Origin: Paenibacillus sp. E222
GTDB taxonomy: Bacteria > Bacillota > Bacilli > Paenibacillales > Paenibacillaceae
Direction: 5' to 3'
Assembly: GCF_013401555.1 (NCBI RefSeq)
Contig: NZ_CP058552.1
Span: 1,426,001-1,490,000 of the forward strand
Length of the DNA: 64,000 nucleotides
Made by a program: the position numbers and the translations under genes. Shown here piece after piece: positions 1-64,000 of the stretch. Under the pieces are notes generated by a model that did no database searches, had not been told where the DNA came from, and saw only the letters and a list, made by a program, of their open reading frames with translations. Position 1 is the first letter of the stretch; each line of letters opens with the position of its first letter.

Positions 1-2
1 AC

Positions 3-1262
3 CCTGGTAAGTATAAAGGTGATACCGTAAGATTCCCTTCTATTGGCCTGCGAGATGAGAGCGGCAAGCTAATTGAAGGGAGATACTACCATGTTCCTGA
101 TCAGACTGATGGCAAGTTTAAAGGGTACTTTGAGACGGAGTGGACACCATCAGGAAAAGAAGCGAATGTCGAATTCACTGTAGGTGGAATCCAAGTGTTA
201 GTTCCGGAAGAAAAGGAAATTACCCTAGATCCGTTACAGCCACAATCACAGGTGTTCAATATCAACAAGGATGGTTTGGGTGAACTTGTAGTTAGCGCAT
301 TCAACGAGAAGGAAAATAAGATGATGTTGTCTACATCATTAACCTTTGATCAACCGGAGGTTCGTGACTACGCCTTTCCGCATTTAAAGATATATGATCA
401 GAATGGACAGATGGTGGAGGAGAATGCACCGAGCATAAATGGCAAGCCTGGAGAACATGGTGAATATATATCAGAACAGTTCTATAACCTGGAGACGTTG
501 AAGCAACAAGCAGCAAGTTATGTACTGGCTTATAGTAAAGAAGAAAGCAAAATGGACCAACCACTGGATATCGGTATACGTCTGGATAAAACAGAGATGC
601 TTAGTGGTACGAGTACAAGAGTGCTAAATATACCTCTGGAGGATCAGTCGGATGGAGCAGTCATCAAGGAAGCCATAATTACACCCACCCAAATCAGGCT
701 GATCGTTACTCATAGCGAATATTTCATGCAATTACCATATTTGAAATACACACTTGATGTAAATGGCAGCAAGTTAATTGGAGGGGTATGGCCGTCGGAC
801 GATCCGGCACATGAAGCGGAACTGCGCTTCGAAGTAACCTCTGGATTGGAAGTTAATCAGGATACCCCAATGACCTTGTATGCCCGCCATAAAGTCAATT
901 ATATTCAGGGTGAATTTGAGCCAATTACCTTATCCGAGATTGGGGAGAAACCACAATACATTAATTCGAATCTGGGCGATTCTATAATCCATTGGACATA
1001 TTACCGTAAGGACGGTGATTTGTACGTGGAGAGATATAGTGATGATCTACATTTTGGTGGAATTAATCAGACCTATACGATCCAGAAGGGCAAACGAAGT
1101 TATGGTACTCCGGCCAAGACTCAATTTGCGGGTGACGGAAAAAACCTGGGTATTGATCGGTATAATAATTACACATCGGATTCAGCAATCGTATATCCGT
1201 GGATGTACAGCACAGAAGAACCGGAACGTGAAGTAGCTGTGCAACTGGAAAATAAGAATTGA
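3..1262 (+). CDS. DUF4179/DUF5643-like envelope or anti-sigma-type protein, 5' truncated
   Basis: The reading frame is open from the first bases of the window to the TAA-type stop before 1262, so the true start lies upstream. The visible 419 residues are beta-rich and polar, with short repeats such as GLRDESGKLIEGRYY and LKIYDQNGQMVEENAP that resemble immunoglobulin-like modules. No membrane segment is visible in this part; family members usually have one TM helix near the N-terminus. The overall pattern resembles the extracellular part of Firmicute DUF4179/DUF5643 proteins, which are often encoded with ECF sigma factors. That family placement is from memory of the fold pattern and is uncertain. 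A GTG at 195 is in frame but has no ribosome site, so I do not treat it as the start. A promoter for the next gene overlaps its stop codon. Confidence 0.6.
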   Translation, partial: PGKYKGDTVRFPSIGLRDESGKLIEGRYYHVPDQTDGKFKGYFETEWTPSGKEANVEFTVGGIQVLVPEEKEITLDPLQPQSQVFNINKDGLGELVVSAFNEKENKMMLSTSLTFDQPEVRDYAFPHLKIYDQNGQMVEENAPSINGKPGEHGEYISEQFYNLETLKQQAASYVLAYSKEESKMDQPLDIGIRLDKTEMLSGTSTRVLNIPLEDQSDGAVIKEAIITPTQIRLIVTHSEYFMQLPYLKYTLDVNGSKLIGGVWPSDDPAHEAELRFEVTSGLEVNQDTPMTLYARHKVNYIQGEFEPITLSEIGEKPQYINSNLGDSIIHWTYYRKDGDLYVERYSDDLHFGGINQTYTIQKGKRSYGTPAKTQFAGDGKNLGIDRYNNYTSDSAIVYPWMYSTEEPEREVAVQLENKN

Positions 1263-1288
1263 CAGGAAATATTTAGAAGTACTATACT
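1259..1288 (+). promoter_or_regulatory. Sigma-A promoter of the T-box leader
   Basis: TTGACA at 1259-1264 and TATACT at 1283-1288 are separated by 18 bp. The -35 box overlaps the stop of the preceding gene, and transcription would start just before the T-box leader. Confidence 0.6.
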
Positions 1289-1299
1289 GAGTAAAATTT

Positions 1300-1650
1300 A
1301 ACAGTCAAATGCATTGATCAGGAGTATTAAGGCACAAGGTTTGGTCCAGAGAACTGTCGTTATGGTGCAAGGCAGTCCAACCTATCCCCAACTCACCTGT
1401 GAGCAGCAGGATCGAATCGTAGTTACGTAAGTATCGTCATTGTTCAGCACAGGGAAGGGCTGGATGTTGAAAATGATGCTATACGCTGACTTCATGTAGA
1501 TCCTGACGGTTAACCTCCGTCATCAGGTCCTGAGATGTTATGGCAGGATAGGTTGGAGCACGATGTATCCAATCCTGTTCATGGATCAAAAAAGAGTGGT
1601 ACCGCGAAGGTCAGACCTGTCGCCTCTTAGTTGAGGCGGCAGGTTTTTTG
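1300..1650 (+). promoter_or_regulatory. T-box riboswitch leader upstream of a methyltransferase
   Basis: Direct signs are the Stem I distal motifs (CAGAGAACTG near 1347 and GGTGCAAGGCAGT near 1366), the T-box sequence GTGGTACCGCGAAGG at 1596-1610, and an intrinsic terminator directly after it. In the known mechanism an uncharged tRNA pairs its specifier and its NCCA end with the leader and blocks termination. The UGGU in the T-box implies a discriminator base A. By hand-folding, the specifier loop lies near ATCCCCA (about 1385), which would fit Ile (ATC) or Pro (CCC), but I cannot decide between them. The downstream gene is not a tRNA synthetase or an obvious amino-acid gene, which is unusual for this class. 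Confidence 0.88.
1615..1650 (+). terminator. T-box terminator hairpin
   Basis: A 12-bp stem (1615-1626 with 1633-1644, one G-U pair) with a 6-nt loop is followed by a T run. It overlaps the T-box sequence region and is the switched terminator. Confidence 0.85.
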
Positions 1651-1695
1651 TTTTTTTATATGGCCTTAATGTTGAGAAAAGGCAGGTGCAGAATC

Positions 1696-2508
1696 ATGGA
1701 AAGATCACGTGTGATTGAGTATTATTCCAGATTTGATGAGTGGGGGAGGCTGGACCGGGAGCCACTCGAGTTCATCATTAACATGCATTATATCCGAGAG
1801 TCCCTTCCGGCAACCGGACTTGTGCTGGACAATGGCGCCGGACCAGGCAAATATGCGATGGAGCTTGCCAGGCTCGGATACCATGTCACACTGTCAGACC
1901 TGACCCCTGCATCTGTGGATATGGCTCGGCAGAAGGCAATGGAGTTGGATTTAACACAGCAGTTTGATGGATTCCATGTATTGGATGCGACCCATCTGAA
2001 CGGCATTGCAGATGAGACGTATGATGCCTCTCTGATGCTGGGGCCGTTGTATCATCTGCAGACGGAAGAAGAGCGAGTGGCCGCGGTACGGGAGCTGCAT
2101 CGGGTCACCAAGCGTGGGGGAACTGTGTTTGTAGCGATGCAGAGCCGCATGCGAATGGGCATTACCTCTTTGCAATTCCCGCAGCAATGGAAACCACATG
2201 ACCATATGGAAGCTATCCGGTCTTTTGTGGAAAAGGGGACATTCGATCATCTGGATCAAGGACGGTTTACGGGGGCGTACTATTTCAACATTCAGGATAT
2301 TAACCCGTTTATGGAGCAGCACGGATTCGAAACTGTAAACCTGATTGGATCGTCCAGTCTGAGAGCTATGCTCACAGAAGAGCAGCAGCAATATTGGAAA
2401 GAACGCGGGGAATACGATGAGTTGATTCACTACATGATTGAGGCGGCCAAAGACCCATCGATATTGGGAATCTCGTCTCATCTGCTGTACATTGGGAAAA
2501 AGAAATAA
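1696..2508 (+). CDS. Class I SAM-dependent methyltransferase
   Basis: A 270-residue protein with the Rossmann methyltransferase signature: motif I VLDNGAGPGKY around residue 44, the acidic end of strand beta2 (LSDLTPASV), and a post-motif region DASLMLGPLYHL. It transfers a methyl group from S-adenosylmethionine; the substrate is unknown. The start is set at ATG 1696 because AAAGGCAGGTG lies about 8 nt upstream. Earlier in-frame ATG/TTG codons at 1648, 1660 and 1669 fall in or next to the T-box terminator. Expression should respond to starvation for one amino acid through the T-box leader, so a role in amino-acid or peptide metabolism, or tRNA-linked stress, is plausible but not shown. It is followed by a strong terminator, so it is a single-gene transcript. 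Confidence 0.85.
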   Translation: MERSRVIEYYSRFDEWGRLDREPLEFIINMHYIRESLPATGLVLDNGAGPGKYAMELARLGYHVTLSDLTPASVDMARQKAMELDLTQQFDGFHVLDATHLNGIADETYDASLMLGPLYHLQTEEERVAAVRELHRVTKRGGTVFVAMQSRMRMGITSLQFPQQWKPHDHMEAIRSFVEKGTFDHLDQGRFTGAYYFNIQDINPFMEQHGFETVNLIGSSSLRAMLTEEQQQYWKERGEYDELIHYMIEAAKDPSILGISSHLLYIGKKK

Positions 2509-2546
2509 TCATGAAATCATTGGATTCTGAGAAGAATATTTCACGA

Positions 2547-2580
2547 AAGTGCCCTCTGGAAACAGGGGGCACTTGTATTT
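2547..2580 (+). terminator. Intrinsic terminator after methyltransferase
   Basis: A 12-bp stem (2547-2558 with 2563-2574) with a GAAA tetraloop, followed by GTATTTTT. Confidence 0.85.
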
Positions 2581-2681
2581 TTCATCAAAATAGTTCAATA
2601 TTAAGATAAATAACAAAAGGTGATCTACTTACAATAGGTTAGATGAACGACGGATCGCTTCATACCAGGGAGGAATAGACA

Positions 2682-3743
2682 ATGGAAATCGGAATCAGTA
2701 CATTTGTGGAAACGAACCCAGATGTAAACACAGGAGAACTTATAAGCCATGCGCAGCGTATTCGCGACGTCGTTGAAGAGATTGTTTTGGCAGATCAGGT
2801 GGGGCTGGATGTATACGGCGTGGGAGAACATCATCGTGCCGACTATGCCGCTTCATCACCAGCTGTCATTCTGGCCGCCGCAGCTTCACAGACCAAACGC
2901 ATTCGCCTAACCAGCGCTGTAACGGTGCTATCTTCGGCTGATCCGGTACGGGTTTTTCAGGATTTTGCAACGCTGGATGGCATTTCGAATGGGCGTGCGG
3001 AAATTATGGCAGGGCGGGGATCATTCATCGAATCATTCCCATTGTTCGGCTATGATCTGAATGATTATGATGAATTATTTGATGAAAAATTGGAGCTGCT
3101 CTTAAAGCTGCGTGACTCGGAAAAAGTAACTTGGGAAGGCAAACACCGCCCTTCCTTTAACAATCTGGGCATCTACCCACGTCCGGTACAAGAGAAGCTG
3201 CCTGTATGGATCGGTAGTGGCGGTAACCAGGAATCGGTTGTCCGCGCAGGTCTGCTTGGATTACCGCTTGTCCTCGCTATTATTGGTGGTCGTCCTGTTC
3301 AATTCGCGCCACTGGTGGAGTTGTACAAAAAAGCAGCCGCACATGCAGGTCACGACGCTTCCAAACTGACTGTGGCTTCCCACTCTCATGGGTTCATTGC
3401 GGATACAACAGATGAAGCCGTGGAGAAATTCTTCCCTCCAGCTCAGGCTGTAATGAACATACTGGGCCGTGAACGCGGCTGGGGACACTACAGCCGTGCA
3501 ACCTTTGACGCGGCACGCAGTCTGGAAGGCGCATTGTATGTGGGTGATGTGGATACCGTGGCTCAGAAGATTATCTATCTGCGCAAAGAAGTGGGTATTA
3601 CACGCTTCATGCTACACACTCCCCTCGGTACGATGCCGCATGAAGAAGTGATGAGAGCCATTGAATTGCTCGGCAAAGAAGTCGCTCCCAAAGTCCGTGC
3701 TGAAATCTCGCGTTGGGAAGCTGAGAACGAAGCCGCGCGTTAA
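2682..3743 (+). CDS. LLM-class flavin-dependent oxidoreductase
   Basis: A 353-residue protein of the bacterial luciferase-like monooxygenase superfamily (TIM barrel). It begins MEIGISTFVETNPD and has GVGEHHRADYAASSP around residue 45, the hallmark GEHH segment of these flavin enzymes, and later LTSAVTVLSSADPVRVFQDFATLDGISNGR, split here by reading position, typical of the FMN-dependent group. The C-terminal half carries IGSGG and the SHSHGF segment. It probably uses reduced FMN and oxygen or another acceptor; the substrate cannot be deduced. The ribosome site CAGGGAGG at 2667-2673 supports the ATG at 2682. It appears monocistronic, with terminators on both sides. Confidence 0.88.
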   Translation: MEIGISTFVETNPDVNTGELISHAQRIRDVVEEIVLADQVGLDVYGVGEHHRADYAASSPAVILAAAASQTKRIRLTSAVTVLSSADPVRVFQDFATLDGISNGRAEIMAGRGSFIESFPLFGYDLNDYDELFDEKLELLLKLRDSEKVTWEGKHRPSFNNLGIYPRPVQEKLPVWIGSGGNQESVVRAGLLGLPLVLAIIGGRPVQFAPLVELYKKAAAHAGHDASKLTVASHSHGFIADTTDEAVEKFFPPAQAVMNILGRERGWGHYSRATFDAARSLEGALYVGDVDTVAQKIIYLRKEVGITRFMLHTPLGTMPHEEVMRAIELLGKEVAPKVRAEISRWEAENEAAR

Positions 3744-3777
3744 TTAGCGATAGTAATCCCTTATATATAATTATAAA

Positions 3778-3830
3778 AAGGAGCAGGTTCCTTCATCCGA
3801 GCGATGAAGTGCTTGCTCCTTCTTTCGTTT
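3778..3830. terminator. Terminator between convergent genes
   Basis: The outer stem AAGGAGCA/TGCTCCTT (3778-3785 with 3814-3821) encloses an inner stem CTTCATC/GATGAAG (3791-3797 with 3803-3809). T-rich tracts on both sides could serve both the oxidoreductase and the convergent tetR-like gene. Confidence 0.75.
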
Positions 3831-3847
3831 CCTTATCCATTCATGGC

Positions 3848-4507
3848 TTAGCCATTGGAGGATACTCCAACAAGTGAAAGAATAACCATGGACAACGTAT
3901 GATCATATAGCCGTTTCGCGGCATCTTCACTCTCAATATGGCCTCCCAGGTACAGATGGATGACACCATGCAGAGGGGCCCAGATCATACGGACTGCAAG
4001 CAGGAGATCGTTCTCCTTAAGCATTCCCTGCTCAATTGAGGCCGCAACCAAGGAAGTAATTTGTTTGAGGGCAGTTGCTGTTCCTTGCAGACTCTCTGCA
4101 TCTGGTTTGAATTCTGCAAAAGAACCACCAAACATCAGCTGATAGAAGCTGGATTGTGTAATCCCGAAATCCCAGTAGGCATAAGCGAGATCGCGAAAAT
4201 AATTCTCGAATGATGCTTGCTGAGGCACGGATTCAAACGATTGGGATAGGAGGGCGCACCCCTCCATATACAGATATTTAGCTAACCCTTCTTTCTTGCC
4301 GAAGAGGTTATATATGATTTTGGTGGAGCACTCCATTCGTTCTGCCACACGCCGAACCGTGACGGCTTCGGGACCGTGCTCTTGCAGCAAAGATGCGGCG
4401 GCATGCACAATATTTTGGCGCAGGTTTTCGGAGTGCTGGAGTCTGGCTTCCTGAAAGGTAGTGACCGTGTGAGCGGATTCTTTGGAACCCGAATTGTGAT
4501 CTTTCAT
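3848..4507 (-). CDS. TetR/AcrR family transcriptional regulator
   Basis: A 219-residue protein. The N-terminal helix-turn-helix (residues about 32-75) reads NIVHAAASLLQEHGPEAVTVRRVAERMECSTK in overlapping pieces, with the TetR-type recognition helix followed by IIYNLFGKKEGL. The C-terminal half is a helical ligand-binding and dimerisation domain of the WHG type (MIWAPLHGVIHLYLGG). It is divergent to the SDR gene at 4700. Two copies of one GGAAAC-type palindrome lie just downstream of each predicted transcription start, so it very probably represses both itself and the SDR gene. The inducer is unknown. The start follows GAGGATGAG on the minus strand. Confidence 0.88.
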   Translation of the reverse strand: MKDHNSGSKESAHTVTTFQEARLQHSENLRQNIVHAAASLLQEHGPEAVTVRRVAERMECSTKIIYNLFGKKEGLAKYLYMEGCALLSQSFESVPQQASFENYFRDLAYAYWDFGITQSSFYQLMFGGSFAEFKPDAESLQGTATALKQITSLVAASIEQGMLKENDLLLAVRMIWAPLHGVIHLYLGGHIESEDAAKRLYDHTLSMVILSLVGVSSNG

Positions 4508-4543
4508 CTATCTCATCCTCATACATCCATATTGTTGTTTAAC

Positions 4544-4558
4544 GGAAACTGTGTTTCT
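4544..4558. promoter_or_regulatory. TetR operator 1 (autoregulation)
   Basis: GGAAACTGTGTTTCT is a near-perfect inverted repeat lying at about +1 to +15 of the minus-strand promoter at 4566-4595. It matches operator 2 at 4649-4663 in 13 of 15 positions. Confidence 0.65.
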
Positions 4559-4565
4559 TATCGTC

Positions 4566-4595
4566 ATTCTACTGTTTTACGCTGGAAATCGTCAA
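4566..4595 (-). promoter_or_regulatory. Promoter of the tetR-like gene
   Basis: On the minus strand TTGACG (4590-4595) and TAGAAT (4566-4571) are spaced by 18 bp, with operator 1 immediately downstream. Confidence 0.55.
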
Positions 4596-4609
4596 ATGAT
4601 CAAAAGAAG

Positions 4610-4638
4610 TTGACAGTAAGAAGATAAGAGAGTACGAT
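4610..4638 (+). promoter_or_regulatory. Promoter of the SDR gene
   Basis: TTGACA (4610-4615), a 17-bp spacer and TACGAT (4633-4638), followed about 10 bp later by operator 2. Confidence 0.65.
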
Positions 4639-4648
4639 GGTTTCATTA

Positions 4649-4663
4649 GGAAACAGTGTTTCC
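4649..4663. promoter_or_regulatory. TetR operator 2 (SDR gene control)
   Basis: GGAAACAGTGTTTCC is a perfect 7+1+7 inverted repeat placed over the expected transcription start of the SDR gene, a position where bound repressor would block initiation. Confidence 0.7.
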
Positions 4664-4699
4664 AATAAAAAACGAGTGTTTAAAAAAGGTGGATGAGAT

Positions 4700-5515
4700 A
4701 TGAAGCAGGTTCAAAATCAATGGGTCCTCATTACGGGGGCTTCTTCAGGAATTGGGCAGACTTTTGCATTGGAGATGGCGTCAAAAGGCAAACATGTGGT
4801 CTTGGTGGCCCGATCGGAGTCCAAATTGCGTCAACTAGCAGAACGGATTGAGCGAACCTATCAAGTGAAGACGGAAGTAATTGTAGCGGATCTATCCCAG
4901 GCGGATGCACCACAACACGTTTATGAGGAATGTATGAATCGAGGAATACAGGTCAATGTATTAATCAACAATGCGGGATTTGCCACGCATGGAATGTTTG
5001 AGCAGGTGGATGGTGCACGGCAGCAGGAAGAGATTATGCTGAATGTACTCGCAGTCATGAACATGACCCATCTTTTCCTGCCAGGCATGCTGCAAAAACG
5101 GAACGGTACCGTCATCAATGTCTCTTCAACGGCTGCTTTTCAGCCTGATCCATACATGGCTGTATATGGGGCTACGAAATCTTTCGTTCTTTCTTTTACA
5201 GAGGCGTTGTATGAAGAGAACCGGAAGCGAGGCGTTCAGTTTTTGGCTTTATGTCCTGGCTCGACCGATACCTCATTCTTCGACGTAGTAGGAGCCGAAG
5301 AGGCCTCGGTAGGCAAACGGGATACGCCAGAGCATGTTGTGGAAGTGGCGATGAAGGCGTTGGCGTCAGGCAAGCCGTATGCTGTGCCAGGTGCCTCCAA
5401 TTACTGGACGGCCCAGTTCGCTCGCCTTATGCCGCGCAGACAAATGCTGCGCATCGTAGGGGGCATGCTTCGGCCCCGTTCGAAGAGTGGCAAGCCGCAA
5501 AAGGCACAGGCTTAG
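4700..5515 (+). CDS. Short-chain dehydrogenase/reductase (SDR), DltE/YqjQ type
   Basis: A 271-residue classical SDR. The nucleotide-binding TGASSGIG motif is at residues 13-20, NNAG at about 90, the catalytic Ser in NVSSTAA and the YGATK (Tyr-x-x-x-Lys) pair at about 155-159. The ARSESK stretch after beta2 favours NADP(H). It oxidises or reduces an alcohol/carbonyl substrate that cannot be named from sequence. A basic C-terminal tail (PRSKSGKPQKAQA) follows the fold. AAAGGTGGATGAG is a suitable ribosome site. The divergent tetR-like gene and the shared operator make it a regulated detoxification or lipid-modifying enzyme candidate; that role is inferred. Confidence 0.9.
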   Translation: MKQVQNQWVLITGASSGIGQTFALEMASKGKHVVLVARSESKLRQLAERIERTYQVKTEVIVADLSQADAPQHVYEECMNRGIQVNVLINNAGFATHGMFEQVDGARQQEEIMLNVLAVMNMTHLFLPGMLQKRNGTVINVSSTAAFQPDPYMAVYGATKSFVLSFTEALYEENRKRGVQFLALCPGSTDTSFFDVVGAEEASVGKRDTPEHVVEVAMKALASGKPYAVPGASNYWTAQFARLMPRRQMLRIVGGMLRPRSKSGKPQKAQA

Positions 5516-5520
5516 GCGTA

Positions 5521-5559
5521 CCATACCAAACCATACCAAACCTACCAAACCTACCAAAC
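5521..5559 (+). repeat. Short tandem repeat ahead of terminator
   Basis: Two copies of CCATACCAAA are followed by two copies of the related CCTACCAAA and a partial unit, directly after the SDR stop codon. Confidence 0.75.
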
Positions 5560-5563
5560 TCAA

Positions 5564-5604
5564 AGACGCTGCCAGCTGAAATACCCAACTGGCAGCGTCT
5601 CTAT
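5564..5604. terminator. Terminator after SDR gene
   Basis: A perfect 12-bp stem AGACGCTGCCAG/CTGGCAGCGTCT (5564-5575 with 5589-5600) with a 13-nt loop and a short T-rich tail. Confidence 0.75.
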
Positions 5605-5695
5605 TTGAACAATCTTCAATACTGTGTAGGTCATGCTGCATCCAGCAGCGCCCATTGCAATCAACAGGTCGTACAATCTCAACCCGCGAACAATT

Positions 5696-7459
5696 TCAAT
5701 TATTTTGTACCTTGCCAGTCACCTGATTTCCGTTCTTAATCAGGGTGTAGCGAATGACCTCACCACTCCAGAAATGAAATGTTAGCTCGATCTGTGCGTC
5801 GTGCAGTTCTTTGAGCCAATCGGGCTGTAGTTTAATTTCATTCGTTTCATAAGAAGGAGCAAATGTGGTCAAAAACTCTTTGAACGGTGTCCAGTCCTGT
5901 GGCGCTGTATTCTCACCGGAAGCATACACAGCCTCCATCGTGGCAAGCTGATCACCTTGAAACTGGGTCGGAATGGAGAAGGTGTCTACCGTACCTGTTG
6001 CCCCGCCCAACTTGGGCTCCGTAGACACAATTACATTCCATTTCCATTCTGCGCCCCGATTGAACTTTGCTGTAAGTATCCCATGGTTCCCAATTTTCTG
6101 AGTTGAGCGGATCATCCGTGATAACGCAGCGGATTTGACGGTTAACGTGTTGCCGTTGAACGAATAATCCGTGCCAGCTTTTAGCATCTCCTCACCCGCA
6201 TACAGGGCAACCAGCTTGTTTCCGTTTAACTTGATCGTCAATGGTCTGTCTCCCACAGGCGCACCTTGTTTGAAATAGAGCAGATCGCATTCTCCCACGG
6301 CAGAACGTCCTGTCCAAGACGCTTGGATCATCTGAAATAAATCGGTGTCAGCCCACTGAAATGTTTGTCGATTCAGATGCTGACCGTTGTCCCATAACAT
6401 GGACGCGATCTTTTTTTCTTTTAGCTGATGACCGATGAATTCAAAATATTTCAGCTTCTCTCCCTGTTCGATGACATCCGTATGTTTGTCGAAACCGAGC
6501 AGGCCGTATTCGCCCAGAATAACCGGAATACCTTGAATAACCAGCGTGTTGTACACGTTATTAAACGTACTGGCCGCATCATTTTTCGTATCCGTATCGA
6601 AGGTGGTATGCCCCGCAATGTTGACGCTGAACGGCCAGTATCCGTAATAATGCACCGTAGCAATCAGGTTGTGGTCCTTTAGCCCAGCTATCGTCTGCTG
6701 CAAACTGTCGAGTCTCACCTGTGTTGGTGAACCTTCCAGCGTAGGCAGGACCAACGGGCGCTCAGCGTTATTTCCACCTGTTTCTCGTACCAACTTAACA
6801 AATGCAGTGTTCAATTCATGCAAAAGCTCCAACTGTCGCGCCTCATCAATATTGCTGCCTGAGCCCATGTCGCCTGCATTTGTTGCTCCGCGGTGAAAGC
6901 GCGGTTCGTTAACACTTTCAAACATCAGCTTACGTGGTTCATCTTTGAACTGCTTGGCAATCTGAGTCCATACTGCTTTATAACGGGAAAGCACCTGATC
7001 ATGGTCCGCCTCCAGTTGACTGATCCAGAGATAGGAATCATGGTGAACGTTCACGACGACATAGAGGTTGGCGTCAAGCGCCCATTGGACAACCTCCTGA
7101 ACACGCGCCATGTAGGCCGGATCAACAGTGTAGTCTGGTGCGTCACCCATATGCCCATCCCATGTGACGGGAATGCGAATACTTCGGTATCCCTGAGCAG
7201 CGATCTGCTGTATCAGTTCGCGGGTAACTCGCGGGTTGCCCCAATACGTTTCGTCAGGACCGACCGTATCCAGGGAATTTCCCAGGTTCCATCCCGGCTG
7301 CATCCCGTCAACATAGGTTTGAAGTGGACCCAAAGCCGTCGTTTCATGTTGTCTGGCAAGTTCAGACTTGGCTGCAGATGCAGGCAAAGGAAGCAGAATA
7401 AACAGACACAGGGTGATGCAAACAAGCGTAAAAAAGAAATGGTGGCTAGGTGGGTTCAT
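5696..7459 (-). CDS. Secreted GH5 endoglucanase with CBM_X2-like module
   Basis: A 587-residue protein with a signal peptide (FFFTLVCITLCLFILLPLPASAA), split here as a hydrophobic core of about residues 9-29 ending in ASA-A. The GH5 barrel spans about residues 45-370: WNLGNSLDTVG, VHHDSYLW, the acid/base Glu in ESVNEPRF (about residue 185) and the nucleophile Glu in ILGEYGLLG (about residue 318). An X2-like carbohydrate-binding module follows (PLTIKLNGNKLVALYAGEE, about 400-490) and then a roughly 85-residue C-terminal part I do not recognise. It would hydrolyse cellulose or related beta-glucans outside the cell. It is a monocistronic gene read towards the SDR terminator. Confidence 0.9.
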   Translation of the reverse strand: MNPPSHHFFFTLVCITLCLFILLPLPASAAKSELARQHETTALGPLQTYVDGMQPGWNLGNSLDTVGPDETYWGNPRVTRELIQQIAAQGYRSIRIPVTWDGHMGDAPDYTVDPAYMARVQEVVQWALDANLYVVVNVHHDSYLWISQLEADHDQVLSRYKAVWTQIAKQFKDEPRKLMFESVNEPRFHRGATNAGDMGSGSNIDEARQLELLHELNTAFVKLVRETGGNNAERPLVLPTLEGSPTQVRLDSLQQTIAGLKDHNLIATVHYYGYWPFSVNIAGHTTFDTDTKNDAASTFNNVYNTLVIQGIPVILGEYGLLGFDKHTDVIEQGEKLKYFEFIGHQLKEKKIASMLWDNGQHLNRQTFQWADTDLFQMIQASWTGRSAVGECDLLYFKQGAPVGDRPLTIKLNGNKLVALYAGEEMLKAGTDYSFNGNTLTVKSAALSRMIRSTQKIGNHGILTAKFNRGAEWKWNVIVSTEPKLGGATGTVDTFSIPTQFQGDQLATMEAVYASGENTAPQDWTPFKEFLTTFAPSYETNEIKLQPDWLKELHDAQIELTFHFWSGEVIRYTLIKNGNQVTGKVQNN

Positions 7460-7555
7460 GAGGGCTCCTTTGGATGGGTATACTCGTTAATCTCGTGTGT
7501 GAAGCTTGATGTATTGCATTATATCAAAATGAACATCTGCATGAATCATGTATTT

Positions 7556-8032
7556 TCACCCCTGCTCCTGCGCGTTCTTCGACTCATACTTCTCCCGGTG
7601 CTCCTGCTTCATTTTCACATAATCCGGGTCCGTTTTGGCGATCTCCCATTGTGCTTTGAAAATGGCTGCGGATTCAGCCTTCACCTTATCATTCTGATAA
7701 GGCAGGATGGAGCCGTCCTCCTTCGAATATTTGCGTCCGCCTTTATGATTCGTATACCGCCGGGCCCGCGTATAGCCCATTTGCAGAAACTTGCGTGCCA
7801 TATCCATACCGACAAAGTCATCCTTTTTCTTATACTCCAAAAATAGTTCGTAGATCTTCTGCGAGGATTCTGTCGCAATTTCGGGTGTTTTGAACCGCCA
7901 GTATGGTAAAATCTCGCTTTTGTAGGGCTCCACCATTAATACCCCTTGCTCTCCCCGGCCAACGGTATACAGTTCAGGCTGCTTGCGCAGATCAAGCTCC
8001 TCGTAATTGAGGCTGTAATCAAACTTTTTCAT
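7556..8032 (-). CDS. DUF4385 family protein
   Basis: A 158-residue soluble protein beginning MKKFDYSLNYEELDLRKQPELY, with conserved-looking segments GRGEQGVLMVEPYKSEILPYW and MARKFLQMGYTRARRYTNHKGG (each cited in part). It matches my memory of the DUF4385 family, whose function is unknown. The ATG at 8032 is chosen because AAGGAGCGG lies 6 nt upstream on the minus strand; a reading frame open to 8101 has no ribosome site. It is basic and rich in Lys/Tyr, with no membrane segment. It is divergent from the DUF1877 gene. Confidence 0.75.
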   Translation of the reverse strand: MKKFDYSLNYEELDLRKQPELYTVGRGEQGVLMVEPYKSEILPYWRFKTPEIATESSQKIYELFLEYKKKDDFVGMDMARKFLQMGYTRARRYTNHKGGRKYSKEDGSILPYQNDKVKAESAAIFKAQWEIAKTDPDYVKMKQEHREKYESKNAQEQG

Positions 8033-8150
8033 GGACTCCGCTCCTTCTTGAAGATTATTGTTGTTCCTTTCCACCTCTTTACCCCGATTCTTGTACAACA
8101 AGCACGGTTAATGGAAAGAAGAGCAGTACATACATAGGAGGGATAAGGGT

Positions 8151-8618
8151 ATGGGCATGTCCGGCAGATATCTTGTTGTCACCAAGGAATTGGTTGAATC
8201 CATTAAATCAGGTGAAGTCAGTGTTCATGATTGTTCGGTCGAGCTGGATATTGATAAAACGTGGCAGATGCTTCAGTTTACGTTGACTGGTGAAGTGGTG
8301 GAGGGGCAGCCCCCTCTGGGTTATGTGGTCCCTTTGTCAGGCGAACAATATTTGGGCAACTATTCAGACATGGATCTGTTCCTGCTGAACAATGAACAGG
8401 TGCTTGAGGCGTATATTGCGTTAGAACAACTGACACCTGAAGAATTGAAGAAACGGTTTAGCCTGGAACAAATGGTAGCTGAGGGCGTGTATCCTGTCAT
8501 GGAAGATTGGGATGCAGAGGAGACATTCGATGAGATCGTTCAGACACTGAATGATGTTCAGGCTTTATATCAGGCGACGGCTGCAAGCGGGAACGGGATT
8601 GTCTTTTATATTTTCTAA
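8151..8618 (+). CDS. DUF1877 (YfbM-like) family protein
   Basis: A 155-residue acidic protein with the family-like start MGMSGRYLVVT and the DUF1877 pattern: LDIDKTWQMLQFTLTG, then SGEQYLG and a C-terminal EETFDEIVQTLNDVQALYQ. E. coli YfbM belongs to this family; the biochemical role is not known. GGAGGG is placed 8 nt before the ATG. It is followed by a small acidic peptide gene with its own ribosome site. Confidence 0.8.
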   Translation: MGMSGRYLVVTKELVESIKSGEVSVHDCSVELDIDKTWQMLQFTLTGEVVEGQPPLGYVVPLSGEQYLGNYSDMDLFLLNNEQVLEAYIALEQLTPEELKKRFSLEQMVAEGVYPVMEDWDAEETFDEIVQTLNDVQALYQATAASGNGIVFYIF

Positions 8619-8717
8619 GTTCCCACCTCCGTCTGTTTAATTTGTCATTATTCCGGTTATTGATAGAAACAAGGCACAGACTGTGCCTGAAATCCGGTAG
8701 AAGAGAGGGAATACGAT

Positions 8718-8849
8718 ATGACACAGAACCAGAATGAAGAGAACAAAGCCATTCAAGATGACGAGCCGGATCAATTTGAAACCCCTGCACGTACCGATGG
8801 TAAAGAATCGGATGAGGACACTGAGTCCGAGTCTACAGAAAAAGAATAA
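8718..8849 (+). CDS. Small acidic peptide, 43 aa, unknown
   Basis: An ATG frame of 43 residues (MTQNQNEENKAIQDDEPD..., ending in STEKE) is preceded by AGAAGAGAGGGA about 8 nt upstream and followed by an intrinsic terminator at 8928. Composition is very polar: about one third Asp/Glu, no Cys and no hydrophobic stretch, so it is probably disordered. I do not recognise it. The ribosome site and terminator context support a real short gene, possibly cotranscribed with the DUF1877 gene, but composition bias makes this uncertain. Confidence 0.5.
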   Translation: MTQNQNEENKAIQDDEPDQFETPARTDGKESDEDTESESTEKE

Positions 8850-8927
8850 ACTGAACTGTTTATGATTCGACTAGGCATATTGTTGTTGAAGCGAATTACA
8901 CCAAATTTTAAATATGCGTCATACCCG

Positions 8928-8955
8928 AGGTCGGACCATTGTTCGGCCTTTTTTG
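8928..8955 (+). terminator. Intrinsic terminator
   Basis: Stem AGGTCGGA/TTCGGCCT (8928-8935 with 8942-8949, two G-U pairs) followed by a run of six T. Confidence 0.75.
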
Positions 8956-9041
8956 GTATTTATTTATGGACCCGGTTTACAACAATTACCTATAACCCTC
9001 ATAATAGGAGTGAACCACATTTTTCCTAAGGAGGAGATCGT

Positions 9042-10565
9042 ATCAAAAATCACAAGCTAGTGAAGTGGATTGCCGTACCACTCGTTTTGATGATGGTTGC
9101 GCTTACGGGATGTCAGGCCGTAGGTGGCGTAGATATTGGCAAAGCCGTTGTCAACAGTACAACCGTCAAGTCCGGTGAATCCAAACAGTCGATGCATATA
9201 AAAATTGAACCTACAGCAAACCTCGTCGATGAGGATGCGCTTCAAATGATTGAACTCATTAATTCCGTTTCATTGGATATTGAAGATGCCAAAGTGAAGG
9301 ACTCCAGCACGGCGTCTGTCAAAGGTACACTGAGTATGCAAGGAAAGAAATTGCCTTTCCATCTGTCGATGGATCAATCGGAAATGATCATTGATGTAGA
9401 CGGAGCGCAAAAGCCTCTATACATATCTTTGGAGGATGACACGCTTCCTATGCTAGATACGAAGGCGTTGGAGAAGCAGATCGAGGAGCTTTCCCCGAAA
9501 TTGCTGACCTTTGCGCTGAAACATCTGTCCAACCCGAAAAATATTTCCGTAACTCCGGTACAGGAATCGGTTAACGGTGAATCGCTGAGTCTCTCCAAGC
9601 TGCATGTGGAGATCAGTGGAGAAGAGCTTCTTGCCATGGTTAAACCGTTTCTGACAAGTGTTGCTCAGGATGAGCAAGGACTCAAAGATCTGATTGGAGA
9701 TCTGTATGATGTGTTCTACCCTATCCTCGTTACATTCAACACGGTTGATACTGGCGACGGCAGTGCCCTTCCTTCTACGATTAGCGAATCACGGGATGCC
9801 GAAGTTGCTTCATTGTATGAAATGATTAAGGGTGGTCTTGACGAGATTCTTGCCAATTACGACAAGGAACTAGCCAACTTGTTGACCGAAACACCTGAAT
9901 TGAAGACGGTGTTCGGAACGGAGACCAATCTCAAATTGGACTTTTATCTGGACAGCGCACTGAATATCCGTAAACAGAACTATGATTTCAAAGTAGCGTT
10001 GCCTGCTTCTGAAGATCTGCCGATCAAATCGGTATCCGTATACGGTGACAGCGAACTGTGGAATATTGGTGGACCAGTGACTGTGGATGCCGTGGACAAA
10101 ACGGCGGGTGCAATAGATCTGATGCAGGGAGATATCACGCCAGGTCAGATGTTGCGCAATTTCGATTCCAATTCACTTGTGTATCAGCTGTTGAAAGATG
10201 AAGCGGGAATCACCCGTAAATATGTCATGTTGTATCCGGACGACGAATCCTATGGCGCAATCACTGTTAAAAATACAACATTTGTTCCTCTACGCTATCT
10301 GTCCGAAGAATTGGATGCTGAAGTGAAATGGACCAAAGGGTCGGATAAAATCGTCGTGATTGACGATATCACCGGTGATGAGATTGTCTTGACTGTAGGT
10401 TCCAAGAAGGCAACCGTTGCAGGCAAGGAAGTAACGATGGTCGAACCCGCCTTTGTGGGCAAAAACGGCAAAACTTACGTCCCGCTGCGCTTTATGGCAG
10501 AATCTCTTGGGGCATCTGTAGATAAGGAAAAAGAAACAGGCTGGATTTTCATCGACCGGCCATAA
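9042..10565 (+). CDS. Lipoprotein with C-terminal stalk (Cu-amine-oxidase N-terminal-like) domain; apparent ATC start
   Basis: A lipoprotein of about 507 residues. A perfect AAGGAGGAG at 9028-9036 is followed, at optimal spacing, not by ATG but by ATC at 9042. From there the frame reads IKNHKLVKWIAVPLVLMM and then VALTGC, a classic lipoprotein signal (basic start, hydrophobic core, lipobox LTGC). The only normal start in frame, GTG at 9060, has no ribosome site within range and would remove the basic N-region. After the lipobox comes a region of about 370 residues of unknown fold (LppX/LolA-like beta pattern is possible). The last roughly 100 residues form two stalk-domain motifs, TTFVPLRYLSEELDAEVKW and KTYVPLRFMAESLGASVD, found in Firmicute cell-surface proteins. 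It is anchored to the membrane and probably binds the wall or ligands; function unknown. Confidence 0.75.
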   Translation: MKNHKLVKWIAVPLVLMMVALTGCQAVGGVDIGKAVVNSTTVKSGESKQSMHIKIEPTANLVDEDALQMIELINSVSLDIEDAKVKDSSTASVKGTLSMQGKKLPFHLSMDQSEMIIDVDGAQKPLYISLEDDTLPMLDTKALEKQIEELSPKLLTFALKHLSNPKNISVTPVQESVNGESLSLSKLHVEISGEELLAMVKPFLTSVAQDEQGLKDLIGDLYDVFYPILVTFNTVDTGDGSALPSTISESRDAEVASLYEMIKGGLDEILANYDKELANLLTETPELKTVFGTETNLKLDFYLDSALNIRKQNYDFKVALPASEDLPIKSVSVYGDSELWNIGGPVTVDAVDKTAGAIDLMQGDITPGQMLRNFDSNSLVYQLLKDEAGITRKYVMLYPDDESYGAITVKNTTFVPLRYLSEELDAEVKWTKGSDKIVVIDDITGDEIVLTVGSKKATVAGKEVTMVEPAFVGKNGKTYVPLRFMAESLGASVDKEKETGWIFIDRP

Positions 10566-10741
10566 TTAAGATTTGTATGTAAGCCTTAGTTGAGAGGGGA
10601 TTTCAGAGTATGCCAGATTTCTCGTAATGATCATGAAAGAACACAATGAAAAAATTCCGTTAGACCATTAACGGGATACGTGTGTCCTTTTTGACCCATT
10701 ACGAGGAGCTTCGGCGTTTCTGAAATGATGAAACGAATCGG

Positions 10742-10772
10742 GGAGTGCCTCTATTGGAGGTGCTCCTCTTTG
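10742..10772 (+). terminator. Hairpin with weak T tail before GNAT-fusion gene
   Basis: A 10-bp stem (10742-10751 with 10757-10766, two G-U pairs) followed by TCTTTG, 40 bp upstream of the next start. It could be a terminator for the lipoprotein gene or an attenuator for the following gene. The 245 bp between the two genes hold nothing else I can support; a CCGTTA/TAACGG pair at 10657-10674 has no T run. Confidence 0.45.
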
Positions 10773-10810
10773 TCGTGTCATCCCAAATAAATCCCCCAGG
10801 GGTGTTATAT

Positions 10811-12280
10811 ATGAAAAGTCAATTGACCATCCAATCCAGTTCGATTACATTACGTCCACTAACGCTGGAAGACCAGGACGCGCTGTATGCATTAACCCGA
10901 CAACCTGAAATCACGGATATTCTTCCCGAATGGAGGATGACAGAGGAACAGCTGCATGGTTTTCTGCAATTTGTTGTTGGCAGTTACGAGCAGTTCGATC
11001 CAAAAGATGTACGGGTCATGCTGGCAGTTGTACACAACAAAGACCAGCAAATCATTGGTTGGTGTGGTGTGTTTCCCAATGACATGCTGGATAGTGATGA
11101 TCGTGAAGTGGCTTACGCCATTTCACGCGATTATCGGAATAAAGGGTATATTACAGAAGCAGTGAATGCCTTAACGACATACTTGTTCGAAAATACTCTG
11201 TTGGACCGAATCGTGGGTATTGTGAAGCCGTTTAACCAGCCTTCACGCAAGGTGCTTGAGCATGCCGAATTTCGTTATGTCTCTCGCAGAAAACTTTCGG
11301 ATCAGGCAGATTACGATTACTTTGAGCGACATAAAGTACAGCCGGCACCAGCATCTTCACTGGGGCTGCAATCTCAAGTTCAGCTTCGTCGTGCATGCCA
11401 AGAGGATGCTGAAGTGCTTACGGAGATATGCACCAGAGCCTTTGACCATGCGATTAGAGTCTGGGCTAAAGGAGACACAGTTCCGGACAGCAACCTTTGT
11501 CCACCAGGCTATTCGTCTGTTCGTATGCACAGTTACGTGATCCGTGAATGGGACTATTACGTTATAGAATGGGATGGGTGTACCATTGGTGGAGTCAGTG
11601 TCAATGTATTGGGAAGCAGGCATGCGAGACTGGATAAAATCTTTATTGATCCCGTTTGTCATGGTCGGGGTATAGGATCTCAGGTCATCAGGCTTGTTGA
11701 GGCCGAATTTCCCGAGATTGGGGTATGGAAGCTGGAGACCTCGGGAAGACATCGGGATAATCATCATTTTTATGAGAAAATGGGTTATGTCTGTCTCCAT
11801 GCGTCTGAAGATGAATATGGATATGAGAAAATCATAACAATAGAGCCTGTAATCCAGCTCCCATCTGAGGAATTATCCAACGTTAAGGGTGAGACAGTTA
11901 CTGAATTTTACCAAGCTGATCTGGATTCAGTTCGCTTCAGCACCAGCAATCTTCGGGATATCCGGATGACCGATTGCAACCTGAGTGGGGGCAAATTCAC
12001 CAATCTGAATATGACCAGCATATTACTGGCCGATTTGCGTTTAACAGATAGCAAGGTTGAATTCTGCGCTTTGGATGGTGTTCATTTCCAGGATACACAT
12101 CTCGGCCCAGATAGAGTACCCATGCGTTGGGAACATTGTGACCTCAAGGGCAGTCATTTCAATGACTGTGATCTGTCCGACGTACAGTTGGAACAGTGTC
12201 AGGTGGCAGGAATGAAGATTAATGGAGTGGCTATAGAGGAGTTATTTGCTGCGTATGAGTCCATGAAGGCAAATAGATAA
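10811..12280 (+). CDS. Two-domain GNAT acetyltransferase fused to a pentapeptide-repeat-like tail
   Basis: A 489-residue protein with three modules. Residues about 8-170 form a RimJ/RimL-type GNAT domain (ITLRPLTLEDQDALYAL, EVAYAISRDYRNKGYITEAV as the acetyl-CoA loop, NQPSRKVLEHAEF). Residues about 185-345 form a second GNAT domain with a fuller acetyl-CoA motif (LDKIFIDPVCHGRGIGSQVI) and FYEKMGY. Residues about 375-470 show the alternating A(D/N)LxxxxF rhythm of pentapeptide repeats (LDSVRFSTSNLRDIRMTDC, CDLKGSHFNDCDLSDVQLEQ). The start is the ATG at 10811, preceded by CAGGGGTG. It may acetylate a small molecule or protein N-terminus; the substrate is unknown. The fusion with a pentapeptide solenoid is unusual. 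Confidence 0.85.
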   Translation: MKSQLTIQSSSITLRPLTLEDQDALYALTRQPEITDILPEWRMTEEQLHGFLQFVVGSYEQFDPKDVRVMLAVVHNKDQQIIGWCGVFPNDMLDSDDREVAYAISRDYRNKGYITEAVNALTTYLFENTLLDRIVGIVKPFNQPSRKVLEHAEFRYVSRRKLSDQADYDYFERHKVQPAPASSLGLQSQVQLRRACQEDAEVLTEICTRAFDHAIRVWAKGDTVPDSNLCPPGYSSVRMHSYVIREWDYYVIEWDGCTIGGVSVNVLGSRHARLDKIFIDPVCHGRGIGSQVIRLVEAEFPEIGVWKLETSGRHRDNHHFYEKMGYVCLHASEDEYGYEKIITIEPVIQLPSEELSNVKGETVTEFYQADLDSVRFSTSNLRDIRMTDCNLSGGKFTNLNMTSILLADLRLTDSKVEFCALDGVHFQDTHLGPDRVPMRWEHCDLKGSHFNDCDLSDVQLEQCQVAGMKINGVAIEELFAAYESMKANR

Positions 12281-12303
12281 ATGTACTTATATAGCAAAAA
12301 GAG

Positions 12304-12347
12304 AACGCCCGTTTCCGACCTTTGTGTTGGAAATGGGCGTTTTTTTG
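12304..12347. terminator. Terminator between convergent GNAT genes
   Basis: A 13-bp stem (12304-12316 with 12329-12341, one G-T pair) followed by seven T. Confidence 0.85.
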
Positions 12348-12365
12348 ATGTTACTTTGTAAACAG

Positions 12366-12824
12366 TCAGCTGTGCTGCAAAGCCTGCGGCTTTTTGCTAA
12401 AGCCGGTGCTTCCCGCGGTAAAGCCCATCTGTTGGTAGAATTTATGCGCAGCTTCACGATCCGGGCGATTGCCGCTGTTTAGAGACAAGGAATCCACGCC
12501 ATGAGTGGCTGCCCATTGCTCTGCTTCCAGAATAAGCTGACGACCGATGCCGGAGCTTCTGAACTGGTCATGCACGATAAGAGCCATAATACGGCAGTGT
12601 TTTCCGTTTTTTTCATATAGGTAAGATGTTTGGAGTCCAATCAGTCCAACGACACGGCCACGGACTTCGGCAACCAACGTTGCAAAGTTTGAATCCGCAG
12701 CGATGTGCGAATAACGCTCCTTCATTTCGGCATACGTAGTTGGATAACCGAGTTGATCCATAAGAATGACCATATCCTGCAGATCTGCAGGGGAACTGTT
12801 ACGAATCGTTACACTCAGACTCAT
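12366..12824 (-). CDS. GNAT family N-acetyltransferase
   Basis: A 152-residue single-domain GNAT: VTIRNSSPADLQDMVILM at the start, IMALIVHDQFRSSGIGRQLI (acetyl-CoA binding loop RSSGIG, about residue 90), and HKFYQQMGFTAGSTGF near the end. Its ATG overlaps the TGA stop of the upstream ddl gene by four bases (12821-12824), so the two are translationally coupled. It is the last gene of a mocR-ddl-gnat operon on the minus strand, ending at the terminator at 12304. The substrate is unknown; location next to ddl hints at an amino-acid or cell-wall precursor link, which is inference only. Confidence 0.88.
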   Translation of the reverse strand: MSLSVTIRNSSPADLQDMVILMDQLGYPTTYAEMKERYSHIAADSNFATLVAEVRGRVVGLIGLQTSYLYEKNGKHCRIMALIVHDQFRSSGIGRQLILEAEQWAATHGVDSLSLNSGNRPDREAAHKFYQQMGFTAGSTGFSKKPQALQHS

Positions 12825-13741
12825 GATCGTGTTGCCTCCTTTTGGCGTTCTTTTAACGAGAGATCAATGATGGAATCCAGCAAACTGGCAAAGGAAATAC
12901 CAGCAGCAGCAGCACTTTTGGGCAGCAGGCTGTTTCGGGTAAGACCCGGCAGCGTGTTCACCTCAAGCACATAGGGCATGCCATCCCGAATCATCATGTC
13001 CACGCGAGCATAGACACTGCATTTTAACACCCGGTAACAGGTTAGTGCCGCGGCTTCTACACGTTTGTGCAAATCCGCAGGCAAATGAACGACCTGCTCA
13101 TCAGCGCCGCCGTCATTATATTTGGAGGTGTAATCGAAAAAATCGGCATTTGAACGAATCGAGATAACAGGAAGCATCTGACCATCCAGAATGGCGCAGG
13201 TAATCTCCTCGCCCCCAATATATTGCTCGATCATGACGACTTCGTCCCAGACGAGTGCTGCTTCTACAGCCGCATGAAGAGCCGAGGATTCCTGCACCAC
13301 TTGCGTACCAATGCTGGAACCGCCTGAATTGGGCTTTACCACGACGGGATACGTTAACTGCTGCACAGCGGTTGATGTCAATTCATCCAAACTGCTTACC
13401 TGAAGCCACTCGCCAGTAGGTACACCTGCATGCTGGATGAGGCGTTTGGACATATCTTTGTCCATGCATACGCTGCTCGCGAGGACACCACAGCCTGTAT
13501 AAGGAACACCCAGCGACTCTAACGTGCCCTGAATTGTGCCATCCTCGCCGTATTTGCCGTGCAGAGCGAGCAGTGCCACATCCAATCCTGCGGCTTTCTC
13601 AATGAGATCACGTTTGCTATTGATCTCCACCGGAATAACCTCATACTTCTGTCCATCCAGATGGTTGATCATCTCCTGTCCAGTGAGCAGGGAAACTTCC
13701 CGCTCCGAAGATGTGCCACCCATAATCACGCCAACTTTCAT
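12821..13741 (-). CDS. ddl: D-alanine--D-alanine ligase
   Basis: A 306-residue ATP-grasp ligase that joins two D-alanines for peptidoglycan precursors. Visible signatures: KVGVIMGGTSSEREVSLLTG at the N-terminus, LHGKYGEDGTIQG (about residue 65), the ATP-grasp segment YPVVVKPNSGGSSIGTQVV (about 130-150), VLEVNTLPGLT (about 262-272, metal-binding Glu and Asn), and the conserved Arg in YARVDMMI. The start ATG at 13741 is favoured by AGGAGG 6 nt upstream. It lies 11 bp after the mocR-type gene and overlaps the following GNAT by 4 bp, so it is in one operon. MocR regulators that control ddl (DdlR) are known in other Bacillales, and this layout fits that. Confidence 0.94.
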   Translation of the reverse strand: MKVGVIMGGTSSEREVSLLTGQEMINHLDGQKYEVIPVEINSKRDLIEKAAGLDVALLALHGKYGEDGTIQGTLESLGVPYTGCGVLASSVCMDKDMSKRLIQHAGVPTGEWLQVSSLDELTSTAVQQLTYPVVVKPNSGGSSIGTQVVQESSALHAAVEAALVWDEVVMIEQYIGGEEITCAILDGQMLPVISIRSNADFFDYTSKYNDGGADEQVVHLPADLHKRVEAAALTCYRVLKCSVYARVDMMIRDGMPYVLEVNTLPGLTRNSLLPKSAAAAGISFASLLDSIIDLSLKERQKEATRS

Positions 13742-13752
13742 GTGAATCCTCC

Positions 13753-15204
13753 TCATCTCATTTGAGCAACCGTCTCACCAATGATGCGAATGCCTTTGCG
13801 AATATTCTCATCGCTGACCCGGGAGAAGCCCAAACGCATTGTGTTTTGTCCCTGGCCAGGTTCAAGATAAAAAGTATCCCCGGGCATGAAGGTAACGCCT
13901 TTTGCCTTGCAAGCCGCCAGCAGCTCCCTCGTGCGGTATTCTGGTGGGAATTGTACGAACAGGTGAAGTCCGCCTTCGCCGGAAACCCGGCACATCGGCA
14001 GATACTGCCGCAAGCAGCGGACGACCAGCTCATATTTTCGCTTGTACTCTGTGCGAGCCCGCTTCAAATATTTCTCGAAATTGCCGTTGCTCAGATACTG
14101 ATAGAGCAGGGACTGATCCAGCGTCGAGGTATGAATGCTGCGCGCCCGTTTCATGCTTTCCAGATAATCAATCAGTGCCGCATCCGCAATGACCCAGCCT
14201 ACGCGCAATCCCGGAAACAATACCTTGGAGAAACTGCCCAGATACACGAGTCCGTTCCCTTTGCCCACACTGGCAATCAGAGGGGAGACATGGGAACCGG
14301 AATAGCGCAGTTCCTCGTTAAAGCCGTCTTCAATTATCGGCACATGGTAATGGTTCATCAGCCGAATGATCTCTGTCCGTTTGGCAGGTGATGTGACGAT
14401 CCCGGTTGGATTGTGGTAGGAGGGCACAAGGTAGGCCAGATCATACGGGTTTGCTGCAAGTTCCCGTTCCAACTGCTTCAGGTCCAGACCATCTGATTCC
14501 ATATCCACACCAGTGAGATGGAATTGATGAAGTCTCAGATTTTTAACAGCGGTATGATGTGTCGGGTTTTCACACAGAGCCCTGCCGCTTTGTTTGCGAA
14601 GTGCGCCCAGTACCATATCAAAACCTTCCGTAAATCCGTTGGTAATCAGAATATCCTTGCCGGATAGGTCGACACCTTTATTTTCCATATATTGCAGCAG
14701 ATACTTCATAAGAGGCCTGTAGCCTTGCGCATATCCGTAATTCAGCAGCACTTCCCCTTCAAGCGACATTCGGTCGAGGAAGGCTCTTTTGACATTATGC
14801 ATGTCGAACAGCTTCTCATCGGGCGCGATGCTGGTAAATGAAATCTCACCGCGCTCCGAGCCAGAGCCATGCTTCATCAGATCATACTGCTCTGCCTGGA
14901 TTGCGTAGTCGCTGACACGTTCGTTCCAGTCCAGCTGCCACCCGGAAGTTGCCTCAGGTGCATCGATGGTGGAACTTACGTAATTGCCTTTGCCTTTGAC
15001 CGCGTAGATCAGGCCTTCCTCCTCAAGTTCAGCATAGGCCAGCAGAATCGTGCTGCGGCTTACTTTCATGAGTGTGCTGAGTTCGCGGGTGGAAGGGAGC
15101 TTTTGTTTGGCTTGCAGGCCGCCTTTGAGCATCAATCGCTTCATATAATCTTTGACTTGTATATATACAGGGCGGTCCTCCGTCAGTTGCAGATCGGAAT
15201 ACAT
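13753..15204 (-). CDS. MocR family PLP-dependent regulator, candidate DdlR
   Basis: A 483-residue GntR-aminotransferase fusion. The N-terminal winged helix (residues about 10-75) reads PVYIQVKDYMKRLMLKGG and KLPSTRELSTLMKVSRSTIL. A type I aminotransferase fold follows, with the internal-aldimine Lys in YLGSFSKVLFPGLRVGW (about residue 315) and EDGFNEELRY. It binds PLP and usually senses an amino acid or PLP compound; known DdlR proteins activate ddl. The ATG at 15204 is chosen from the GAGGGAG 7 nt upstream. It is first in the operon with ddl. A repeat-rich, CTAG-containing region lies upstream and could hold its binding sites. Confidence 0.88.
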   Translation of the reverse strand: MYSDLQLTEDRPVYIQVKDYMKRLMLKGGLQAKQKLPSTRELSTLMKVSRSTILLAYAELEEEGLIYAVKGKGNYVSSTIDAPEATSGWQLDWNERVSDYAIQAEQYDLMKHGSGSERGEISFTSIAPDEKLFDMHNVKRAFLDRMSLEGEVLLNYGYAQGYRPLMKYLLQYMENKGVDLSGKDILITNGFTEGFDMVLGALRKQSGRALCENPTHHTAVKNLRLHQFHLTGVDMESDGLDLKQLERELAANPYDLAYLVPSYHNPTGIVTSPAKRTEIIRLMNHYHVPIIEDGFNEELRYSGSHVSPLIASVGKGNGLVYLGSFSKVLFPGLRVGWVIADAALIDYLESMKRARSIHTSTLDQSLLYQYLSNGNFEKYLKRARTEYKRKYELVVRCLRQYLPMCRVSGEGGLHLFVQFPPEYRTRELLAACKAKGVTFMPGDTFYLEPGQGQNTMRLGFSRVSDENIRKGIRIIGETVAQMR

Positions 15205-15372
15205 CCCATCACTCCCTCTTTTGCTATCTTGCCATATTATAACCCCCGCAGAAAGAACCACGATACCTCTGTTTGCCTGCGGAGGTGGTTGGTTGTTTGC
15301 GCAAACGTAAAAAAGCCCTAGCATCATGCCGGGCTGGGGTGAAACGTGATCCATTTCTTTTATAGTGCTGCT

Positions 15373-15588
15373 GCTATAACTTTCTAGGTTGGCGTTGCAT
15401 GACTAGTCTCTCTAGGATCGATAGCTATCTGTCCTTCTACGTGTGTCTATTTACTCTCGTACGGCTATAATTGCAGGCTTTCTAGGTCAATCCAATTCTA
15501 TACTATCTTCGAAAATCTAGGATCTTTCTACGTTTGCTTGCTGCAAGGGTCGAATAGATGATGAATCGTAAAGCTATAAAGCTAGGTT
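15373..15588. repeat. Degenerate CTAGG/GCTATAA repeat array upstream of mocR
   Basis: GCTATAA occurs at 15373, 15464 and 15573. Each copy is followed within 20 bp by a CTAGGT (15384, 15482, 15582). The first two units continue with CTAGGATC (15412, 15517) and TTCTACGT (15435, 15526). CTAG occurs six times in about 200 bp although it is generally rare in bacterial DNA. The units are 91 and 109 bp apart and only partly conserved. No reading frame fits. The whole stretch 15205-15877 between mocR and the GIY-YIG gene has no other feature I can support. Confidence 0.6.
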
Positions 15589-15877
15589 CTTGCTAACTGT
15601 ACTCTTGTCGTGCGCACGTAACAGAATTCAGTATGAAAAAGATGATCAATCATAGGGTACAATAGACGGAAGTAGATATAAAGACATATGTCTTAGTGCC
15701 CAAATTCTTCCTCATACCCCTATAGTACCACTTTGAATCAGGAAAGTTAACCTTTTTTTGAAATATTTGTCGTAAGTGTTGGAAAAAGCGTGAATAGTGC
15801 TGCTTATAGAATGAAATGGTGTCCTTTTGGGATATATGATAGGATGTAGACCTATAGATAATGAGGAAGTGAGCCTA

Positions 15878-16234
15878 TTGATTAATATTACTGTGCCAAC
15901 ACCAGATGTCATCATCACGAAGCAGGCTGATCCACAGCTTAGCCACATTTATGGATTCACCGATTTCCACCTGATTACACGAGAAAAAGGTGGTATCTTC
16001 ATGTTTTACAATGCCGATGATGAGTTGTTATTTGTCGGGAAAGCACGAAAATTAAGACCGCGCATCAAGAAACATTTTGAAGATACGGTATCACCAATGA
16101 AGTCACACCGCGAGGAAGTAACCACCATCGAAGTATGCGTTATTGAAGATCCGGTGGATCGCGAAATTTACGAGACCTATATCATCAACACGATGCGTGC
16201 GAAATACAATGCAGATAAAGTGTTGTACAAATAA
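15878..16234 (+). CDS. GIY-YIG nuclease-like protein (nucleotide excision repair endonuclease type)
   Basis: A 118-residue protein starting MINITVPTPDVIITKQ when read from TTG 15878, which has GAGGAAGTGAG at 15863-15873. An ATG at 15827 is in frame but has no ribosome site. The core KGGIFMFYNADDELLFVGKA contains the GIY-YIG-type strands (GIF and FVG), followed by RKLRPRIKKHF with the conserved Arg and by the catalytic Glu candidate in DREIYETYIINTMRAKYN. UvrC N-terminal domains and small repair nucleases share this fold. The target is unknown. It is probably a stand-alone gene. Confidence 0.75.
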   Translation: MINITVPTPDVIITKQADPQLSHIYGFTDFHLITREKGGIFMFYNADDELLFVGKARKLRPRIKKHFEDTVSPMKSHREEVTTIEVCVIEDPVDREIYETYIINTMRAKYNADKVLYK

Positions 16235-16349
16235 AGTATCTCGAATATACCCCAAGAGCGTTAACAATTGGAATCAAATGATTGAAATGTGCTGAATATA
16301 GTAAAAATCACTCTTTGCAACGTTTGGGACATATAGCCTATACCTTGCG

Positions 16350-16396
16350 TAAACAGACAAGGATGCGATCTGCGGATTGCATCCCACGTCTGCTTA
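16350..16396 (+). other. Long imperfect hairpin upstream of BI-1 gene
   Basis: CAGAC (16354-16358) pairs with GTCTG (16388-16392) and GGATGCGAT (16361-16369) with ATTGCATCC (16376-16384), with flanking TAA/TTA pairs; the loop is CTGCGG. A T-rich stretch (TTTTTGTTTTT) begins about 15 nt after the stem, so it may be a terminator for the GIY-YIG gene or a leader structure. Confidence 0.5.
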
Positions 16397-16435
16397 GAAG
16401 CCATAGAATTTTTGTTTTTCAATATGCAATTTATT

Positions 16436-16477
16436 ATGTAGTTCGTAGAAATGGCAATGTAGAACGTAGAGATGGTA
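16436..16477 (+). repeat. Tandem 21-bp repeat before BI-1 gene
   Basis: Two adjacent 21-bp units (16436-16456 and 16457-16477) of the form ATGTAG-NN-CGTAGA-N-ATGG match at 17 of 21 positions, 40 bp before the start codon. Confidence 0.6.
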
Positions 16478-16515
16478 GTGCAGGATTAACCAAATACATA
16501 GAAGAGGTGATTGTT

Positions 16516-17265
16516 TTGATCGGACGTAGCGGTAACCCCACACTCAAAGATAGTACGTTTGAAGACTCCAGAGGATATGGAGATGATCGGTATCAAACCA
16601 GAATGACGATCAACGGTACAGTAAACAAGGCGTTTATTACGCTGGTAATCCTGCTGGGCAGTGCATTTGCATCCTGGATGATGTTTTTCAATGGGCAGGA
16701 AGTGCTTCCTCTTGCATATGGAGGGGCGATCGTCGGATTTATCCTCGCATTGATTATTTCGTTTAAACCTGTTGCAGCGCCGTACCTTGTGCCGATCTAC
16801 GCCGTGGCAGAAGGGATGTTCCTCGGTGCACTCTCGGCTACGTATGAATACTTGTATAACGGCATTACGCTGCAAGCCGCTTTGCTGACCATGGCTGTGT
16901 TTATTGCTCTGCTGATGGCATACAAGACCAGATTGATCAAAGCTACGGAGAATTTCAAGCTGGGGGTTGTGGCAGCAACCGGAGGTATTATGATTATGTA
17001 TCTCCTCAGTTTTGTGCTTGGTTTGTTCGGGATTACCGTTCCCTATCTTCATGACAACAGCCTGATCGGAATCGGCATTTCTGTCGTCATCGTTATTGTG
17101 GCTGCGCTGAATCTGGTACTTGATTTTGATTTTATTGAAAGTGGTGCCGACAACGGTGCTCCGAAATATATGGAGTGGTACGGTGCATTTGGATTGATGG
17201 TTACGCTGGTATGGCTGTATATTGAAATTATTCGTCTGCTCGGGAAGCTGCGGAGCCGGGATTAA
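16516..17265 (+). CDS. Bax inhibitor-1/YccA family membrane protein
   Basis: A 249-residue protein starting MIGRSGNPTLKDSTF from TTG 16516, with AGAGGTGA 5 nt upstream. A polar N-terminal tail of about 40 residues precedes seven hydrophobic helices (for example AFITLVILLGSAFASWMMFF, LVPIYAVAEGMFLGALSATY, GIMIMYLLSFVLGLFGI). The C-terminal helix contains the DFDFIESGADNGAPKYMEWY segment with acidic residues that act as a pH/calcium gate in B. subtilis YetJ-type BI-1 proteins. Placement in the YccA branch is from its long N-tail and overall pattern. It is likely a cation leak channel or membrane quality-control partner (YccA binds FtsH); function here is inferred. Confidence 0.85.
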   Translation: MIGRSGNPTLKDSTFEDSRGYGDDRYQTRMTINGTVNKAFITLVILLGSAFASWMMFFNGQEVLPLAYGGAIVGFILALIISFKPVAAPYLVPIYAVAEGMFLGALSATYEYLYNGITLQAALLTMAVFIALLMAYKTRLIKATENFKLGVVAATGGIMIMYLLSFVLGLFGITVPYLHDNSLIGIGISVVIVIVAALNLVLDFDFIESGADNGAPKYMEWYGAFGLMVTLVWLYIEIIRLLGKLRSRD

Positions 17266-17307
17266 TTACTTCAAATTTGTGCAAACTTAATTATGCAACT
17301 CGTCATC

Positions 17308-17350
17308 AAAAGCTAACTCGTGCCCAAAACACGCAGTTAGCTTTTTTTTC
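17308..17350 (+). terminator. Intrinsic terminator after BI-1 gene
   Basis: Stem AAAAGCTAACTCGTG (from 17308) pairs with CACGCAGTTAGCTTTT (one bulged C), followed by more T. Confidence 0.85.
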
Positions 17351-17492
17351 CTTTTACGGGATAGTCCTAACATCGAAATGTGTACATCAGCGATACTGAC
17401 GCGGCTGCAACGATATGAAAAAACAGCGGTCAGGTTCTCTTTCGGAGGCAAAAGAAATCTCCATCATTGACGCAGGAATCCCAAGTTTCGAA

Positions 17493-17524
17493 AAAATCCC
17501 TGGCGGGTTCGCCAGGGATTTTTA
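17493..17524. terminator. Bidirectional terminator
   Basis: AAAATCCCTGGCG at 17493-17505 pairs with CGCCAGGGATTTT around a 4-nt loop, with A and T runs on both sides. It serves the convergent phosphopantetheinyl transferase gene. Confidence 0.85.
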
Positions 17525-17566
17525 AGCATGATTGTTATTGGAGGAGAGGGGTTTGTAACCCCTCCT

Positions 17567-18253
17567 TCATAATAATGCCTGATACAACTCTTCGATTGTG
17601 ATGATATCCGGCTGGGTAGGTAAAGCTTCTCCTGCGGAACAAGCTGCTAACATATGCCCATGATCCAGTCGCAGGCTGAGGAATGGATAAGCGGCTGCTT
17701 CTGGCGAGTGCCAGTTCCCGTCAGCATTACGGATCATGGAGAATGAATCAAGTGGCATGGACAGGCCCATGCCTACGGCCTTGATGTAGCTTTCCTTTAA
17801 CGTCCATAGACGGTAAAAGGTTTCCAGCTGCATCTCAGTGGGCTCCGCATCCAGAAATTGACTCTCCGTGAGAGAGAAGAATCGCTCCGCAATCTTCATA
17901 TCGATGGGCGCCATTTTTTCCACATCTACACCTAGATCAGCGTCACCGCCAGAGATTAAAGCAATCCAATCGCCGGAGTGCGAGACATTAAATTGAACAT
18001 CTGCATGCTGACTGAGTGCAGGTTTGCCGTATTTGTTACGGGTAAAGGAAAGTTCTTCTGGCCTTAGGCCAGTCAACTTGCTCAGCGTCACACGGGTCAA
18101 CACTTCACCCAGAACAGAGCGATAGGCATCCGCCTGATGTACAAAACGTGAAGCTTGTCCTCGTCTTTCCTCAGATACCCGGGACAGAAAAAGGTTCCAG
18201 TATGCCTCCGGCAATTCTGCCGGAACTTGAAGAACTTGAATCGTTATCATCAT
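17567..18253 (-). CDS. 4'-phosphopantetheinyl transferase, Sfp-type
   Basis: A 228-residue member of the Sfp superfamily, which loads phosphopantetheine from CoA onto carrier proteins of peptide or polyketide synthases or fatty-acid ACP. Signatures: FTRNKYGKPAL (about residue 70), FNVSHSGDWIALI (about 88), LGVDVEKM with the Mg-binding Asp and Glu (about 108-112), and the WTLKESYIKAVGMGL motif (about 150). Length matches Sfp. No NRPS/PKS genes are in this window, so its carrier proteins lie elsewhere. The next gene upstream (NAT) is on the same strand 80 bp away; cotranscription is possible. Confidence 0.9.
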   Translation of the reverse strand: MMITIQVLQVPAELPEAYWNLFLSRVSEERRGQASRFVHQADAYRSVLGEVLTRVTLSKLTGLRPEELSFTRNKYGKPALSQHADVQFNVSHSGDWIALISGGDADLGVDVEKMAPIDMKIAERFFSLTESQFLDAEPTEMQLETFYRLWTLKESYIKAVGMGLSMPLDSFSMIRNADGNWHSPEAAAYPFLSLRLDHGHMLAACSAGEALPTQPDIITIEELYQALL

Positions 18254-18333
18254 TTATCACCTGACGATGTATTCGGCATCGATTGCAGACTTTCCTTTAT
18301 AATCATCGGTTTATCGGGTCTGCGCGTGTTGCT

Positions 18334-19206
18334 TCATACCTGCTTTGTTCTTTTCCATTCTTCATGTGCAGCCTGTACCCGTCCCCACATTTCATTGCGT
18401 TCCACTTCTGTGTAATTCACCAACGGTTCGTGGAATTTCTCAGCCAATACGTCTTTCCACTCGGTGTAGGTTTGAATTTCCTTTTTGCGGATACCTTCAC
18501 GGTCATGCGTCCGGAGCATACATCCACGTAGTTCGTTGCTTTGGAGAGCATGCCTTTGACGGAGCAAAAATGCGTTATGCCAGGGCGAATCGGCTGATTG
18601 GCTGTAGAATTCATGCTTGGGAATGAACTCTTCCAGGCTGGTAAGCTCTTCGGGAGCGAAGTCGACACCCTCACTTGGCCCGTTGGGCTCATATTCAAGT
18701 CTCCATCCGCCAGGAGCAACAGATGAAGGCATTAATGTATAAGTAAACGGGGCCGATCCATAGGTTCCATAACGAAGAGGGAGCGGTTCGAAGGGCATGC
18801 CACCCAGACCGACATCCACAATCCAACGTTCCACATTCGGATCTGCATCTGGCAAAGAGACCGACAGACCGAGATGGAACGAGTTCACACGTGGCTGCTC
18901 TCCATATGGCTGAACTCCGGCACGATGCCAATGCACCGTATATGCCAGAGAGCGAAGCAGAACGCTGAATGCGCCATTCAGATGAAAACAGTAACCACTG
19001 CGGCCTTGCAATATAAGCTGGACCGATTCTTGAAGATCAATACCCGCAGGCCGACCTGCAAAAATATCGACCGTTTGCCAGGATAGATACTGCACATGTG
19101 CCTGCTGGATTTCGGATAGGAATTCCAGGGTGGGTTCCTTGATATTATGAATGCCTATCCGTTTCAGGTAGGCCTGTATTTCAGACGGAGTCAATGTAAC
19201 ATTCAT
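18334..19206 (-). CDS. Arylamine N-acetyltransferase family protein
   Basis: A 290-residue NAT-family enzyme. The catalytic triad is visible: Cys in GRSGYCFHLNGAF (about residue 71), His in VNSFHLGLSV (about 110) and Asp in WIVDVGLGGMPFEPLPL (about 127). It would transfer an acetyl or acyl group from acyl-CoA to an arylamine or hydrazine; some relatives close macrolactam rings in ansamycin synthesis. The ATG at 19206 is preferred because GAGGTG lies 6 nt upstream; a GTG at 19215 overlaps that site. The gene is divergent from greA. Confidence 0.88.
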   Translation of the reverse strand: MNVTLTPSEIQAYLKRIGIHNIKEPTLEFLSEIQQAHVQYLSWQTVDIFAGRPAGIDLQESVQLILQGRSGYCFHLNGAFSVLLRSLAYTVHWHRAGVQPYGEQPRVNSFHLGLSVSLPDADPNVERWIVDVGLGGMPFEPLPLRYGTYGSAPFTYTLMPSSVAPGGWRLEYEPNGPSEGVDFAPEELTSLEEFIPKHEFYSQSADSPWHNAFLLRQRHALQSNELRGCMLRTHDREGIRKKEIQTYTEWKDVLAEKFHEPLVNYTEVERNEMWGRVQAAHEEWKRTKQV

Positions 19207-19309
19207 CCAGATCACCTCGAGTCATGTAGTGGGCGTATTATTAATTGCTGCTGCCCTGAATTCATTGTAAAAGTGAACGGATGAAATGAATACACTGGTT
19301 TGCTTCAAT

Positions 19310-19321
19310 TGTACCGGTACA
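19310..19321. promoter_or_regulatory. 12-bp palindrome in the NAT/greA divergent intergenic region
   Basis: TGTACCGGTACA is a perfect palindrome between two divergent genes, a possible operator. No regulator is encoded next to it, so the binding protein is unknown. Confidence 0.35.
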
Positions 19322-19447
19322 GTCTAAGGAGACACATACACATCTTTCCATCAATGGGAGCGTTATTTCTTTTTCTTGGTATGTTAACCGTTTGGAGTGG
19401 ATATAGGTTAGAATATAGATAGAAAGCAGGATTAGGAGATGGAAAAA

Positions 19448-19924
19448 ATGGCTAATGATGAAGTGATTTTGACACAGGAAGGCTTGGAAAAGCTGGAGGA
19501 CGAACTGAGGGATTTAAAGACGGTGAAGCGTAAGGAACTGGCGGCGCGTCTGAAACTCGCGATCAGTTACGGTGACCTGAAGGAAAATAGTGAGTATCAT
19601 TCAGCCAAAGATGATCAGGCTTTTATGGAAACCCGCATTTTGATTCTGGAGAAAATGCTGACCAAAGCAAGAGTCATCACTTCGGACAATATCGACTCGA
19701 ACAAAGTAAGCATTGGCTCAACCATTCTGCTGAATGATATCGAATTCGCCGAGAAGATTGAATACATGCTGGTGGGTCCGGCCGAGGCGGATGTTGCCGA
19801 TAACAAAATATCGTACGAAAGCCCGCTTGGCAAAGAACTGATGGGCAAAGAAGTAGGCAGTGTCATTCATGTCAATGCGCCGATGGGCATTATCAAATAT
19901 GAGTTGCTTGAAATTAAAATTTAA
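19448..19924 (+). CDS. greA: Transcript cleavage factor GreA
   Basis: A 158-residue protein. The N-terminal coiled coil (residues 1-75) has the tip sequence YGDLKENSEYHSAKDDQAF, which carries the two acidic residues (Asp and Glu of GDLKENSEY) that place Mg in the RNA polymerase secondary channel. The C-terminal FKBP-like domain is VSIGSTILLNDIEF to GSVIHVNAPMGIIKYELLEI. It rescues backtracked RNA polymerase by stimulating RNA cleavage. ATG 19448 lies 9 nt after AGGAG; ATG 19439 is also in frame but touches the ribosome site. It is monocistronic, with a terminator immediately downstream. Confidence 0.93.
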   Translation: MANDEVILTQEGLEKLEDELRDLKTVKRKELAARLKLAISYGDLKENSEYHSAKDDQAFMETRILILEKMLTKARVITSDNIDSNKVSIGSTILLNDIEFAEKIEYMLVGPAEADVADNKISYESPLGKELMGKEVGSVIHVNAPMGIIKYELLEIKI

Positions 19925-19931
19925 TCGAAAT

Positions 19932-19980
19932 AGAGGTGTTTCCGCAACCATGGAGATGGGTGCTGGAACACCTCTTTTTT
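19932..19980 (+). terminator. Terminator of greA
   Basis: GAGGTGTT with a bulged T and CC (19933-19943) pairs with GGAACACCTC (19965-19974), followed by six T. Confidence 0.85.
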
Positions 19981-19998
19981 ATTCTTGTAGGATCATAT

Positions 19999-21345
19999 TC
20001 AGCTACGTTTTCGTCCATCCAGAACTTCACGGGTCATGGCATATACAACCCAGAGAAGGATCACGGTATGGATCATCGCAATGGAAGTGCCTATGCTTAT
20101 GATCAAATCATTGCTCAGTCCTGAACCGTGCATGCTGAAGCTCGCTCCATGTCCTCCGCCAAAGTTACCAGGCCCATCACCGATGCGCGATTGTCCTTCC
20201 TCGGCTCCAAAGTCGCCACCAGAGCCCGTACTCATGATCATGGCAATATTTACGTAGGTCGTCAGGGAGAAGGCGATTGCTGCGTACATCCATTTACGTT
20301 CAAAGAACGGAATCAGAATCAAGAATAACAAAGCAGGTATGCTGTAGCGCTCATGAATTTCCGTTGGCAGCATAAAGAAGGCGAGATTCACCGCTACACC
20401 TGCAATGAGCAGAGATGAAATACGAATTTCCTTAATCAGCAGTAGATAGGCCGCTACTCCAACCACGGCAATGGCAAGCAGCAGCAGACCAAGCATTTTA
20501 TACGTCACTATGCCAAACAACACCGTAGCATCGCTGGTTCCCGGATCACCAAGCAGGTGATACCAGATATTCATGGCGTTCAGGGAAAGCTGCGGATACA
20601 TATTAACGGCGCTTCCGTAAGCGTTGGTCAGCATGGTGCCGAGGGTTCCATTTGCTGCAAAATAGAGAAGCACAGGCAGGGAAGCGATCGTTAATCCTGC
20701 TACAAATAGAAGCGTGGCCCGAAATTGTCTGTCATAAAGCTGGCGTAGTAATACAATACCGATGACCGGAGCAATGACAATCGCCTGAAACTTTGCCAGC
20801 AGGGCAACGGTGAACAATACACCCGCCAATAGAGGAGTACTTAGCAGCAGAACGGTTGACAGCACCATTAATGTACTATGCAGGATGTCGATCTGTCCCC
20901 ACATGGCACTGTCGACCAGCAGACCGGGGTTGAAGGAAAGAACTGCAAGCAGCACCAACCGTGCACCAGAGCTTAGCTTTTTGAATGTGAGGGTCAAGAC
21001 CGCCATGGACAGCATATCGAAGGCGATAGGCAGTATTTTCATGGACAGATGGCCAGCTGAGGCGGTTATGCCGAACCCATCCAGTATCCAGCGGTACAAC
21101 CCCAGAATGAAGATAAACAAAGGGGGATAGTTCTGATCTTTTCCATACAGGTATGATTCACGAACCCCGTATTGGTGGACGGCATTGATCCAATCGACGA
21201 ACAGGGACTGATCTCCGATATAACCCCTGAATTGTGTTCCGAGGTACAAACGCAGCAATAGACCGCCAGTAAAAATTAGAGCGGCATACAGCCAGAAATG
21301 CCTGTTCCAACGGGTGTTTGAATCTCTGTAGCTCAGTGTGTTCAT
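19999..21345 (-). CDS. GT-C type polytopic glycosyltransferase-like membrane protein
   Basis: A 448-residue protein with about 10-11 hydrophobic helices. Family clues are GYIGDQSLFVDWINAVHQYG (an acidic pair in the first external loop, as in GT-C enzymes), KDQNYPPLFIFILGLYR, and PTEIHERYSIPALLFL, the HER(Y) motif seen in polyprenyl-phosphate-dependent sugar transferases. A Gly-rich external loop (GSGGDFGAEEG and GNFGGGHGAS) near residue 385 is unusual. It likely transfers a sugar from a polyprenyl phosphate on the outer face; donor and acceptor are unknown. AGGAGGAGAAGG directly precedes the ATG at 21345. It is a single gene converging on greA. Confidence 0.65.
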   Translation of the reverse strand: MNTLSYRDSNTRWNRHFWLYAALIFTGGLLLRLYLGTQFRGYIGDQSLFVDWINAVHQYGVRESYLYGKDQNYPPLFIFILGLYRWILDGFGITASAGHLSMKILPIAFDMLSMAVLTLTFKKLSSGARLVLLAVLSFNPGLLVDSAMWGQIDILHSTLMVLSTVLLLSTPLLAGVLFTVALLAKFQAIVIAPVIGIVLLRQLYDRQFRATLLFVAGLTIASLPVLLYFAANGTLGTMLTNAYGSAVNMYPQLSLNAMNIWYHLLGDPGTSDATVLFGIVTYKMLGLLLLAIAVVGVAAYLLLIKEIRISSLLIAGVAVNLAFFMLPTEIHERYSIPALLFLILIPFFERKWMYAAIAFSLTTYVNIAMIMSTGSGGDFGAEEGQSRIGDGPGNFGGGHGASFSMHGSGLSNDLIISIGTSIAMIHTVILLWVVYAMTREVLDGRKRS

Positions 21346-21363
21346 CCTTCTCCTCCTAAGCAT

Positions 21364-21751
21364 GGCGATTGAGATTGGTGCAAGTATAGGTGACCAAGCT
21401 GAAAAAGGGATGAATTTTTGGGAATACGTCGCCCCTGCAGAAGCTTAAAGTTTGCTGAAAACCAGTGAATAACATGGCGATTTAACATCTAAGAAGCAGA
21501 GCCTGTGAAGAGGTCCCTGCTTCTTGAAGGTTTGTTAATCGAAGGGGAAGTTGAGTTTGCGGCCATCTACGGAATTTCAAAATACAGGACAGGGTTGGCG
21601 TAGACTTTTTTATCACATACTGCATATGAGGAGGTTCAGTGGACTACATATCACATGCTGCTTGCTTTGTTAAGCGAAGAAGGCAAGGGCAGCATATTTA
21701 ATGTAGACATTCCTGTAAATAAATAACATTTCGATTAATTTCGATTTTCGA
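21364..21751. other. Intergenic region with a 9-bp inverted repeat
   Basis: No convincing gene is present. AAGAAGCAG (21491-21499) pairs with CTGCTTCTT (21517-21525) around a 17-nt loop, with no T run. GAGGAGG at 21628 is followed by short frames of 15-24 codons that look accidental. Confidence 0.5.
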
Positions 21752-21780
21752 ATGACCTGAGGGGATGACTGTTATATAAT
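21752..21780 (+). promoter_or_regulatory. Promoter of the NSS transporter gene
   Basis: ATGACC (21752-21757), a 17-bp spacer and a consensus TATAAT (21775-21780), 34 bp upstream of the start codon. Confidence 0.5.
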
Positions 21781-21814
21781 AACGGAAAATCTTAGAACAG
21801 ATGGAGTAGATATA

Positions 21815-23179
21815 ATGAATTTCAGTAAGTCCAATAATTCCAATTTGAATCAAGAAGGACCGGGCAAAGGTGAACGCTTCTCACAGGCTGGATTCATTCT
21901 GGCTGCCATTGGTAGTTCAGTGGGTCTCGGCAACATGTGGAAGTTTCCTTATATTACGGGAGAGAACGGGGGAGCTGCATTTTTCCTGCTCTTTATCGTC
22001 TGTCTCCTGTTGATTGGTCTACCCGTATTGCTGGCTGAGCTTGCGATTGGCCGCAGCGGCAGAGGAAGCGCGGCAACAGCCTTTATCAAGGCAGGTGGGC
22101 AAAAAGGGTGGCTTGCGGCTGGTTTGCTGCAAGTATTGACGCCGTTTATCATTCTTTCCTTTTATGTCATCATTGCAGGATGGACGCTGCAATATGCAGT
22201 GACGTCATTCAGCGGTACGCTGTATAACAATCCGGATTATGCTGGGCAATTTGGTGACTTTGTAGGCGGTTATATGCCGATTGTGTGGCAGCTGATTTCA
22301 GTTCTGATTACAGGCTGGATCGTAGCCAAAGGGGTATCGAATGGAATTGAGAAGTTTAACAAAGTGCTGATTCCGGCGATGCTGGTTCTGCTCATTATCC
22401 TGATGGTTCGTGCAGTGACTTTGCCAGGAGCTGGTGCGGGGGTTTCCTTCTTCCTGAATCCGGACTTCTCACAGCTCACGACTGAATCTGCGCTGGTTGC
22501 GCTTGGACATGCCTTTTTCTCCCTATCGCTGGGTATGGGTATTCTCGTGACATACGGTTCATATGTTGATAAAAATCAATCGCTCGGTGCAGCAACCGTT
22601 GCTGTCGGTGCGGGTGACCTGATCTATGCGTTCATTGCGGGTCTTATTATATTCCCAACGACCTTCTCCTTCGGAATTGCACCCGATCAGGGTCCGTCGC
22701 TGATCTTTATAGCTCTTCCGGCAGCCTTCTCGGCTATGCCGCTGGGCTTCGTGTTTGGCGGGTTGTTCTTCGTGCTTCTGGCGATTGCGGCATTAACGTC
22801 GGCGGTATCCTTGCTGGAAGTTCCGGTGAAATATTTCATGGAGAGATTGTCCTGGGGCCGAAGCCGCGCGGTATGGACCATTTCACTTGCCGTTTTCATC
22901 GTTGGGCTTCCTTCGGTATTGTCGCTCGGCTTGCTCCCTGAATGGACCATTGGCTCGAAGAGTGTGTTCGACTGGATGGACTTTGTAGCATCCAACATTT
23001 TACTTCCGATTGGTGGATTGCTGGTTACTATTTTTGCCGGATACTTCTGGAAAAAGGCTGCCGAAGCATCCGGCCTGCGTGCAGGCTGGTTCCGGGTATG
23101 GCTGTTCATGCTGCGTTATGTAGCGCCAATTCTGGTGCTTCTGGTTCTGCTGCACACCTCCGGTATTATTCACTTCTAA
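21815..23179 (+). CDS. Sodium-dependent transporter, NSS (SNF) family
   Basis: A 454-residue membrane protein with about 11-12 helices. The family signature in TM1 is visible at residues about 28-55: AAIGSSVGLGNMWKFPYITG followed by ENGGAAF, which forms the Na+ and substrate sites in LeuT-like proteins. A long soluble N-terminus (NSNLNQEGPGKGERFSQAG) precedes it. It should import an amino acid or related amine by Na+ symport; substrate cannot be read from sequence. The ribosome site (ATGGAG) is weak. It is followed by a hairpin and rlmN, which may be partly read through. Confidence 0.9.
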   Translation: MNFSKSNNSNLNQEGPGKGERFSQAGFILAAIGSSVGLGNMWKFPYITGENGGAAFFLLFIVCLLLIGLPVLLAELAIGRSGRGSAATAFIKAGGQKGWLAAGLLQVLTPFIILSFYVIIAGWTLQYAVTSFSGTLYNNPDYAGQFGDFVGGYMPIVWQLISVLITGWIVAKGVSNGIEKFNKVLIPAMLVLLIILMVRAVTLPGAGAGVSFFLNPDFSQLTTESALVALGHAFFSLSLGMGILVTYGSYVDKNQSLGAATVAVGAGDLIYAFIAGLIIFPTTFSFGIAPDQGPSLIFIALPAAFSAMPLGFVFGGLFFVLLAIAALTSAVSLLEVPVKYFMERLSWGRSRAVWTISLAVFIVGLPSVLSLGLLPEWTIGSKSVFDWMDFVASNILLPIGGLLVTIFAGYFWKKAAEASGLRAGWFRVWLFMLRYVAPILVLLVLLHTSGIIHF

Positions 23180-23232
23180 ACGTCTGGGAATTGAAGTGAA
23201 GAAATAAGTTACTGTGCAGATTTGCCATTGAT

Positions 23233-23308
23233 AAAACCTCTTGGAAGAAATGCAAAAGCCCTTGTGTTCGCTCGTCAATTTTGGGACAATACAGAGTAGA
23301 GGTTTTTT
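23233..23308 (+). terminator. Long-loop hairpin with T run before rlmN
   Basis: AAAACCTCT (23233-23241) pairs with AGAGGTTTT (23298-23306) and is followed by T. The 56-nt loop is long for a simple terminator, so this may be a terminator of the transporter gene or an rlmN leader attenuator. Confidence 0.4.
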
Positions 23309-23355
23309 CGATAGACCGATGAGCCATATGCTTTTTGCGAAAAGAGGACAATAAC

Positions 23356-24450
23356 ATGATTAAATCATCTATATATGGATTAACATTAGAGCAATTACGT
23401 GACTGGCTGCCGGAGCACGGACAGAAGAAATCCCGTGCTTCCCGCATCTGGGAATGGTTATATCAGGAGCGTGTGCACGATTTTACAGAGATGACAGACG
23501 TGCGTCAGGAATGTCTGGATGTCATTTCGGAGCACTTCACGATGAACTCACTGAGTGAACATGTGAAGCAGGAATCTGCTGACGGCACGGTGAAATTTCT
23601 GCTGCGTATGCAGGACGGCAATTTGATCGAAACGGTCTTAATGCGCCAAAAATACGGTCTCACTGTATGTGTAACCACTCAAGTGGGATGTAACATTGGT
23701 TGCAGCTTCTGCGCGAGCGGGCTGATCAAGAAGAGCCGCGATCTGTCCGGTGGTGAGATTGTGGAACAGATTATGCATGTACAACAGTATCTTGATGCAG
23801 CTGGTCAAGGCGAGCGGGTAACTAACGTAGTCGTGATGGGAATTGGCGAGCCGTTTGACAATTTCCAGAACATGACTGACTTCATCGAAGTGATCAAGCA
23901 TCGTAAAGGACTGGCGCTTGCAGCGAAACGGATCACCGTATCCACGAGTGGGCTGCCTGACAAAATCAAGGAATTTGCAGACAGCAATCTGCAGGTTAAT
24001 CTGGCGATCTCCCTGCACGCACCGAATAACGAACTGCGGACACAGATCATGAAGATCAACCGGGCCTTCCCGATTGAACAATTGATGGACGCGGTGGATT
24101 ATTACCTGGCTACGACGAACAAGCGTATTATGTTTGAGTATATTTTGCTTCGGGACGTTAACGATCAGCGTGAACATGCGGCCGAACTGGCTGAACTGTT
24201 GTCCAGCCGCAAGAGTATGGTCAGTATCAACCTGATTCCGTACAATCCGGTGGATGAGCACAGTCAGTATCAACGGAGTACAGAAGAGTCCATTCTGGGC
24301 TTCTATGATACATTGAAAAAGAATAACATTAACGCAACTGTACGCATGGAACATGGTACCGATATCGATGCAGCCTGTGGACAATTGCGCAGTAAACAGA
24401 TGAAAAATAACGCCACTGAATCTCAGTCAGGTCGTCTGGCTTTGGGATAA
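23356..24450 (+). CDS. rlmN: Dual-specificity 23S rRNA A2503/tRNA A37 C2-methyltransferase RlmN
   Basis: A 364-residue radical SAM enzyme. The 4Fe-4S ligands are in [15 protein letters not shown] (CxxxCxxC, about residues 112-119). [12 protein letters not shown] (about 160) is the SAM-binding GEP motif region. The methyl-carrying Cys near the C-terminus is in [13 protein letters not shown] (about 345), with the second Cys of the mechanism in the radical SAM part. The N-terminal accessory domain ([20 protein letters not shown]) is normal. Cfr lacks none of these motifs, but the GEPFDNF form and length fit RlmN; Cfr cannot be excluded by eye alone. ATG 23356 follows AAGAGGACA. Confidence 0.9.
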
Positions 24451-24516
24451 GAATGCAAGAGCCAACGCTCGGTTAGCGCATGGCTTCTGCGAGTCTGCGA
24501 GTGGTGGAACTCCTGC

Positions 24517-24560
24517 AACTCGCGTCGCCCATCCGCGTATGGGGTGGCGCGAGTTTTTTT
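24517..24560 (+). terminator. Terminator of rlmN
   Basis: AACTCGCG (24517-24524) pairs with CGCGAGTT (24548-24555), extended by a GCCC/GGGG-side stem, followed by eight T. Confidence 0.85.
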
Positions 24561-24646
24561 TGATTTCGCACAGGTCGAAGTCCCCGAAGTACCTGCCCGT
24601 TATCAGTACACGTTTACTAGACCCCTCCCAATGTGGCGCTACATCT

Positions 24647-24787
24647 AACGAACACACCGCACCTTATTGTGGCAAATGATACGAATTAGAAATTCTAAGG
24701 AACTTCAGCCACGTTAATCCGGTAAAAGTAGCAGAAAAAGGTGCAGGTTAGGCTGTTAAACAGAAAATAAGGTGTATAGGATTCGTT
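24647..24787. repeat. Structured intergenic element with imperfect terminal inverted repeats
   Basis: The ends AACGAA...CACCTTATT (24647-24668) and AATAAGGTG...TTCGTT (24766-24787) are inverted repeats of 22 nt, identical at both outer and inner parts but not in the middle. Inside are GTGGC/GCCAC (24669-24673 and 24707-24711) enclosing the palindrome TTAGAAATTCTAA. It has no coding frame. It resembles a small interspersed or MITE-like element, or the template of a folded RNA. Confidence 0.45.
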
Positions 24788-24847
24788 ACATTTTCAAAAT
24801 GGGTGAATCCCCATTCATAGCGCTGACTAGGTTCATTAGAAACCAAA

Positions 24848-24897
24848 AAGAGCATCCCCAAGTCTTGTTCTTGAACTTTGAGGGTGCTCTTCTTTTT
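24848..24897. terminator. Terminator between convergent genes
   Basis: AAGAGCATCC (24848-24857) pairs with GGGTGCTCTT (24882-24891) and is followed by CTTTTTG. Confidence 0.75.
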
Positions 24898-24901
24898 GTA
24901 T

Positions 24902-25342
24902 TTATTTTAAGTTCTTGGTCATCAGCAGATGAGGAATGCCATCTTCCATGAATACGTCCGAGGCTGCCGTGTATCCAAGACGTTCATAGAACCCTGAGGC
25001 TTGTACCTGTGCGTGCAGCTTGGCCTTCTCAAGCCCTTGAGCGAGAGCCATCTGCTCCAGCTTATCGATCAGCACACGACCAAGTCCATGTTTCCGATAA
25101 TCGATCATGACACAGATCCGTTCCAATTTGGCAACATTTTCGACTATACGCAGTCTGGATGAAGCAGCAGGAACGTCGTCTACGAAGAGCAGAATATGTT
25201 TTGCTTCCGTCTCCAGTGCATCATAAGCATCGAATTCGTCTTCAGCCGGCACCCCTTGCTCTTCAACAAAAATAGCGGTACGAATGGCGAAGCAGGCGTC
25301 GAGCAATTCCTGGTTATTAGCTTCAACAATAGTTATATTCAT
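24902..25342 (-). CDS. GNAT family N-acetyltransferase, YjcF-like
   Basis: A 146-residue protein beginning MNITIVEANNQELLDACF. It has IFVEEQGVPAEDEFDAYD (about residues 28-45), the substrate-proximal segment typical of B. subtilis YjcF-like GNATs, the acetyl-CoA loop YRKHGLGRVLIDKLEQMA (about 82-100) and HAQVQASGFYERLGY. The ATG at 25342 follows AAGGAG; a TTG/ATG further upstream (25363) lacks a site. Substrate unknown. It is divergent to the marR-type gene, whose product may control it. Confidence 0.88.
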   Translation of the reverse strand: MNITIVEANNQELLDACFAIRTAIFVEEQGVPAEDEFDAYDALETEAKHILLFVDDVPAASSRLRIVENVAKLERICVMIDYRKHGLGRVLIDKLEQMALAQGLEKAKLHAQVQASGFYERLGYTAASDVFMEDGIPHLLMTKNLK

Positions 25343-25477
25343 GAATGTTTCTCCTTTAGTCAATAGTATTCTTATCCTGACATGGTAAACTGGTAGAGAG
25401 CTTGAAAATGTATACCTGTTCCACGTGTTATCATGGTTAAAATTTAAACGGATTTAATTTAGTTATATCATCATATA

Positions 25478-25493
25478 TGTTGCGAATGCAACA
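25478..25493. promoter_or_regulatory. Candidate MarR operator
   Basis: TGTTGCGAATGCAACA is a perfect 6+4+6 inverted repeat just upstream of the marR-like ribosome site, the usual place for MarR autoregulation. Confidence 0.5.
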
Positions 25494-25515
25494 ATTTTGT
25501 AGAGGAGTGAATGCA

Positions 25516-25992
25516 ATGACTAAGAAAAAAGAAGTGCTCCGTGAAATCGGCATGATTGCCCGCTGTCTGGATTCGATCAGCAACGTTGAATTCCAACATT
25601 TAAACTTGTCTCGTGGACAGTATTTGTATCTTTATCGCATTTGTGAGAATCCCGGTATCATTCCCAACCAGCTCGCTGAACTAATCAAAGTGGATCGGAC
25701 CACGGCGGCCAGAGCCATCAGCAAACTGGAAGCGGACGGGTTTGTCGTCAAACAGTCGGCAATGGGTAATAAGAAAAATAAGCTGTTATATCCGACTGAT
25801 GCTGGTCTTGAAGCTTGGGAGTTTATTCGCAGGGAGGGTGTTCATTCCGATCAGGTAACGCTGGAGGGCTTAACGGAGGAAGAGATCGAGACAGCCGTTA
25901 ATCTGCTGCGCCGTATGCGCCACAACATTGAGGTGGATTGGAAATTCGTCAAAAAGGGCGGCCGCCGGCCTTATATGGATCAATCTGAATGA
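25516..25992 (+). CDS. MarR family transcriptional regulator
   Basis: A 158-residue winged-helix protein: LSRGQYLYLYRICENPGII, then PNQLAELIKVDRTTAARAI (recognition helix, about residues 55-73) and SKLEADGFVVKQSAMGNKKN (wing). The ATG at 25516 follows AGAGGAG by 8 nt; an in-frame start at 25477 overlaps the palindrome. It ends with a basic tail KKGGRRPYM. It lies 46 bp upstream of the exopolysaccharide operon and divergent from a GNAT, so it could regulate either. The palindrome at 25478 suggests autoregulation. Confidence 0.88.
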   Translation: MTKKKEVLREIGMIARCLDSISNVEFQHLNLSRGQYLYLYRICENPGIIPNQLAELIKVDRTTAARAISKLEADGFVVKQSAMGNKKNKLLYPTDAGLEAWEFIRREGVHSDQVTLEGLTEEEIETAVNLLRRMRHNIEVDWKFVKKGGRRPYMDQSE

Positions 25993-26038
25993 GCTAAGAG
26001 TGATTTTTCCAGAGTTTTAAACAACATAGGAGGAAAGT

Positions 26039-27148
26039 ATGCAGGTCATGAACCGGAAAAGACTAATGTGGTTGGTCATACTGGCAGTCAGTATAGCAGC
26101 AGCATGGATTATTTTCATAAAGGAGAGGTTTGTGATCAATGACCCATCTCCAACAGTCTCTTTTGTCCAGAATCATATGACCAACTCGAATGGCACTCTG
26201 GCCACCTATCTTCAGGATGCTTCGTCAGAAGATCCAAATATCGTGGCTGGTCGGGAGGCATTGTCTGAATCCATCGGACTGTGGATGCAATATGCCGTAA
26301 CCAAGAACGATCAGGTGTTATTCGAGCAGAGTTATGATTTGTTAACGACCTATTTCCTGATGCCTCAAAACTATATTGCCTGGAAACTGGACGCGGATGG
26401 AACATCACATGTGACCACCAATGCGCTTGGCGATGATGTTCGAATCGTCGGGGCATTATTGAAGGCAGCAGATCAGTGGGAGCAGGGCCGGGAGGAGAAG
26501 CTGGCAACAGCCTCTGATATTGTCCGTACACTGACGCAATCCGTTCAGAACAAGGGATATTATGTTGATTTTCATGATTTCTCTAACGGCTCTTCCCCGG
26601 ATACATTAAGTCTGGTTTATGTTGATCTGCAGGCGCTGCACGCGATGGAGCAGCATGAAATGCTGGAGCCCGGAACCTACATCAAATATGAATCCCTGCT
26701 GAAAAATATGCCGGATGACGGCGTATTTTACCCTAAAACCTTTAATGTTGTAACGAAAGAATATACATATGATGACACGGTCAACCTGATCGATCAGCTA
26801 ATTGTCGCAAACCATCTAACGGCAACCGATCGGAGACCGGACAAGCTAATTGCCTTTTTGAAAAAAGAGTTCGATACCCGCCATCAGCTGCCGGGCCAAT
26901 ATAAACGTATGGGTCGTACACCCGCCGTATCCTATGAATCTCCATCTGTTTATGGACTTGCCCTGCTACTCGCTGTTCAATCCAGTGATCCAAAATGGGC
27001 CAAGCAGCTGTATAACCATATGATCACCTTTCGCAGTCTGGATAACGCTTATCCAGGAGGGTACGTATTTGATGGCGATACACATATGTTTGATAACCTG
27101 TTCCCTTTACTTGGCGAGACTGAATTACAAAAGTTTCTTGAAAAGTGA
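26039..27148 (+). CDS. GH8-like glycosidase of an exopolysaccharide operon (YdaJ-like)
   Basis: A 369-residue protein with an N-terminal membrane anchor or signal (LMWLVILAVSIAAAWIIF, residues about 9-26). The rest resembles the (alpha/alpha)6 GH8 family: ALSESIGLWMQYAVTKND (Glu as candidate general acid), TTNALGDDVRIVGALLKAAD (the GDD equivalent of the GH8 base region) and YESPSVYGLALLLAV. B. subtilis YdaJ, first gene of the ydaJKLMN exopolysaccharide operon, has this type and length. It probably trims or releases the polymer outside the cell. AGGAGG is 5 nt before the ATG. Function is inferred from context. Confidence 0.75.
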   Translation: MQVMNRKRLMWLVILAVSIAAAWIIFIKERFVINDPSPTVSFVQNHMTNSNGTLATYLQDASSEDPNIVAGREALSESIGLWMQYAVTKNDQVLFEQSYDLLTTYFLMPQNYIAWKLDADGTSHVTTNALGDDVRIVGALLKAADQWEQGREEKLATASDIVRTLTQSVQNKGYYVDFHDFSNGSSPDTLSLVYVDLQALHAMEQHEMLEPGTYIKYESLLKNMPDDGVFYPKTFNVVTKEYTYDDTVNLIDQLIVANHLTATDRRPDKLIAFLKKEFDTRHQLPGQYKRMGRTPAVSYESPSVYGLALLLAVQSSDPKWAKQLYNHMITFRSLDNAYPGGYVFDGDTHMFDNLFPLLGETELQKFLEK

Positions 27149-27262
27149 TAATTCCGTCATTTTATGTGTTTAATATTGTGTTAGCATAATATTTGTCTAT
27201 TCATGTCGTAATTTGTTGAATTCTAATGATCACTATCAAATTCTACTGGAGAGAAGGCACTT

Positions 27263-28138
27263 ATGAGGAATAAAGCGCCCATTCGTCGTATTGCATGGGG
27301 ATATGCCAGTTTGATCGGACTAGCCGTGATCCAGCAACTCGTTGTCTATCTTAAAATTTATATGAATCAGAGTTATACCACACTGGATGTGGTGTTCAGT
27401 ATTGCATCGCTTGGTGCGCTGGTTCTTGGTTTTGTGATACCTGTCGGAGTGTCTGTCGTCGCCGGATTTGTATATCTGGTCTCTTACTTTGTCTGGCTTG
27501 TTACCTATGCGGATGTGAATGTGCTGACGTTCTCATGGTGGTTATTGATCCCGGCTAATGTGGCTGTGGCAGCTTTTATTAAGGCAAGTCTTGTGCGCAG
27601 TGCCCGTGTCATGGAACGTCTACAGGAGCTGCAGGAACGTAATCCGCAGATTGATCCGGATACATCCTTGGGTAACAAGGAAGCTCTTGCTGATACGGTC
27701 ATTAAGCAAAGCAATCTTGCCAGACGTTATTCGGAGCAATATGGGTTCAGCATGGCTATGTTCAAGATTGAATTTTTGCCATTGGTACTGGAGTCACTTG
27801 GTTCCGTAAGATATGCACAGTTTCTGCTGGAGCTGTCCAATACGATCCAGAAGCAAATCCGGTATGAGGATTACAAGTTTTATGTGGATCGGGGACGGTT
27901 TGTGATCATTTGCCCGATGACCGATGCGGGGTACTTGCCAGTGCTTACAGGACGGATCAAAAAAGCGATGATGGACTTGCAGATAATTGATAAAAAAGGC
28001 AATGAACTACAGACGGTTATTCGATCCGGTGCACTGGTATTCCAGAAGGAACAGTTCGGCAAGTATGAGGATATTGATGCTGTTATTGCCGCGCTGGAAC
28101 GGAACACGGAGACAGATCTCATTGGAGAGTATATATAA
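27263..28138 (+). CDS. Degenerate GGDEF membrane protein, c-di-GMP receptor (YdaK-like)
   Basis: A 291-residue protein with about four N-terminal membrane helices (residues 10-110, for example FVIPVGVSVVAGFVYLVSYF) and a cytoplasmic GGDEF-fold domain (about 130-290). The catalytic GG(D/E)EF is replaced by DRGRF at about residue 213, so it cannot make c-di-GMP. The I-site RxxD is intact (RYED, followed by five residues and then DRGRF), exactly the spacing of the c-di-GMP-binding inhibitory site. This matches B. subtilis YdaK, the receptor that activates exopolysaccharide synthesis. It is followed at 28165 by a 47-aa membrane peptide and then the glycosyltransferase. Confidence 0.85.
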   Translation: MRNKAPIRRIAWGYASLIGLAVIQQLVVYLKIYMNQSYTTLDVVFSIASLGALVLGFVIPVGVSVVAGFVYLVSYFVWLVTYADVNVLTFSWWLLIPANVAVAAFIKASLVRSARVMERLQELQERNPQIDPDTSLGNKEALADTVIKQSNLARRYSEQYGFSMAMFKIEFLPLVLESLGSVRYAQFLLELSNTIQKQIRYEDYKFYVDRGRFVIICPMTDAGYLPVLTGRIKKAMMDLQIIDKKGNELQTVIRSGALVFQKEQFGKYEDIDAVIAALERNTETDLIGEYI

Positions 28139-28164
28139 AACTAGCGTGAAAGGAGAGATGCTCT

Positions 28165-28308
28165 GTGGACTACATGTCATGGTTCATCCCGATTTGTATC
28201 GCCGTCAGCTGTATGTTCGCGGTTTTTACAATTGTATTAACGATTGCTACTCTTCGCTTTCGATCCAAGGTCAATCGCAAGTATGATCGGAGGAAGGTAA
28301 GTGGCTGA
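28165..28308 (+). CDS. Small single-pass membrane protein, 47 aa, in exopolysaccharide operon
   Basis: It reads from GTG 28165 with AAGGAGAG at 28150-28157. The peptide MDYMSWFIPICIAVSC... has one hydrophobic helix (about residues 6-30) and a basic tail RFRSKVNRKYDRRK, so the C-terminus is probably cytoplasmic. Its stop overlaps the next gene by 8 bp (28301-28308), which indicates translational coupling to the glycosyltransferase. I do not recognise it; it has no counterpart by name in ydaJKLMN that I know. A role as a synthase accessory subunit is plausible. Confidence 0.75.
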   Translation: MDYMSWFIPICIAVSCMFAVFTIVLTIATLRFRSKVNRKYDRRKVSG

Positions 28309-29596
28309 TTTTATATTACTACTCTCCATATTTAGTATATGGATTGCCGTATTTGAATCCATAGTCATTATGGCTGGAGCCGTTCGTTTTATTCAAAAAC
28401 AGGATAAAAAGGGGATTCAGATTCCTGAGAACATGGATCATTATCCCACTGTAACCGTCATGGTACCTGCACATAATGAAGGATTGGTAATTGTAGCTAC
28501 CGTGGAGCATATTCTGCGTCTGAATTATCCTGAAGATAAGGTTCAGGTCATCGTTATTGCGGATAACTGCACGGACGATACAGCGGAGAAGCTGCGGACA
28601 TTTCTCAGCCAAACCAGTTATGTACATCGGAATGTGACCATTATGGAGCGTAAGGGTACGGGAGGCAAGTCTGGTGCGTTAAATGACGGTCTGGAGATAT
28701 CCACGGGTGAGTGGATTTGCATCTTTGATGCAGATGCTGCCCCTGAGCGAAATTCCTTGATGTTTCTGACACAGAAGTCGTTGGAAAACCCGGAGCAATA
28801 CGGTGTCGTATTTGGCAGAAATAAAGCAAGGAACCGGGGGCAGAACTTCCTTTCCAAATGCATTAATCTGGAGATTATTACATCTCAACGAGTCTACCAC
28901 ACAGGGCTGTGGGAATTATTCCAGCTCGGTTCTATTCCGGGGACTAATTATATTATTAAAACGGAGCTGATTCGTGAGATTGGCGGCTGGGATGTCACGG
29001 CGATCACGGAAGATACGGCATTATCCTTTGAGATTTTGAATCGAGGGCAGTTCGTTGCCCTTGCACCTCAGGCAGAAGCCTATCAACAGGAGCCGGAAAA
29101 GGTCAGCGTGTACATGAAGCAGCGGGAACGATGGGCAAAAGGGAACTACCAGGTTGTTTTGGATAATATCCATAACCTGTTCAACCGGTCCAGCTGGCGT
29201 AACAAGTTGTTGGTTTTGTATTATGCGGTCAGTTACTTTTGGTTTATGCTCGCCATCATTGTATCGGATATCATTTTTCTCGTTAATCTGGTCTACCAGA
29301 TCATTGCGATGTTCAAACCGGGAGTGAGTTCACCGTTCCAATTTGCCGGAGATGCGTATGTATTTCTCGTCATTGGCTGGGCGTTTATGTACTTTATATA
29401 TGTATTGCAGATCAATCTTGCACTTGCGGCAGACATTGGGCAGAGTAATACTCGTAATTTCATATACGCCTGTGTATCCTATTTTACGTATGCGCAGCTG
29501 TTTATTCTCATCTCGATCAAAGCCTTTTACTCTTTGGTCATGGACAAGATCAAGAAACGTGAGAGTAAATGGTACAAAACGCAGCGCTTTGGTTGA
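28301..29596 (+). CDS. Family 2 processive glycosyltransferase (YdaM/BcsA-like)
   Basis: A 431-residue membrane GT2. An N-terminal helix precedes the catalytic domain: VTVMVPAHNEGLVIVATVEH (residues about 48-67), VIADNCTDDT, IFDADAAP (DxD, about 143-148), ITEDTALSFEIL (TED, general base, about 233) and QRERWAKGNYQ (Q/RxxRW, about 268). These are the D,D,D,QxxRW motifs of cellulose or hyaluronan-type synthases. Three or four C-terminal helices would form the export channel. There is no PilZ domain, so c-di-GMP control would come from the neighbouring GGDEF receptor. The start is GTG 28301 with GGAGGAAG upstream. The polymer is unknown. Confidence 0.9.
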   Translation: MADFILLLSIFSIWIAVFESIVIMAGAVRFIQKQDKKGIQIPENMDHYPTVTVMVPAHNEGLVIVATVEHILRLNYPEDKVQVIVIADNCTDDTAEKLRTFLSQTSYVHRNVTIMERKGTGGKSGALNDGLEISTGEWICIFDADAAPERNSLMFLTQKSLENPEQYGVVFGRNKARNRGQNFLSKCINLEIITSQRVYHTGLWELFQLGSIPGTNYIIKTELIREIGGWDVTAITEDTALSFEILNRGQFVALAPQAEAYQQEPEKVSVYMKQRERWAKGNYQVVLDNIHNLFNRSSWRNKLLVLYYAVSYFWFMLAIIVSDIIFLVNLVYQIIAMFKPGVSSPFQFAGDAYVFLVIGWAFMYFIYVLQINLALAADIGQSNTRNFIYACVSYFTYAQLFILISIKAFYSLVMDKIKKRESKWYKTQRFG

Positions 29597-29836
29597 GCTA
29601 GTCATCTGACAAACCACAAACCAGGCGATTTTGCATAGCAGGGCTGCTTATTCTTATAATTTAAGCAAGTATAACCTTCGAGGCATTCGCTTCCTGATAT
29701 TGCAAGAAAACATCCGCCAAAAGAGTTATGGTTTCTTTGTCGATAGATGCTTTTCTTAGAAAATTCACAGAAAGCGGTGCTATACTTCTCCTCATCAGGA
29801 ATAACCATTCATTGTGAAGGGGAAGGAACAACGATC

Positions 29837-30385
29837 ATGAACAAAGCAGCCGTAAGGAAGAAAACGTATATACCGAAGAAAGACCGTAAATGGGTATTGC
29901 TCAGTCTGGTGGTGACAGCAGTTATTTTGGTTTACGGCCTGTGGAGTATGCTGCATCTATATATCAGTACCCCGAACTGGAACGACCACCACATCCGCGA
30001 GGCTTATAAGGGTTATGGCTCTCAGGCCCGGATATTGCTCTTTATCGTACTGGGTTATTACGTGATCCTGTTTGTAATGAAACGTAAATGGCTTGACGCC
30101 TGGACGCAAATCAGGAAACTAGCTGTAAAGCTTCTGGGCATAGCCCGGCGGTTACACGTCCCGATAGCCATTGTTGCAATGGGATTGATAGCCCTTCATG
30201 TGATTGGCGCTTTTTTGTTTAACTTCAAGCTGGATTTTAATCATATTACGGGATTGCTCGCTGGGATTGCTCTGCTTCCTGTTCCGATTGCCGGGATTTT
30301 CCGTTACAAGAAACTAGATCGGCAGTGGCATCTGAGGTCGGGTCTCGCTTTTGCTGTATTGTTCCTGATCCATGCTTTTCTATAA
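29837..30385 (+). CDS. Four-helix membrane protein with conserved intramembrane histidines
   Basis: A 182-residue protein, basic at the N-terminus (MNKAAVRKKTYIPKKDRKW), with hydrophobic helices at about 22-42, 67-85, 110-133, 143-160 and 167-182. His residues lie in the membrane segments LHVPIAIVAMGLIALHVIGA and FLIHAFL, an arrangement like haem-binding cytochrome b561 or ferric-reductase domains. That similarity is tentative. GGGGAAGGA precedes ATG 29837 by 9 nt; earlier in-frame codons have no site. It is a single gene between the EPS operon and a terminator. Confidence 0.6.
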   Translation: MNKAAVRKKTYIPKKDRKWVLLSLVVTAVILVYGLWSMLHLYISTPNWNDHHIREAYKGYGSQARILLFIVLGYYVILFVMKRKWLDAWTQIRKLAVKLLGIARRLHVPIAIVAMGLIALHVIGAFLFNFKLDFNHITGLLAGIALLPVPIAGIFRYKKLDRQWHLRSGLAFAVLFLIHAFL

Positions 30386-30387
30386 AA

Positions 30388-30436
30388 AAAGAAGTACAGT
30401 GCGGCGCCAAGATAGCGCTGGCTGTACTTTTTTTGG
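30388..30436 (+). terminator. Terminator after membrane protein gene
   Basis: AAGTACAG (30392-30399) pairs with CTGTACTT (30422-30429) with further GC-rich pairing inside, followed by a T run. Confidence 0.8.
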
Positions 30437-30552
30437 TTTCAGGTCTACCGAGGTTGAATCAGGCAAGGGTTTCAACTATAGCTTCCAAAGGTGTATAATC
30501 TTCCAGGCTGATATGAAAGCTGAACTTCATCACTTAATGGAGGGGTTGTGCA

Positions 30553-31281
30553 ATGAGCGAACGGGGATCGGATTTTTACGAAAATGGGGCCAATTTCGAG
30601 AAGTATATGGAGCGCCGACAGTGGCAGGAGAATGCCAATGATACGTTGGAGAAGCCTGTAATGCTGGAGCTGATTGGAGACGTTGGGGGCAAGAGCATAT
30701 TGGATCTCGGCTGTGGGGATGCGAGGTTCGGAGCAGAACTGTTGGGTCCCGACCACCGTGGTCGCAGTTATACGGGAATTGAAGGTTCAGTGAATATGAT
30801 TCAGGCTGCCCATGAATCGATAAAGGGCCAGAACGCACAGATTGAGCAAGCGTATATGGAAGATTGGAGCTATCCCGCGAATACATATGATTTGGTCATA
30901 TCCAGACTGGCGATTCATTATATTGAGGATGTGGACAGCCTGTTTCGCAAAATATACCACACGTTAAAAGAAAATGGCACATTCGTATTTTCGGTAGAAC
31001 ATCCTGTGATTACGTCAACGCTGCAGCCTTCGGGGGTCCGAACCAACTGGGTCGTCGATCAGTATTTTGTGGAGGGATTTCGGGAGCAGCAATGGCTTGG
31101 AGGTACGGTGAAAAAAATGCATCGTTCCATCGAATCCTACTACATGGCATTACAGCAGGCAGGATTTCAAGTACAGCATCTGCGGGAATCGGCGCCTCAG
31201 CGTCAGCATTTTGTGAACGAGGAGACGTACCTGCGCAGACAGCGGATTCCGTTGTTTTTATTCCTCTCTGCCCGGAAATAA
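30553..31281 (+). CDS. Class I SAM-dependent methyltransferase
   Basis: A 242-residue methyltransferase. Motif I ILDLGCGDARFGAELL is at about residues 49-64, the acidic residue after beta2 is in YTGIEGSVNMIQ, motif IV-like YDLVISRLAIHYIED is at about 112-126, and LKENGTFVFSVEHPV follows. The pattern is that of the Methyltransf_11/25 group acting on small molecules. TGGAGGGG precedes the ATG. It is alone, convergent with the ABC ATPase gene across a DnaA-box-containing intergenic region. Confidence 0.85.
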   Translation: MSERGSDFYENGANFEKYMERRQWQENANDTLEKPVMLELIGDVGGKSILDLGCGDARFGAELLGPDHRGRSYTGIEGSVNMIQAAHESIKGQNAQIEQAYMEDWSYPANTYDLVISRLAIHYIEDVDSLFRKIYHTLKENGTFVFSVEHPVITSTLQPSGVRTNWVVDQYFVEGFREQQWLGGTVKKMHRSIESYYMALQQAGFQVQHLRESAPQRQHFVNEETYLRRQRIPLFLFLSARK

Positions 31282-31349
31282 TACACAGAAAACTGTGGAT
31301 AATTCATAATATAGCCAAACAGCCCAAAAACCTGTCCACATGTGGATAA
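31279..31349. other. Cluster of DnaA-box-like sites
   Basis: TGTGGATAA, the complement of the consensus DnaA box TTATCCACA, occurs at 31294-31302 and 31341-31349. TAATACACA at 31279-31287 is one mismatch from TTATNCACA on the other strand. All lie between two convergent genes. No dnaA or dnaN is nearby, so this is not an obvious oriC. Confidence 0.5.
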
Positions 31350-31361
31350 GATTTTGGGCTG
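31320..31361. terminator. Hairpin between convergent genes
   Basis: CAGCCCAAAA (31320-31329) pairs with TTTTGGGCTG (31352-31361). The loop contains the palindrome TCCACATGTGGA and one of the DnaA-like boxes. T tails are poor, so terminator function is uncertain. Confidence 0.45.
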
Positions 31362-31401
31362 CTTCGACTGTTCTGACTGTGAATAGATATAAACATAAAA
31401 A

Positions 31402-32181
31402 TTATTTATCCGATGCTCTGACATAGACACGCTCTCCATGCCGATCTACATCCACAGGTGATTCAAAAAAGTTACTCAGTACGTCTCTGTTCATCAACTC
31501 GCTGGTTAATCCGCTATTCACGATCTCACCCCGCCGGAGCAGCAGGCTGTGACTGAACACAGGCAATATTTCCTCGGTATGATGAGTGACGTAGATGAGC
31601 GAAGGGGTATCCGGCTTCTGCGTCAGCTCACTGATACTTTCGAGCAGCCGCTCTCTGGAGAACAGATCAAGCCCATTGCAGGGTTCGTCCAGAATGAGTA
31701 CACGCGGGTTAGCCATCAGGGCTCGGGCAATGAGCAGCTTCTGCTTCTCCCCCTGGGAGCAGGTACGATATTCGCGATCCCACAGATGCTGACAGCCGAG
31801 TGTATGCATTAATTCTCGTGCCTGATCCAAATCCTCGTCGGACAGTTTATCGTACAGTCCGATCGTGGCGTGTTTGCCGCTGATCACGACATACTGGGTG
31901 CGGTCGGTGCCATACAATTTCTCCTGAAGGGAGGAGCTGACCCAGCCAATCGACTTCCGCAGCTCACGCAAATCCACATCCCCGTAACGGTGTCCGAGCA
32001 CGGATATCGTACCTTCTGTGGGCCAGAGATATCCGGTGATCATGTTCAGGAGTGTGGTTTTACCGGAACCATTCAGGCCAAGCAATGCCCAATGCTCGCC
32101 TTCGTTTACACGCCAGCTGACATCGTTCAGGAGGGTGATCGGTCCCCTTTTCCAAGTAACATGCTGTACATCAATGATCAT
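31402..32181 (-). CDS. ABC transporter ATP-binding protein, YlmA-like
   Basis: A 259-residue ABC ATPase: Walker A GLNGSGKTTLLNMI (about residues 36-49), Q-loop VSSSLQEKL, signature CSQGEKQKLLIARAL (about 142), Walker B PRVLILDEPCNGLD (about 160), H-loop YVTHHTEEI. No permease gene is adjacent; the B. subtilis relative YlmA is also an orphan ATPase as far as I recall. The signature CSQGE differs from the usual LSGGQ, a feature of this group. The substrate is unknown. Confidence 0.88.
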   Translation of the reverse strand: MIIDVQHVTWKRGPITLLNDVSWRVNEGEHWALLGLNGSGKTTLLNMITGYLWPTEGTISVLGHRYGDVDLRELRKSIGWVSSSLQEKLYGTDRTQYVVISGKHATIGLYDKLSDEDLDQARELMHTLGCQHLWDREYRTCSQGEKQKLLIARALMANPRVLILDEPCNGLDLFSRERLLESISELTQKPDTPSLIYVTHHTEEILPVFSHSLLLRRGEIVNSGLTSELMNRDVLSNFFESPVDVDRHGERVYVRASDK

Positions 32182-32266
32182 GGGTTATTCCTTCCTTCTG
32201 TTTAGCCTCTGTTTTCATTATTCTGACCTTATTGTAGTCACAAAACGAACGACGTTTCAATGTATA

Positions 32267-33493
32267 TTAGGCGTTTCTTGGCCGATCCCGGCGCAGGAAT
32301 ACAGCACACACCCCGAGCAGCGGCAAAAAAGAACATAGTTTGATGACGAATGAAATGCTGGTCACATCAATCAGGGAACCAAGCACAACCGAGCCGAGTC
32401 CCGCCATGCCGAACGACAGGCCGAAGAACAATCCCGATACCGTCCCAATATGACGCGGCAGCAGTTCCTGTGCGTAGACAATGATGACACTGAAACCGGA
32501 CATCAGAATCAAACCGATGATGCCGCACAATACCATGGAGAGAGCAGGTCCCGCATAAGGCAGCAGCAGTGAAAATGGTGCAGTACCCGCGATGGAGAAC
32601 CAGATCATCGGTTTGCGTCCATAACGGTCAGCCAGTGGGCCTCCGAGCAGGGTTCCAACCATGCCCGCGAATTGCAGAACGAACAGGCAGATCTGGGCCT
32701 GCGAAAGAGGCAGGTTATACGCATCGGCGTAATAAAAGGCATAGTATCCGGTCATACCGGCAATATACACGAATTTGGAAAACAGCAGCAGGATGAGGAT
32801 ACCCATTGTAAAAGCGACAAATCCCCGACTTACAAGCTGGGCAGCAGGCTGCACAATGCCATTTGCCTGTACAGGCTGTTGCTGACGGCTGCGATTATCC
32901 GCCAATTTGTCTCTATACCAACGGCTAACGGAAGACTGGATAACGATCCCGATTAGAGCAAAAGCCATGAGCCACAGAAAACTAAGCTGTCCATGCGGAA
33001 GCAGGATAAAGGCAACCAGCAGCGGGGCGAGAGCCTGACCTGTATTGCCACCGACCTGGAAGATGGACTGTGCCATTCCGCGTCCGCGACCTGCTGCCAG
33101 ATGGGCGACGCGTGAGGATTCAGGATGGAGAATGGATGATCCTATGCCAATCAACGCTGCGGAGACAAGCAGCATCCATAACTCGGAAGACAAGGCAAAG
33201 CCGAGAACACCGATCAGGGAGAACAACATGCCTCCGGGCAGCAGGATCGGCATCGGCTTGCGATCAGACATATAACCGACCAGCGGCTGTAGGACCGATG
33301 CGGTAATATTCAATGTGAAGGCAATCCAGCCCATCTGGGCGAAACTGAGCTGCATCGTTTGCTGGAACAGCGGAAAAGCAGACGGGACAACAGTCTGCAT
33401 CGCATCATTCAGCAGATGGGCGAAGCTGACTCCGGCAAGCGCCCAATTGGCGGAGTGATTGATTTGCATTTTGCTTACAGCGGCTTGTGCCAC
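32267..33493 (-). CDS. MFS transporter, fosmidomycin-resistance (Fsr) type
   Basis: A 408-residue protein with 12 predicted helices. Group-specific sequence is ASVLQPLVGYMSDRKPMP (motif A region, about residue 65), GSSILHPESSRVAHLAAGRG and RGMAQSIFQVGGNTGQAL, typical of the Fsr efflux subfamily. It probably exports a toxic small molecule; fosmidomycin resistance itself is only a family property. It starts at GTG 33493, with GAGGTGATC upstream. It is divergent from an AraC-type regulator that may control it. Confidence 0.88.
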   Translation of the reverse strand: MAQAAVSKMQINHSANWALAGVSFAHLLNDAMQTVVPSAFPLFQQTMQLSFAQMGWIAFTLNITASVLQPLVGYMSDRKPMPILLPGGMLFSLIGVLGFALSSELWMLLVSAALIGIGSSILHPESSRVAHLAAGRGRGMAQSIFQVGGNTGQALAPLLVAFILLPHGQLSFLWLMAFALIGIVIQSSVSRWYRDKLADNRSRQQQPVQANGIVQPAAQLVSRGFVAFTMGILILLLFSKFVYIAGMTGYYAFYYADAYNLPLSQAQICLFVLQFAGMVGTLLGGPLADRYGRKPMIWFSIAGTAPFSLLLPYAGPALSMVLCGIIGLILMSGFSVIIVYAQELLPRHIGTVSGLFFGLSFGMAGLGSVVLGSLIDVTSISFVIKLCSFLPLLGVCAVFLRRDRPRNA

Positions 33494-33564
33494 GGGAGAT
33501 CACCTCGAATTATTTTTTTACCATGATAAAAGATACAGACAGATATTGTCTTTGTGAAAAGTGC

Positions 33565-33592
33565 TTGGAAAGTGAGCACGATTTGCTATAAT
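33565..33592 (+). promoter_or_regulatory. Extended -10 promoter of the araC-type gene
   Basis: TTGGAA (33565-33570), a 16-bp spacer, then TGC plus TATAAT (33587-33592). Confidence 0.6.
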
Positions 33593-33611
33593 GTCAGCAG
33601 GTGAGGAAACG

Positions 33612-34511
33612 ATGGAATTATACATGATGCTGAATGGATTGGAATTGTGGAAGGCTTCTGGCGGATTCGCCAATGAACCTCATGTGCATGATGACTGGTA
33701 TCAGGTTACGTTGCCTGTAAGAGGACAATGCCATCTGGTGCAGGAACAGCATGCTTATCCACTAGAAGCAGGACTGGGGATTATTGCGCATCCCCGGATG
33801 GAGCACTTTTTCGAGATTGATTCGGATTCCGCGGTGATCGTGATCAAGTTTCGTAATCCGCCAGTTGGCGGCTTGGAGGATTCAGGGAGGCAAGGGGCGC
33901 AGACCGAATTTCGGACCACACAAAGCTTCGATCCTGCTGAAATTAGCAGACTGTTTCGAGGCTGGAACGCCATTTTGCTGGACGATGCGCCTGAACCATT
34001 GCAGATACAGGAAACGGAGCTTGCCGTAGAGACCTATCTTGGACGGATGCTGACAGGTGAACCAAATGGGAGTAACCGTAACCTGACGCTGGCAACTTCA
34101 GGAACAGGTATGGCGGGGAGCGTGGGGGCTGGTCTGGTTTACGGACAGTTTCAGAATCTGCTTCAGCGAACAAGCAGCAACGGCGGAGCGTTCATTGACC
34201 CCCATCTGCGGCGCGTGCTGGAGTATATACACAGTGACTATACAAGTCCAATGGATATTGAATCGATGGCGGCGATTGCGCACCAGAGCCGATATCACTT
34301 TATGCGTTCCTTCAAGGCACTGACGGGTTCAACGCCGTATCAGTATGTGCTGAATTTGCGTGTGGAGGAAGCCACCCGACGACTGCGCCATACAACAGAT
34401 TCTGTGACCACTATCAGCTTTGGGTTGGGGTTCTCCAACGTCAGTCAGTTCTACAGAGCGTTTCAGCGCGTGACGGGTGTAACACCGATGGAGTATCGGA
34501 ACCAGATGTAG
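33612..34511 (+). CDS. AraC family transcriptional regulator with N-terminal cupin
   Basis: A 299-residue protein. Residues 1-100 form a cupin-like sensor (HVHDDWYQVTLPVRGQCHL; IIAHPRMEHFFEID). Residues about 195-297 hold the double helix-turn-helix: YIHSDYTSPMDIESMAAIAH, then SRYHFMRSFKALTGSTPYQY and the second HTH ending ISFGLGFSNVSQFYRAFQRV and TGVTPMEYRNQ. ATG 33612 has GTGAGGAA upstream; ATG 33591 overlaps the -10 box and is less likely. The MFS gene is divergent 120 bp away and is the likely target. Confidence 0.88.
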   Translation: MELYMMLNGLELWKASGGFANEPHVHDDWYQVTLPVRGQCHLVQEQHAYPLEAGLGIIAHPRMEHFFEIDSDSAVIVIKFRNPPVGGLEDSGRQGAQTEFRTTQSFDPAEISRLFRGWNAILLDDAPEPLQIQETELAVETYLGRMLTGEPNGSNRNLTLATSGTGMAGSVGAGLVYGQFQNLLQRTSSNGGAFIDPHLRRVLEYIHSDYTSPMDIESMAAIAHQSRYHFMRSFKALTGSTPYQYVLNLRVEEATRRLRHTTDSVTTISFGLGFSNVSQFYRAFQRVTGVTPMEYRNQM

Positions 34512-34766
34512 AATCCGAAGAGGTTGAAGCCACAGGCACACGTTTCAAAAATAGAACAATCCTGCGCTGCACCAGAACGCTGGTGGAGGCATGACAAAAG
34601 CGGGGCAGAACGGGAGATATTCGTTCGTTGCCCTTTTTTCTCGCCTTTTTACCCGCTAATATGTCTCCCAGATCGGCAACAGCATGTAGATCTCTTCGCA
34701 AGCAAACACTGATTTTTGTTGTTGCCAAACCAGTTGGTCTTTGCTAAGATGGGAAAAATAGTTTTT

Positions 34767-34780
34767 TGTAAGCGTATACA
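34767..34780. promoter_or_regulatory. cre site (CcpA catabolite repression)
   Basis: TGTAAGCGTATACA matches the consensus TGWAARCGYTWNCW with one mismatch. It lies 220 bp upstream of the pectin-utilisation operon and next to a LacI-type operator. Confidence 0.65.
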
Positions 34781-34790
34781 TTTAGGGTTA

Positions 34791-34808
34791 AATTACAACG
34801 TTGTAATT
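34791..34808. promoter_or_regulatory. LacI-type operator O1
   Basis: AATTACAACGTTGTAATT is a perfect 18-bp palindrome with the central CG typical of LacI-family sites. The likely binder is the LacI regulator encoded at 38492 in the same operon. Confidence 0.7.
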
Positions 34809-34943
34809 TTGGTTTTGTGTTTATATCTACGTATTCAATTGTTTGTTATTTGTTGTAATATTCTATTTTGAAAGGGGTTTTATGGATTATTTGTTTAAGG
34901 GAATGATCTGAATTGTGCATGAAGTGGTATGTTTATTCCCAAA

Positions 34944-34961
34944 AATTCAAACGTTGTAATT
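34944..34961. promoter_or_regulatory. LacI-type operator O2
   Basis: AATTCAAACGTTGTAATT matches O1 except at two positions in the left arm. It lies 25 bp before the first permease gene; the centres of the two sites are 153 bp apart. Confidence 0.65.
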
Positions 34962-34985
34962 TTAATGCGAAGGGGAGTCTAAAAG

Positions 34986-35903
34986 GTGAAGAATCGCATG
35001 TCCACGCTGTTCAGCCTGATCAAACGGGATAAATATTTGCTGCTGATGTTCTCACCCATTTTTCTGTATTACGTCATCTTCATGTATGTTCCCATGCCTG
35101 GCATGCTGCTGGCCTTCCGTAATTTTATGCCTGGGCAGGGAATGTTCAGCGGGGAATGGGTGGGCCTGAGGTGGTTTGATCAGTTCGTGAATTCCATCTA
35201 CTTCTGGAGGCTGCTGCGCAACACGTTTTTACTTGCCTTTCTGCCACTCCTGTTCGGCTTCTCTATTCCCATTCTGTTCGCCGTCTGTATTGTAGAGATC
35301 AAGAATCAGACGTTCAAGCGTTTCGCCCAGACCGTCACCTACCTTCCGCATTTCATCTCGACCGTCGTTGTCGCGGGCATGATTATTAACTTCCTGTCAC
35401 CCACGGACGGAATCGTGAACACCCTGATTGCCAAGCTCGGTATGGAGAAAGTGAACTTCATGATGGACGCCGGATGGTTCCGAACGATATTCACCAGCTC
35501 CGATATCTGGCAGAGCTTTGGCTTCAGCTCCATTATCTACATTGCAGCCATTATGGGCATTGACCCCGAAATGTACGATTCCGGCAAAATTGACGGCGTC
35601 AACAAATTCCAGGAGCTATGGCACCTGACACTTCCCAGCATCAAACCAACGATTGTCATCCTGCTGCTCCTGTCGCTTGGCGGCATTATGAGCGTAGGCT
35701 TCGAGAAAGTATATCTGCTCTATAACGGTGCTACTTATGAGACCGCAGACGTGTTATCCACCTACGTGTACCGGATGGGGATTGAAGGACAGAACTACGG
35801 ATTTGCGACAGCCGTCGGCCTGTTCAACTCTATCATCACCTTTATGCTTGTGTTCGCGGCTAATACGATGACCCGGCGCCTGACCAAGATGTCACTCTGG
35901 TAA
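34986..35903 (+). CDS. ABC sugar transporter permease, LplB-like
   Basis: A 305-residue membrane protein with six helices. It shows LLMFSPIFLYYVIFMYVPMP at the start and the coupling-helix EAA-type loop SGKIDGVNKFQELWHLTLPS (about residues 200-219), as in the Firmicute LplB/YteP permeases for oligogalacturonide/oligosaccharide import. The start GTG 34986 follows AAGGGGAG. It is first in an operon with a second permease, a binding lipoprotein, LacI, GH105 and pectinesterase. No ATPase is encoded here; in such systems the shared ATPase MsmX is used. Confidence 0.9.
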   Translation: MKNRMSTLFSLIKRDKYLLLMFSPIFLYYVIFMYVPMPGMLLAFRNFMPGQGMFSGEWVGLRWFDQFVNSIYFWRLLRNTFLLAFLPLLFGFSIPILFAVCIVEIKNQTFKRFAQTVTYLPHFISTVVVAGMIINFLSPTDGIVNTLIAKLGMEKVNFMMDAGWFRTIFTSSDIWQSFGFSSIIYIAAIMGIDPEMYDSGKIDGVNKFQELWHLTLPSIKPTIVILLLLSLGGIMSVGFEKVYLLYNGATYETADVLSTYVYRMGIEGQNYGFATAVGLFNSIITFMLVFAANTMTRRLTKMSLW

Positions 35904-35932
35904 GACCATATCCCGACCCAAAGGAGACCTGT

Positions 35933-36814
35933 ATGCAAAAATCGAGAAGTGACCGGTTATTCTACGGATTTGTCTACCTGCTGACCATATTGGCGGTTGT
36001 CGTTACGCTGTACCCTTTCTTGTATGTGATCAGCGTTTCATTCAGCTCGGTTGATGCGATCGACAAACAAAAGGTTGCGTTGTGGCCGGTAGGCTTCACC
36101 TTGTCCGGGTACAAAATGGTGCTGCAATACCGGGAGTTGTGGGTGTCCTTCTATAACACCCTGTGGTACACCGTTATAGGTACACTGCTGAATATTGTAG
36201 CTACGTGCCTCGCTGCATTTCCGTTATCCAGACAGCAATTTTTCCTGCGCAGAAAGCTGAACTTTTTCATCGCCTTCACCATGTATTTCTCGGGTGGGCT
36301 CATCCCGGTCTACATGCTGATTACGTCGCTGGGGCTATATAACACCCGCTGGGTGATGGTGCTTCCTGTGCTGGTTATTACGTTTAATGTCATGATCTGC
36401 CGCTCAGCCTTTGAGGGGATTCCGAATGAAATCTTCGAGAGTGCAAGTATAGACGGGGCTAATGAACTGACGATGCTGTATCGCCTGGCGATACCCATTA
36501 TCAAGCCAACGCTTGCTGTGCTGACGTTATATTACGCCGTATTCCATTGGAACAACTTCTTCTCAGCCCTGCTATATCTGGGCAAACAGGATATGCAGCC
36601 CTTGCAAATGTTCCTGCGCAGGGTGCTGATCATGGCATCACCGGAGGTCATGCAAAAAATGGGTGGCACAATGACCACAGGCGCACTCGCGGTGTCCACC
36701 CTTCAGGTCCGGTATGTGTCGATTGTGGTCAGCATTCTGCCAATCGTTACGATCTACCCTTTTATCCAGCGGTACTTCGTCAAGGGGATCACCCTCGGAG
36801 CCGTGAAAGGATAG
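35933..36814 (+). CDS. ABC sugar transporter permease, LplC/YtcP-like
   Basis: A 293-residue partner permease with six helices (LTILAVVVTLYPFLYVISVS near the N-terminus). The EAA loop is FESASIDGANELTMLYRLA (about residues 168-186), followed by IPIIKPTLAVLTLYY. AAAGGAGACC is 6 nt before the ATG. It is 29 bp after the first permease and 55 bp before the solute-binding protein. It is the second half of the importer heterodimer. Confidence 0.9.
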   Translation: MQKSRSDRLFYGFVYLLTILAVVVTLYPFLYVISVSFSSVDAIDKQKVALWPVGFTLSGYKMVLQYRELWVSFYNTLWYTVIGTLLNIVATCLAAFPLSRQQFFLRRKLNFFIAFTMYFSGGLIPVYMLITSLGLYNTRWVMVLPVLVITFNVMICRSAFEGIPNEIFESASIDGANELTMLYRLAIPIIKPTLAVLTLYYAVFHWNNFFSALLYLGKQDMQPLQMFLRRVLIMASPEVMQKMGGTMTTGALAVSTLQVRYVSIVVSILPIVTIYPFIQRYFVKGITLGAVKG

Positions 36815-36869
36815 CCTTATTGATCACCATGCACCACCCAAGGTTGTTCATAACAAGGAGGAATAACGG

Positions 36870-38465
36870 ATGATAATCAGAGGGGCCGGAAGAAAAAGTG
36901 TTCTCGCGGTGATACTTGCCATCAGTCTTGCAGGATGCAGCAGCAGTACAGGAGCAGGGGGAGATAAGGGCAGTGCTTCACCAAGCTCGGAGCCAGCGTT
37001 CAACTACACCGGAGCAGGTCCGGTAACGGACCAGAAAGATGCCAAGCTGTCGATTCTCGGGACCAACGCCTGGACGACCAACGTGGATCTCTCTACTGCC
37101 GAGATTGTGAAAAAAATTGAGAGCAATGCCGGGGTAACGGTCGATTGGGATCTCATTCCCCCACAGAACTACGCGGATGCGGTGAATCCAAGGCTTGCGG
37201 CCGGAACAGGATTGCCTGATATCGTCTATCTGCCGGATCAGGATCAGCTCATGAAATACATTAACAGTGGTCTGTTTATTCCGCTGAATGACCTGGTGGA
37301 GAAGTATGGTGTGAATCTCAAAAAAATATACGACAAATCCCCATCCGTCAAAGCCAGTTTAACGACGCCAGATGGTAAAATGTATTATGTTCCGCAGCAA
37401 ACGCTTACGAAAAACTACATGCCGGTGTTCATGGTGAATGAACGCTGGTTGAAGAAGCTGGGACTGAATGAACCTACAACACTGGATGAGTTCACAGCGA
37501 TGCTGCGCAAATTCAAGACAGACGACCCGAACGGTAATGGCAAAGCGGATGAAATACCGTTGTCCATGGAATCCAAGTTTGTGCCGATGGCATTTGGTCC
37601 TGCTTTTGGCCTTGATCTGTCCAATCAGTTCTATGCGGATGACCAGGGTAAGGTGCATTTCAGCTATTATGAGCCTGCCTACAAGGAATATCTGACATAT
37701 CTGAATGGGCTGTACAAAGAAGGACTGCTCGGGGTGGACTATGCCAGTACCACAAGTGATCAGGTGACCTCCCGCATCTCGCAGGATGTAACCGGAGCTA
37801 CGTTTAATTTTAGCTGGTACATGTCGATGGTCTACAGTCCGCTGTTCAAGGATTATGACCCGGCGGAGCCTATCTTCAAGGGCATTCTGCCACTGAAAGG
37901 CCCGCATGGAGATCAGTTTTATATCGGACGTACGCCTGTGAGCGGCATTTTTGGAATCTCCAAGGACAGCAAAAATCCGGAGCTCGCCTTCCGTTTTCTG
38001 GATTATGCAGTAAGTGAAGAAGCGCAGACGTATTATACGTGGGGCATCAAGGGTGATACGTATACCGAAGAAAATGGCGTGAAGACATTCACGGACAAAG
38101 GCAAGGACAATGACTATATCCAGAAACTCGGCATTGGTCCCGTGAATCTGCCGAACATTCAGTCTACGGATTCGGCCGATTCCGTTGTGGCCGAATGGCA
38201 TGCCAAGCTCGACAAGGAATTGGAGCCATACATCCACGAGCCGTTTCCATTCGTATATGCTCTGCCGGATGAAGCGAGTGTAGAGAGTATGTCCATGCCG
38301 GATATTACGACGTATGTGGAAGAGATGAACTTCAAATTTATAAGCGGTGATACCAGTCTGGATCAGTTTGACAGTTATATCGAGACTTTGAAAAAAATGA
38401 ACATTGAGCAGGTTATTGCCGGCAGACAGGCGCAATATGACCGGTATAAGGCTGCACAGCAATAA
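36870..38465 (+). CDS. Extracellular solute-binding lipoprotein for oligosaccharides
   Basis: A 531-residue lipoprotein. Signal and lipobox are SVLAVILAISLAGCSSS (Cys at about residue 23) followed by a Gly/Ser-rich linker. The body is a family 1/LplA-type binding protein: PDIVYLPDQDQLMKYINSGL, FIPLNDLVEKYGVNLKKIY, a calcium-loop-like DDPNGNGKADEIPL and FGISKDSKNPELAFRFLDYA. It would capture pectin-derived oligogalacturonides or rhamnogalacturonan fragments, inferred from the GH105 and pectinesterase genes downstream. AAGGAGG precedes the ATG. Confidence 0.9.
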   Translation: MIIRGAGRKSVLAVILAISLAGCSSSTGAGGDKGSASPSSEPAFNYTGAGPVTDQKDAKLSILGTNAWTTNVDLSTAEIVKKIESNAGVTVDWDLIPPQNYADAVNPRLAAGTGLPDIVYLPDQDQLMKYINSGLFIPLNDLVEKYGVNLKKIYDKSPSVKASLTTPDGKMYYVPQQTLTKNYMPVFMVNERWLKKLGLNEPTTLDEFTAMLRKFKTDDPNGNGKADEIPLSMESKFVPMAFGPAFGLDLSNQFYADDQGKVHFSYYEPAYKEYLTYLNGLYKEGLLGVDYASTTSDQVTSRISQDVTGATFNFSWYMSMVYSPLFKDYDPAEPIFKGILPLKGPHGDQFYIGRTPVSGIFGISKDSKNPELAFRFLDYAVSEEAQTYYTWGIKGDTYTEENGVKTFTDKGKDNDYIQKLGIGPVNLPNIQSTDSADSVVAEWHAKLDKELEPYIHEPFPFVYALPDEASVESMSMPDITTYVEEMNFKFISGDTSLDQFDSYIETLKKMNIEQVIAGRQAQYDRYKAAQQ

Positions 38466-38491
38466 GCTTCCCAAGGGTTGAGAGGTGTTGA

Positions 38492-39481
38492 TTGATTTTG
38501 ATAACCATTAAGGACATTGCCAAACTGGCGGGAGTGAGCTACAGCACGGTATCCAAGGCACTCAACGGTGATCCCCGCATCAAACCGGCGACGCGGCAGA
38601 AGGTGCTCGCGGTTGCGGAGAAGCATCAATATCGAAAAAACATTATGGCACAGCAGCTTTCCACCGGCAGAAGCAACATTATTGGCTTTGTTCTTGATGA
38701 ACTGAGCAATCCGTTGTTCTCGAATATATCGGGCAATCTGCATGCGGAGCTGAAGAAGCGGGGATACCAGATGATTTTGGTCGTCGCGGATGATGGGCTG
38801 GATGTTTTTAGCCAGCTTCGCGTGGATGGATGTATCCTATGGGATTATGCGCTGGATAATCGGGATGCCTTCTGGAAAAAGTTTGCAACACTAAACATGC
38901 CATGTTTCGTGCTTGGTACAGATGAAGCCCCGAATTCCCCTTACATCAAGATTGACCGGAAAGAGGGCATATACAAAGCGGTTGAACATCTGAAATCACT
39001 GGGACATCACCAAATTGGTTTCATTGGAAACTCTCAAAATATCAAGCTTGAAGGGTATCGGGAAGCGTTGCAGCGCACAGGACTTGAATTTGATCACCGC
39101 CATGTGCTGCCTGCACATTCCTCCTGGGAGGACGGATATTTTGCCATTCGGCAGTACACGTTTGAATCGGATTCGCCAACGGCGTTTATTGGCTTGAATA
39201 ACCTGGTGACCCGAGGTGCGCTGCGGGCTTTGCTGGAAGCGGGCTACAGTGTGCCCAATGATATTTCGTTAATCGGTTATGATGATCTGCCGGATATGCA
39301 GTATGCCGAGGTGGCGCTAACCACCATTGGCCCGCCCCTGGATGAACTGGCCGCACAGGCAGCAGAGCTGATCGTATCTTTGATCCGTGATGAGCAGGTG
39401 GATTATCCGGTCATTATCCAACCGAAGCTGAATCACCGCAATTCGACGGCGATTTGTCGGCAGCAAGTGTCTGAACATTAA
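38492..39481 (+). CDS. LacI family transcriptional regulator of the pectin operon
   Basis: A 329-residue protein. The N-terminal LacI HTH is TIKDIAKLAGVSYSTVSKAL (residues about 5-24) with the hinge helix NIMAQQLSTGRSNIIGFV. A periplasmic-binding-protein-like effector domain follows (NPLFSNISGNLHAELKKRGY, FIGLNNLVTRGALRALLEAG, LIGYDDLPDMQYAEVALTTI). The start is TTG 38492 (or TTG 38498) behind GAGAGGTG. It most likely binds the CAACGTTG palindromes at 34791 and 34944 and is released by a sugar. It lies inside the operon it would control. Confidence 0.92.
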   Translation: MILITIKDIAKLAGVSYSTVSKALNGDPRIKPATRQKVLAVAEKHQYRKNIMAQQLSTGRSNIIGFVLDELSNPLFSNISGNLHAELKKRGYQMILVVADDGLDVFSQLRVDGCILWDYALDNRDAFWKKFATLNMPCFVLGTDEAPNSPYIKIDRKEGIYKAVEHLKSLGHHQIGFIGNSQNIKLEGYREALQRTGLEFDHRHVLPAHSSWEDGYFAIRQYTFESDSPTAFIGLNNLVTRGALRALLEAGYSVPNDISLIGYDDLPDMQYAEVALTTIGPPLDELAAQAAELIVSLIRDEQVDYPVIIQPKLNHRNSTAICRQQVSEH

Positions 39482-39525
39482 GGATAGGCTAAGTACAACA
39501 TTCAAGGTCCAGGGAGGGTTCTTTT

Positions 39526-40638
39526 ATGCAAGTACAGACGCAGTTATCTTGGTCGGAGCGAATAGCGGAGATGATTTGCCAGCAATGCGATGGTGATGGC
39601 TATCATGTGTTTCCTTCGGAACGGTGGGCATATGTTCAGGGAATGACGTTAATGGCAATGGCACGCACTGGTAAGCAATACGGCAAGGACGAGTATGTTT
39701 CTTTTATGAAAAGACATATGGATCTGTATGTCCAGGAGGATGGTTCCATCGGAACGTATTCCCTGGAAGAGTACAACCTGGATCAGATCAATCAGGGCAA
39801 GAACCTGTTCGAACTGCTGGAAACTACCGGGGATCAGCGATATGCTGAAGCTGCACATCTGCTCGCAGCCCAGCTCGCAGGACAGCCTCGAACGTCGGAG
39901 GGCGGATTCTGGCACAAAAAAATCTATCCGTTCCAGATGTGGCTGGATGGATTGTATATGTCGTCGCCTTTTCTGGCGCAATATGCCAAGATGTTTGATC
40001 GGCCAGATCTGTGGGATGAAGTGGCTCATCAGATTTTGCTAATCGAACGCAAGACGCGTGACCCGCGCACGGGTCTGCTCTATCATGGCTGGGATGAATC
40101 GAAGGAGCAGATATGGGCCGACTCCGTAACCGGATGCTCCGCACACTTCTGGAGCCGCGCGATGGGCTGGTATGCGATGGCGATCGTGGATAGTCTGGAG
40201 CACTTCCCGATCCATCATCCGAAACGGGGCACAATCATTGGCATCTTCGAGCGTATGTGTCATGCCTTGGTACGTGTACAGGAGCAGGAGAGCGGACTCT
40301 GGTTCCAGGTGCTGGATCAGGGATTCCGCAAGGGCAATTATCTGGAAGCTTCCGGTTCAAGCATGTTTGTGTACGCCATGGCGAAGGGAGTCCGCCTGCG
40401 TTACCTAGAGCCTCATTTCAGGCAGGCTGCAGATAAGGGATGGCAGGGACTGACCTCCCGATTGATGGAGGAAACGGAGAAAGGCGTGAAGCTGAACGCG
40501 ATCTGTCACGGAGCAGGACTCAGTCTGGATCGGGATGGTTCGTACAGTTATTATGTCGGCGAGCAGATTGTGAGTGACTCGTTCATGGGTGTGGCACCGC
40601 TCCTGCTGGCTGCGCTGGAAATGGAGCGATTGCCATGA
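39526..40638 (+). CDS. GH105 unsaturated rhamnogalacturonyl/galacturonyl hydrolase (YteR/YesR-like)
   Basis: A 370-residue cytoplasmic enzyme without signal peptide. Family features of the (alpha/alpha)6 barrel are FQMWLDGLYMSSPFLAQYA (catalytic Asp, about residues 141-160), YHGWDESKEQIWAD, FWSRAMGWYAMAIVDSLEHF, and EASGSSMFVYAMAKGVR. GH105 removes the unsaturated uronic residue left on oligosaccharides by pectate or rhamnogalacturonan lyases, by hydration of the double bond. AGGGAGG precedes the ATG. Its stop overlaps the pectinesterase start by 4 bp. It acts after import by the ABC transporter encoded upstream. Confidence 0.92.
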   Translation: MQVQTQLSWSERIAEMICQQCDGDGYHVFPSERWAYVQGMTLMAMARTGKQYGKDEYVSFMKRHMDLYVQEDGSIGTYSLEEYNLDQINQGKNLFELLETTGDQRYAEAAHLLAAQLAGQPRTSEGGFWHKKIYPFQMWLDGLYMSSPFLAQYAKMFDRPDLWDEVAHQILLIERKTRDPRTGLLYHGWDESKEQIWADSVTGCSAHFWSRAMGWYAMAIVDSLEHFPIHHPKRGTIIGIFERMCHALVRVQEQESGLWFQVLDQGFRKGNYLEASGSSMFVYAMAKGVRLRYLEPHFRQAADKGWQGLTSRLMEETEKGVKLNAICHGAGLSLDRDGSYSYYVGEQIVSDSFMGVAPLLLAALEMERLP

Positions 40639-41717
40639 ACAAACCTCTGTCATGCGGGTCAGATATGGATCTGTACAGGAATGGTTACCTGGTTGCTGCG
40701 GACGGAAGCGGCGATTTTCCCACCATTCAGGCTGCCATTGATGCGATTCCGGCCGACTGTACTGAAAAGTATACGATTCGCATAAAGCCAGGCACCTATG
40801 TTGAAAAACTACACATCGAGAAGCCGAGGGTTCACCTCGTCGGTGCAGGAGCTGATCAGACCATCATCACATATGATGATTATGCGCTCAAAAAGTTCCC
40901 GAACGGGGAGTTGTATCATACCTTTCATTCGTACACAGCCTTTATCGGGGCAGATGACTTCACCGCTGAAGGACTTTCCTTCATCAACTCCGCTGGGCCT
41001 GGCCGTGAGGTCGGTCAGGCGTTGGCTGTCTACGTGGATGGGGATCGGGCGGCCCTTCGGCATTGCCGATTTATAGGTCACCAGGACACGATCTTTACCG
41101 GACCGCTGCCCGAGCAGCCCATTGACCGGAGTTTCTTCGGGGGGCCGCGTGACGGGGCAGAGCGGCGGAAGCTGCGCCAATATTATGAGGACTGTTTCAT
41201 TGAGGGCGATGTGGATTTTATTTTTGGCTCGGCTACGGCTGTGTTTCAGGGCTGTGAGATTTTTGCGAAGAATCGCTTGAGCGATGCTGCTGCTGCAGAG
41301 GGAGAAGTGAATGGCTGGATCACGGCTGCTTCCACACCAGAGGATGCACGTTATGGCTATGTGTTTATCGATTGTGACCTGACCAGCAATGCCCCCCCTC
41401 AATCCGTATATCTGGGCAGACCGTGGCGTAATCATGCCAAAGTCTGCTTCCTGAACTGCTGGATGGGGGCGCATGTGAAGCAGGAGGGCTGGCATAATTG
41501 GAACAAGACCGATGCGGAAGCAACAGTTGCGTACGTTGAATATCATAGTGCCGGACCTGGGGCGGGAAGTGTGATGGGGAGAGTTCCGTGGGCGAAAATA
41601 CTCAGTGAGCAGGAAGCGGCTGAATACGCTGTACCTGTTATTTTATCCGGTGAGGATGGGTGGCAACCCTTTGAAGGCCTGCTGTCATTTGAACTTGCTT
41701 CCTCGAAGTTAAAATAA
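40635..41717 (+). CDS. Pectinesterase (CE8), apparently cytoplasmic
   Basis: A 360-residue beta-helix esterase that removes methyl groups from galacturonate. Motifs: AADGSGDFPTIQAAIDAIP (residues about 18-36), GHQDTIFTGPLP (first catalytic Asp), YEDCFIEGDVDFIFGSATAVF (second Asp, about 180-200) and VYLGRPWRNHAKVCFLN (Arg, about 250-266). There is no signal peptide (starts MNKPLSCGSDMDL), so it should de-esterify imported oligosaccharides inside the cell, consistent with ATGA coupling to the GH105 gene. It is the last gene of the operon, followed by a terminator. Confidence 0.92.
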   Translation: MNKPLSCGSDMDLYRNGYLVAADGSGDFPTIQAAIDAIPADCTEKYTIRIKPGTYVEKLHIEKPRVHLVGAGADQTIITYDDYALKKFPNGELYHTFHSYTAFIGADDFTAEGLSFINSAGPGREVGQALAVYVDGDRAALRHCRFIGHQDTIFTGPLPEQPIDRSFFGGPRDGAERRKLRQYYEDCFIEGDVDFIFGSATAVFQGCEIFAKNRLSDAAAAEGEVNGWITAASTPEDARYGYVFIDCDLTSNAPPQSVYLGRPWRNHAKVCFLNCWMGAHVKQEGWHNWNKTDAEATVAYVEYHSAGPGAGSVMGRVPWAKILSEQEAAEYAVPVILSGEDGWQPFEGLLSFELASSKLK

Positions 41718-41749
41718 ACGTGGTAATACATCCGTTACATTAAAAATAA

Positions 41750-41796
41750 AGGCTGTCTATCAAGTCTCTTAACGACTTGGTAGACGGCCTTTTTGT
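41750..41796 (+). terminator. Terminator of the pectin operon
   Basis: A stem of about 17 bp (41750-41766 with 41774-41790, with G-T pairs) followed by five T. Confidence 0.85.
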
Positions 41797-42084
41797 GCGG
41801 TATATTACATTTTTCGCCCCCCATAGAAATAATTTATCCCTTATCTCAATTGCATTTTACTGATTAAATACAGGGTGAGGATCTGTAAATTCCCTGTAAA
41901 ATTTGGATGGTGTCTGCAAAAAGAGAAAGCGAGAGGGAAGGTCCATTCTTGATAAGGGAAGGGAGTGAAGCGACGCTCATTGTCAGACGGCTTTATAAGC
42001 TCTAAGATTGCGGATCACATGTAAGCGCACCAGTGAAGCATTGTTTGCAAGGTGAAAATAACCTGAATACAGGAGGGATTTTGC

Positions 42085-43656
42085 TTGAATCAAGCTGTTC
42101 GATTCCGCCCGGTCATTACATTCGCTTTGGCATTTCTTCTGATTATTACGTGGTTTGCACCAAGAGCAGACGCCGCTGCCCAGTGGCAGGCAGGCACCGC
42201 ATACAAACAAGGAGATCTAGTAACTTATTTAAATAAAGATTATGAATGTATTCAGCCCCATACGGCTTTGACCGGATGGGAGCCCTCAAATGTACCTGCA
42301 TTGTGGAAATACGTCGGGGAAGGTACTGGAGGGGGTACCCCAACTCCGGATACGACACCACCCTCCGTTCCTGCAGGTTTAACCTCATCCCTCGTCACAG
42401 AGACATCAGTCAATCTTACCTGGAACGCATCCACGGACAATGTGGGCGTAACCGGATATGAAGTGTACCGGAACGGTACTCTCGCGGCGAACACTTCAAC
42501 GACTACGGCTGTAGTCACAGGACTGACAGCTGGCACCACATATGTTTTTACAGTGAAAGCAAAAGATGCGGCAGGCAATCTGTCCGCTGCAAGCACCTCT
42601 CTCAGCGTTACCACTTCCACCGGATCTTCGAATCCTGGGCCTAGCGGCAGCAAATGGCTGATCGGCTACTGGCACAACTTCGACAATGGCTCTACCAATA
42701 TTAAACTGCGCAACGTGTCAACAGCCTATGACGTTATTAATGTCTCCTTTGCCGAGCCGATTTCACCCGGCAGCGGAACGCTCGCTTTTACTCCGTATAA
42801 CGCTACGGTAGAAGAGTTCAAGTCGGACATTGCATACCTTCAAAGCCAAGGGAAGAAGGTACTGATTTCCATGGGGGGAGCCAATGGCACGATTGAGCTC
42901 ACCGATGCGACCAAGAGACAACAGTTCGAGAATTCCCTCAAATCCATTATTTCGACTTACGGATTCAATGGTCTCGACATCGATCTTGAAGGAAGCTCCC
43001 TGTCTTTAAATGCGGGTGATACCGACTTTCGCAGTCCAACGACTCCGAAGATCGTTAACCTGATTAACGGCGTGAAAGCGCTTAAATCACACTTTGGTGC
43101 CAATTTTGTTCTGACCGCTGCACCGGAAACGGCCTACGTACAGGGCGGATATCTGAACTATGGTGGTCCTTGGGGGGCGTATCTTCCAGTGATTCATGCC
43201 TTGCGCAATGACCTGACCCTACTTCATGTGCAGCACTATAACACCGGTTCGATGGTGGGGCTGGATGGACGTTCTTACGCTCAAGGGACAGCCGATTTCC
43301 ATGTCGCCATGGCCGATATGCTGCTTCAAGGGTTTAACGTAGGTGGAAGCTCGGGTCCATTCTTTAGCCCTCTGCGTCCGGACCAAATTGCGATTGGCGT
43401 ACCAGCTTCCCAGCAAGCGGCTGGAGGTGGCTATACGGCGCCAGCTGAGCTGCAAAAGGCATTGAATTATCTGATCAAAGGAGTATCATACGGCGGTTCC
43501 TATACCTTGCGCCAGCCTGCGGGCTATGCCGGACTCAAAGGCATTATGACCTGGTCAATCAACTGGGACGCGTATACGAATAACCAGTTCTCGAACGCAC
43601 ATCGTCCATTCCTGAATGGGCTTAGCACGCAAAAGACAGAGGAGGTTGTGTATTAA
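42085..43656 (+). CDS. Secreted GH18 chitinase with N-terminal CBM5/12 and FN3
   Basis: A 523-residue protein starting at TTG 42085 (AGGAGGG 7 nt upstream). The signal peptide is about residues 1-31 (FALAFLLIITWFAPRADAAA). A chitin-binding CBM5/12 follows ([31 protein letters not shown]), then one fibronectin III module (about 90-178) and a GH18 barrel (KWLIGYWHNFDNG onward, about 190-515) with the catalytic DxxDxDxE motif as FNGLDIDLEG. This resembles Bacillus ChiD. It cleaves chitin outside the cell. The next chitinase starts directly after its stop, so both are one transcript. Confidence 0.93.
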   Translation: MNQAVRFRPVITFALAFLLIITWFAPRADAAAQWQAGTAYKQGDLVTYLNKDYECIQPHTALTGWEPSNVPALWKYVGEGTGGGTPTPDTTPPSVPAGLTSSLVTETSVNLTWNASTDNVGVTGYEVYRNGTLAANTSTTTAVVTGLTAGTTYVFTVKAKDAAGNLSAASTSLSVTTSTGSSNPGPSGSKWLIGYWHNFDNGSTNIKLRNVSTAYDVINVSFAEPISPGSGTLAFTPYNATVEEFKSDIAYLQSQGKKVLISMGGANGTIELTDATKRQQFENSLKSIISTYGFNGLDIDLEGSSLSLNAGDTDFRSPTTPKIVNLINGVKALKSHFGANFVLTAAPETAYVQGGYLNYGGPWGAYLPVIHALRNDLTLLHVQHYNTGSMVGLDGRSYAQGTADFHVAMADMLLQGFNVGGSSGPFFSPLRPDQIAIGVPASQQAAGGGYTAPAELQKALNYLIKGVSYGGSYTLRQPAGYAGLKGIMTWSINWDAYTNNQFSNAHRPFLNGLSTQKTEEVVY

Positions 43657-45756
43657 ATGATACATTTAAATAAACACACTGCTTTTAAGAAGACTGCAAA
43701 GTTTTTCCTTGGTCTGTCCCTGCTCTTATCCGTCATCGTTCCTTCCTTCGCGCTCCAACCTGCTACGGCCGAAGCAGCAGATTCTTATAAAATTGTTGGT
43801 TACTATCCGTCCTGGGCTGCGTACGGCAGAAACTATAATGTAGCTGATATCGATCCGACCAAAGTGACGCATATCAACTATGCTTTTGCTGATATTTGCT
43901 GGAACGGCATTCATGGAAATCCGGACCCTTCGGGCCCCAATCCTGTAACCTGGACCTGTCAGAATGAAAAAAGCCAAACGATCAATGTACCGAACGGAAC
44001 GATTGTGCTCGGCGATCCATGGATCGATACGGGCAAGACATTTGCAGGGGATACGTGGGATCAGCCCATTGCAGGTAATATCAATCAGCTTAACAAGCTG
44101 AAACAAACCAATCCAAACCTGAAGACCATCATCTCCGTCGGAGGATGGACGTGGTCCAACCGTTTCTCTGATGTAGCCGCCACTGCTGCAACCCGAGAGG
44201 TCTTTGCGAATTCCGCCGTCGATTTCCTGCGGAAGTACAATTTTGACGGGGTAGATCTGGATTGGGAGTACCCGGTCTCAGGCGGACTTGACGGTAACAG
44301 CAAACGTCCTGAAGATAAGCAAAACTACACCCTTCTCTTGAGCAAAATCCGTGAAAAGCTGGATGCAGCAGGAGCTGTGGACGGCAAGAAGTATTTGCTT
44401 ACGATTGCAAGCGGTGCGTCTGCGACCTATGCTGCCAATACGGAGCTTGCAAAAATTGCTGCCATCGTCGACTGGATTAACATTATGACATACGATTTTA
44501 ACGGGGCTTGGCAAAAGATCAGCGCACATAATGCGCCATTGAACTATGATCCTGCGGCTTCCGCCGCTGGCGTGCCAGATGCCAATACATTTAATGTGGC
44601 AGCCGGGGCACAAGGGCATCTGGATGCAGGTGTACCGGCCGCTAAACTCGTGCTTGGTGTTCCATTCTACGGTCGTGGCTGGGATGGATGCGCACAAGCA
44701 GGCAACGGACAGTATCAGACGTGCACGGGTGGTTCTTCCGTTGGAACATGGGAAGCAGGCTCTTTTGATTTCTACGATCTGGAAGCCAATTACATCAACA
44801 AAAACGGGTATACGCGTTACTGGAATGACACAGCCAAAGTGCCATATCTCTATAATGCGTCCAACAAGCGCTTTATCAGCTATGACGATGCAGAGTCCGT
44901 TGGATATAAAACGGCTTATATCAAGAGCAAAGGACTCGGCGGAGCGATGTTCTGGGAGATCAGCGGTGACCGTAACAAAACACTCCAAAACAAACTGAAA
45001 GCAGATCTGCCTACCGGAGGTACAGTGCCACCAGTAGATACGACGGCACCAAGCGTACCCGGAAATGCCCGTTCGACAGGCGTGACGGCGAATTCGGTGA
45101 CGCTGGCCTGGAATGCTTCAACGGATAATGTAGGCGTTACCGGGTATAACGTCTATAATGGCGCTAATCTTGCGACATCGGTCACCGGAACAACAGCAAC
45201 GATCAGTGGACTTACAGCGGGGACTTCATATACTTTCACGGTAAAAGCAAAAGATGCAGCAGGCAATCTGTCTGCGGCCAGTAATGCTGTAACTGTAAGC
45301 ACAACGGCTCAGCCGGGAGGTGATACGCAAGCGCCAACTGCTCCGACGAACCTTGCGTCGACGGCGCAAACCACATCCAGCATAACGCTGAGCTGGACAG
45401 CATCCACTGACAATGTGGGTGTAACGGGTTATGACGTGTACAACGGAACGACACTGGCAACAACGGTAACCGGAACGACGGCAACGATCAGCGGGCTTGC
45501 GGCGGATACCTCGTATACATTTACGGTAAAAGCAAAGGATGCGGCAGGCAATGTGTCTGCAGCGAGCAACGCGTTAAGCGTGAAGACGGCCGCTGAAACG
45601 ACGAATCCTGGCGTATCGGCTTGGCAGGCCAACACAGCTTATACTGCGGGACAACTGGTCACATATAACGGCAAGACGTATAAATGCTTGCAGCCACACA
45701 CCTCCTTGCCAGGGTGGGAACCATCCAACGTGCCCGCATTGTGGCAGCTGCAATAG
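43657..45756 (+). CDS. Secreted GH18 chitinase with two FN3 and C-terminal CBM5/12
   Basis: A 699-residue protein. Signal peptide about residues 1-41 ([20 protein letters not shown]). The GH18 domain (about 45-450) carries [13 protein letters not shown] and the catalytic [15 protein letters not shown], plus an alpha/beta insertion as in ChiA1-type enzymes and a final [15 protein letters not shown]. Two FN3 modules (about 460-545 and 550-640) are near-copies of each other and of the FN3 in the upstream chitinase ([24 protein letters not shown]). The C-terminal CBM5/12 is [20 protein letters not shown] to [13 protein letters not shown]. The start codon abuts the previous stop; GAGGAGG lies about 11 nt upstream. 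It is processive or endo-acting on chitin. Confidence 0.94.
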
Positions 45757-45804
45757 TTAAAAATTTAATTGCAATATTTTTAATTGAAGCGCGCAGTAGA
45801 CAAG

Positions 45805-45838
45805 AAAAACCACCGATCTTTGATCCGGTGGTTTTTTG
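45805..45838. terminator. Terminator of the chitinase operon
   Basis: AAAAACCACCG and GATC-type inner arms pair with GATCCGGTGGTTTTTT (one bulge), with A and T runs on both sides. Confidence 0.85.
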
Positions 45839-45864
45839 TTCATATGAACGAAACTCTCGCCGTG

Positions 45865-46400
45865 GTTAGCATTCTGCAAAAGGTAGGCTGAGGCCAACAG
45901 GCCAACACTGGGGATTTTTAGTCCATTGGTTGTAGTAGATCATATAGGCTTTACCTTCTTGTTTGGCTTCATCCAGTTTTGGCTCAGTTCTTTAACGAGA
46001 TTTCATCCTTAAAATGACCAAAGAACGACTCCTGCGGTGCGTTATCCCAGCAGTTCCCTAGTCTGGACATCGATTGACCAAGCCCCATACGTTTCACTGT
46101 CTTCTGAAAATCTGGATGAGTGTAGTGAGTTCCTTGTCTCCTTGCTCCTGGTAACCTGCTCTCCATCGGTCGGCTGCGACTTTAATCCGGGTCATGTCGA
46201 TGATCTGAACATCGAATCCACAGACTCAAAATTTCTCTGGGCAGCTTTCCTTGTTGATTTGATGCAATAAATAGTTGTTTGAATTCGTCCGTATATGCGA
46301 TTCCCTTGGTCGATACAGATTTCACATAGAGGTTTACAGAAAGTTGCTCTACTTCGCTTAATCCTAATCCTTTGCTCATTCTGAGCAATCTCCTATTCAA
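45865..46400 (-). pseudogene. IS3-family transposase remnant
   Basis: Read on the minus strand, the first part (46182-46400) has an OrfA-like HTH region (MSKGLGLSEVEQLSVNLYVK and YTDEFKQLFIASNQQGKLP). A frameshift follows, then a fragment VQIIDMTRIKVAADRWRAG. This is joined directly to the C-terminal DDE integrase end (HYTHPDFQKTVKRMG, QSMSRLGNCWDNAPQESFFG with the catalytic Glu) and, in yet another frame, LDEAKQEGKAYMIYYNQW. The central catalytic part is missing and several frameshifts are present, so it is inactive. It lies between the chitinase operon and the lanthipeptide cluster. Confidence 0.85.
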
Positions 46401-46701
46401 AGAATTTTACGTGATTGTTTTAGTTTCTTTAGGCTCAGTCTTTTAATTAGCTTGATGAGGTTAAAAAATTCGAAGTGTATATCTCCTAAATTTCGATATA
46501 AATGTATATGAATTTCCGAATAAACTCATTATATCGCATTATTCTTAAATATATCTATTAAACCTATTTACTTCCATATACCCATGTGGTAATATTACCC
46601 ATATAAGGATTTAGACCTTAAACGTCAATAGGAACACTATTATCATATTGAACAATGAATACCCTGCTAAGCAGGTTGAGTTATGAAAGGAGGTGAAAAC
46701 T
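46401..46701 (+). promoter_or_regulatory. AT-rich promoter region of the lanthipeptide cluster
   Basis: About 300 bp without a gene. GGTAATATTACC at 46588-46599 is a perfect palindrome flanked by direct CCCAT repeats (46581 and 46598). A weak promoter candidate is TTAAAC (46618-46623), 17 bp, TATCAT (46641-46646). CCTGC/GCAGG at 46663-46675 forms a small hairpin just before the AAAGGAGGTG ribosome site. No regulator gene lies in the cluster. Confidence 0.4.
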
Positions 46702-46893
46702 ATGAAATTGAAAAATCAAATGGAAAATACTAATGCAGCTACATATAATCCAGTGGGAAGTGTGCTATCTGAATTGACAGACACTGAGATGGATACAGTG
46801 GCTGGTGGTGCTCAAGCACAAGGCTTTACAGATGGTAATTGTGTTTCTACCATTACGGCTGATTGTACTCCAGGATGGACATGGGTATGTTAA
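46702..46893 (+). CDS. Class II lanthipeptide precursor (LanA), 63 aa
   Basis: ATG 46702 follows the excellent site AAAGGAGGTG. The leader MKLKNQMENTNAATYNP... ends in ELTDTEMDTVAGG, a double-glycine cleavage site for C39-type LanT peptidases. The core of 27 residues begins AQAQGFTDGN and ends CVSTITADCTPGWTWVC. It has three Cys and seven Ser/Thr. TITADC fits the [T/S]-x-[T/S]-x-[E/D]-C ring of lacticin 481, nukacin, mersacidin and salivaricin A (TITDDC), which binds lipid II. An extra Cys at core position 11 with Thr at 7 suggests an additional N-terminal ring. Next to lanM and lanT, it is the substrate of the cluster. I do not recognise the mature peptide. Confidence 0.93.
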   Translation: MKLKNQMENTNAATYNPVGSVLSELTDTEMDTVAGGAQAQGFTDGNCVSTITADCTPGWTWVC

Positions 46894-46998
46894 TAAACAG
46901 CTGAATTCAGAGGTTAGTGCAATCTTTGGGAATAATAGGCTAGTTGATACACGGTAGTAACAGAATGATAATGCAGTTAGGTTTGACATGGATTCTAT

Positions 46999-47073
46999 AA
47001 GGAGGGCATTCTGCTGATATTATCGGAGCATTATAAATGATGCTGCCGAGTATACAGCTAGAAATGCCCTCTT
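46999..47073 (+). other. Long hairpin between lanA and lanM that sequesters a Shine-Dalgarno sequence
   Basis: AGGAGGGCATT on the 5' side (46999-47010) pairs with AATGCCCTCTT (47063-47073), with inner pairs such as CGGAGCAT/ATGCTGCCG. The AAGGAGGG ribosome-site sequence is inside the stem and has no start codon at normal distance. The lanM ATG is at 47086 behind only a weak TAGGT. It may act as partial terminator, RNA stabiliser or translational control between precursor and synthetase. Confidence 0.6.
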
Positions 47074-47085
47074 ATCCTTGTAGGT

Positions 47086-50000
47086 ATGGTTTCTAAATTA
47101 TCGAAAGGTTGTTATTATACGGTGATAAATACTAGTGAAAAGATAAAATATTGGGCAAAATTTTTCTATGATAAGGAAGAATATTTGGAAAAGAGTCTCA
47201 AAGAAGTGTCGAATCTCGAAGTTGAGACTATTGTAAATTCAAAAAGAATAGACTCATCATGGGAACTGCAGTGGGAAAAGTTGTTGTTGAGTGACTCATT
47301 GGAAGACTATCTTCCTGCTACTCCGCCTGCATTTTGGGGATTTGCTGAACGTTTTTTCTTACTTGCTATCAATAAATTGGGAGAAAATATAAAAATAAGT
47401 GATTCAGATTCTCTTATTTTACATACAAGTAGTTCTTTTTTTAAAAGGCTGCTTCCTTCATTATTCGAAAGAATCATGGATTGCAGTTACAAAACTTTAA
47501 TATTGGAATTGAATGTATTAAGTAATCAGGGACTTCTACAAGGAGAAACTCCAGAAAAGAGGTACCAGTACTTTGAAAATTTGCTACATGATCGAGAGTA
47601 TTTAAGACAACTAGCCAATGAATACCCAGTACTAATACGTTCATTGCTTCGTATAACTGAAAGATGGGCAGCCCATGTTAGTGAAGTATTAGATAGGTTT
47701 AAGGCGGATTATTCGAAAATTGTTTCACATATGCCTGAGGTGAACCAGTTCGGAAAGCTTGTCCAGCTGCATATTGGGGTAGGCGATACTCATGATGGAC
47801 GAAGTGTGACGATTTTAGAGTTTACAACGGGACGCAAATTAGTATATAAACCTCGTTCACTAAGGGTTGATATAGGATATTATCGAATTTTGTCGTGGAT
47901 GCGACAGTTTGGTGTTCCACACATGAAAATGATAGAAAATATAGATTGTGGAAGTTACGGCTGGACAGAGTTTGTAGAGCATTCTGAGTGCAAATCCATT
48001 GAGGAAATTAGTGAATTTTACAAAAACATGGGCGTGAACCTGGCTATTATGTACATGTTTAACGCCACAGACTTCCATTATGAGAATATTATTGCGCATA
48101 GATCTAGCCCTGTTGTAATTGATCTAGAATCCTTATTTCATAGACATATAAGTACGAAGAAATTTGAACATGATGCCAATGGTCATGCCTATGAAATTAT
48201 ATCTAATTCTGTGATGTCTTCTGGTATGTTACCACAGTACATTTTTAAGTCAGATACGTACTCAGGTGTAGATATTAGTGGTATTTTCGGATACGGTGGA
48301 AAAAAAGTACCGAATGTACTGAACCTCACTCACAGAGGGACGGATCGAATGAGGCTAGAAAGAGGAATGGGGGAATCCGGAAAGACCCGCAATCTTCCAG
48401 TTTATAATAATGAAGTTGTAGATAGTTATCGTTATACTAGCGACATTGAACAAGGTTTTGCTCAGGCTTACAGGATTATGATGGGAAATAAGCACAAACT
48501 GAAAGAAATGATCCGAGATTTTGATGGCGTTAGAGTTAGAGTAATCGTGCGAAATACTAGAGCGTATGGGGAACTAATGCGTACCCTATACCATCCTGAC
48601 TTATTGCGAGACGAATTAGATCGTAAAGTTGTTTTGCATCGATTATGGTTACAATGCTTAGCTGATCCCAAACATTTAAAATTTGTTTCCCACGAGATGC
48701 GCGATATTGAAGACGGTGATATCCCTATCTTTTACACTTCTCCGTCTGAAAGAGATGCTTGGTCATCTAATAGTGAACGAATTCCCCAGTTATTTGAACA
48801 ATCAGGTATAGAGGTTGTAATAAACAAAATCGATAAAATGGGCGAGAAGGACCTAAAAGAACAGTTACAGTTATTAAATATGTCTGTTTTGGCATCTAAG
48901 CCTGATCTTTATACTTATTGTTTTCCTGAAATTCAATTAAAAAATTCAAACGATGTGCTAAGGTCTAATTGGAAAGACGAGTATGTCCAATTAGCTACTT
49001 CAATTGGAGAAAGTTTGGTTCAATCGGCAGTTATATCTTCAAATCCAGCAGCTGATGATATAACATGGATTGGTTTAGTAGCCCATGGTGAGGATGAAAG
49101 AAAACTGAGACTAATTCCAGTAGGAAATGATCTTTATAATGGGAATGGTGGAATTGCCCTGTTTTTGGGTTATTTATCTGAACTAACTGCAAATAACAAT
49201 TATAAATATATGGCCCGAAAAGCATTACAGCCGTTGATAGAAATTATGAGGAATACGTACCGATCAAATGCTGTATCGTTAAACATTGGGGTATTTGAAG
49301 TTGGTAGCATTGGCGGTGGCGTATTTGCTACCTATCAATTGTCACGCTTATGGAATGATGAAGAGCTACTCCAAACGGTTAAAGAATTCCTTCCTTATTA
49401 CTGTAACCTTATTGATGAAGATAACTCATTCGATTATATCGGTGGAGCAGCTGGAGCTATTGATGTACTTTTACATGTATATCATGGAACCGGATGGATA
49501 CAGGCACTGCAAGGAGCAGAGAAATGTGCAGAACATTTGCTTCAGAATGCTCAAACATTGCCAGATGGTAGTATGGTTTGGTTGACGACACCGAATAGTA
49601 AGCCTTACGTAGGCTATTCTCATGGCGTATCTGGAATTATTGCATCATTATCATCGTTGTACAGAGTAACTCAACATAAAAAGTACATTGAATATATCGA
49701 AAAAGGACTACAGTATGAGCGTACAAACTATTGTGCTGAATTGAAAAATTGGATTACTCCTAATGATACCGCAAGGGTAACATGGTGTCATGGTGCACCA
49801 GGTATATTGTTATCTCGACTACGATTGTTGGAAAATGGGTATTGGGATGCACATATTGATCAAGAGATTAGTATTGCGCTTGAAACAACTCTTAAATTAG
49901 GCTTTGGGACAGAACCTGTTTATTGTCACGGAGATTTTGGACAATTGGAAATATTACTTTATGCTAATTCAGTTCTGGATCGTAATGAGGATACTATCGA

Positions 50001-50202
50001 TGTAGTCAGAGCGTATCTGCTCAGACTTCTAAATGACCAGCCATGGAATAACACAGGTGTTCACCGTGCATTTGATATTAAAGGATTAATGGGTGGTCTT
50101 TCGGGTATTGGATTTGGGCTATTAAAACAGGCATTTCCGGAAAGAGTTCCTAACATTTTAAATCTGGAAAATGATAAATTTTTCTCTTCCATTTCTGGGT
50201 AA
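47086..50202 (+). CDS. lanM: Class II lanthipeptide synthetase LanM
   Basis: A 1038-residue bifunctional enzyme that dehydrates Ser/Thr and cyclises them with Cys. The N-terminal DUF4135 dehydratase has kinase-like residues: Lys in VYKPRSLRVD (about 254), NATDFHYENIIAH (Asp/His/Asn, about 325-337) and VIDLESLFHRH. The C-terminal LanC-like cyclase (about 690-1030) has YSHGVSGI (about 843), WCHGAPGIL (zinc Cys, about 903) and YCHGDFGQLE (zinc Cys-His, about 946), so the Cys-Cys-His zinc set is complete. Length is typical. Base composition is strongly AT-rich compared with flanking operons. It belongs with lanA 190 bp upstream and lanT 38 bp downstream. Confidence 0.96.
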   Translation: MVSKLSKGCYYTVINTSEKIKYWAKFFYDKEEYLEKSLKEVSNLEVETIVNSKRIDSSWELQWEKLLLSDSLEDYLPATPPAFWGFAERFFLLAINKLGENIKISDSDSLILHTSSSFFKRLLPSLFERIMDCSYKTLILELNVLSNQGLLQGETPEKRYQYFENLLHDREYLRQLANEYPVLIRSLLRITERWAAHVSEVLDRFKADYSKIVSHMPEVNQFGKLVQLHIGVGDTHDGRSVTILEFTTGRKLVYKPRSLRVDIGYYRILSWMRQFGVPHMKMIENIDCGSYGWTEFVEHSECKSIEEISEFYKNMGVNLAIMYMFNATDFHYENIIAHRSSPVVIDLESLFHRHISTKKFEHDANGHAYEIISNSVMSSGMLPQYIFKSDTYSGVDISGIFGYGGKKVPNVLNLTHRGTDRMRLERGMGESGKTRNLPVYNNEVVDSYRYTSDIEQGFAQAYRIMMGNKHKLKEMIRDFDGVRVRVIVRNTRAYGELMRTLYHPDLLRDELDRKVVLHRLWLQCLADPKHLKFVSHEMRDIEDGDIPIFYTSPSERDAWSSNSERIPQLFEQSGIEVVINKIDKMGEKDLKEQLQLLNMSVLASKPDLYTYCFPEIQLKNSNDVLRSNWKDEYVQLATSIGESLVQSAVISSNPAADDITWIGLVAHGEDERKLRLIPVGNDLYNGNGGIALFLGYLSELTANNNYKYMARKALQPLIEIMRNTYRSNAVSLNIGVFEVGSIGGGVFATYQLSRLWNDEELLQTVKEFLPYYCNLIDEDNSFDYIGGAAGAIDVLLHVYHGTGWIQALQGAEKCAEHLLQNAQTLPDGSMVWLTTPNSKPYVGYSHGVSGIIASLSSLYRVTQHKKYIEYIEKGLQYERTNYCAELKNWITPNDTARVTWCHGAPGILLSRLRLLENGYWDAHIDQEISIALETTLKLGFGTEPVYCHGDFGQLEILLYANSVLDRNEDTIDVVRAYLLRLLNDQPWNNTGVHRAFDIKGLMGGLSGIGFGLLKQAFPERVPNILNLENDKFFSSISG

Positions 50203-50240
50203 ATGGCGATCTTAAATCAAGTCCGAAGGGAGAGAGTGTA

Positions 50241-52382
50241 ATGGCTCGTCGGCGTGTACCCTATGTCGAGCAGATGCATCAGTCAGAGTGTGGACTTTGT
50301 TGCCTTGCAATGATATCCGCATACCATAAAAAGGAAGTTTCATTATCTCGACTACGTGAACGGGCAGACGTTGGACGGGATGGTACAACGTTGTTGCAAC
50401 TAAAGAAAATTGCTGTGAGCATAGGCTTTGATGTTAAAGCTTATCGCATTGAACATATGGATCAATTTCATTTAAAGCAAGTTTCTTTACCAGCAATTCT
50501 ACATTGGAATCAAGGGCATTTTGTAGTTCTGGAAAAGATAGATAACAATTATGCTCGTATTGTTGACCCGCGTTTTGGGAGAATTAAGCTGTCATTAAAG
50601 AATTTCAGCGAGCAATTTTCTGGATTTTTAATGACAGTGGGATTAACCGAACGAATCGACATTGAGAAAAGCCCAAATATTTGGTTAGATGTTTTAGTCC
50701 ATGTAAAAGCACATAAAAATCTGTTTGTATATGTTTTTCTTATTACACTAGCTTTGCAATTCATAGTTATAGGTATGCCGTTATTCATGAAGCATGTTAT
50801 TGATGAAGTTATGATCCCTAAAAACTCCAGTTTATCTATAACGATTTTTATATCTGTAGTCGGTTTTCTACTTGCTTACATGATAATTACATTCGTGCGC
50901 AGTCGTGTTTTGGTTCGATTACACAATGCTTTGGACTATGAGATGCAGACACGCTTTTTTTCACATTTATTGAAGTTACCTTTTCCGTTCTTCTTACTGC
51001 GTTCTTATGGGGACATGCTTTTTCGAATGAATAGTTTGGTCACAATTCGAAATCAGCTGTCAGGCGCTCTGATTACAGGTATATTGGATAGCTTCATGTT
51101 ATTTGTATTGTCTGGTTATATGTTGTTCATATCTCCATTGCTTGCGATGATTGTATTTTTGCTTGTGAGCATAAATATTTTGTTAGTAATTTTCACTAAA
51201 CAATACGTAGCCGAGATTAATCAGCAACAAGTGGTGGCTACGACAGAAGTACAAGCAGTGCAGACAGAGATGCTGTACGGTATTATGGGTGTGAAAATAT
51301 CGGGGACAGAACAACAAGTATATTCCCAATGGCTTAATAAATTCAAACATTTATTGCAAGTATACCGCCGTAAGGAAAATTTGAATAGCTACATTACAAC
51401 AACTAGCAATGGATTGCAATTTATGTCACCACTCATTGTGCTAAGTATCGGCGTTATGTTAATTACAGGGGAATACAGTTCTATGACTGTTGGTATGGTA
51501 GTCTCATTTCAAGCGATTGCGACTCTTCTTTTTACTACATCATCAAGCCTCATGAATACGATAAATTCATATATTCTTACGACTACTATTTTGAAACGAA
51601 TTCATGACGTGTTGGAAGCTCCACCTGAGCAGAATGAAGGTAAACTGCAATTAAAAGTACTAGGTGACATCAGACTATCACATGTTAGTTATTCCTATTC
51701 AAAGTATAGTCCGATCGTTATAAATGACATTTCATTACACATCAAATTAGGACAGAAGATAGCCATTATTGGACAATCCGGCTCTGGAAAATCAACTTTA
51801 GCTCATTTGATCATTGGGTTATTTGCCCCGTTATCCGGTGAGGTATACTATGATGGTTATGGAACATCGGATTTGGACATGCAATACGTACGTAAACAGA
51901 TGGGTATAGTGCCGCAGGATATATCATTATTCAATCGTAGTGTGTTTGATAATATTGCCATGCATCAGGATGGTGTAACTATGGATGAGGTAGTTCGGGC
52001 AGCAAAAGCAGCAAATATCCACGATGAAATAATGTCGATGCCTATGCAATATCAGACCGTTCTAGCTGAAATGGGTAGAAATATTTCAGGAGGACAAAGA
52101 CAAAGAATTGCTTTAGCCAAAGCAATTTTAAATAACCCATCTGTACTTGTATTAGATGAAGCAACGAGCGCATTGGATCATATAACTGAGGCTCGAGTAG
52201 ATGCATATTTATCAAGTATTAAATGCACACGAATTGTGATTGCCCATCGGTTATCGACGGTTATGAACAGTGACATGATTATTGTCTTGGAGAATGGAAG
52301 GGTTTGTGATGTAGGAAATCACAATCAGTTGTTACATACTTCAGACTATTATCAATATTATTATAAAGAAATGAGTTCATAA
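50241..52382 (+). CDS. lanT: Lanthipeptide-processing ABC exporter LanT with C39 peptidase
   Basis: A 713-residue half-transporter. The N-terminal C39 peptidase has the catalytic Cys in QSECGLCCLAMIS (about 17), His in QGHFVVLEKI (about 93) and Asp in IVDPRFGRIKL (about 109). Six membrane helices (about 165-440) follow, then the ATPase: Walker A GQSGSGKSTLAHL (about 510), signature ISGGQRQRIALAKA (about 616), Walker B SVLVLDEATSALD (about 637). It cuts the leader after GG and exports the peptide. AAGGGAGAG precedes the ATG. All catalytic residues are present. Confidence 0.96.
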   Translation: MARRRVPYVEQMHQSECGLCCLAMISAYHKKEVSLSRLRERADVGRDGTTLLQLKKIAVSIGFDVKAYRIEHMDQFHLKQVSLPAILHWNQGHFVVLEKIDNNYARIVDPRFGRIKLSLKNFSEQFSGFLMTVGLTERIDIEKSPNIWLDVLVHVKAHKNLFVYVFLITLALQFIVIGMPLFMKHVIDEVMIPKNSSLSITIFISVVGFLLAYMIITFVRSRVLVRLHNALDYEMQTRFFSHLLKLPFPFFLLRSYGDMLFRMNSLVTIRNQLSGALITGILDSFMLFVLSGYMLFISPLLAMIVFLLVSINILLVIFTKQYVAEINQQQVVATTEVQAVQTEMLYGIMGVKISGTEQQVYSQWLNKFKHLLQVYRRKENLNSYITTTSNGLQFMSPLIVLSIGVMLITGEYSSMTVGMVVSFQAIATLLFTTSSSLMNTINSYILTTTILKRIHDVLEAPPEQNEGKLQLKVLGDIRLSHVSYSYSKYSPIVINDISLHIKLGQKIAIIGQSGSGKSTLAHLIIGLFAPLSGEVYYDGYGTSDLDMQYVRKQMGIVPQDISLFNRSVFDNIAMHQDGVTMDEVVRAAKAANIHDEIMSMPMQYQTVLAEMGRNISGGQRQRIALAKAILNNPSVLVLDEATSALDHITEARVDAYLSSIKCTRIVIAHRLSTVMNSDMIIVLENGRVCDVGNHNQLLHTSDYYQYYYKEMSS

Positions 52383-52393
52383 CTGGTTTTTAT

Positions 52394-52615
52394 ATGACGG
52401 CTTTTCAATCAAGTAGATTTGAGGATCTCATGGACTTATTCTCCTGTGTGAATGTAGTTGTTTGTGACTTTATTCTACACGGATTAGACCATGGGCTCTT
52501 TTATTTTTTTAGAAAAGATGCTGTAACGGATATTGCAATCTGTAATATACAGGATGTTCTTGTTGAATTAAACAAAATTAGGCTGCACAGATACATTGAG
52601 GAGGGAGACATTTGA
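52394..52615 (+). CDS. Unknown 73-aa protein inside the lanthipeptide operon
   Basis: The frame MTAFQSSRFEDLMDLFSC... lies 11 bp after lanT and overlaps the lanF start by 4 bp, so it is translated in the operon. It has two or three Cys (SCVNVVVCDF; AICNIQ), a moderately hydrophobic centre (CDFILHGLDHGLFYFF) and an acidic C-terminus (HRYIEEGDI). No signal peptide or clear TM helix is visible. ATG 52430 with GAGGA is an alternative start (61 aa). I do not recognise it. Position between exporter and self-protection genes makes an immunity or accessory protein possible; that is inference. Confidence 0.65.
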   Translation: MTAFQSSRFEDLMDLFSCVNVVVCDFILHGLDHGLFYFFRKDAVTDIAICNIQDVLVELNKIRLHRYIEEGDI

Positions 52616-53568
52616 AAACCATATTATCGGTAAAGCACCTAACGAAAGAAATTAAGGGCAAGTTGATTGTGCAAGACATATCGTTTGATGTGGCAGCAGG
52701 GGAGATTATCGGACTACTTGGTGCCAATGGAGCGGGCAAGACAACCACGATGAAGATGATGGTTGGTCTAAGCAAAGTAAGTGCCGGGGACGTTCATATT
52801 GCAGGTTATAGTATTAAGACTAATTTCTCTAAAGCCCTCCCTAATGTCGGAGCAGTGATTGAAGCCCCTGCATTCTATCCATATTTAAGCGGATATGAAA
52901 ATCTACGCCAATATCAGCGGTTGCACAGAAATGCAAGTAAAGATTGGCTGTTAGAGGTGGCTGGCCTAGTCGGGATAGAATATGCGCTTAAGCAGCGAGT
53001 AGGCACGTACTCCATGGGAATGAAGCAAAGACTCGGTATAGCACAAGCACTACTCCGTAAACCAAAGTTGCTAGTTTTGGATGAGCCAATGAACGCACTC
53101 GATCCTGCTGGTGTGCGGGAAACACGAAACTACTTAAATCGAATTGCTGCCGACTTGGGCGTAGCAATTGTAATCTCCAGCCATCAACTATCAGAGATCG
53201 AGCAGATGGCGCGCAGAGTGATCATTATACAGCATGGTCGTTTAGTGACAGAACAGCAAATTGGTAATGGTATTAATGATGACACCTTCTGTATTACTCT
53301 TCATATTGATAACATTGAGCGATCAAGAGAAGTTATGGCCAACTTATATAGGCATGAAAAAAATACATTGGAATATAAGCATATGGATAAATTATCCAAT
53401 GGTCTATATTCTATTACAATAGCTATTGATGAAGGTCAAGTTCCAAAGCTCATCCGAACATTATGTGATGCTGATGTGAACGTTCATCGGGTGTTTCCGG
53501 CACATACCAGTTTAGAGGATAAGTTTTTAGAATGGACAACTGTGCAAGGTGGGGGTGAGTTAAGTTGA
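52612..53568 (+). CDS. lanF: Lantibiotic self-protection ABC transporter ATPase, LanF-type
   Basis: A 318-residue ATPase starting at TTG 52612 (GAGGAGGGAG upstream). Walker A GLLGANGAGKTTTMKMMVGL (about residue 36), signature YSMGMKQRLGIAQAL (about 140), Walker B LLVLDEPMNALDP (about 158) and SSHQLSEIEQMA. The DrrA/BcrA-like C-terminal extension is normal. LanFEG transporters remove the lantibiotic from the producer membrane. It overlaps both neighbours by 4 bp (TTGA/ATGA type), so coupling is tight. Confidence 0.92.
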   Translation: MKTILSVKHLTKEIKGKLIVQDISFDVAAGEIIGLLGANGAGKTTTMKMMVGLSKVSAGDVHIAGYSIKTNFSKALPNVGAVIEAPAFYPYLSGYENLRQYQRLHRNASKDWLLEVAGLVGIEYALKQRVGTYSMGMKQRLGIAQALLRKPKLLVLDEPMNALDPAGVRETRNYLNRIAADLGVAIVISSHQLSEIEQMARRVIIIQHGRLVTEQQIGNGINDDTFCITLHIDNIERSREVMANLYRHEKNTLEYKHMDKLSNGLYSITIAIDEGQVPKLIRTLCDADVNVHRVFPAHTSLEDKFLEWTTVQGGGELS

Positions 53569-54305
53569 TATGGAATGAATGTTTGAAGATAGTGAATAAA
53601 AAAGTCTTTATTTTTTCACACCTTGGTTTTATTGTGATGACGTTACTGTTGTCTTCGTCGTACATCAGTGGTCTTGAGGCTGATGTTACAGTGGCTCAAA
53701 TGGTAGGTTCTTTGCTTAGTTTATCGGGAATGCTTGTTATTTTACCTTGGGCGATAGTTATGTCCCCTCTTATTTGGACGGATGAGTATCTTTATGGTAC
53801 TCTGAAACAGCTATTTCTGCATACTTCTTCGCGCATACGGTTGTATTTTGCCAAAATTGTTGCGATGATCTTGCTCATCAGTTCGGGTGTTTTTAGTATA
53901 TTCTTGATTTCTTTGGTATTGAATCTCTTGGCAGTTCCACAGAACATTCAATGGGGGGACATGACAGTTGTTATATACACTATCGGAGCTCTCGTATTGC
54001 AATGCTGCCTATATGCAAGCTTAGCATCTTTTATAGGCGTATGGACGAGATCAGCTGCTTTCGGGGTAGGCGGAAGCTTAGTGTTATACTTTTTTCAGTT
54101 AATATTTGGAAATAGCCTCTTATCCATATCATGGACGCACATTCTATTCATTCATCACGATGATTTAAGTGTCTACTGGAGCACATCACAACATAGATCA
54201 GAATTAGTTGGCTTACCTATATCGTTAATGATAGACATCATCTATATTATATTTTTCTTTGCAATTGGATTATGGTTCTTCGTTAAGGAGAGAGGGGCAG
54301 AATAA
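53565..54305 (+). CDS. Lantibiotic self-protection ABC permease, LanE/LanG-type
   Basis: A 246-residue ABC-2 type permease with six helices (for example FSHLGFIVMTLLLSSSYI, MLVILPWAIVMSPLIW, LWFFVKERGAE at the end). The DEYLYGTLKQLFLHTSSRI loop (about residues 73-91) is the usual cytoplasmic contact after TM2. Only one permease gene is present where many clusters have two (LanE and LanG), so it would work as a homodimer with LanF. Start TTG 53565 overlaps lanF. It is the last gene, followed by a terminator. Confidence 0.88.
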   Translation: MIWNECLKIVNKKVFIFSHLGFIVMTLLLSSSYISGLEADVTVAQMVGSLLSLSGMLVILPWAIVMSPLIWTDEYLYGTLKQLFLHTSSRIRLYFAKIVAMILLISSGVFSIFLISLVLNLLAVPQNIQWGDMTVVIYTIGALVLQCCLYASLASFIGVWTRSAAFGVGGSLVLYFFQLIFGNSLLSISWTHILFIHHDDLSVYWSTSQHRSELVGLPISLMIDIIYIIFFFAIGLWFFVKERGAE

Positions 54306-54341
54306 ATATCATTCGGAGCTTAAGGGCTGTAGGATGACTTG

Positions 54342-54385
54342 AAGCCTTGTGGCTATGATAGCCAACATGACTAGGCTTTTTTTTG
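54342..54385 (+). terminator. Terminator of the lanthipeptide operon
   Basis: AAGCCT (54342-54347) pairs with AGGCTT (54373-54378), with an inner GGCTA/TAGCC stem, followed by eight T. Confidence 0.85.
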
Positions 54386-54462
54386 TACTCTACGCTGAAA
54401 GGAACAATCATTCGGCAAAATATAGGGATCAAAATCATAAATCCACTTATTACAGACTCGTT

Positions 54463-54520
54463 AAAAAAGCAGTAGCCGTTCTAGGAACCAAGAAGTTCTA
54501 GACCTGCTACTGCTTTTTAT
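54463..54520. terminator. Second terminator, bidirectional
   Basis: AAAAAGCAGTAGC pairs with GCTACTGCTTTTT (about 54464-54476 with 54506-54518), with TTCTAG-type pairing in the loop. It may stop the bcrC-like transcript from the other side. The stretch 54520-54763 holds nothing else I can support. Confidence 0.8.
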
Positions 54521-54763
54521 TGTGCTCTCGTACCCGTCCCAGACCACTAAAGATAATATCTGCTTATTTCTCCTTAGTTGGTTCGGCCTGAATAACAAGA
54601 AGAAATACAACATAATTGACTTTGTGCTGCGCTCCTTAGTGTACGGAAATCGGTGAGTTTACTGGATTTAATTACACAGTGTACATTTTGCGCATTTTTG
54701 TTTAAGACCAGATACATAGCAATTGTTTCGACATATCGTAACAAACCTGGTACTGGCGGGAAT

Positions 54764-55357
54764 TTACATACTACCAGACTTACGTTGGACAGGTAATACG
54801 CGCTGTTCCACTTTTTCATATAAAGCCAGAAACCGCCTGATAATCCCGAGCTTTGGTGCCAACCAATAGATGAATAAAGCTGAAATGATGCCAATCAACG
54901 CTCCCACTGCGATATCTATTGGATAATGAACTCCAACCCAAACGCGGGAGACAGCACCACAGCAAGCAAGCGCCAGCCAGAGCCACCCACCCTTTCTCCG
55001 GACAAGCCAGAAGGAGACAGAGATGGAAAAAAACAAAATCGTATGATCGCTTGGAAAAGAATTATCTATATCATGGTTTAGGAGTTTGTTGACATGTGGC
55101 AATACCGCGAACGGCTGATAATGTTCATAAAACTTGCCTGCCAATTTACCGATGATCTCTGCCAGAACAAAAGCAAGCCCTGCCTGGATAACCATCATCC
55201 GATTCCGGCTGCTGCGGGTGAACCAATAAACAAGCATTGCTAACGCTAGTACATACAGCATATATTCCGCCACAAAGACAGCAGCGGGATTCAGAAAAGT
55301 AAACTGTTTGCCCAGATCGTTAATCGTCCGAAACATATCAATATCCCATTGAAACAA
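54764..55357 (-). CDS. bcrC: PAP2-family undecaprenyl-diphosphatase, BcrC-like
   Basis: A 197-residue membrane phosphatase. PAP2 motifs: KFYEHYQPFAVLP (KxxxxxxRP-like, with Gln-Pro), NSFPSDHTILFFS (PSxH, about residue 96) and SRVWVGVHYPIDIAVGALIG (SRxxxxxHxxxD, about 136). Five or six helices. It recycles undecaprenyl pyrophosphate, and in Bacillus BcrC gives bacitracin resistance. It lies between the lantibiotic operon and BceRSAB-type genes, all acting around the lipid II cycle. GGAGGTGGG lies about 11 nt before the ATG. Confidence 0.9.
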   Translation of the reverse strand: MFQWDIDMFRTINDLGKQFTFLNPAAVFVAEYMLYVLALAMLVYWFTRSSRNRMMVIQAGLAFVLAEIIGKLAGKFYEHYQPFAVLPHVNKLLNHDIDNSFPSDHTILFFSISVSFWLVRRKGGWLWLALACCGAVSRVWVGVHYPIDIAVGALIGIISALFIYWLAPKLGIIRRFLALYEKVEQRVLPVQRKSGSM

Positions 55358-55778
55358 AATCCCACCTCCACCTGAATTTCCAACTTACAATGGAGAACTC
55401 CAACCAGCCTACCTCAGTGATTATCCATTTTTTTCGAAGTAGGCTATTGTTGCCACTAGTCCTAACGGCAGCAGCATAAAGCGACACATAGGAATAGAAC
55501 GAAGGGATTGCAGGAACTCCGCAATCAAATGCACGACTGACCATGGAAAAATCGCTTTATAGTCATAGTTTGCCAATGCTATATTCCCATCTTGATCACA
55601 ACTGTAAAAATAATGGTTTGCACGCAGTTAGTTTTTTGCACATGTTTGTAATAAACATCGTCGGGGCCGACAATAGAAGCAGCTAACTTCACCCAACGTA
55701 ATGCTGATTCATGGCTGTTAGATGACGCCTCATGACGCAATCCCGAAAAACAGAAACATTAGCATTACGATAATACGT
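55358..55778. other. Intergenic region between bcrC-like and bceB-like genes
   Basis: About 420 bp with no supportable gene. It should hold the bcrC promoter. Short minus-strand frames here lack ribosome sites. Confidence 0.5.
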
Positions 55779-55878
55779 TTACAGGACGTCCTCTATCAGC
55801 AGTTTGCTATACTCTTCTGTCTCTTTGCACGAACAGGTCGTACAAATCGTCCACTTGTAACCGTTCTTTAATACGAGA

Positions 55879-57774
55879 TTATCCGGTTCCACCGGACCGA
55901 AGTTGCCGCAAATAGCCGCTGCGGATAACCAGGAAGTACACGATTTGAATGATCGCGAATGCACTCAACACGATTATCGACTCTTTGATGAGCGAAAAAT
56001 TGAACATGCCCTGCAGTGCCGTCAGTGCCACTGCACCGTGAATGAGCGCGATGGCAATCGGCAGGAAGAACAGAATAGCCATCTGGCGAGTGACGATCTT
56101 CGACAGCTCACGGCTGGTCAGCCCGAGCTTCATGATTGAAGCGTACTTCGCCTTGTCATCATCCAGATCCGTGTACAGTCGGAAATAGAGGAAGCTGCCG
56201 GACGCCACAAAGAACACCACGCCAATGAAAAACCCAACGAACATCACTGCGCTATAGCTCTGAAGCAACTGCTTGATGTGGAACGCCAGTGAGAAGAAGC
56301 TACCATTCTTGGAATGGCCAATCTCACCGTCCAGCTGCTGGCCGACTGCTTCTGTCGCCTCCCAGTCACTGACCGCGAACACATAGTAGCCCTCGGACGA
56401 TTGCGGCTCCGGCAGCTGCTCGTAGCGGTCATCATTCAAGACATAGTACTTGTTGTACTTCGACATGTACTCCGACATTAAGAAGGAGGCGCTCTGTGTG
56501 ATCAACAGTGGTTTCCCGCCGCCTTCCACTGCCAGCTCCTGCTCGTCGAAGGATTCGCCTCTTCCGTCTATTGAGTTGTACTGGACGATAGCCGCTTCGT
56601 TCGCCCCTAGTTTCAACTTCTGATCCCCGGCGACAACGGCAAATGTGTTGTACATTGTCTCGCTGACGATCATTACCGTTTCGTTGCTCTCGGCTCGTTT
56701 GTAAGAGCGCAGCTCGGCCTGCAGCTTCTTGAAGGGAATTCCCTCCTCGAAAAGTTTATGTTCGATCACATCCACCGCCGAGGCGGCCTGTTCCGGAGAG
56801 TTCCCCGCATACGAGATATATTCAAAGGCGAACGGTTTTTCAATCGACTCAGTAAGGATCGTTTTGAACCCGACTAGGGCACCGATTGCTGAGAAAGCGA
56901 CAGTCGACAGGATCGTCACAAGGAAAAAAGTGCGAGCATTGTCCTTCATCCGATAAGCAAGATCGTTGAAAAACAACAAGTTCGTTCTTCGCCAGAATAG
57001 CCTCCGGTTGTGCTTCAAGCCGCGGATCGTATATACGCTTAATTGAGTGAACAAAAAGTACGTCCCGACGACGACCGCCGCTGTCACTGGCAGCAATGCA
57101 TACACGACCATCAAGCCTTCGACGACCAGTGACACACCATATCCACAACCGATCAGTGCGAGCGACGCGAGTGACAGCCAGATCGAAGCGCGGGGCTCAG
57201 GCCGGGGCTTGGTGGATCCTTTGAGCAGGTCGATCAGCTTGTTGCCGCGAAAGAACAGCACCGTGAACAGCGAGATGCCTAGAAAAAGCAGCATGAACGC
57301 GGCAAAGGTCAGACCAAGCGCTCGGTACGGCATGTAGAAGGGGAGTTCTTCCTCCATCCCAATCAGCGACTCCGCCGCAAGCAACAATATCTTGGATAGC
57401 ACCAGCCCGGACGCGACGCCAGTCAGCGTGGCGCCGAAGCCAATCACAATATTTTCGATAAATACGAGCCGCCGGAGCTGCATATTGGTGATGCCGAACA
57501 TGACCAGCAATCCGAACTCCCGGCTGCGCGACTTGATAAAAGCGCTCATCGAATAAAGGACAAAGAAGAATGAGAATAGGTAGATGAGCATCTGCGCCAC
57601 AAGTAATCCGATCGTTACCGGACTGCCGATTTCTCTCGTTGCCAGCCCCGGATGAAAGGCGAAAACGCCAAAGACGAAAAATACCATCACCGCAAATGCG
57701 CTGCTGAGAAAATACGCTATGTAAAGGCGTTTGTTGCGCATGACGTTATTAAACGCGAATTGTTGAAAGGTCAT
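55879..57774 (-). CDS. bceB: BceB-type ABC transporter permease (peptide antibiotic resistance)
   Basis: A 631-residue permease of the ten-helix BceB type. TM1 is LYIAYFLSSAFAVMVFFVFG; two FtsX domains are separated by a large extracellular domain of about 200 residues between TM7 and TM8 (EYISYAGNSPEQAASAVDVI to NGSFFSLAFHIKQLL). This domain senses the antibiotic-lipid complex in BceAB systems. Start ATG 57774 is chosen from GGAGGG 7 nt upstream; it overlaps bceA by 26 bp. GC content is clearly higher than in the lanthipeptide cluster. It frees lipid II-cycle targets from bacitracin- or lantibiotic-type peptides. Confidence 0.9.
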   Translation of the reverse strand: MTFQQFAFNNVMRNKRLYIAYFLSSAFAVMVFFVFGVFAFHPGLATREIGSPVTIGLLVAQMLIYLFSFFFVLYSMSAFIKSRSREFGLLVMFGITNMQLRRLVFIENIVIGFGATLTGVASGLVLSKILLLAAESLIGMEEELPFYMPYRALGLTFAAFMLLFLGISLFTVLFFRGNKLIDLLKGSTKPRPEPRASIWLSLASLALIGCGYGVSLVVEGLMVVYALLPVTAAVVVGTYFLFTQLSVYTIRGLKHNRRLFWRRTNLLFFNDLAYRMKDNARTFFLVTILSTVAFSAIGALVGFKTILTESIEKPFAFEYISYAGNSPEQAASAVDVIEHKLFEEGIPFKKLQAELRSYKRAESNETVMIVSETMYNTFAVVAGDQKLKLGANEAAIVQYNSIDGRGESFDEQELAVEGGGKPLLITQSASFLMSEYMSKYNKYYVLNDDRYEQLPEPQSSEGYYVFAVSDWEATEAVGQQLDGEIGHSKNGSFFSLAFHIKQLLQSYSAVMFVGFFIGVVFFVASGSFLYFRLYTDLDDDKAKYASIMKLGLTSRELSKIVTRQMAILFFLPIAIALIHGAVALTALQGMFNFSLIKESIIVLSAFAIIQIVYFLVIRSGYLRQLRSGGTG

Positions 57775-58519
57775 GCGCATTCCCTCCAAGCAGTGACAGC
57801 ACATCGATGATTTTTTGGAAGAACGCCTGCTGGCTGTCCCCGCGGTGAATCTCGTTGTACAGTTCACCGTCCTTGATGAACAGCACACGGTGACAGTAGC
57901 TGGCTGCCAGCGCGTCATGCGTGACAAGCAGCATCGTCGCCCCGTCCGCCCGGTTGATCGCCGTCAGCGTCTCCATAACGTCCCGAGATGATTTGGAGTC
58001 GAGGTTACCTGTCGGTTCATCAGCCAGCAGCAGCTTCGGCTCGTGAATGATCGCCCGGGCGATGGCCGTCCTCTGCGCCTGTCCACCGGATACTTCATAG
58101 GGCCACTTGTCCAGAATGGAGGCGATCCCAAGCCTGTCAGCTATTCTATGAGCCTTCTCTTCCATCGTGCGCACCTTCTCACCTTCCAGCGTCAGCGGCA
58201 GCACGATATTTTCTAAAATTGTCAGAGTGTTAAGCAGATTGTAGTCTTGAAAAATAAATCCAAGCTGTTGTCGGCGGAACCGGGCGAGCGCGTTGTGGCC
58301 CAATTGGTGTGGGTCCTGGCCGTCGATGAGCACTTCACCGGAAGTCGGATTGTCGATCGTCGCGATCAACTGTAGTAGCGTCGTCTTGCCGCTGCCCGAT
58401 GGCCCCATAATGCCGACAAACTCGCCCTTCTCGACGCTGAACGATATATCGTCGAGTGCCCGGTGCACAACCTGGCCGCTGTAAATCTTGCCCAGATGAG
58501 TTGTTCGCAGAAGTTCCAT
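57749..58519 (-). CDS. bceA: BceA-type ABC transporter ATPase
   Basis: A 256-residue ATPase of the MacB/BceA group. Walker A GIMGPSGSGKTTLLQLIATI (about 36-55), Q-loop FIFQDYNLLNTLT, signature VSGGQAQRTAIARA (about 143), Walker B LLLADEPTGNLDS (about 163), H-loop LVTHDALAASYC. It partners the overlapping bceB gene. A BceR box and promoter lie directly upstream (58566-58632). It is transcribed after bceRS on the same strand but from its own promoter, as in Bacillus. Confidence 0.93.
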   Translation of the reverse strand: MELLRTTHLGKIYSGQVVHRALDDISFSVEKGEFVGIMGPSGSGKTTLLQLIATIDNPTSGEVLIDGQDPHQLGHNALARFRRQQLGFIFQDYNLLNTLTILENIVLPLTLEGEKVRTMEEKAHRIADRLGIASILDKWPYEVSGGQAQRTAIARAIIHEPKLLLADEPTGNLDSKSSRDVMETLTAINRADGATMLLVTHDALAASYCHRVLFIKDGELYNEIHRGDSQQAFFQKIIDVLSLLGGNAHDLSTIRV

Positions 58520-58565
58520 ATCCTCGCTCCTTCATGTAGCTGTTGATTTCTTGTTCTCCACCTCA

Positions 58566-58594
58566 AGTATATGGCGGGCTCGCCGAGCAACCAA
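58566..58594 (-). promoter_or_regulatory. Promoter of bceAB
   Basis: On the minus strand TTGGTT (58589-58594), 17 bp, TATACT (58566-58571), downstream of the BceR box. Confidence 0.6.
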
Positions 58595-58612
58595 TCGACG
58601 AAGATTACATTT

Positions 58613-58632
58613 AGCTTACATCGATGTAAGCT
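58613..58632. promoter_or_regulatory. BceR-type operator upstream of bceAB
   Basis: A perfect 20-bp palindrome whose core TTACA-TCGA-TGTAA matches the known BceR-family pattern TnACA-N4-TGTAA. It overlaps the 3' end of bceS and lies about 20 bp upstream of the bceAB -35 box. Confidence 0.75.
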
Positions 58633-59617
58633 TGACCGCAGTCAGGAAATAAACCCGCACCCGGGTGCCAACGTCAACGGTAGAATCGATCTCCAGCTCG
58701 TGGCCCAGCCGGTTGCAAACTTCTTGCGCCAGATGCAGCCCCATTCCCGTCGACTCCCTGAACTTGCGACCGCTCTCACCAGTGTAGAACGGCCGAGTCA
58801 CCCGCTTTAAGTCGGCTAGAGGAATTCCGATGCCTTCGTCTGCCACCTCCAGCACTGTCTTCGCGCCTTGCCGCCAGGCGCGAATGGCGACGGTCCGGCC
58901 GCAGCCAGCAGAGTATTTGATCGCGTTCGACAGCAATTGGGTCAACACGAACCCGATCCACTTCTCGTCGGTCGGCACCGTCAGTTCGTCGTCCATTTGA
59001 ACTTGAGGGTATAGATTATTGACAATGAACAGCCGCTTGTGTTCATTCACCGTTTTTCGCACAACACGCTTAAGTGGCACATGCGCCGCTTGGAAATCCT
59101 CCTCAAACGTCTCCAGCCGGGTCGCGTGCAGCACTGTCTCTAGCCCCCACTGGATTCGGTCTGCTTCGTCGCGGATGTCGACCTGCCGCCGGTCGCTCTC
59201 GTTTTCGGTTAGCAGGTGGATAACCGAAAGCGGCGTTTTCATCTGGTGGACCCATTGGGTAATGAATGTCGAATGCTCACGGCGTCGCCGCTCCATCTCT
59301 GTGATACGAGTCATGTACAGTGCATACTGCGCCTGCAGCAGTTGGTCGACTGCCTGTGCGAAGGGGGCACTGCTGCCGGAACCAGCCGCCGACTTATCCA
59401 GCTCGTTTAGCGGCTCCGCAAGACGAACGTACATCTTGCGATGGCTGATATAGCGCCACCCGGTATAAGCTAGCAAGGTAACCATGCCAAGAAATATCGA
59501 ATAGAGGGCGGTGTACACGTTGCGATAACCGTCAAGCCAGTAGACCGCCACAACCAGCGTCAGCTGAACAAGATGCATGACAAACAGGGGCCAATGCTCG
59601 CGAATCAGCAGCTTCAT
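58616..59617 (-). CDS. bceS: BceS-type intramembrane-sensing histidine kinase
   Basis: A 333-residue kinase with two closely spaced N-terminal helices (FVMHLVQLTLVVAVYWL; ALYSIFLGMVTLLAYTGW) and almost no extracellular loop, typical of BceS. The phospho-acceptor His is in THQ-like ITQWVHQMKTPLSVIHLL (about residue 123). ATP-binding motifs: QLLSNAIKYSAG (N-box), VADEGIGIPLADL (G1), STGMGLHLAQEV (G2). It is thought to be activated by BceAB flux rather than by direct ligand binding. Its start overlaps bceR by 4 bp. Confidence 0.92.
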   Translation of the reverse strand: MKLLIREHWPLFVMHLVQLTLVVAVYWLDGYRNVYTALYSIFLGMVTLLAYTGWRYISHRKMYVRLAEPLNELDKSAAGSGSSAPFAQAVDQLLQAQYALYMTRITEMERRRREHSTFITQWVHQMKTPLSVIHLLTENESDRRQVDIRDEADRIQWGLETVLHATRLETFEEDFQAAHVPLKRVVRKTVNEHKRLFIVNNLYPQVQMDDELTVPTDEKWIGFVLTQLLSNAIKYSAGCGRTVAIRAWRQGAKTVLEVADEGIGIPLADLKRVTRPFYTGESGRKFRESTGMGLHLAQEVCNRLGHELEIDSTVDVGTRVRVYFLTAVKLTSM

Positions 59618-60327
59618 TTGGGTTCACCCAATTCTTCGTCCGTTTCCAGCACTAGCTTGTATCCGGACCCGCGCACCGTCTCGATGCTGCCCGCAACCGC
59701 GATCTCCTGAAGTTTCTTGCGGACACGCGCGATATTCACGTTCAGTGTGTTCTCGTCCACGAACTGCTGGTCGTCCCACAGCCTATCCAGCAGCGCTTCG
59801 CGGGTAACGACCAGCGGGTAGCGCAGAAGCAGCAGGTCCAGCAGATCCGCCTCCTTGCGCGCTAATGCGACACTCGCGCCCCGCCACTTCAGCTCCAACC
59901 GCTCCGGATAGAGGGCGAGCCCGCCTCGCTCGACCATTTTTTCCCGCGCATCCCCTGCATATTCGCCGTACACCCGCCGCAACTGGCTGCGTACCTTGGC
60001 AATGACCAACTCATGGTGAAACGGCTTGGTCATATAGTCATCGGCTCCGTACTCCAGCGCCATTACCTGATCCATATCGCCTGAGCGGGCGCTGATGAAG
60101 ATGATCGGACAGGTGGACACTTTGCGGATCTGCCGGCACCAGTAATACCCGTCGTAACTCGGCAGATTGACATCCAGCAGTACAAGATGGGGCTCATAAT
60201 GTTGGAACTGCGCCATTATATCTTCAAAATCGTGCGCGTACTGCGCTGTTAAGTTGTACTTTTCCAGACAAGCCTGTAAAAGCGAAGCCAAATTCGGATC
60301 GTCCTCCACAATCCATATGCGATACAT
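59614..60327 (-). CDS. bceR: BceR-type OmpR-family response regulator
   Basis: A 237-residue regulator: receiver domain MYRIWIVEDDPNLASLLQ with the phospho-Asp in PHLVLLDVNLPSYDGYYW (about 52) and Lys in YMTKPFHHELV (about 101), then an OmpR winged helix (LALYPERLELKWRG; VNIARVRKKLQEIA; IETVRGSGYKL). ATG 60327 is chosen from AGAGGAGGAG upstream. It heads the bceRS pair and should bind the box at 58613 to induce bceAB. Confidence 0.93.
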   Translation of the reverse strand: MYRIWIVEDDPNLASLLQACLEKYNLTAQYAHDFEDIMAQFQHYEPHLVLLDVNLPSYDGYYWCRQIRKVSTCPIIFISARSGDMDQVMALEYGADDYMTKPFHHELVIAKVRSQLRRVYGEYAGDAREKMVERGGLALYPERLELKWRGASVALARKEADLLDLLLLRYPLVVTREALLDRLWDDQQFVDENTLNVNIARVRKKLQEIAVAGSIETVRGSGYKLVLETDEELGEPK

Positions 60328-60545
60328 TGCAACTCTCCTCCTCTGCGTCATCGTGTTCATAAGAAGCGCAGCCTGTTTGCTCCACTTGCCCCTGGCGCGG
60401 CATACCCGCTCGCAGCCGAGGTAGTGAATGAGGCGACTGTCTCTATATTAACATAAACATAATTGTTGATAATCGTTACAAGCCCATCGAACGTAAGGGA
60501 TACGAGAACTAACATCATTCGCTATAATGGATATAATCTACAGAC

Positions 60546-60796
60546 GTTAACCTTAAGAATTTGGAAGGCGAGGCAGCTAAGATTCAGCAGATCGTAATAA
60601 ATGGTGAAACGAGACCTTCAAATGGGGCAATGTAATAATTCCTTCCTTTTATCCTCAATTATCGGTCGTTGATTTGGATGCAGATGGGCAAGATGAAGCT
60701 GTCATTGTTCTGATCCAAGGCAAAGGGAGTGGAGTACATGATTCGAAAGTGCATGTGCTTAGAACAGACTTTATAGAAATATCGGCTTTGATGTGA
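60546..60796 (+). pseudogene. Truncated, frameshifted VCBS/FG-GAP-like protein remnant
   Basis: The first frame reads VNLKNLEGEAAKIQQIVING and stops; the second, after a shift near 60620, reads KWGNVIIPSFYPQLSVVDLD and then ADGQDEAVIVLIQGKGSG..., ending SALM at 60796. DLDADGQDE is a calcium-binding FG-GAP/VCBS-type loop. There is no start, no N-terminal domain and a frameshift, so it is a gene tail. The rest of 60361-60899 holds two TATAAT-like boxes (60523 and 60532) and the terminator below. Confidence 0.65.
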
Positions 60797-60806
60797 ATCC
60801 ACGTCA

Positions 60807-60849
60807 AAAAACCTCCAATTCTCATACGTAATGAGAGTTGGAGGTTTTA
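60807..60849. terminator. Bidirectional terminator
   Basis: AAAACCTCCAA with CTCAT pairs with ATGAG and TTGGAGGTTTT (about 60808-60825 with 60831-60848), with A and T tails on both sides. Confidence 0.85.
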
Positions 60850-60899
60850 CCTACTTATTTTTGCTGTAAATCAACCCTGAATCATGTGGAAAACTTCAA

Positions 60900-61745
60900 T
60901 TAGAAATCAAAGTTGTCCGGGTCAGGTCCTACGCGAACATCTTCGTTCAGGGCGCTAATACGCTCCATATCATCAGTGGACAATTCAAAGTCGAAGATGG
61001 AAGAGTTCTCAACGATACGTTTCTCCTTGGTAGACTTCGGAATCGTGATAACACCGTTCTGCAAGTCCCAGCGGAGGATGATTTGTGCTACCGATTTACC
61101 TTTCGCAGTGGCAATCTCGGTCAGGACTGGGTTGTCCAGAAGTTGACCCTGCATCAGCGGGGACCAAGCTTCCAATTGAATTCCGTTTTTCTCACAGAAT
61201 GCTTTAAGCGGGGCCTGAGTCAGACGAGGGTGGTACTCCACCTGATTGATCACTGGTTTCACTTCGGCATCCTCCATCAGATCTTCAAGGTGATGAATCT
61301 GGAAGTTACTTACGCCAATGGCTTTAATGCGGCCTGCTTTGTACAGCTCCTCCATCGCTTTCCATGCCCCTTTGTACTTGCCTGCTTTTGGCCAGTGAAT
61401 CAAATACAGGTCCAGGTATTCCAGTCCAAGTTTGTTCAGCGTTGTCTCATATGCCGCAAGCGTTTCTTCATATCCGAGATCTGCGTTCCACACTTTGGAT
61501 GTAATGAACAGATCTTCACGTTTCAGATTATTTTCCTTCAAAGCCTCTGCGATCGCTTGGCCTACTCCGGATTCGTTGCCATATATAGCGGCTGTATCAA
61601 TACTGCGGTACCCGTGAGCAATAGCCTGTTTAACGGCCTCAATTAATTCTGCTCCTTCTTCTACCTTAAATACGCCCAGTCCGAACCAAGGCATATGAAC
61701 GCCATTATTTAAAGCTACTGTAGATTGTAAATGTTTTGCTGTCAT
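60900..61745 (-). CDS. Aldo/keto reductase, YvgN/YtbE-like
   Basis: A 281-residue (alpha/beta)8 NADPH-dependent reductase. The catalytic tetrad is visible: Asp in SIDTAAIYGNE (about 50), Tyr in the same segment (about 55), Lys in FITSKVWNADLG (about 84) and His in YLIHWPKAGKYKG (about 117). The NADPH site is IPKSTKEKRIVEN (about 245). B. subtilis YvgN and YtbE reduce methylglyoxal and other aldehydes. GAGGAGG precedes the ATG. It is monocistronic. Confidence 0.93.
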   Translation of the reverse strand: MTAKHLQSTVALNNGVHMPWFGLGVFKVEEGAELIEAVKQAIAHGYRSIDTAAIYGNESGVGQAIAEALKENNLKREDLFITSKVWNADLGYEETLAAYETTLNKLGLEYLDLYLIHWPKAGKYKGAWKAMEELYKAGRIKAIGVSNFQIHHLEDLMEDAEVKPVINQVEYHPRLTQAPLKAFCEKNGIQLEAWSPLMQGQLLDNPVLTEIATAKGKSVAQIILRWDLQNGVITIPKSTKEKRIVENSSIFDFELSTDDMERISALNEDVRVGPDPDNFDF

Positions 61746-61946
61746 GTGAAGTCCTCCTCATATTATGAATCAAAATAATAGGTAGTTGTACAACGATAAA
61801 TCCTAGTATCCTTCATTAAGTCATAGTAGATTAAATTCGAATTAACGTATTATACTAGATTGAAATATTAGGCGAAACCGGTTCCGAGTTGTGGCTTCAA
61901 TGCTGGAAAGACCCATGTTTAGCCTGATGCTCTGACTGAACCTGTT

Positions 61947-63146
61947 TTATGTCTCTGATGGAGAGTAGGGATCTTTACGATCCAGCGCTCTTGCCCAGCC
62001 AGTCAGAAGCACAGCAGCCAGAACCATAATTGCACCAACCCATGTGGTATGAATCAGACCGATGGAGTCCGTAATTACACCGCCTAAATATGCACCAATT
62101 GCGATACCTGCGTTAAAGGCTGCGATGTTAAAGGCGGAGGCGACGTCTTTGGCCTGTGGAGCATAACGTTCTGCGAGCGTCACGACGTACATCTGAAGGC
62201 CTGGCACATTCATGAAGGCAAGCAGGCCCATGCCGAGTATGGTGAGTAATGCTGCCAGCTTAAAGGGAACTGTGAAATACAGTATGCCCAGAATGACGGT
62301 CTGAATGATAAACATATAGAAGAGTGCTCGGAGCGGATTGCGGTTGGCCGCTTTCCCTCCAATAATATTACCGATAGCAATGGCGATCCCGTACAGCAGC
62401 AGAATTCCCGCGACCGTTTTCTCGGAATATCCGCTGATATCGTGCAATAGTGGGGACAGGTAAGTGAACACCACAAACGTTCCCCCATATCCCACAGCTG
62501 TAATGGCAAAAGCCAGCAACAACCGTACGCCTGTGACCAGCTTCAGTTGTTCACGGAATGCAGTTCGCGTTCCGCGCTGCAACGTGGATGGCACGAGAAG
62601 CATGTTGCCGATAAAGGCCACAACACCTACGACAACGATAAGAATGAAAGCTGCGCGCCAGCCCAAGTTTTGACCGATGAGGGTACCCAGGGGTACACCG
62701 GTGACTGTCGCAATGGTCAGGCCAGAGAACATGATGGCAATGGCGCTCGCCCGACGGTTTGCAGGAACCAGGTCTGCCGCAATGGTAGAACCAATGGACA
62801 TGAATACGCCGTGTGCCAGAGCGGAGATGATTCGTGCTATGAGCAGCATGGTAATTCCACTTGAGAGCGCCGCCATGGTGTTACCAGCGATAAAAACAAC
62901 CATAATGGCAAGCAGCAGCGTCTTGCGTGACACCGTTGACGTCAATGAGGTCAGTATCGGTGCCCCGAAGGTTACGCCTAATGCATATAAAGTAACGGTC
63001 AGTCCCGCTGTCGTTACGGAAATGCCCAGGTCATCTGCAATAAGGGGCAGCAGACCAACGCTGATAAATTCAGTGGTGCCGATGGCAAACGCACTGATTG
63101 CCAGCGCCAGCAATGCCCAGGTACTGCGTTTTGAATCATGTAACAT
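61947..63146 (-). CDS. MFS efflux transporter, DHA1 (arabinose-efflux-like) type
   Basis: A 399-residue, 12-helix protein starting MLHDSKRSTWALLALAIS. TM1 has FAIGTTEFISVGLLPLIADD, characteristic of the AraJ/CmlA-like DHA1 branch, then TLYALGVTFGAPILTSLTS and ARIISALAHGVFMSIGSTIA. It probably exports sugars or drugs. The ATG at 63146 is chosen from the family start; GGGGAG lies 11 nt upstream. It is divergent from hxlR-like 63310, with two palindromes between them, so HxlR-type control is very likely. Confidence 0.88.
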   Translation of the reverse strand: MLHDSKRSTWALLALAISAFAIGTTEFISVGLLPLIADDLGISVTTAGLTVTLYALGVTFGAPILTSLTSTVSRKTLLLAIMVVFIAGNTMAALSSGITMLLIARIISALAHGVFMSIGSTIAADLVPANRRASAIAIMFSGLTIATVTGVPLGTLIGQNLGWRAAFILIVVVGVVAFIGNMLLVPSTLQRGTRTAFREQLKLVTGVRLLLAFAITAVGYGGTFVVFTYLSPLLHDISGYSEKTVAGILLLYGIAIAIGNIIGGKAANRNPLRALFYMFIIQTVILGILYFTVPFKLAALLTILGMGLLAFMNVPGLQMYVVTLAERYAPQAKDVASAFNIAAFNAGIAIGAYLGGVITDSIGLIHTTWVGAIMVLAAVLLTGWARALDRKDPYSPSET

Positions 63147-63223
63147 GTCTTGTTCAACTCCCCAGAATGTAGATTTACGTACCGGCAAATGCTATTATGA
63201 GTTATTCGACATAAAATGAATAG

Positions 63224-63260
63224 TACGTACTTTTTAGTACCCTACGTACTTTTTAGTGCC
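63224..63260. promoter_or_regulatory. Tandem HxlR/DUF24-type operators
   Basis: Two units, 19 bp apart, of TACGTACTTTTTAGT(A/G)CC. Each contains GTACT-TTTT-AGTAC (second copy one mismatch), like the TACT-N4-AGTA type sites of DUF24/HxlR regulators. Confidence 0.7.
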
Positions 63261-63309
63261 TATATAGCCATTGCTTTTATGAATAACAATCCCAGGGAGG
63301 ACATGCAGC

Positions 63310-63705
63310 ATGATCAGAAAGAAATATAATATTTCAGTTGAAGCGACGCTTGAAGTCATCGGCGGCAAGTGGAAATGTGTCATTCTCTGCCATCTGACAC
63401 ACGGGAAGAAACGGACGAGTGATCTCAAGCGTATTATGCCCGCAATTACGCAGAAAATGTTAACCCAGCAGCTAAGGGAGCTTGAAGATGACGGGATCGT
63501 GAACCGCATTGTGTATAATCAGGTACCTCCCAAGGTGGAGTACGAACTGAGTGAATATGGCCGAAGTTTGGAACCGATCCTGAATGCCCTATGTAACTGG
63601 GGAGATCAGCACATTATTAAGGAATACGGAGACAAATCCTCAGTCTTGGAGGATAATGGGTTAAACGACTTTAACACGGACAACAAGGAGCTGATGAAGC
63701 CATGA
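63310..63705 (+). CDS. HxlR family transcriptional regulator
   Basis: A 131-residue winged helix: YNISVEATLEVIGGKWKCVI, then LCHLTHGKKRTSDLKRIMPA and ITQKMLTQQLRELEDDGIVN (recognition helix) and VEYELSEYGRSLEPIL. The GGKWKC segment has one Cys near the N-terminus (CVILC has a second), the position of the redox Cys in thiol-sensing members such as HypR/YodB; sensing is inferred. GGGAGG precedes the ATG. It overlaps the next gene by 4 bp. Confidence 0.92.
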   Translation: MIRKKYNISVEATLEVIGGKWKCVILCHLTHGKKRTSDLKRIMPAITQKMLTQQLRELEDDGIVNRIVYNQVPPKVEYELSEYGRSLEPILNALCNWGDQHIIKEYGDKSSVLEDNGLNDFNTDNKELMKP

Positions 63706-64000
63706 ACTATGAAATTCTATACGATGGTGCATTTGCGATGCTTAAGGTGCAGTTGCAACGGGGAGAACGGTTCAAGGCAGAAAGTGGGGCCATGGTATCC
63801 ATGACACCAACCGTTGAATTGAAGGGCTCTTCTGAAGGCGGCATGTTTGCCGGATTCGGACGAATGATCAGCGGCGAGAAATTCTTTTTTCAGGAATTGA
63901 CGGCTGCAGGGGGATCTGCGGAGATTCTGTTGTCACCCTCCAGCATGGGGGATGTGGAGGCGATTGAACTGGATGGTTCCTATTCGCTCTACGTACAGAA
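63702..64000 (+). CDS. AIM24/TIGR00266 family protein, 3' truncated by window end
   Basis: Starts ATG 63702, overlapping the hxlR-like stop (ATGA). The visible 99 residues MNYEILYDGAFAMLKVQLQR, GERFKAESGAMVSMTP, EGGMFAGFGRMISGEKFFFQ and LSPSSMGDVEAIEL match the double-stranded beta-helix AIM24 family seen in many bacteria, function unknown. It continues beyond the window. Confidence 0.85.
   Translation, partial: MNYEILYDGAFAMLKVQLQRGERFKAESGAMVSMTPTVELKGSSEGGMFAGFGRMISGEKFFFQELTAAGGSAEILLSPSSMGDVEAIELDGSYSLYVQ

Follow-up and report, generated by a model that had tools for sequence, protein, structure and literature searches.

Several described systems lie close to the locus analysed here. 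The nearest is a gene cluster of Bacillus mojavensis RO-H-1, identified in silico in 2014, which in the accessible part of that report comprises two identical precursors together with LanM, LanT, LanF and LanE (PMC3951391). Plantaricin C from Lactobacillus plantarum LL441, the namesake of the NF000539 family, binds lipid II according to the available part of its description (PMC6107846). Amylolysin, from Bacillus amyloliquefaciens GA1, appears in the available sections of its report as a lipid II binder with a two-gene FE immunity system (PMC3857288). In addition, the accessible text of PMC7466992 places four genes of the plantaricin C family, as that paper names them, on a Bacillus thuringiensis plasmid along with a synthetase. 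The available sections of PMC7268733 and PMC5100339 contain no mention of the precursor family considered here.

The present locus lies in a window of 64,000 nucleotides from Paenibacillus sp. E222 (NZ_CP058552.1, positions 1,426,001 to 1,490,000). It shares its lanA-lanM-lanT-lanF-lanE order and an RNA hairpin with the B. mojavensis cluster, whose LanM and LanT are 87% and 89% identical; that cluster differs in its two identical lanA copies, its core ending in TITADCTPWLWGC and the lack of extra DNA between lanT and lanF. Likeness to plantaricin C extends to a 27-aa core after a GG leader, a TxTx(E/D)C-like ring, a similar ...TWVC end and the pairing of LanM with a peptidase-bearing ABC transporter, but in the accessible account plantaricin C has a CTLTSEC motif, a start rich in Lys and four Cys, and its lanM is followed by four ABC genes (PMC6107846), and the window precursor scores only marginally in that family. 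Amylolysin has LanM, LanT and two-gene FE immunity in common with the locus, whereas, in the available sections, its motif is CTLTWEC, its product is larger (3318 Da) and it has the regulators amlKR (PMC3857288).

The five genes form a real class II lanthipeptide gene cluster, all on the + strand, in line with the single direction read in the earlier note. Gene families, gene order, purifying selection and intact relatives agree that the set serves class II lanthipeptide making, export and self-protection. The reading preferred here, at a probability of roughly 0.82, is that the cluster is a recently acquired and probably working lantibiotic set. It is a further case of an already known family, because the B. 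mojavensis cluster with its closely similar LanM and LanT had been catalogued before, and its kind is ordinary. The earlier note had called the product unrecognised. This stands insofar as the openly searchable full texts, which leave most subscription papers outside, yielded no characterised product of the cluster family, and insofar as a search of the same scope with the core motifs of lanA returned nothing relevant (its one chance match was a materials paper); it falls short insofar as the plantaricin C model is reached and the B. mojavensis cluster is already described.

Precursor peptide and predicted rings

The precursor gene lanA (46702..46893, + strand) encodes 63 aa, with a leader at residues 1-36 that ends in the double glycine recognised earlier (GG at 35-36) and the core AQAQGFTDGNCVSTITADCTPGWTWVC; its ribosome site, AAAGGAGGTG, is strong. 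The best NCBIfam match is the plantaricin C family NF000539, whose curated cut-off of 29.0 bits is marginally reached at 29.1 bits. Scores fall below the thresholds of the lacticin 481 family (NF040664, 17.1 against 46 bits), the mersacidin/lichenicidin family (TIGR03898, 14.4 against 23.5 bits) and the Type-A lantibiotic family (PF04604, 20.4 against a gathering score of 21.7). In place of the CTLTSEC of plantaricin C, which lies outside the curated definition of NF000539, the window core reads CVSTITADC, with Asp in place of Glu and CTxTxEC missing. The stretch GNCVSTITADC nevertheless matches the GxxxxTx(S/T)x(D/E)C motif of lipid II-binding lantibiotics. A single peptide with such a ring resembles the lacticin 481/nukacin group, in which nukacin also has Asp, but the window core differs from that group in its low NF040664 score and in having no TCC end.

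A homology search with the precursor, suggested in the earlier note, returned 18 homologues whose source names are mostly Paenibacillus and Bacillus (the B. cereus group and B. velezensis), along with Saccharibacillus and one Stenotrophomonas record. Two of the 18 (P0005 and P0018) bear the plantaricin C family name in a source. Searches elsewhere gave no relative of the precursor in the PDB up to E 10, no match to it in plasmid records, and 44 pattern matches in viral contigs, none of which is a precursor relative.

Across the alignment of 19 precursors, the leader segment NPVGSVLSELTDTEM is almost invariant. In the core, D44, T52 and C63 never vary, and at least 90% of the sequences keep G41, F42, T43 and C47. 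The strict pattern Tx[ST]x[DE]C is present in only nine of the 19; on reading the list, the other ten comprise five Ser-first cores, three with Tyr for Cys, one TITAGC and one different core (P0018). Three Bacillus-type precursors (P0009, P0010 and P0011), in which Tyr replaces the Cys of TITADC, are perhaps decayed or otherwise ringed paralogues.

Co-conservation suggests the rings T43-C47, T50-C55 (within TITADC) and T52-C63. This prediction draws on two informative precursors and on a familiar ring pattern: beyond T52, P0008 lacks any further Ser or Thr and P0012 has only Ser53, so T52-C63 would be the likeliest last ring, and its overlap with T50-C55 resembles the ring pattern of mersacidin and lacticin 481. 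The calculated [M+H]+ of the core is 2832.206 when unmodified, 2778.175 with three dehydrations and 2724.143 with six.

Relatives of the cluster

In a family-level search, seven of 394 genomes contain the precursor, the window's own included, and one of the seven (G237) is a weak case. A class-wide search matched four of 398 genomes, namely the window's own and three weak partial matches (L017-L019). The locus in G237 (L015) has distant lanA and lanM genes, its LanM being 34% identical, and was excluded from all comparisons other than identity and the RNA model scan. LanM matched 196 plasmid records, all below 60% identity, and a contig scan of genomes with LanM alone gave seven pattern matches, none of them a relative.

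Six close loci remain: B. mojavensis RO-H-1 (L020), Paenibacillus sp. DMB20 (L021), Saccharibacillus kuerlensis (L022), Paenibacillus albidus (L023), Paenibacillus sp. JJ-100 (L024) and Paenibacillus daejeonensis (L025). Locus DNA comparisons refer to homologues in these six, with the B. cereus-group and other loci outside them. The first three carry the full A-M-T-F-E set, and window LanM is 86.9% identical to that of B. mojavensis and 77.3% to that of DMB20. The B. mojavensis locus holds lanA as a tandem duplicate (L020:9001-9448) and is flanked by an IS240-type transposase gene (81 bits) and, on the opposite side, by a transposase-like ORF (19.5 bits against a cut-off of 23).

The other three (L023, L024 and L025, also listed as L013, L012 and L014) contain only lanA, lanM and a C39 peptidase, with no lanF, no lanE and no exporter part of LanT. 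Their stand-alone peptidase consists of 135-145 codons from the start of LanT; in L024 and L025 it scores 140 bits for C39 in Pfam, and dN/dS between these two is 0.24. These loci have a different core (for example DYPHLPSLTKNCSIFTILSGCSW) and retain the leader, LanM and the hairpin. Near the lanA-lanM-C39 set of L025 lies an acyltransferase gene (L025:15663-16622) that scores 247.4 bits with the fabD model against a cut-off of 260.9, and a reading of the ORF lists shows PKS/NRPS-like genes near this set in two species (L025 and L013/L023).

Synthetase, exporter and immunity genes

The class II lanthipeptide synthetase gene lanM (47122..50202, + strand) encodes a protein with dehydratase and LanC-like domains (PF13575 and PF05147) and scores 977 bits with TIGR03897, for which the cut-off is 304. 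Its PDB matches include LicM2 (6st5, 8.4e-103) and CylM (5dzt, 3.7e-61). Alignment to LicM2 shows that the DFHxENI, IDLE, WCHG and CHG stretches are kept, in line with the intact motifs claimed before; DFHxENI/IDLE and WCHG/CHG presumably represent the dehydratase and zinc sites. The start of LanM is most likely the GTG at 47122, since a GTG occupies this position in all seven loci (the window and its six relatives) and the longer frame is broken in Saccharibacillus, which has two bases fewer just 5' of it. GAAAGG or GAGAGG lies about 10-12 bases 5' of the GTG in the seven loci. The ATG at 47086 was rejected as a start on the same grounds.

After a gap of 38 nt follows lanT (50241..52382, + strand), which encodes a C39 peptidase joined to an ABC exporter, with the peptidase, ABC membrane and ABC ATPase domains all present (PF03412, PF00664 and PF00005); the bacteriocin transporter 4ry2 (7.5e-98) is among its whole-length PDB matches. 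Together with the double-glycine leader, the C39-type LanT agrees with membership in a class II cluster. The immunity pair was likewise read correctly as LanF plus a single permease. The ABC ATPase gene lanF (52612..53568, + strand, TTG start) matches ABC_tran (PF00005) at 106 bits, and its best NCBIfam match is the lantibiotic-protection ATPase TIGR03740, at 200.8 against a cut-off of 309.75. The only ABC2-type permease, LanE, is encoded at 53565..54305 (+ strand) and has 246 aa, a PF12730 match of 4.8e-10 and 78% identity to its B. mojavensis counterpart. Between the window and B. mojavensis, dN/dS lies at 0.12-0.34 for four genes, which indicates purifying selection; dS against S. kuerlensis is saturated, so the ratio is given only for other pairs.

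One member of the proposed set has to be dropped. The earlier note had counted a small protein between lanT and lanF, but the 73-codon ORF there (52394..52615, + strand) is probably not a gene, judging from its sequence comparisons. Among about 5.8 billion proteins, in a search limited to relatives that have short exact words in common with the query, its sole homologue is itself; it has no visible ribosome site, and a search for a second copy in the genome gave only chance-level pieces. It is missing from the three full relatives, in which lanT and lanF are 82 nt (B. mojavensis), 61 nt (Paenibacillus sp. DMB20) and 63 nt (S. kuerlensis) apart, against 229 nt in the window. A role as an immunity protein was rejected on this evidence, and the ORF lies in extra DNA between lanT and lanF.

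The distribution of the immunity genes also bears on what the product does. A lanthipeptide that serves signalling, or some purpose other than antibacterial action, could account for core ends that vary greatly among relatives behind an almost constant leader, and for the absence of lanFE from three of the six close relatives. However, LanF and LanE are present in all four clusters with a full LanT (the window, L020, L021 and L022), and the predicted ring motif is like that of lipid II binders, so that such a role is improbable and a lantibiotic remains the preferred reading.

A conserved hairpin in the lanA-lanM junction

The junctions between genes had been described as short or overlapping. 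This fits lanM-lanT but not lanA-lanM, where 228 nt are structured (fold z -4.66 against shuffles, for 227 nt). Within this junction, a 107-nt hairpin (46978..47084, + strand) reaches z -6.57 in the window and folds in all seven loci, with z ranging from -4.47 to -6.57. In the MAFFT alignment, pairing holds for 86.0% of 258 cells; shuffled alignments give 81.5% (0 of 500 reach the observed value), and the covariation score is 0.256 against 0.193 (again 0 of 500). Sliding the partners lowers pairing to 35.4-45.5%, a control that is at a disadvantage because the structure was derived from the same sequences. Nine of 37 pairs are doubly changed, a count equalled in 12 of 500 shuffles; because related loci have several of the changes in common, the cell count overstates the number of independent events. 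Further pair types are no more numerous than in shuffles, 336 of 500 of which reach the observed number, and RNAalifold gives a slightly unfavourable covariation term of +1.22.

An RNA model trained on the window and its six close relatives finds, in the window's genome, only its own place and a weak reverse-strand echo. Among family genomes it matches three of 295, all at lanA-lanM loci already known; these 295 are a sample under stricter filters, and G122, G157 and G217 may fall outside it. Across 14 sequence sources, the model recovers the seven training loci; its only other hits are three weak echoes of these positions on the opposite strand, and it gives no match at the distant locus L015 or in L017-L019. 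Rfam has no family at gathering score within 45500-55500.

A plain terminator, or a palindrome arisen by chance, would be the alternative without a regulatory role: hairpins after lanA are found in other operons too, and of the five measures of pairing two give weak or null results relative to shuffles (12/500 and 336/500). That explanation is nonetheless distinctly unlikely, given that the fold recurs in all seven loci, that no T run follows the stem, and that in B. mojavensis the hairpin stands after the second of the two lanA copies only. The hairpin probably caps the transcript or marks a point of processing, which would keep lanA mRNA above lanM mRNA. It is, with the swapped-core branch, one of the most interesting parts of the locus.

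Acquisition and expression of the cluster

The cluster sits in a segment of 8526 bp (45856..54381) with a GC content of 0.381, against 0.505 and 0.510 in the flanks. In a congener (G098, L039), the sequence left of 45855 is 90.5% identical over 5338 bases and that right of 54382 is 97.4% identical over 6338 bases, and the two flanks are 11 bp apart, forming an empty site; this genome has no match to the precursor. Transposase remnants (45984..46400, - strand), presumably of the IS3 type, stand at the left margin of this segment. The part at 46182-46400 scores 22.6 bits with HTH_Tnp_2 (PF20310), just below the cut-off of 23.8, the part at 45984-46166 matches no Pfam family, and a stretch 75% identical to the remnants occurs elsewhere in the genome. 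On the strength of the empty site, the low GC and these remnants, the cluster was most likely gained in the lineage of Paenibacillus sp. E222, a soil bacterium; its loss from the congener is less likely.

A second genome considered as an empty site (G132, L040) was unusable, with only a PAP2 gene in common. Elsewhere in the window, 34615-40520 is largely unlike the congener (only 39344-39784 matches, at 83%) and is perhaps another insertion or replacement. Away from the cluster, the genome also encodes a second LanC-type synthetase (G000:C1:645100-646119; L016:10020-12761, - strand), nearest to class IV LanL (558.9 bits against a cut-off of 650) and next to class III.

The final terminator proposed earlier corresponds to a terminator-like hairpin at the right edge of the insert (54341..54384, + strand), with a stem at 54341-54379 and eight T at 54377-54384. 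Its strength is moderate (-14.9 kcal/mol; z -2.28 for 53 nt and -1.48 for a 95-nt piece), and a pattern scan did not list it. Upstream of lanA, a palindrome, CCTGCTAAGCAGG, lies at 46663-46675, just 5' of the ribosome site; it also occurs in L012/L013 (CCTGCTCGGCAGG) and L020 and is missing from the aligned stretch of L010/L011.

The ORF listing confirms that neither lanR nor lanK lies inside the insert, and promoter-like sites number 28 against 30.6 expected, none above chance; both points weigh against taking expression in this host for granted. A cluster intact in sequence yet silent, its regulator left behind or its promoter damaged, would agree with these findings, with the low-GC insert and its upstream transposase remnants, and with the extra DNA at the lanT-lanF junction. 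Some relatives may also have nearby control, since DMB20 has a kinase/receiver gene about 3.3 kb 5' of lanA and a response regulator is encoded downstream in P. daejeonensis. However, none of the five reading frames is interrupted, and lanA has a strong ribosome site. Moreover, a dedicated lanRK pair is no fixed part of the family: DUF6138 genes stand between the DMB20 kinase and lanA, and neither the three upstream ORFs tested in S. kuerlensis nor the two in B. mojavensis gave a kinase or a response regulator; the one regulator among them is of the MarR type and lies 3.5 kb away in S. kuerlensis. Silence is accordingly rather unlikely, and a working cluster remains the favoured interpretation.

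Proposed biosynthesis and significance

In the proposed pathway, LanM would dehydrate Ser and Thr residues of the core and close the three thioether rings, and LanT would cleave after the double glycine at 35-36 and export the 27-aa product. Protection of the producer may come from LanF acting with LanE as a homodimer. Lipid II is the predicted target of the TITADC ring, and binding to it could block cell-wall synthesis in Gram-positive competitors. At the RNA level, the hairpin would probably cap the lanA transcript and lower lanM output, so that precursor would exceed enzyme.

Viewed across its relatives, the system might be a mobile cassette: leader, LanM and cis-acting hairpin would travel together, and the core would be exchanged. 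The family-specific hairpin would set the ratio of precursor to synthetase, and one branch would have swapped exporter-coupled leader removal for a free C39 peptidase. This broader picture is tentative, with somewhat less than an even chance of being right.

The cluster thus offers a small, complete and transferable set with a testable ring prediction and testable masses. As an RNA element open to measurement, the lanA-lanM hairpin may account for one operon yielding much precursor and little synthetase, and the relatives provide a natural set of swapped cores for one LanM lineage.
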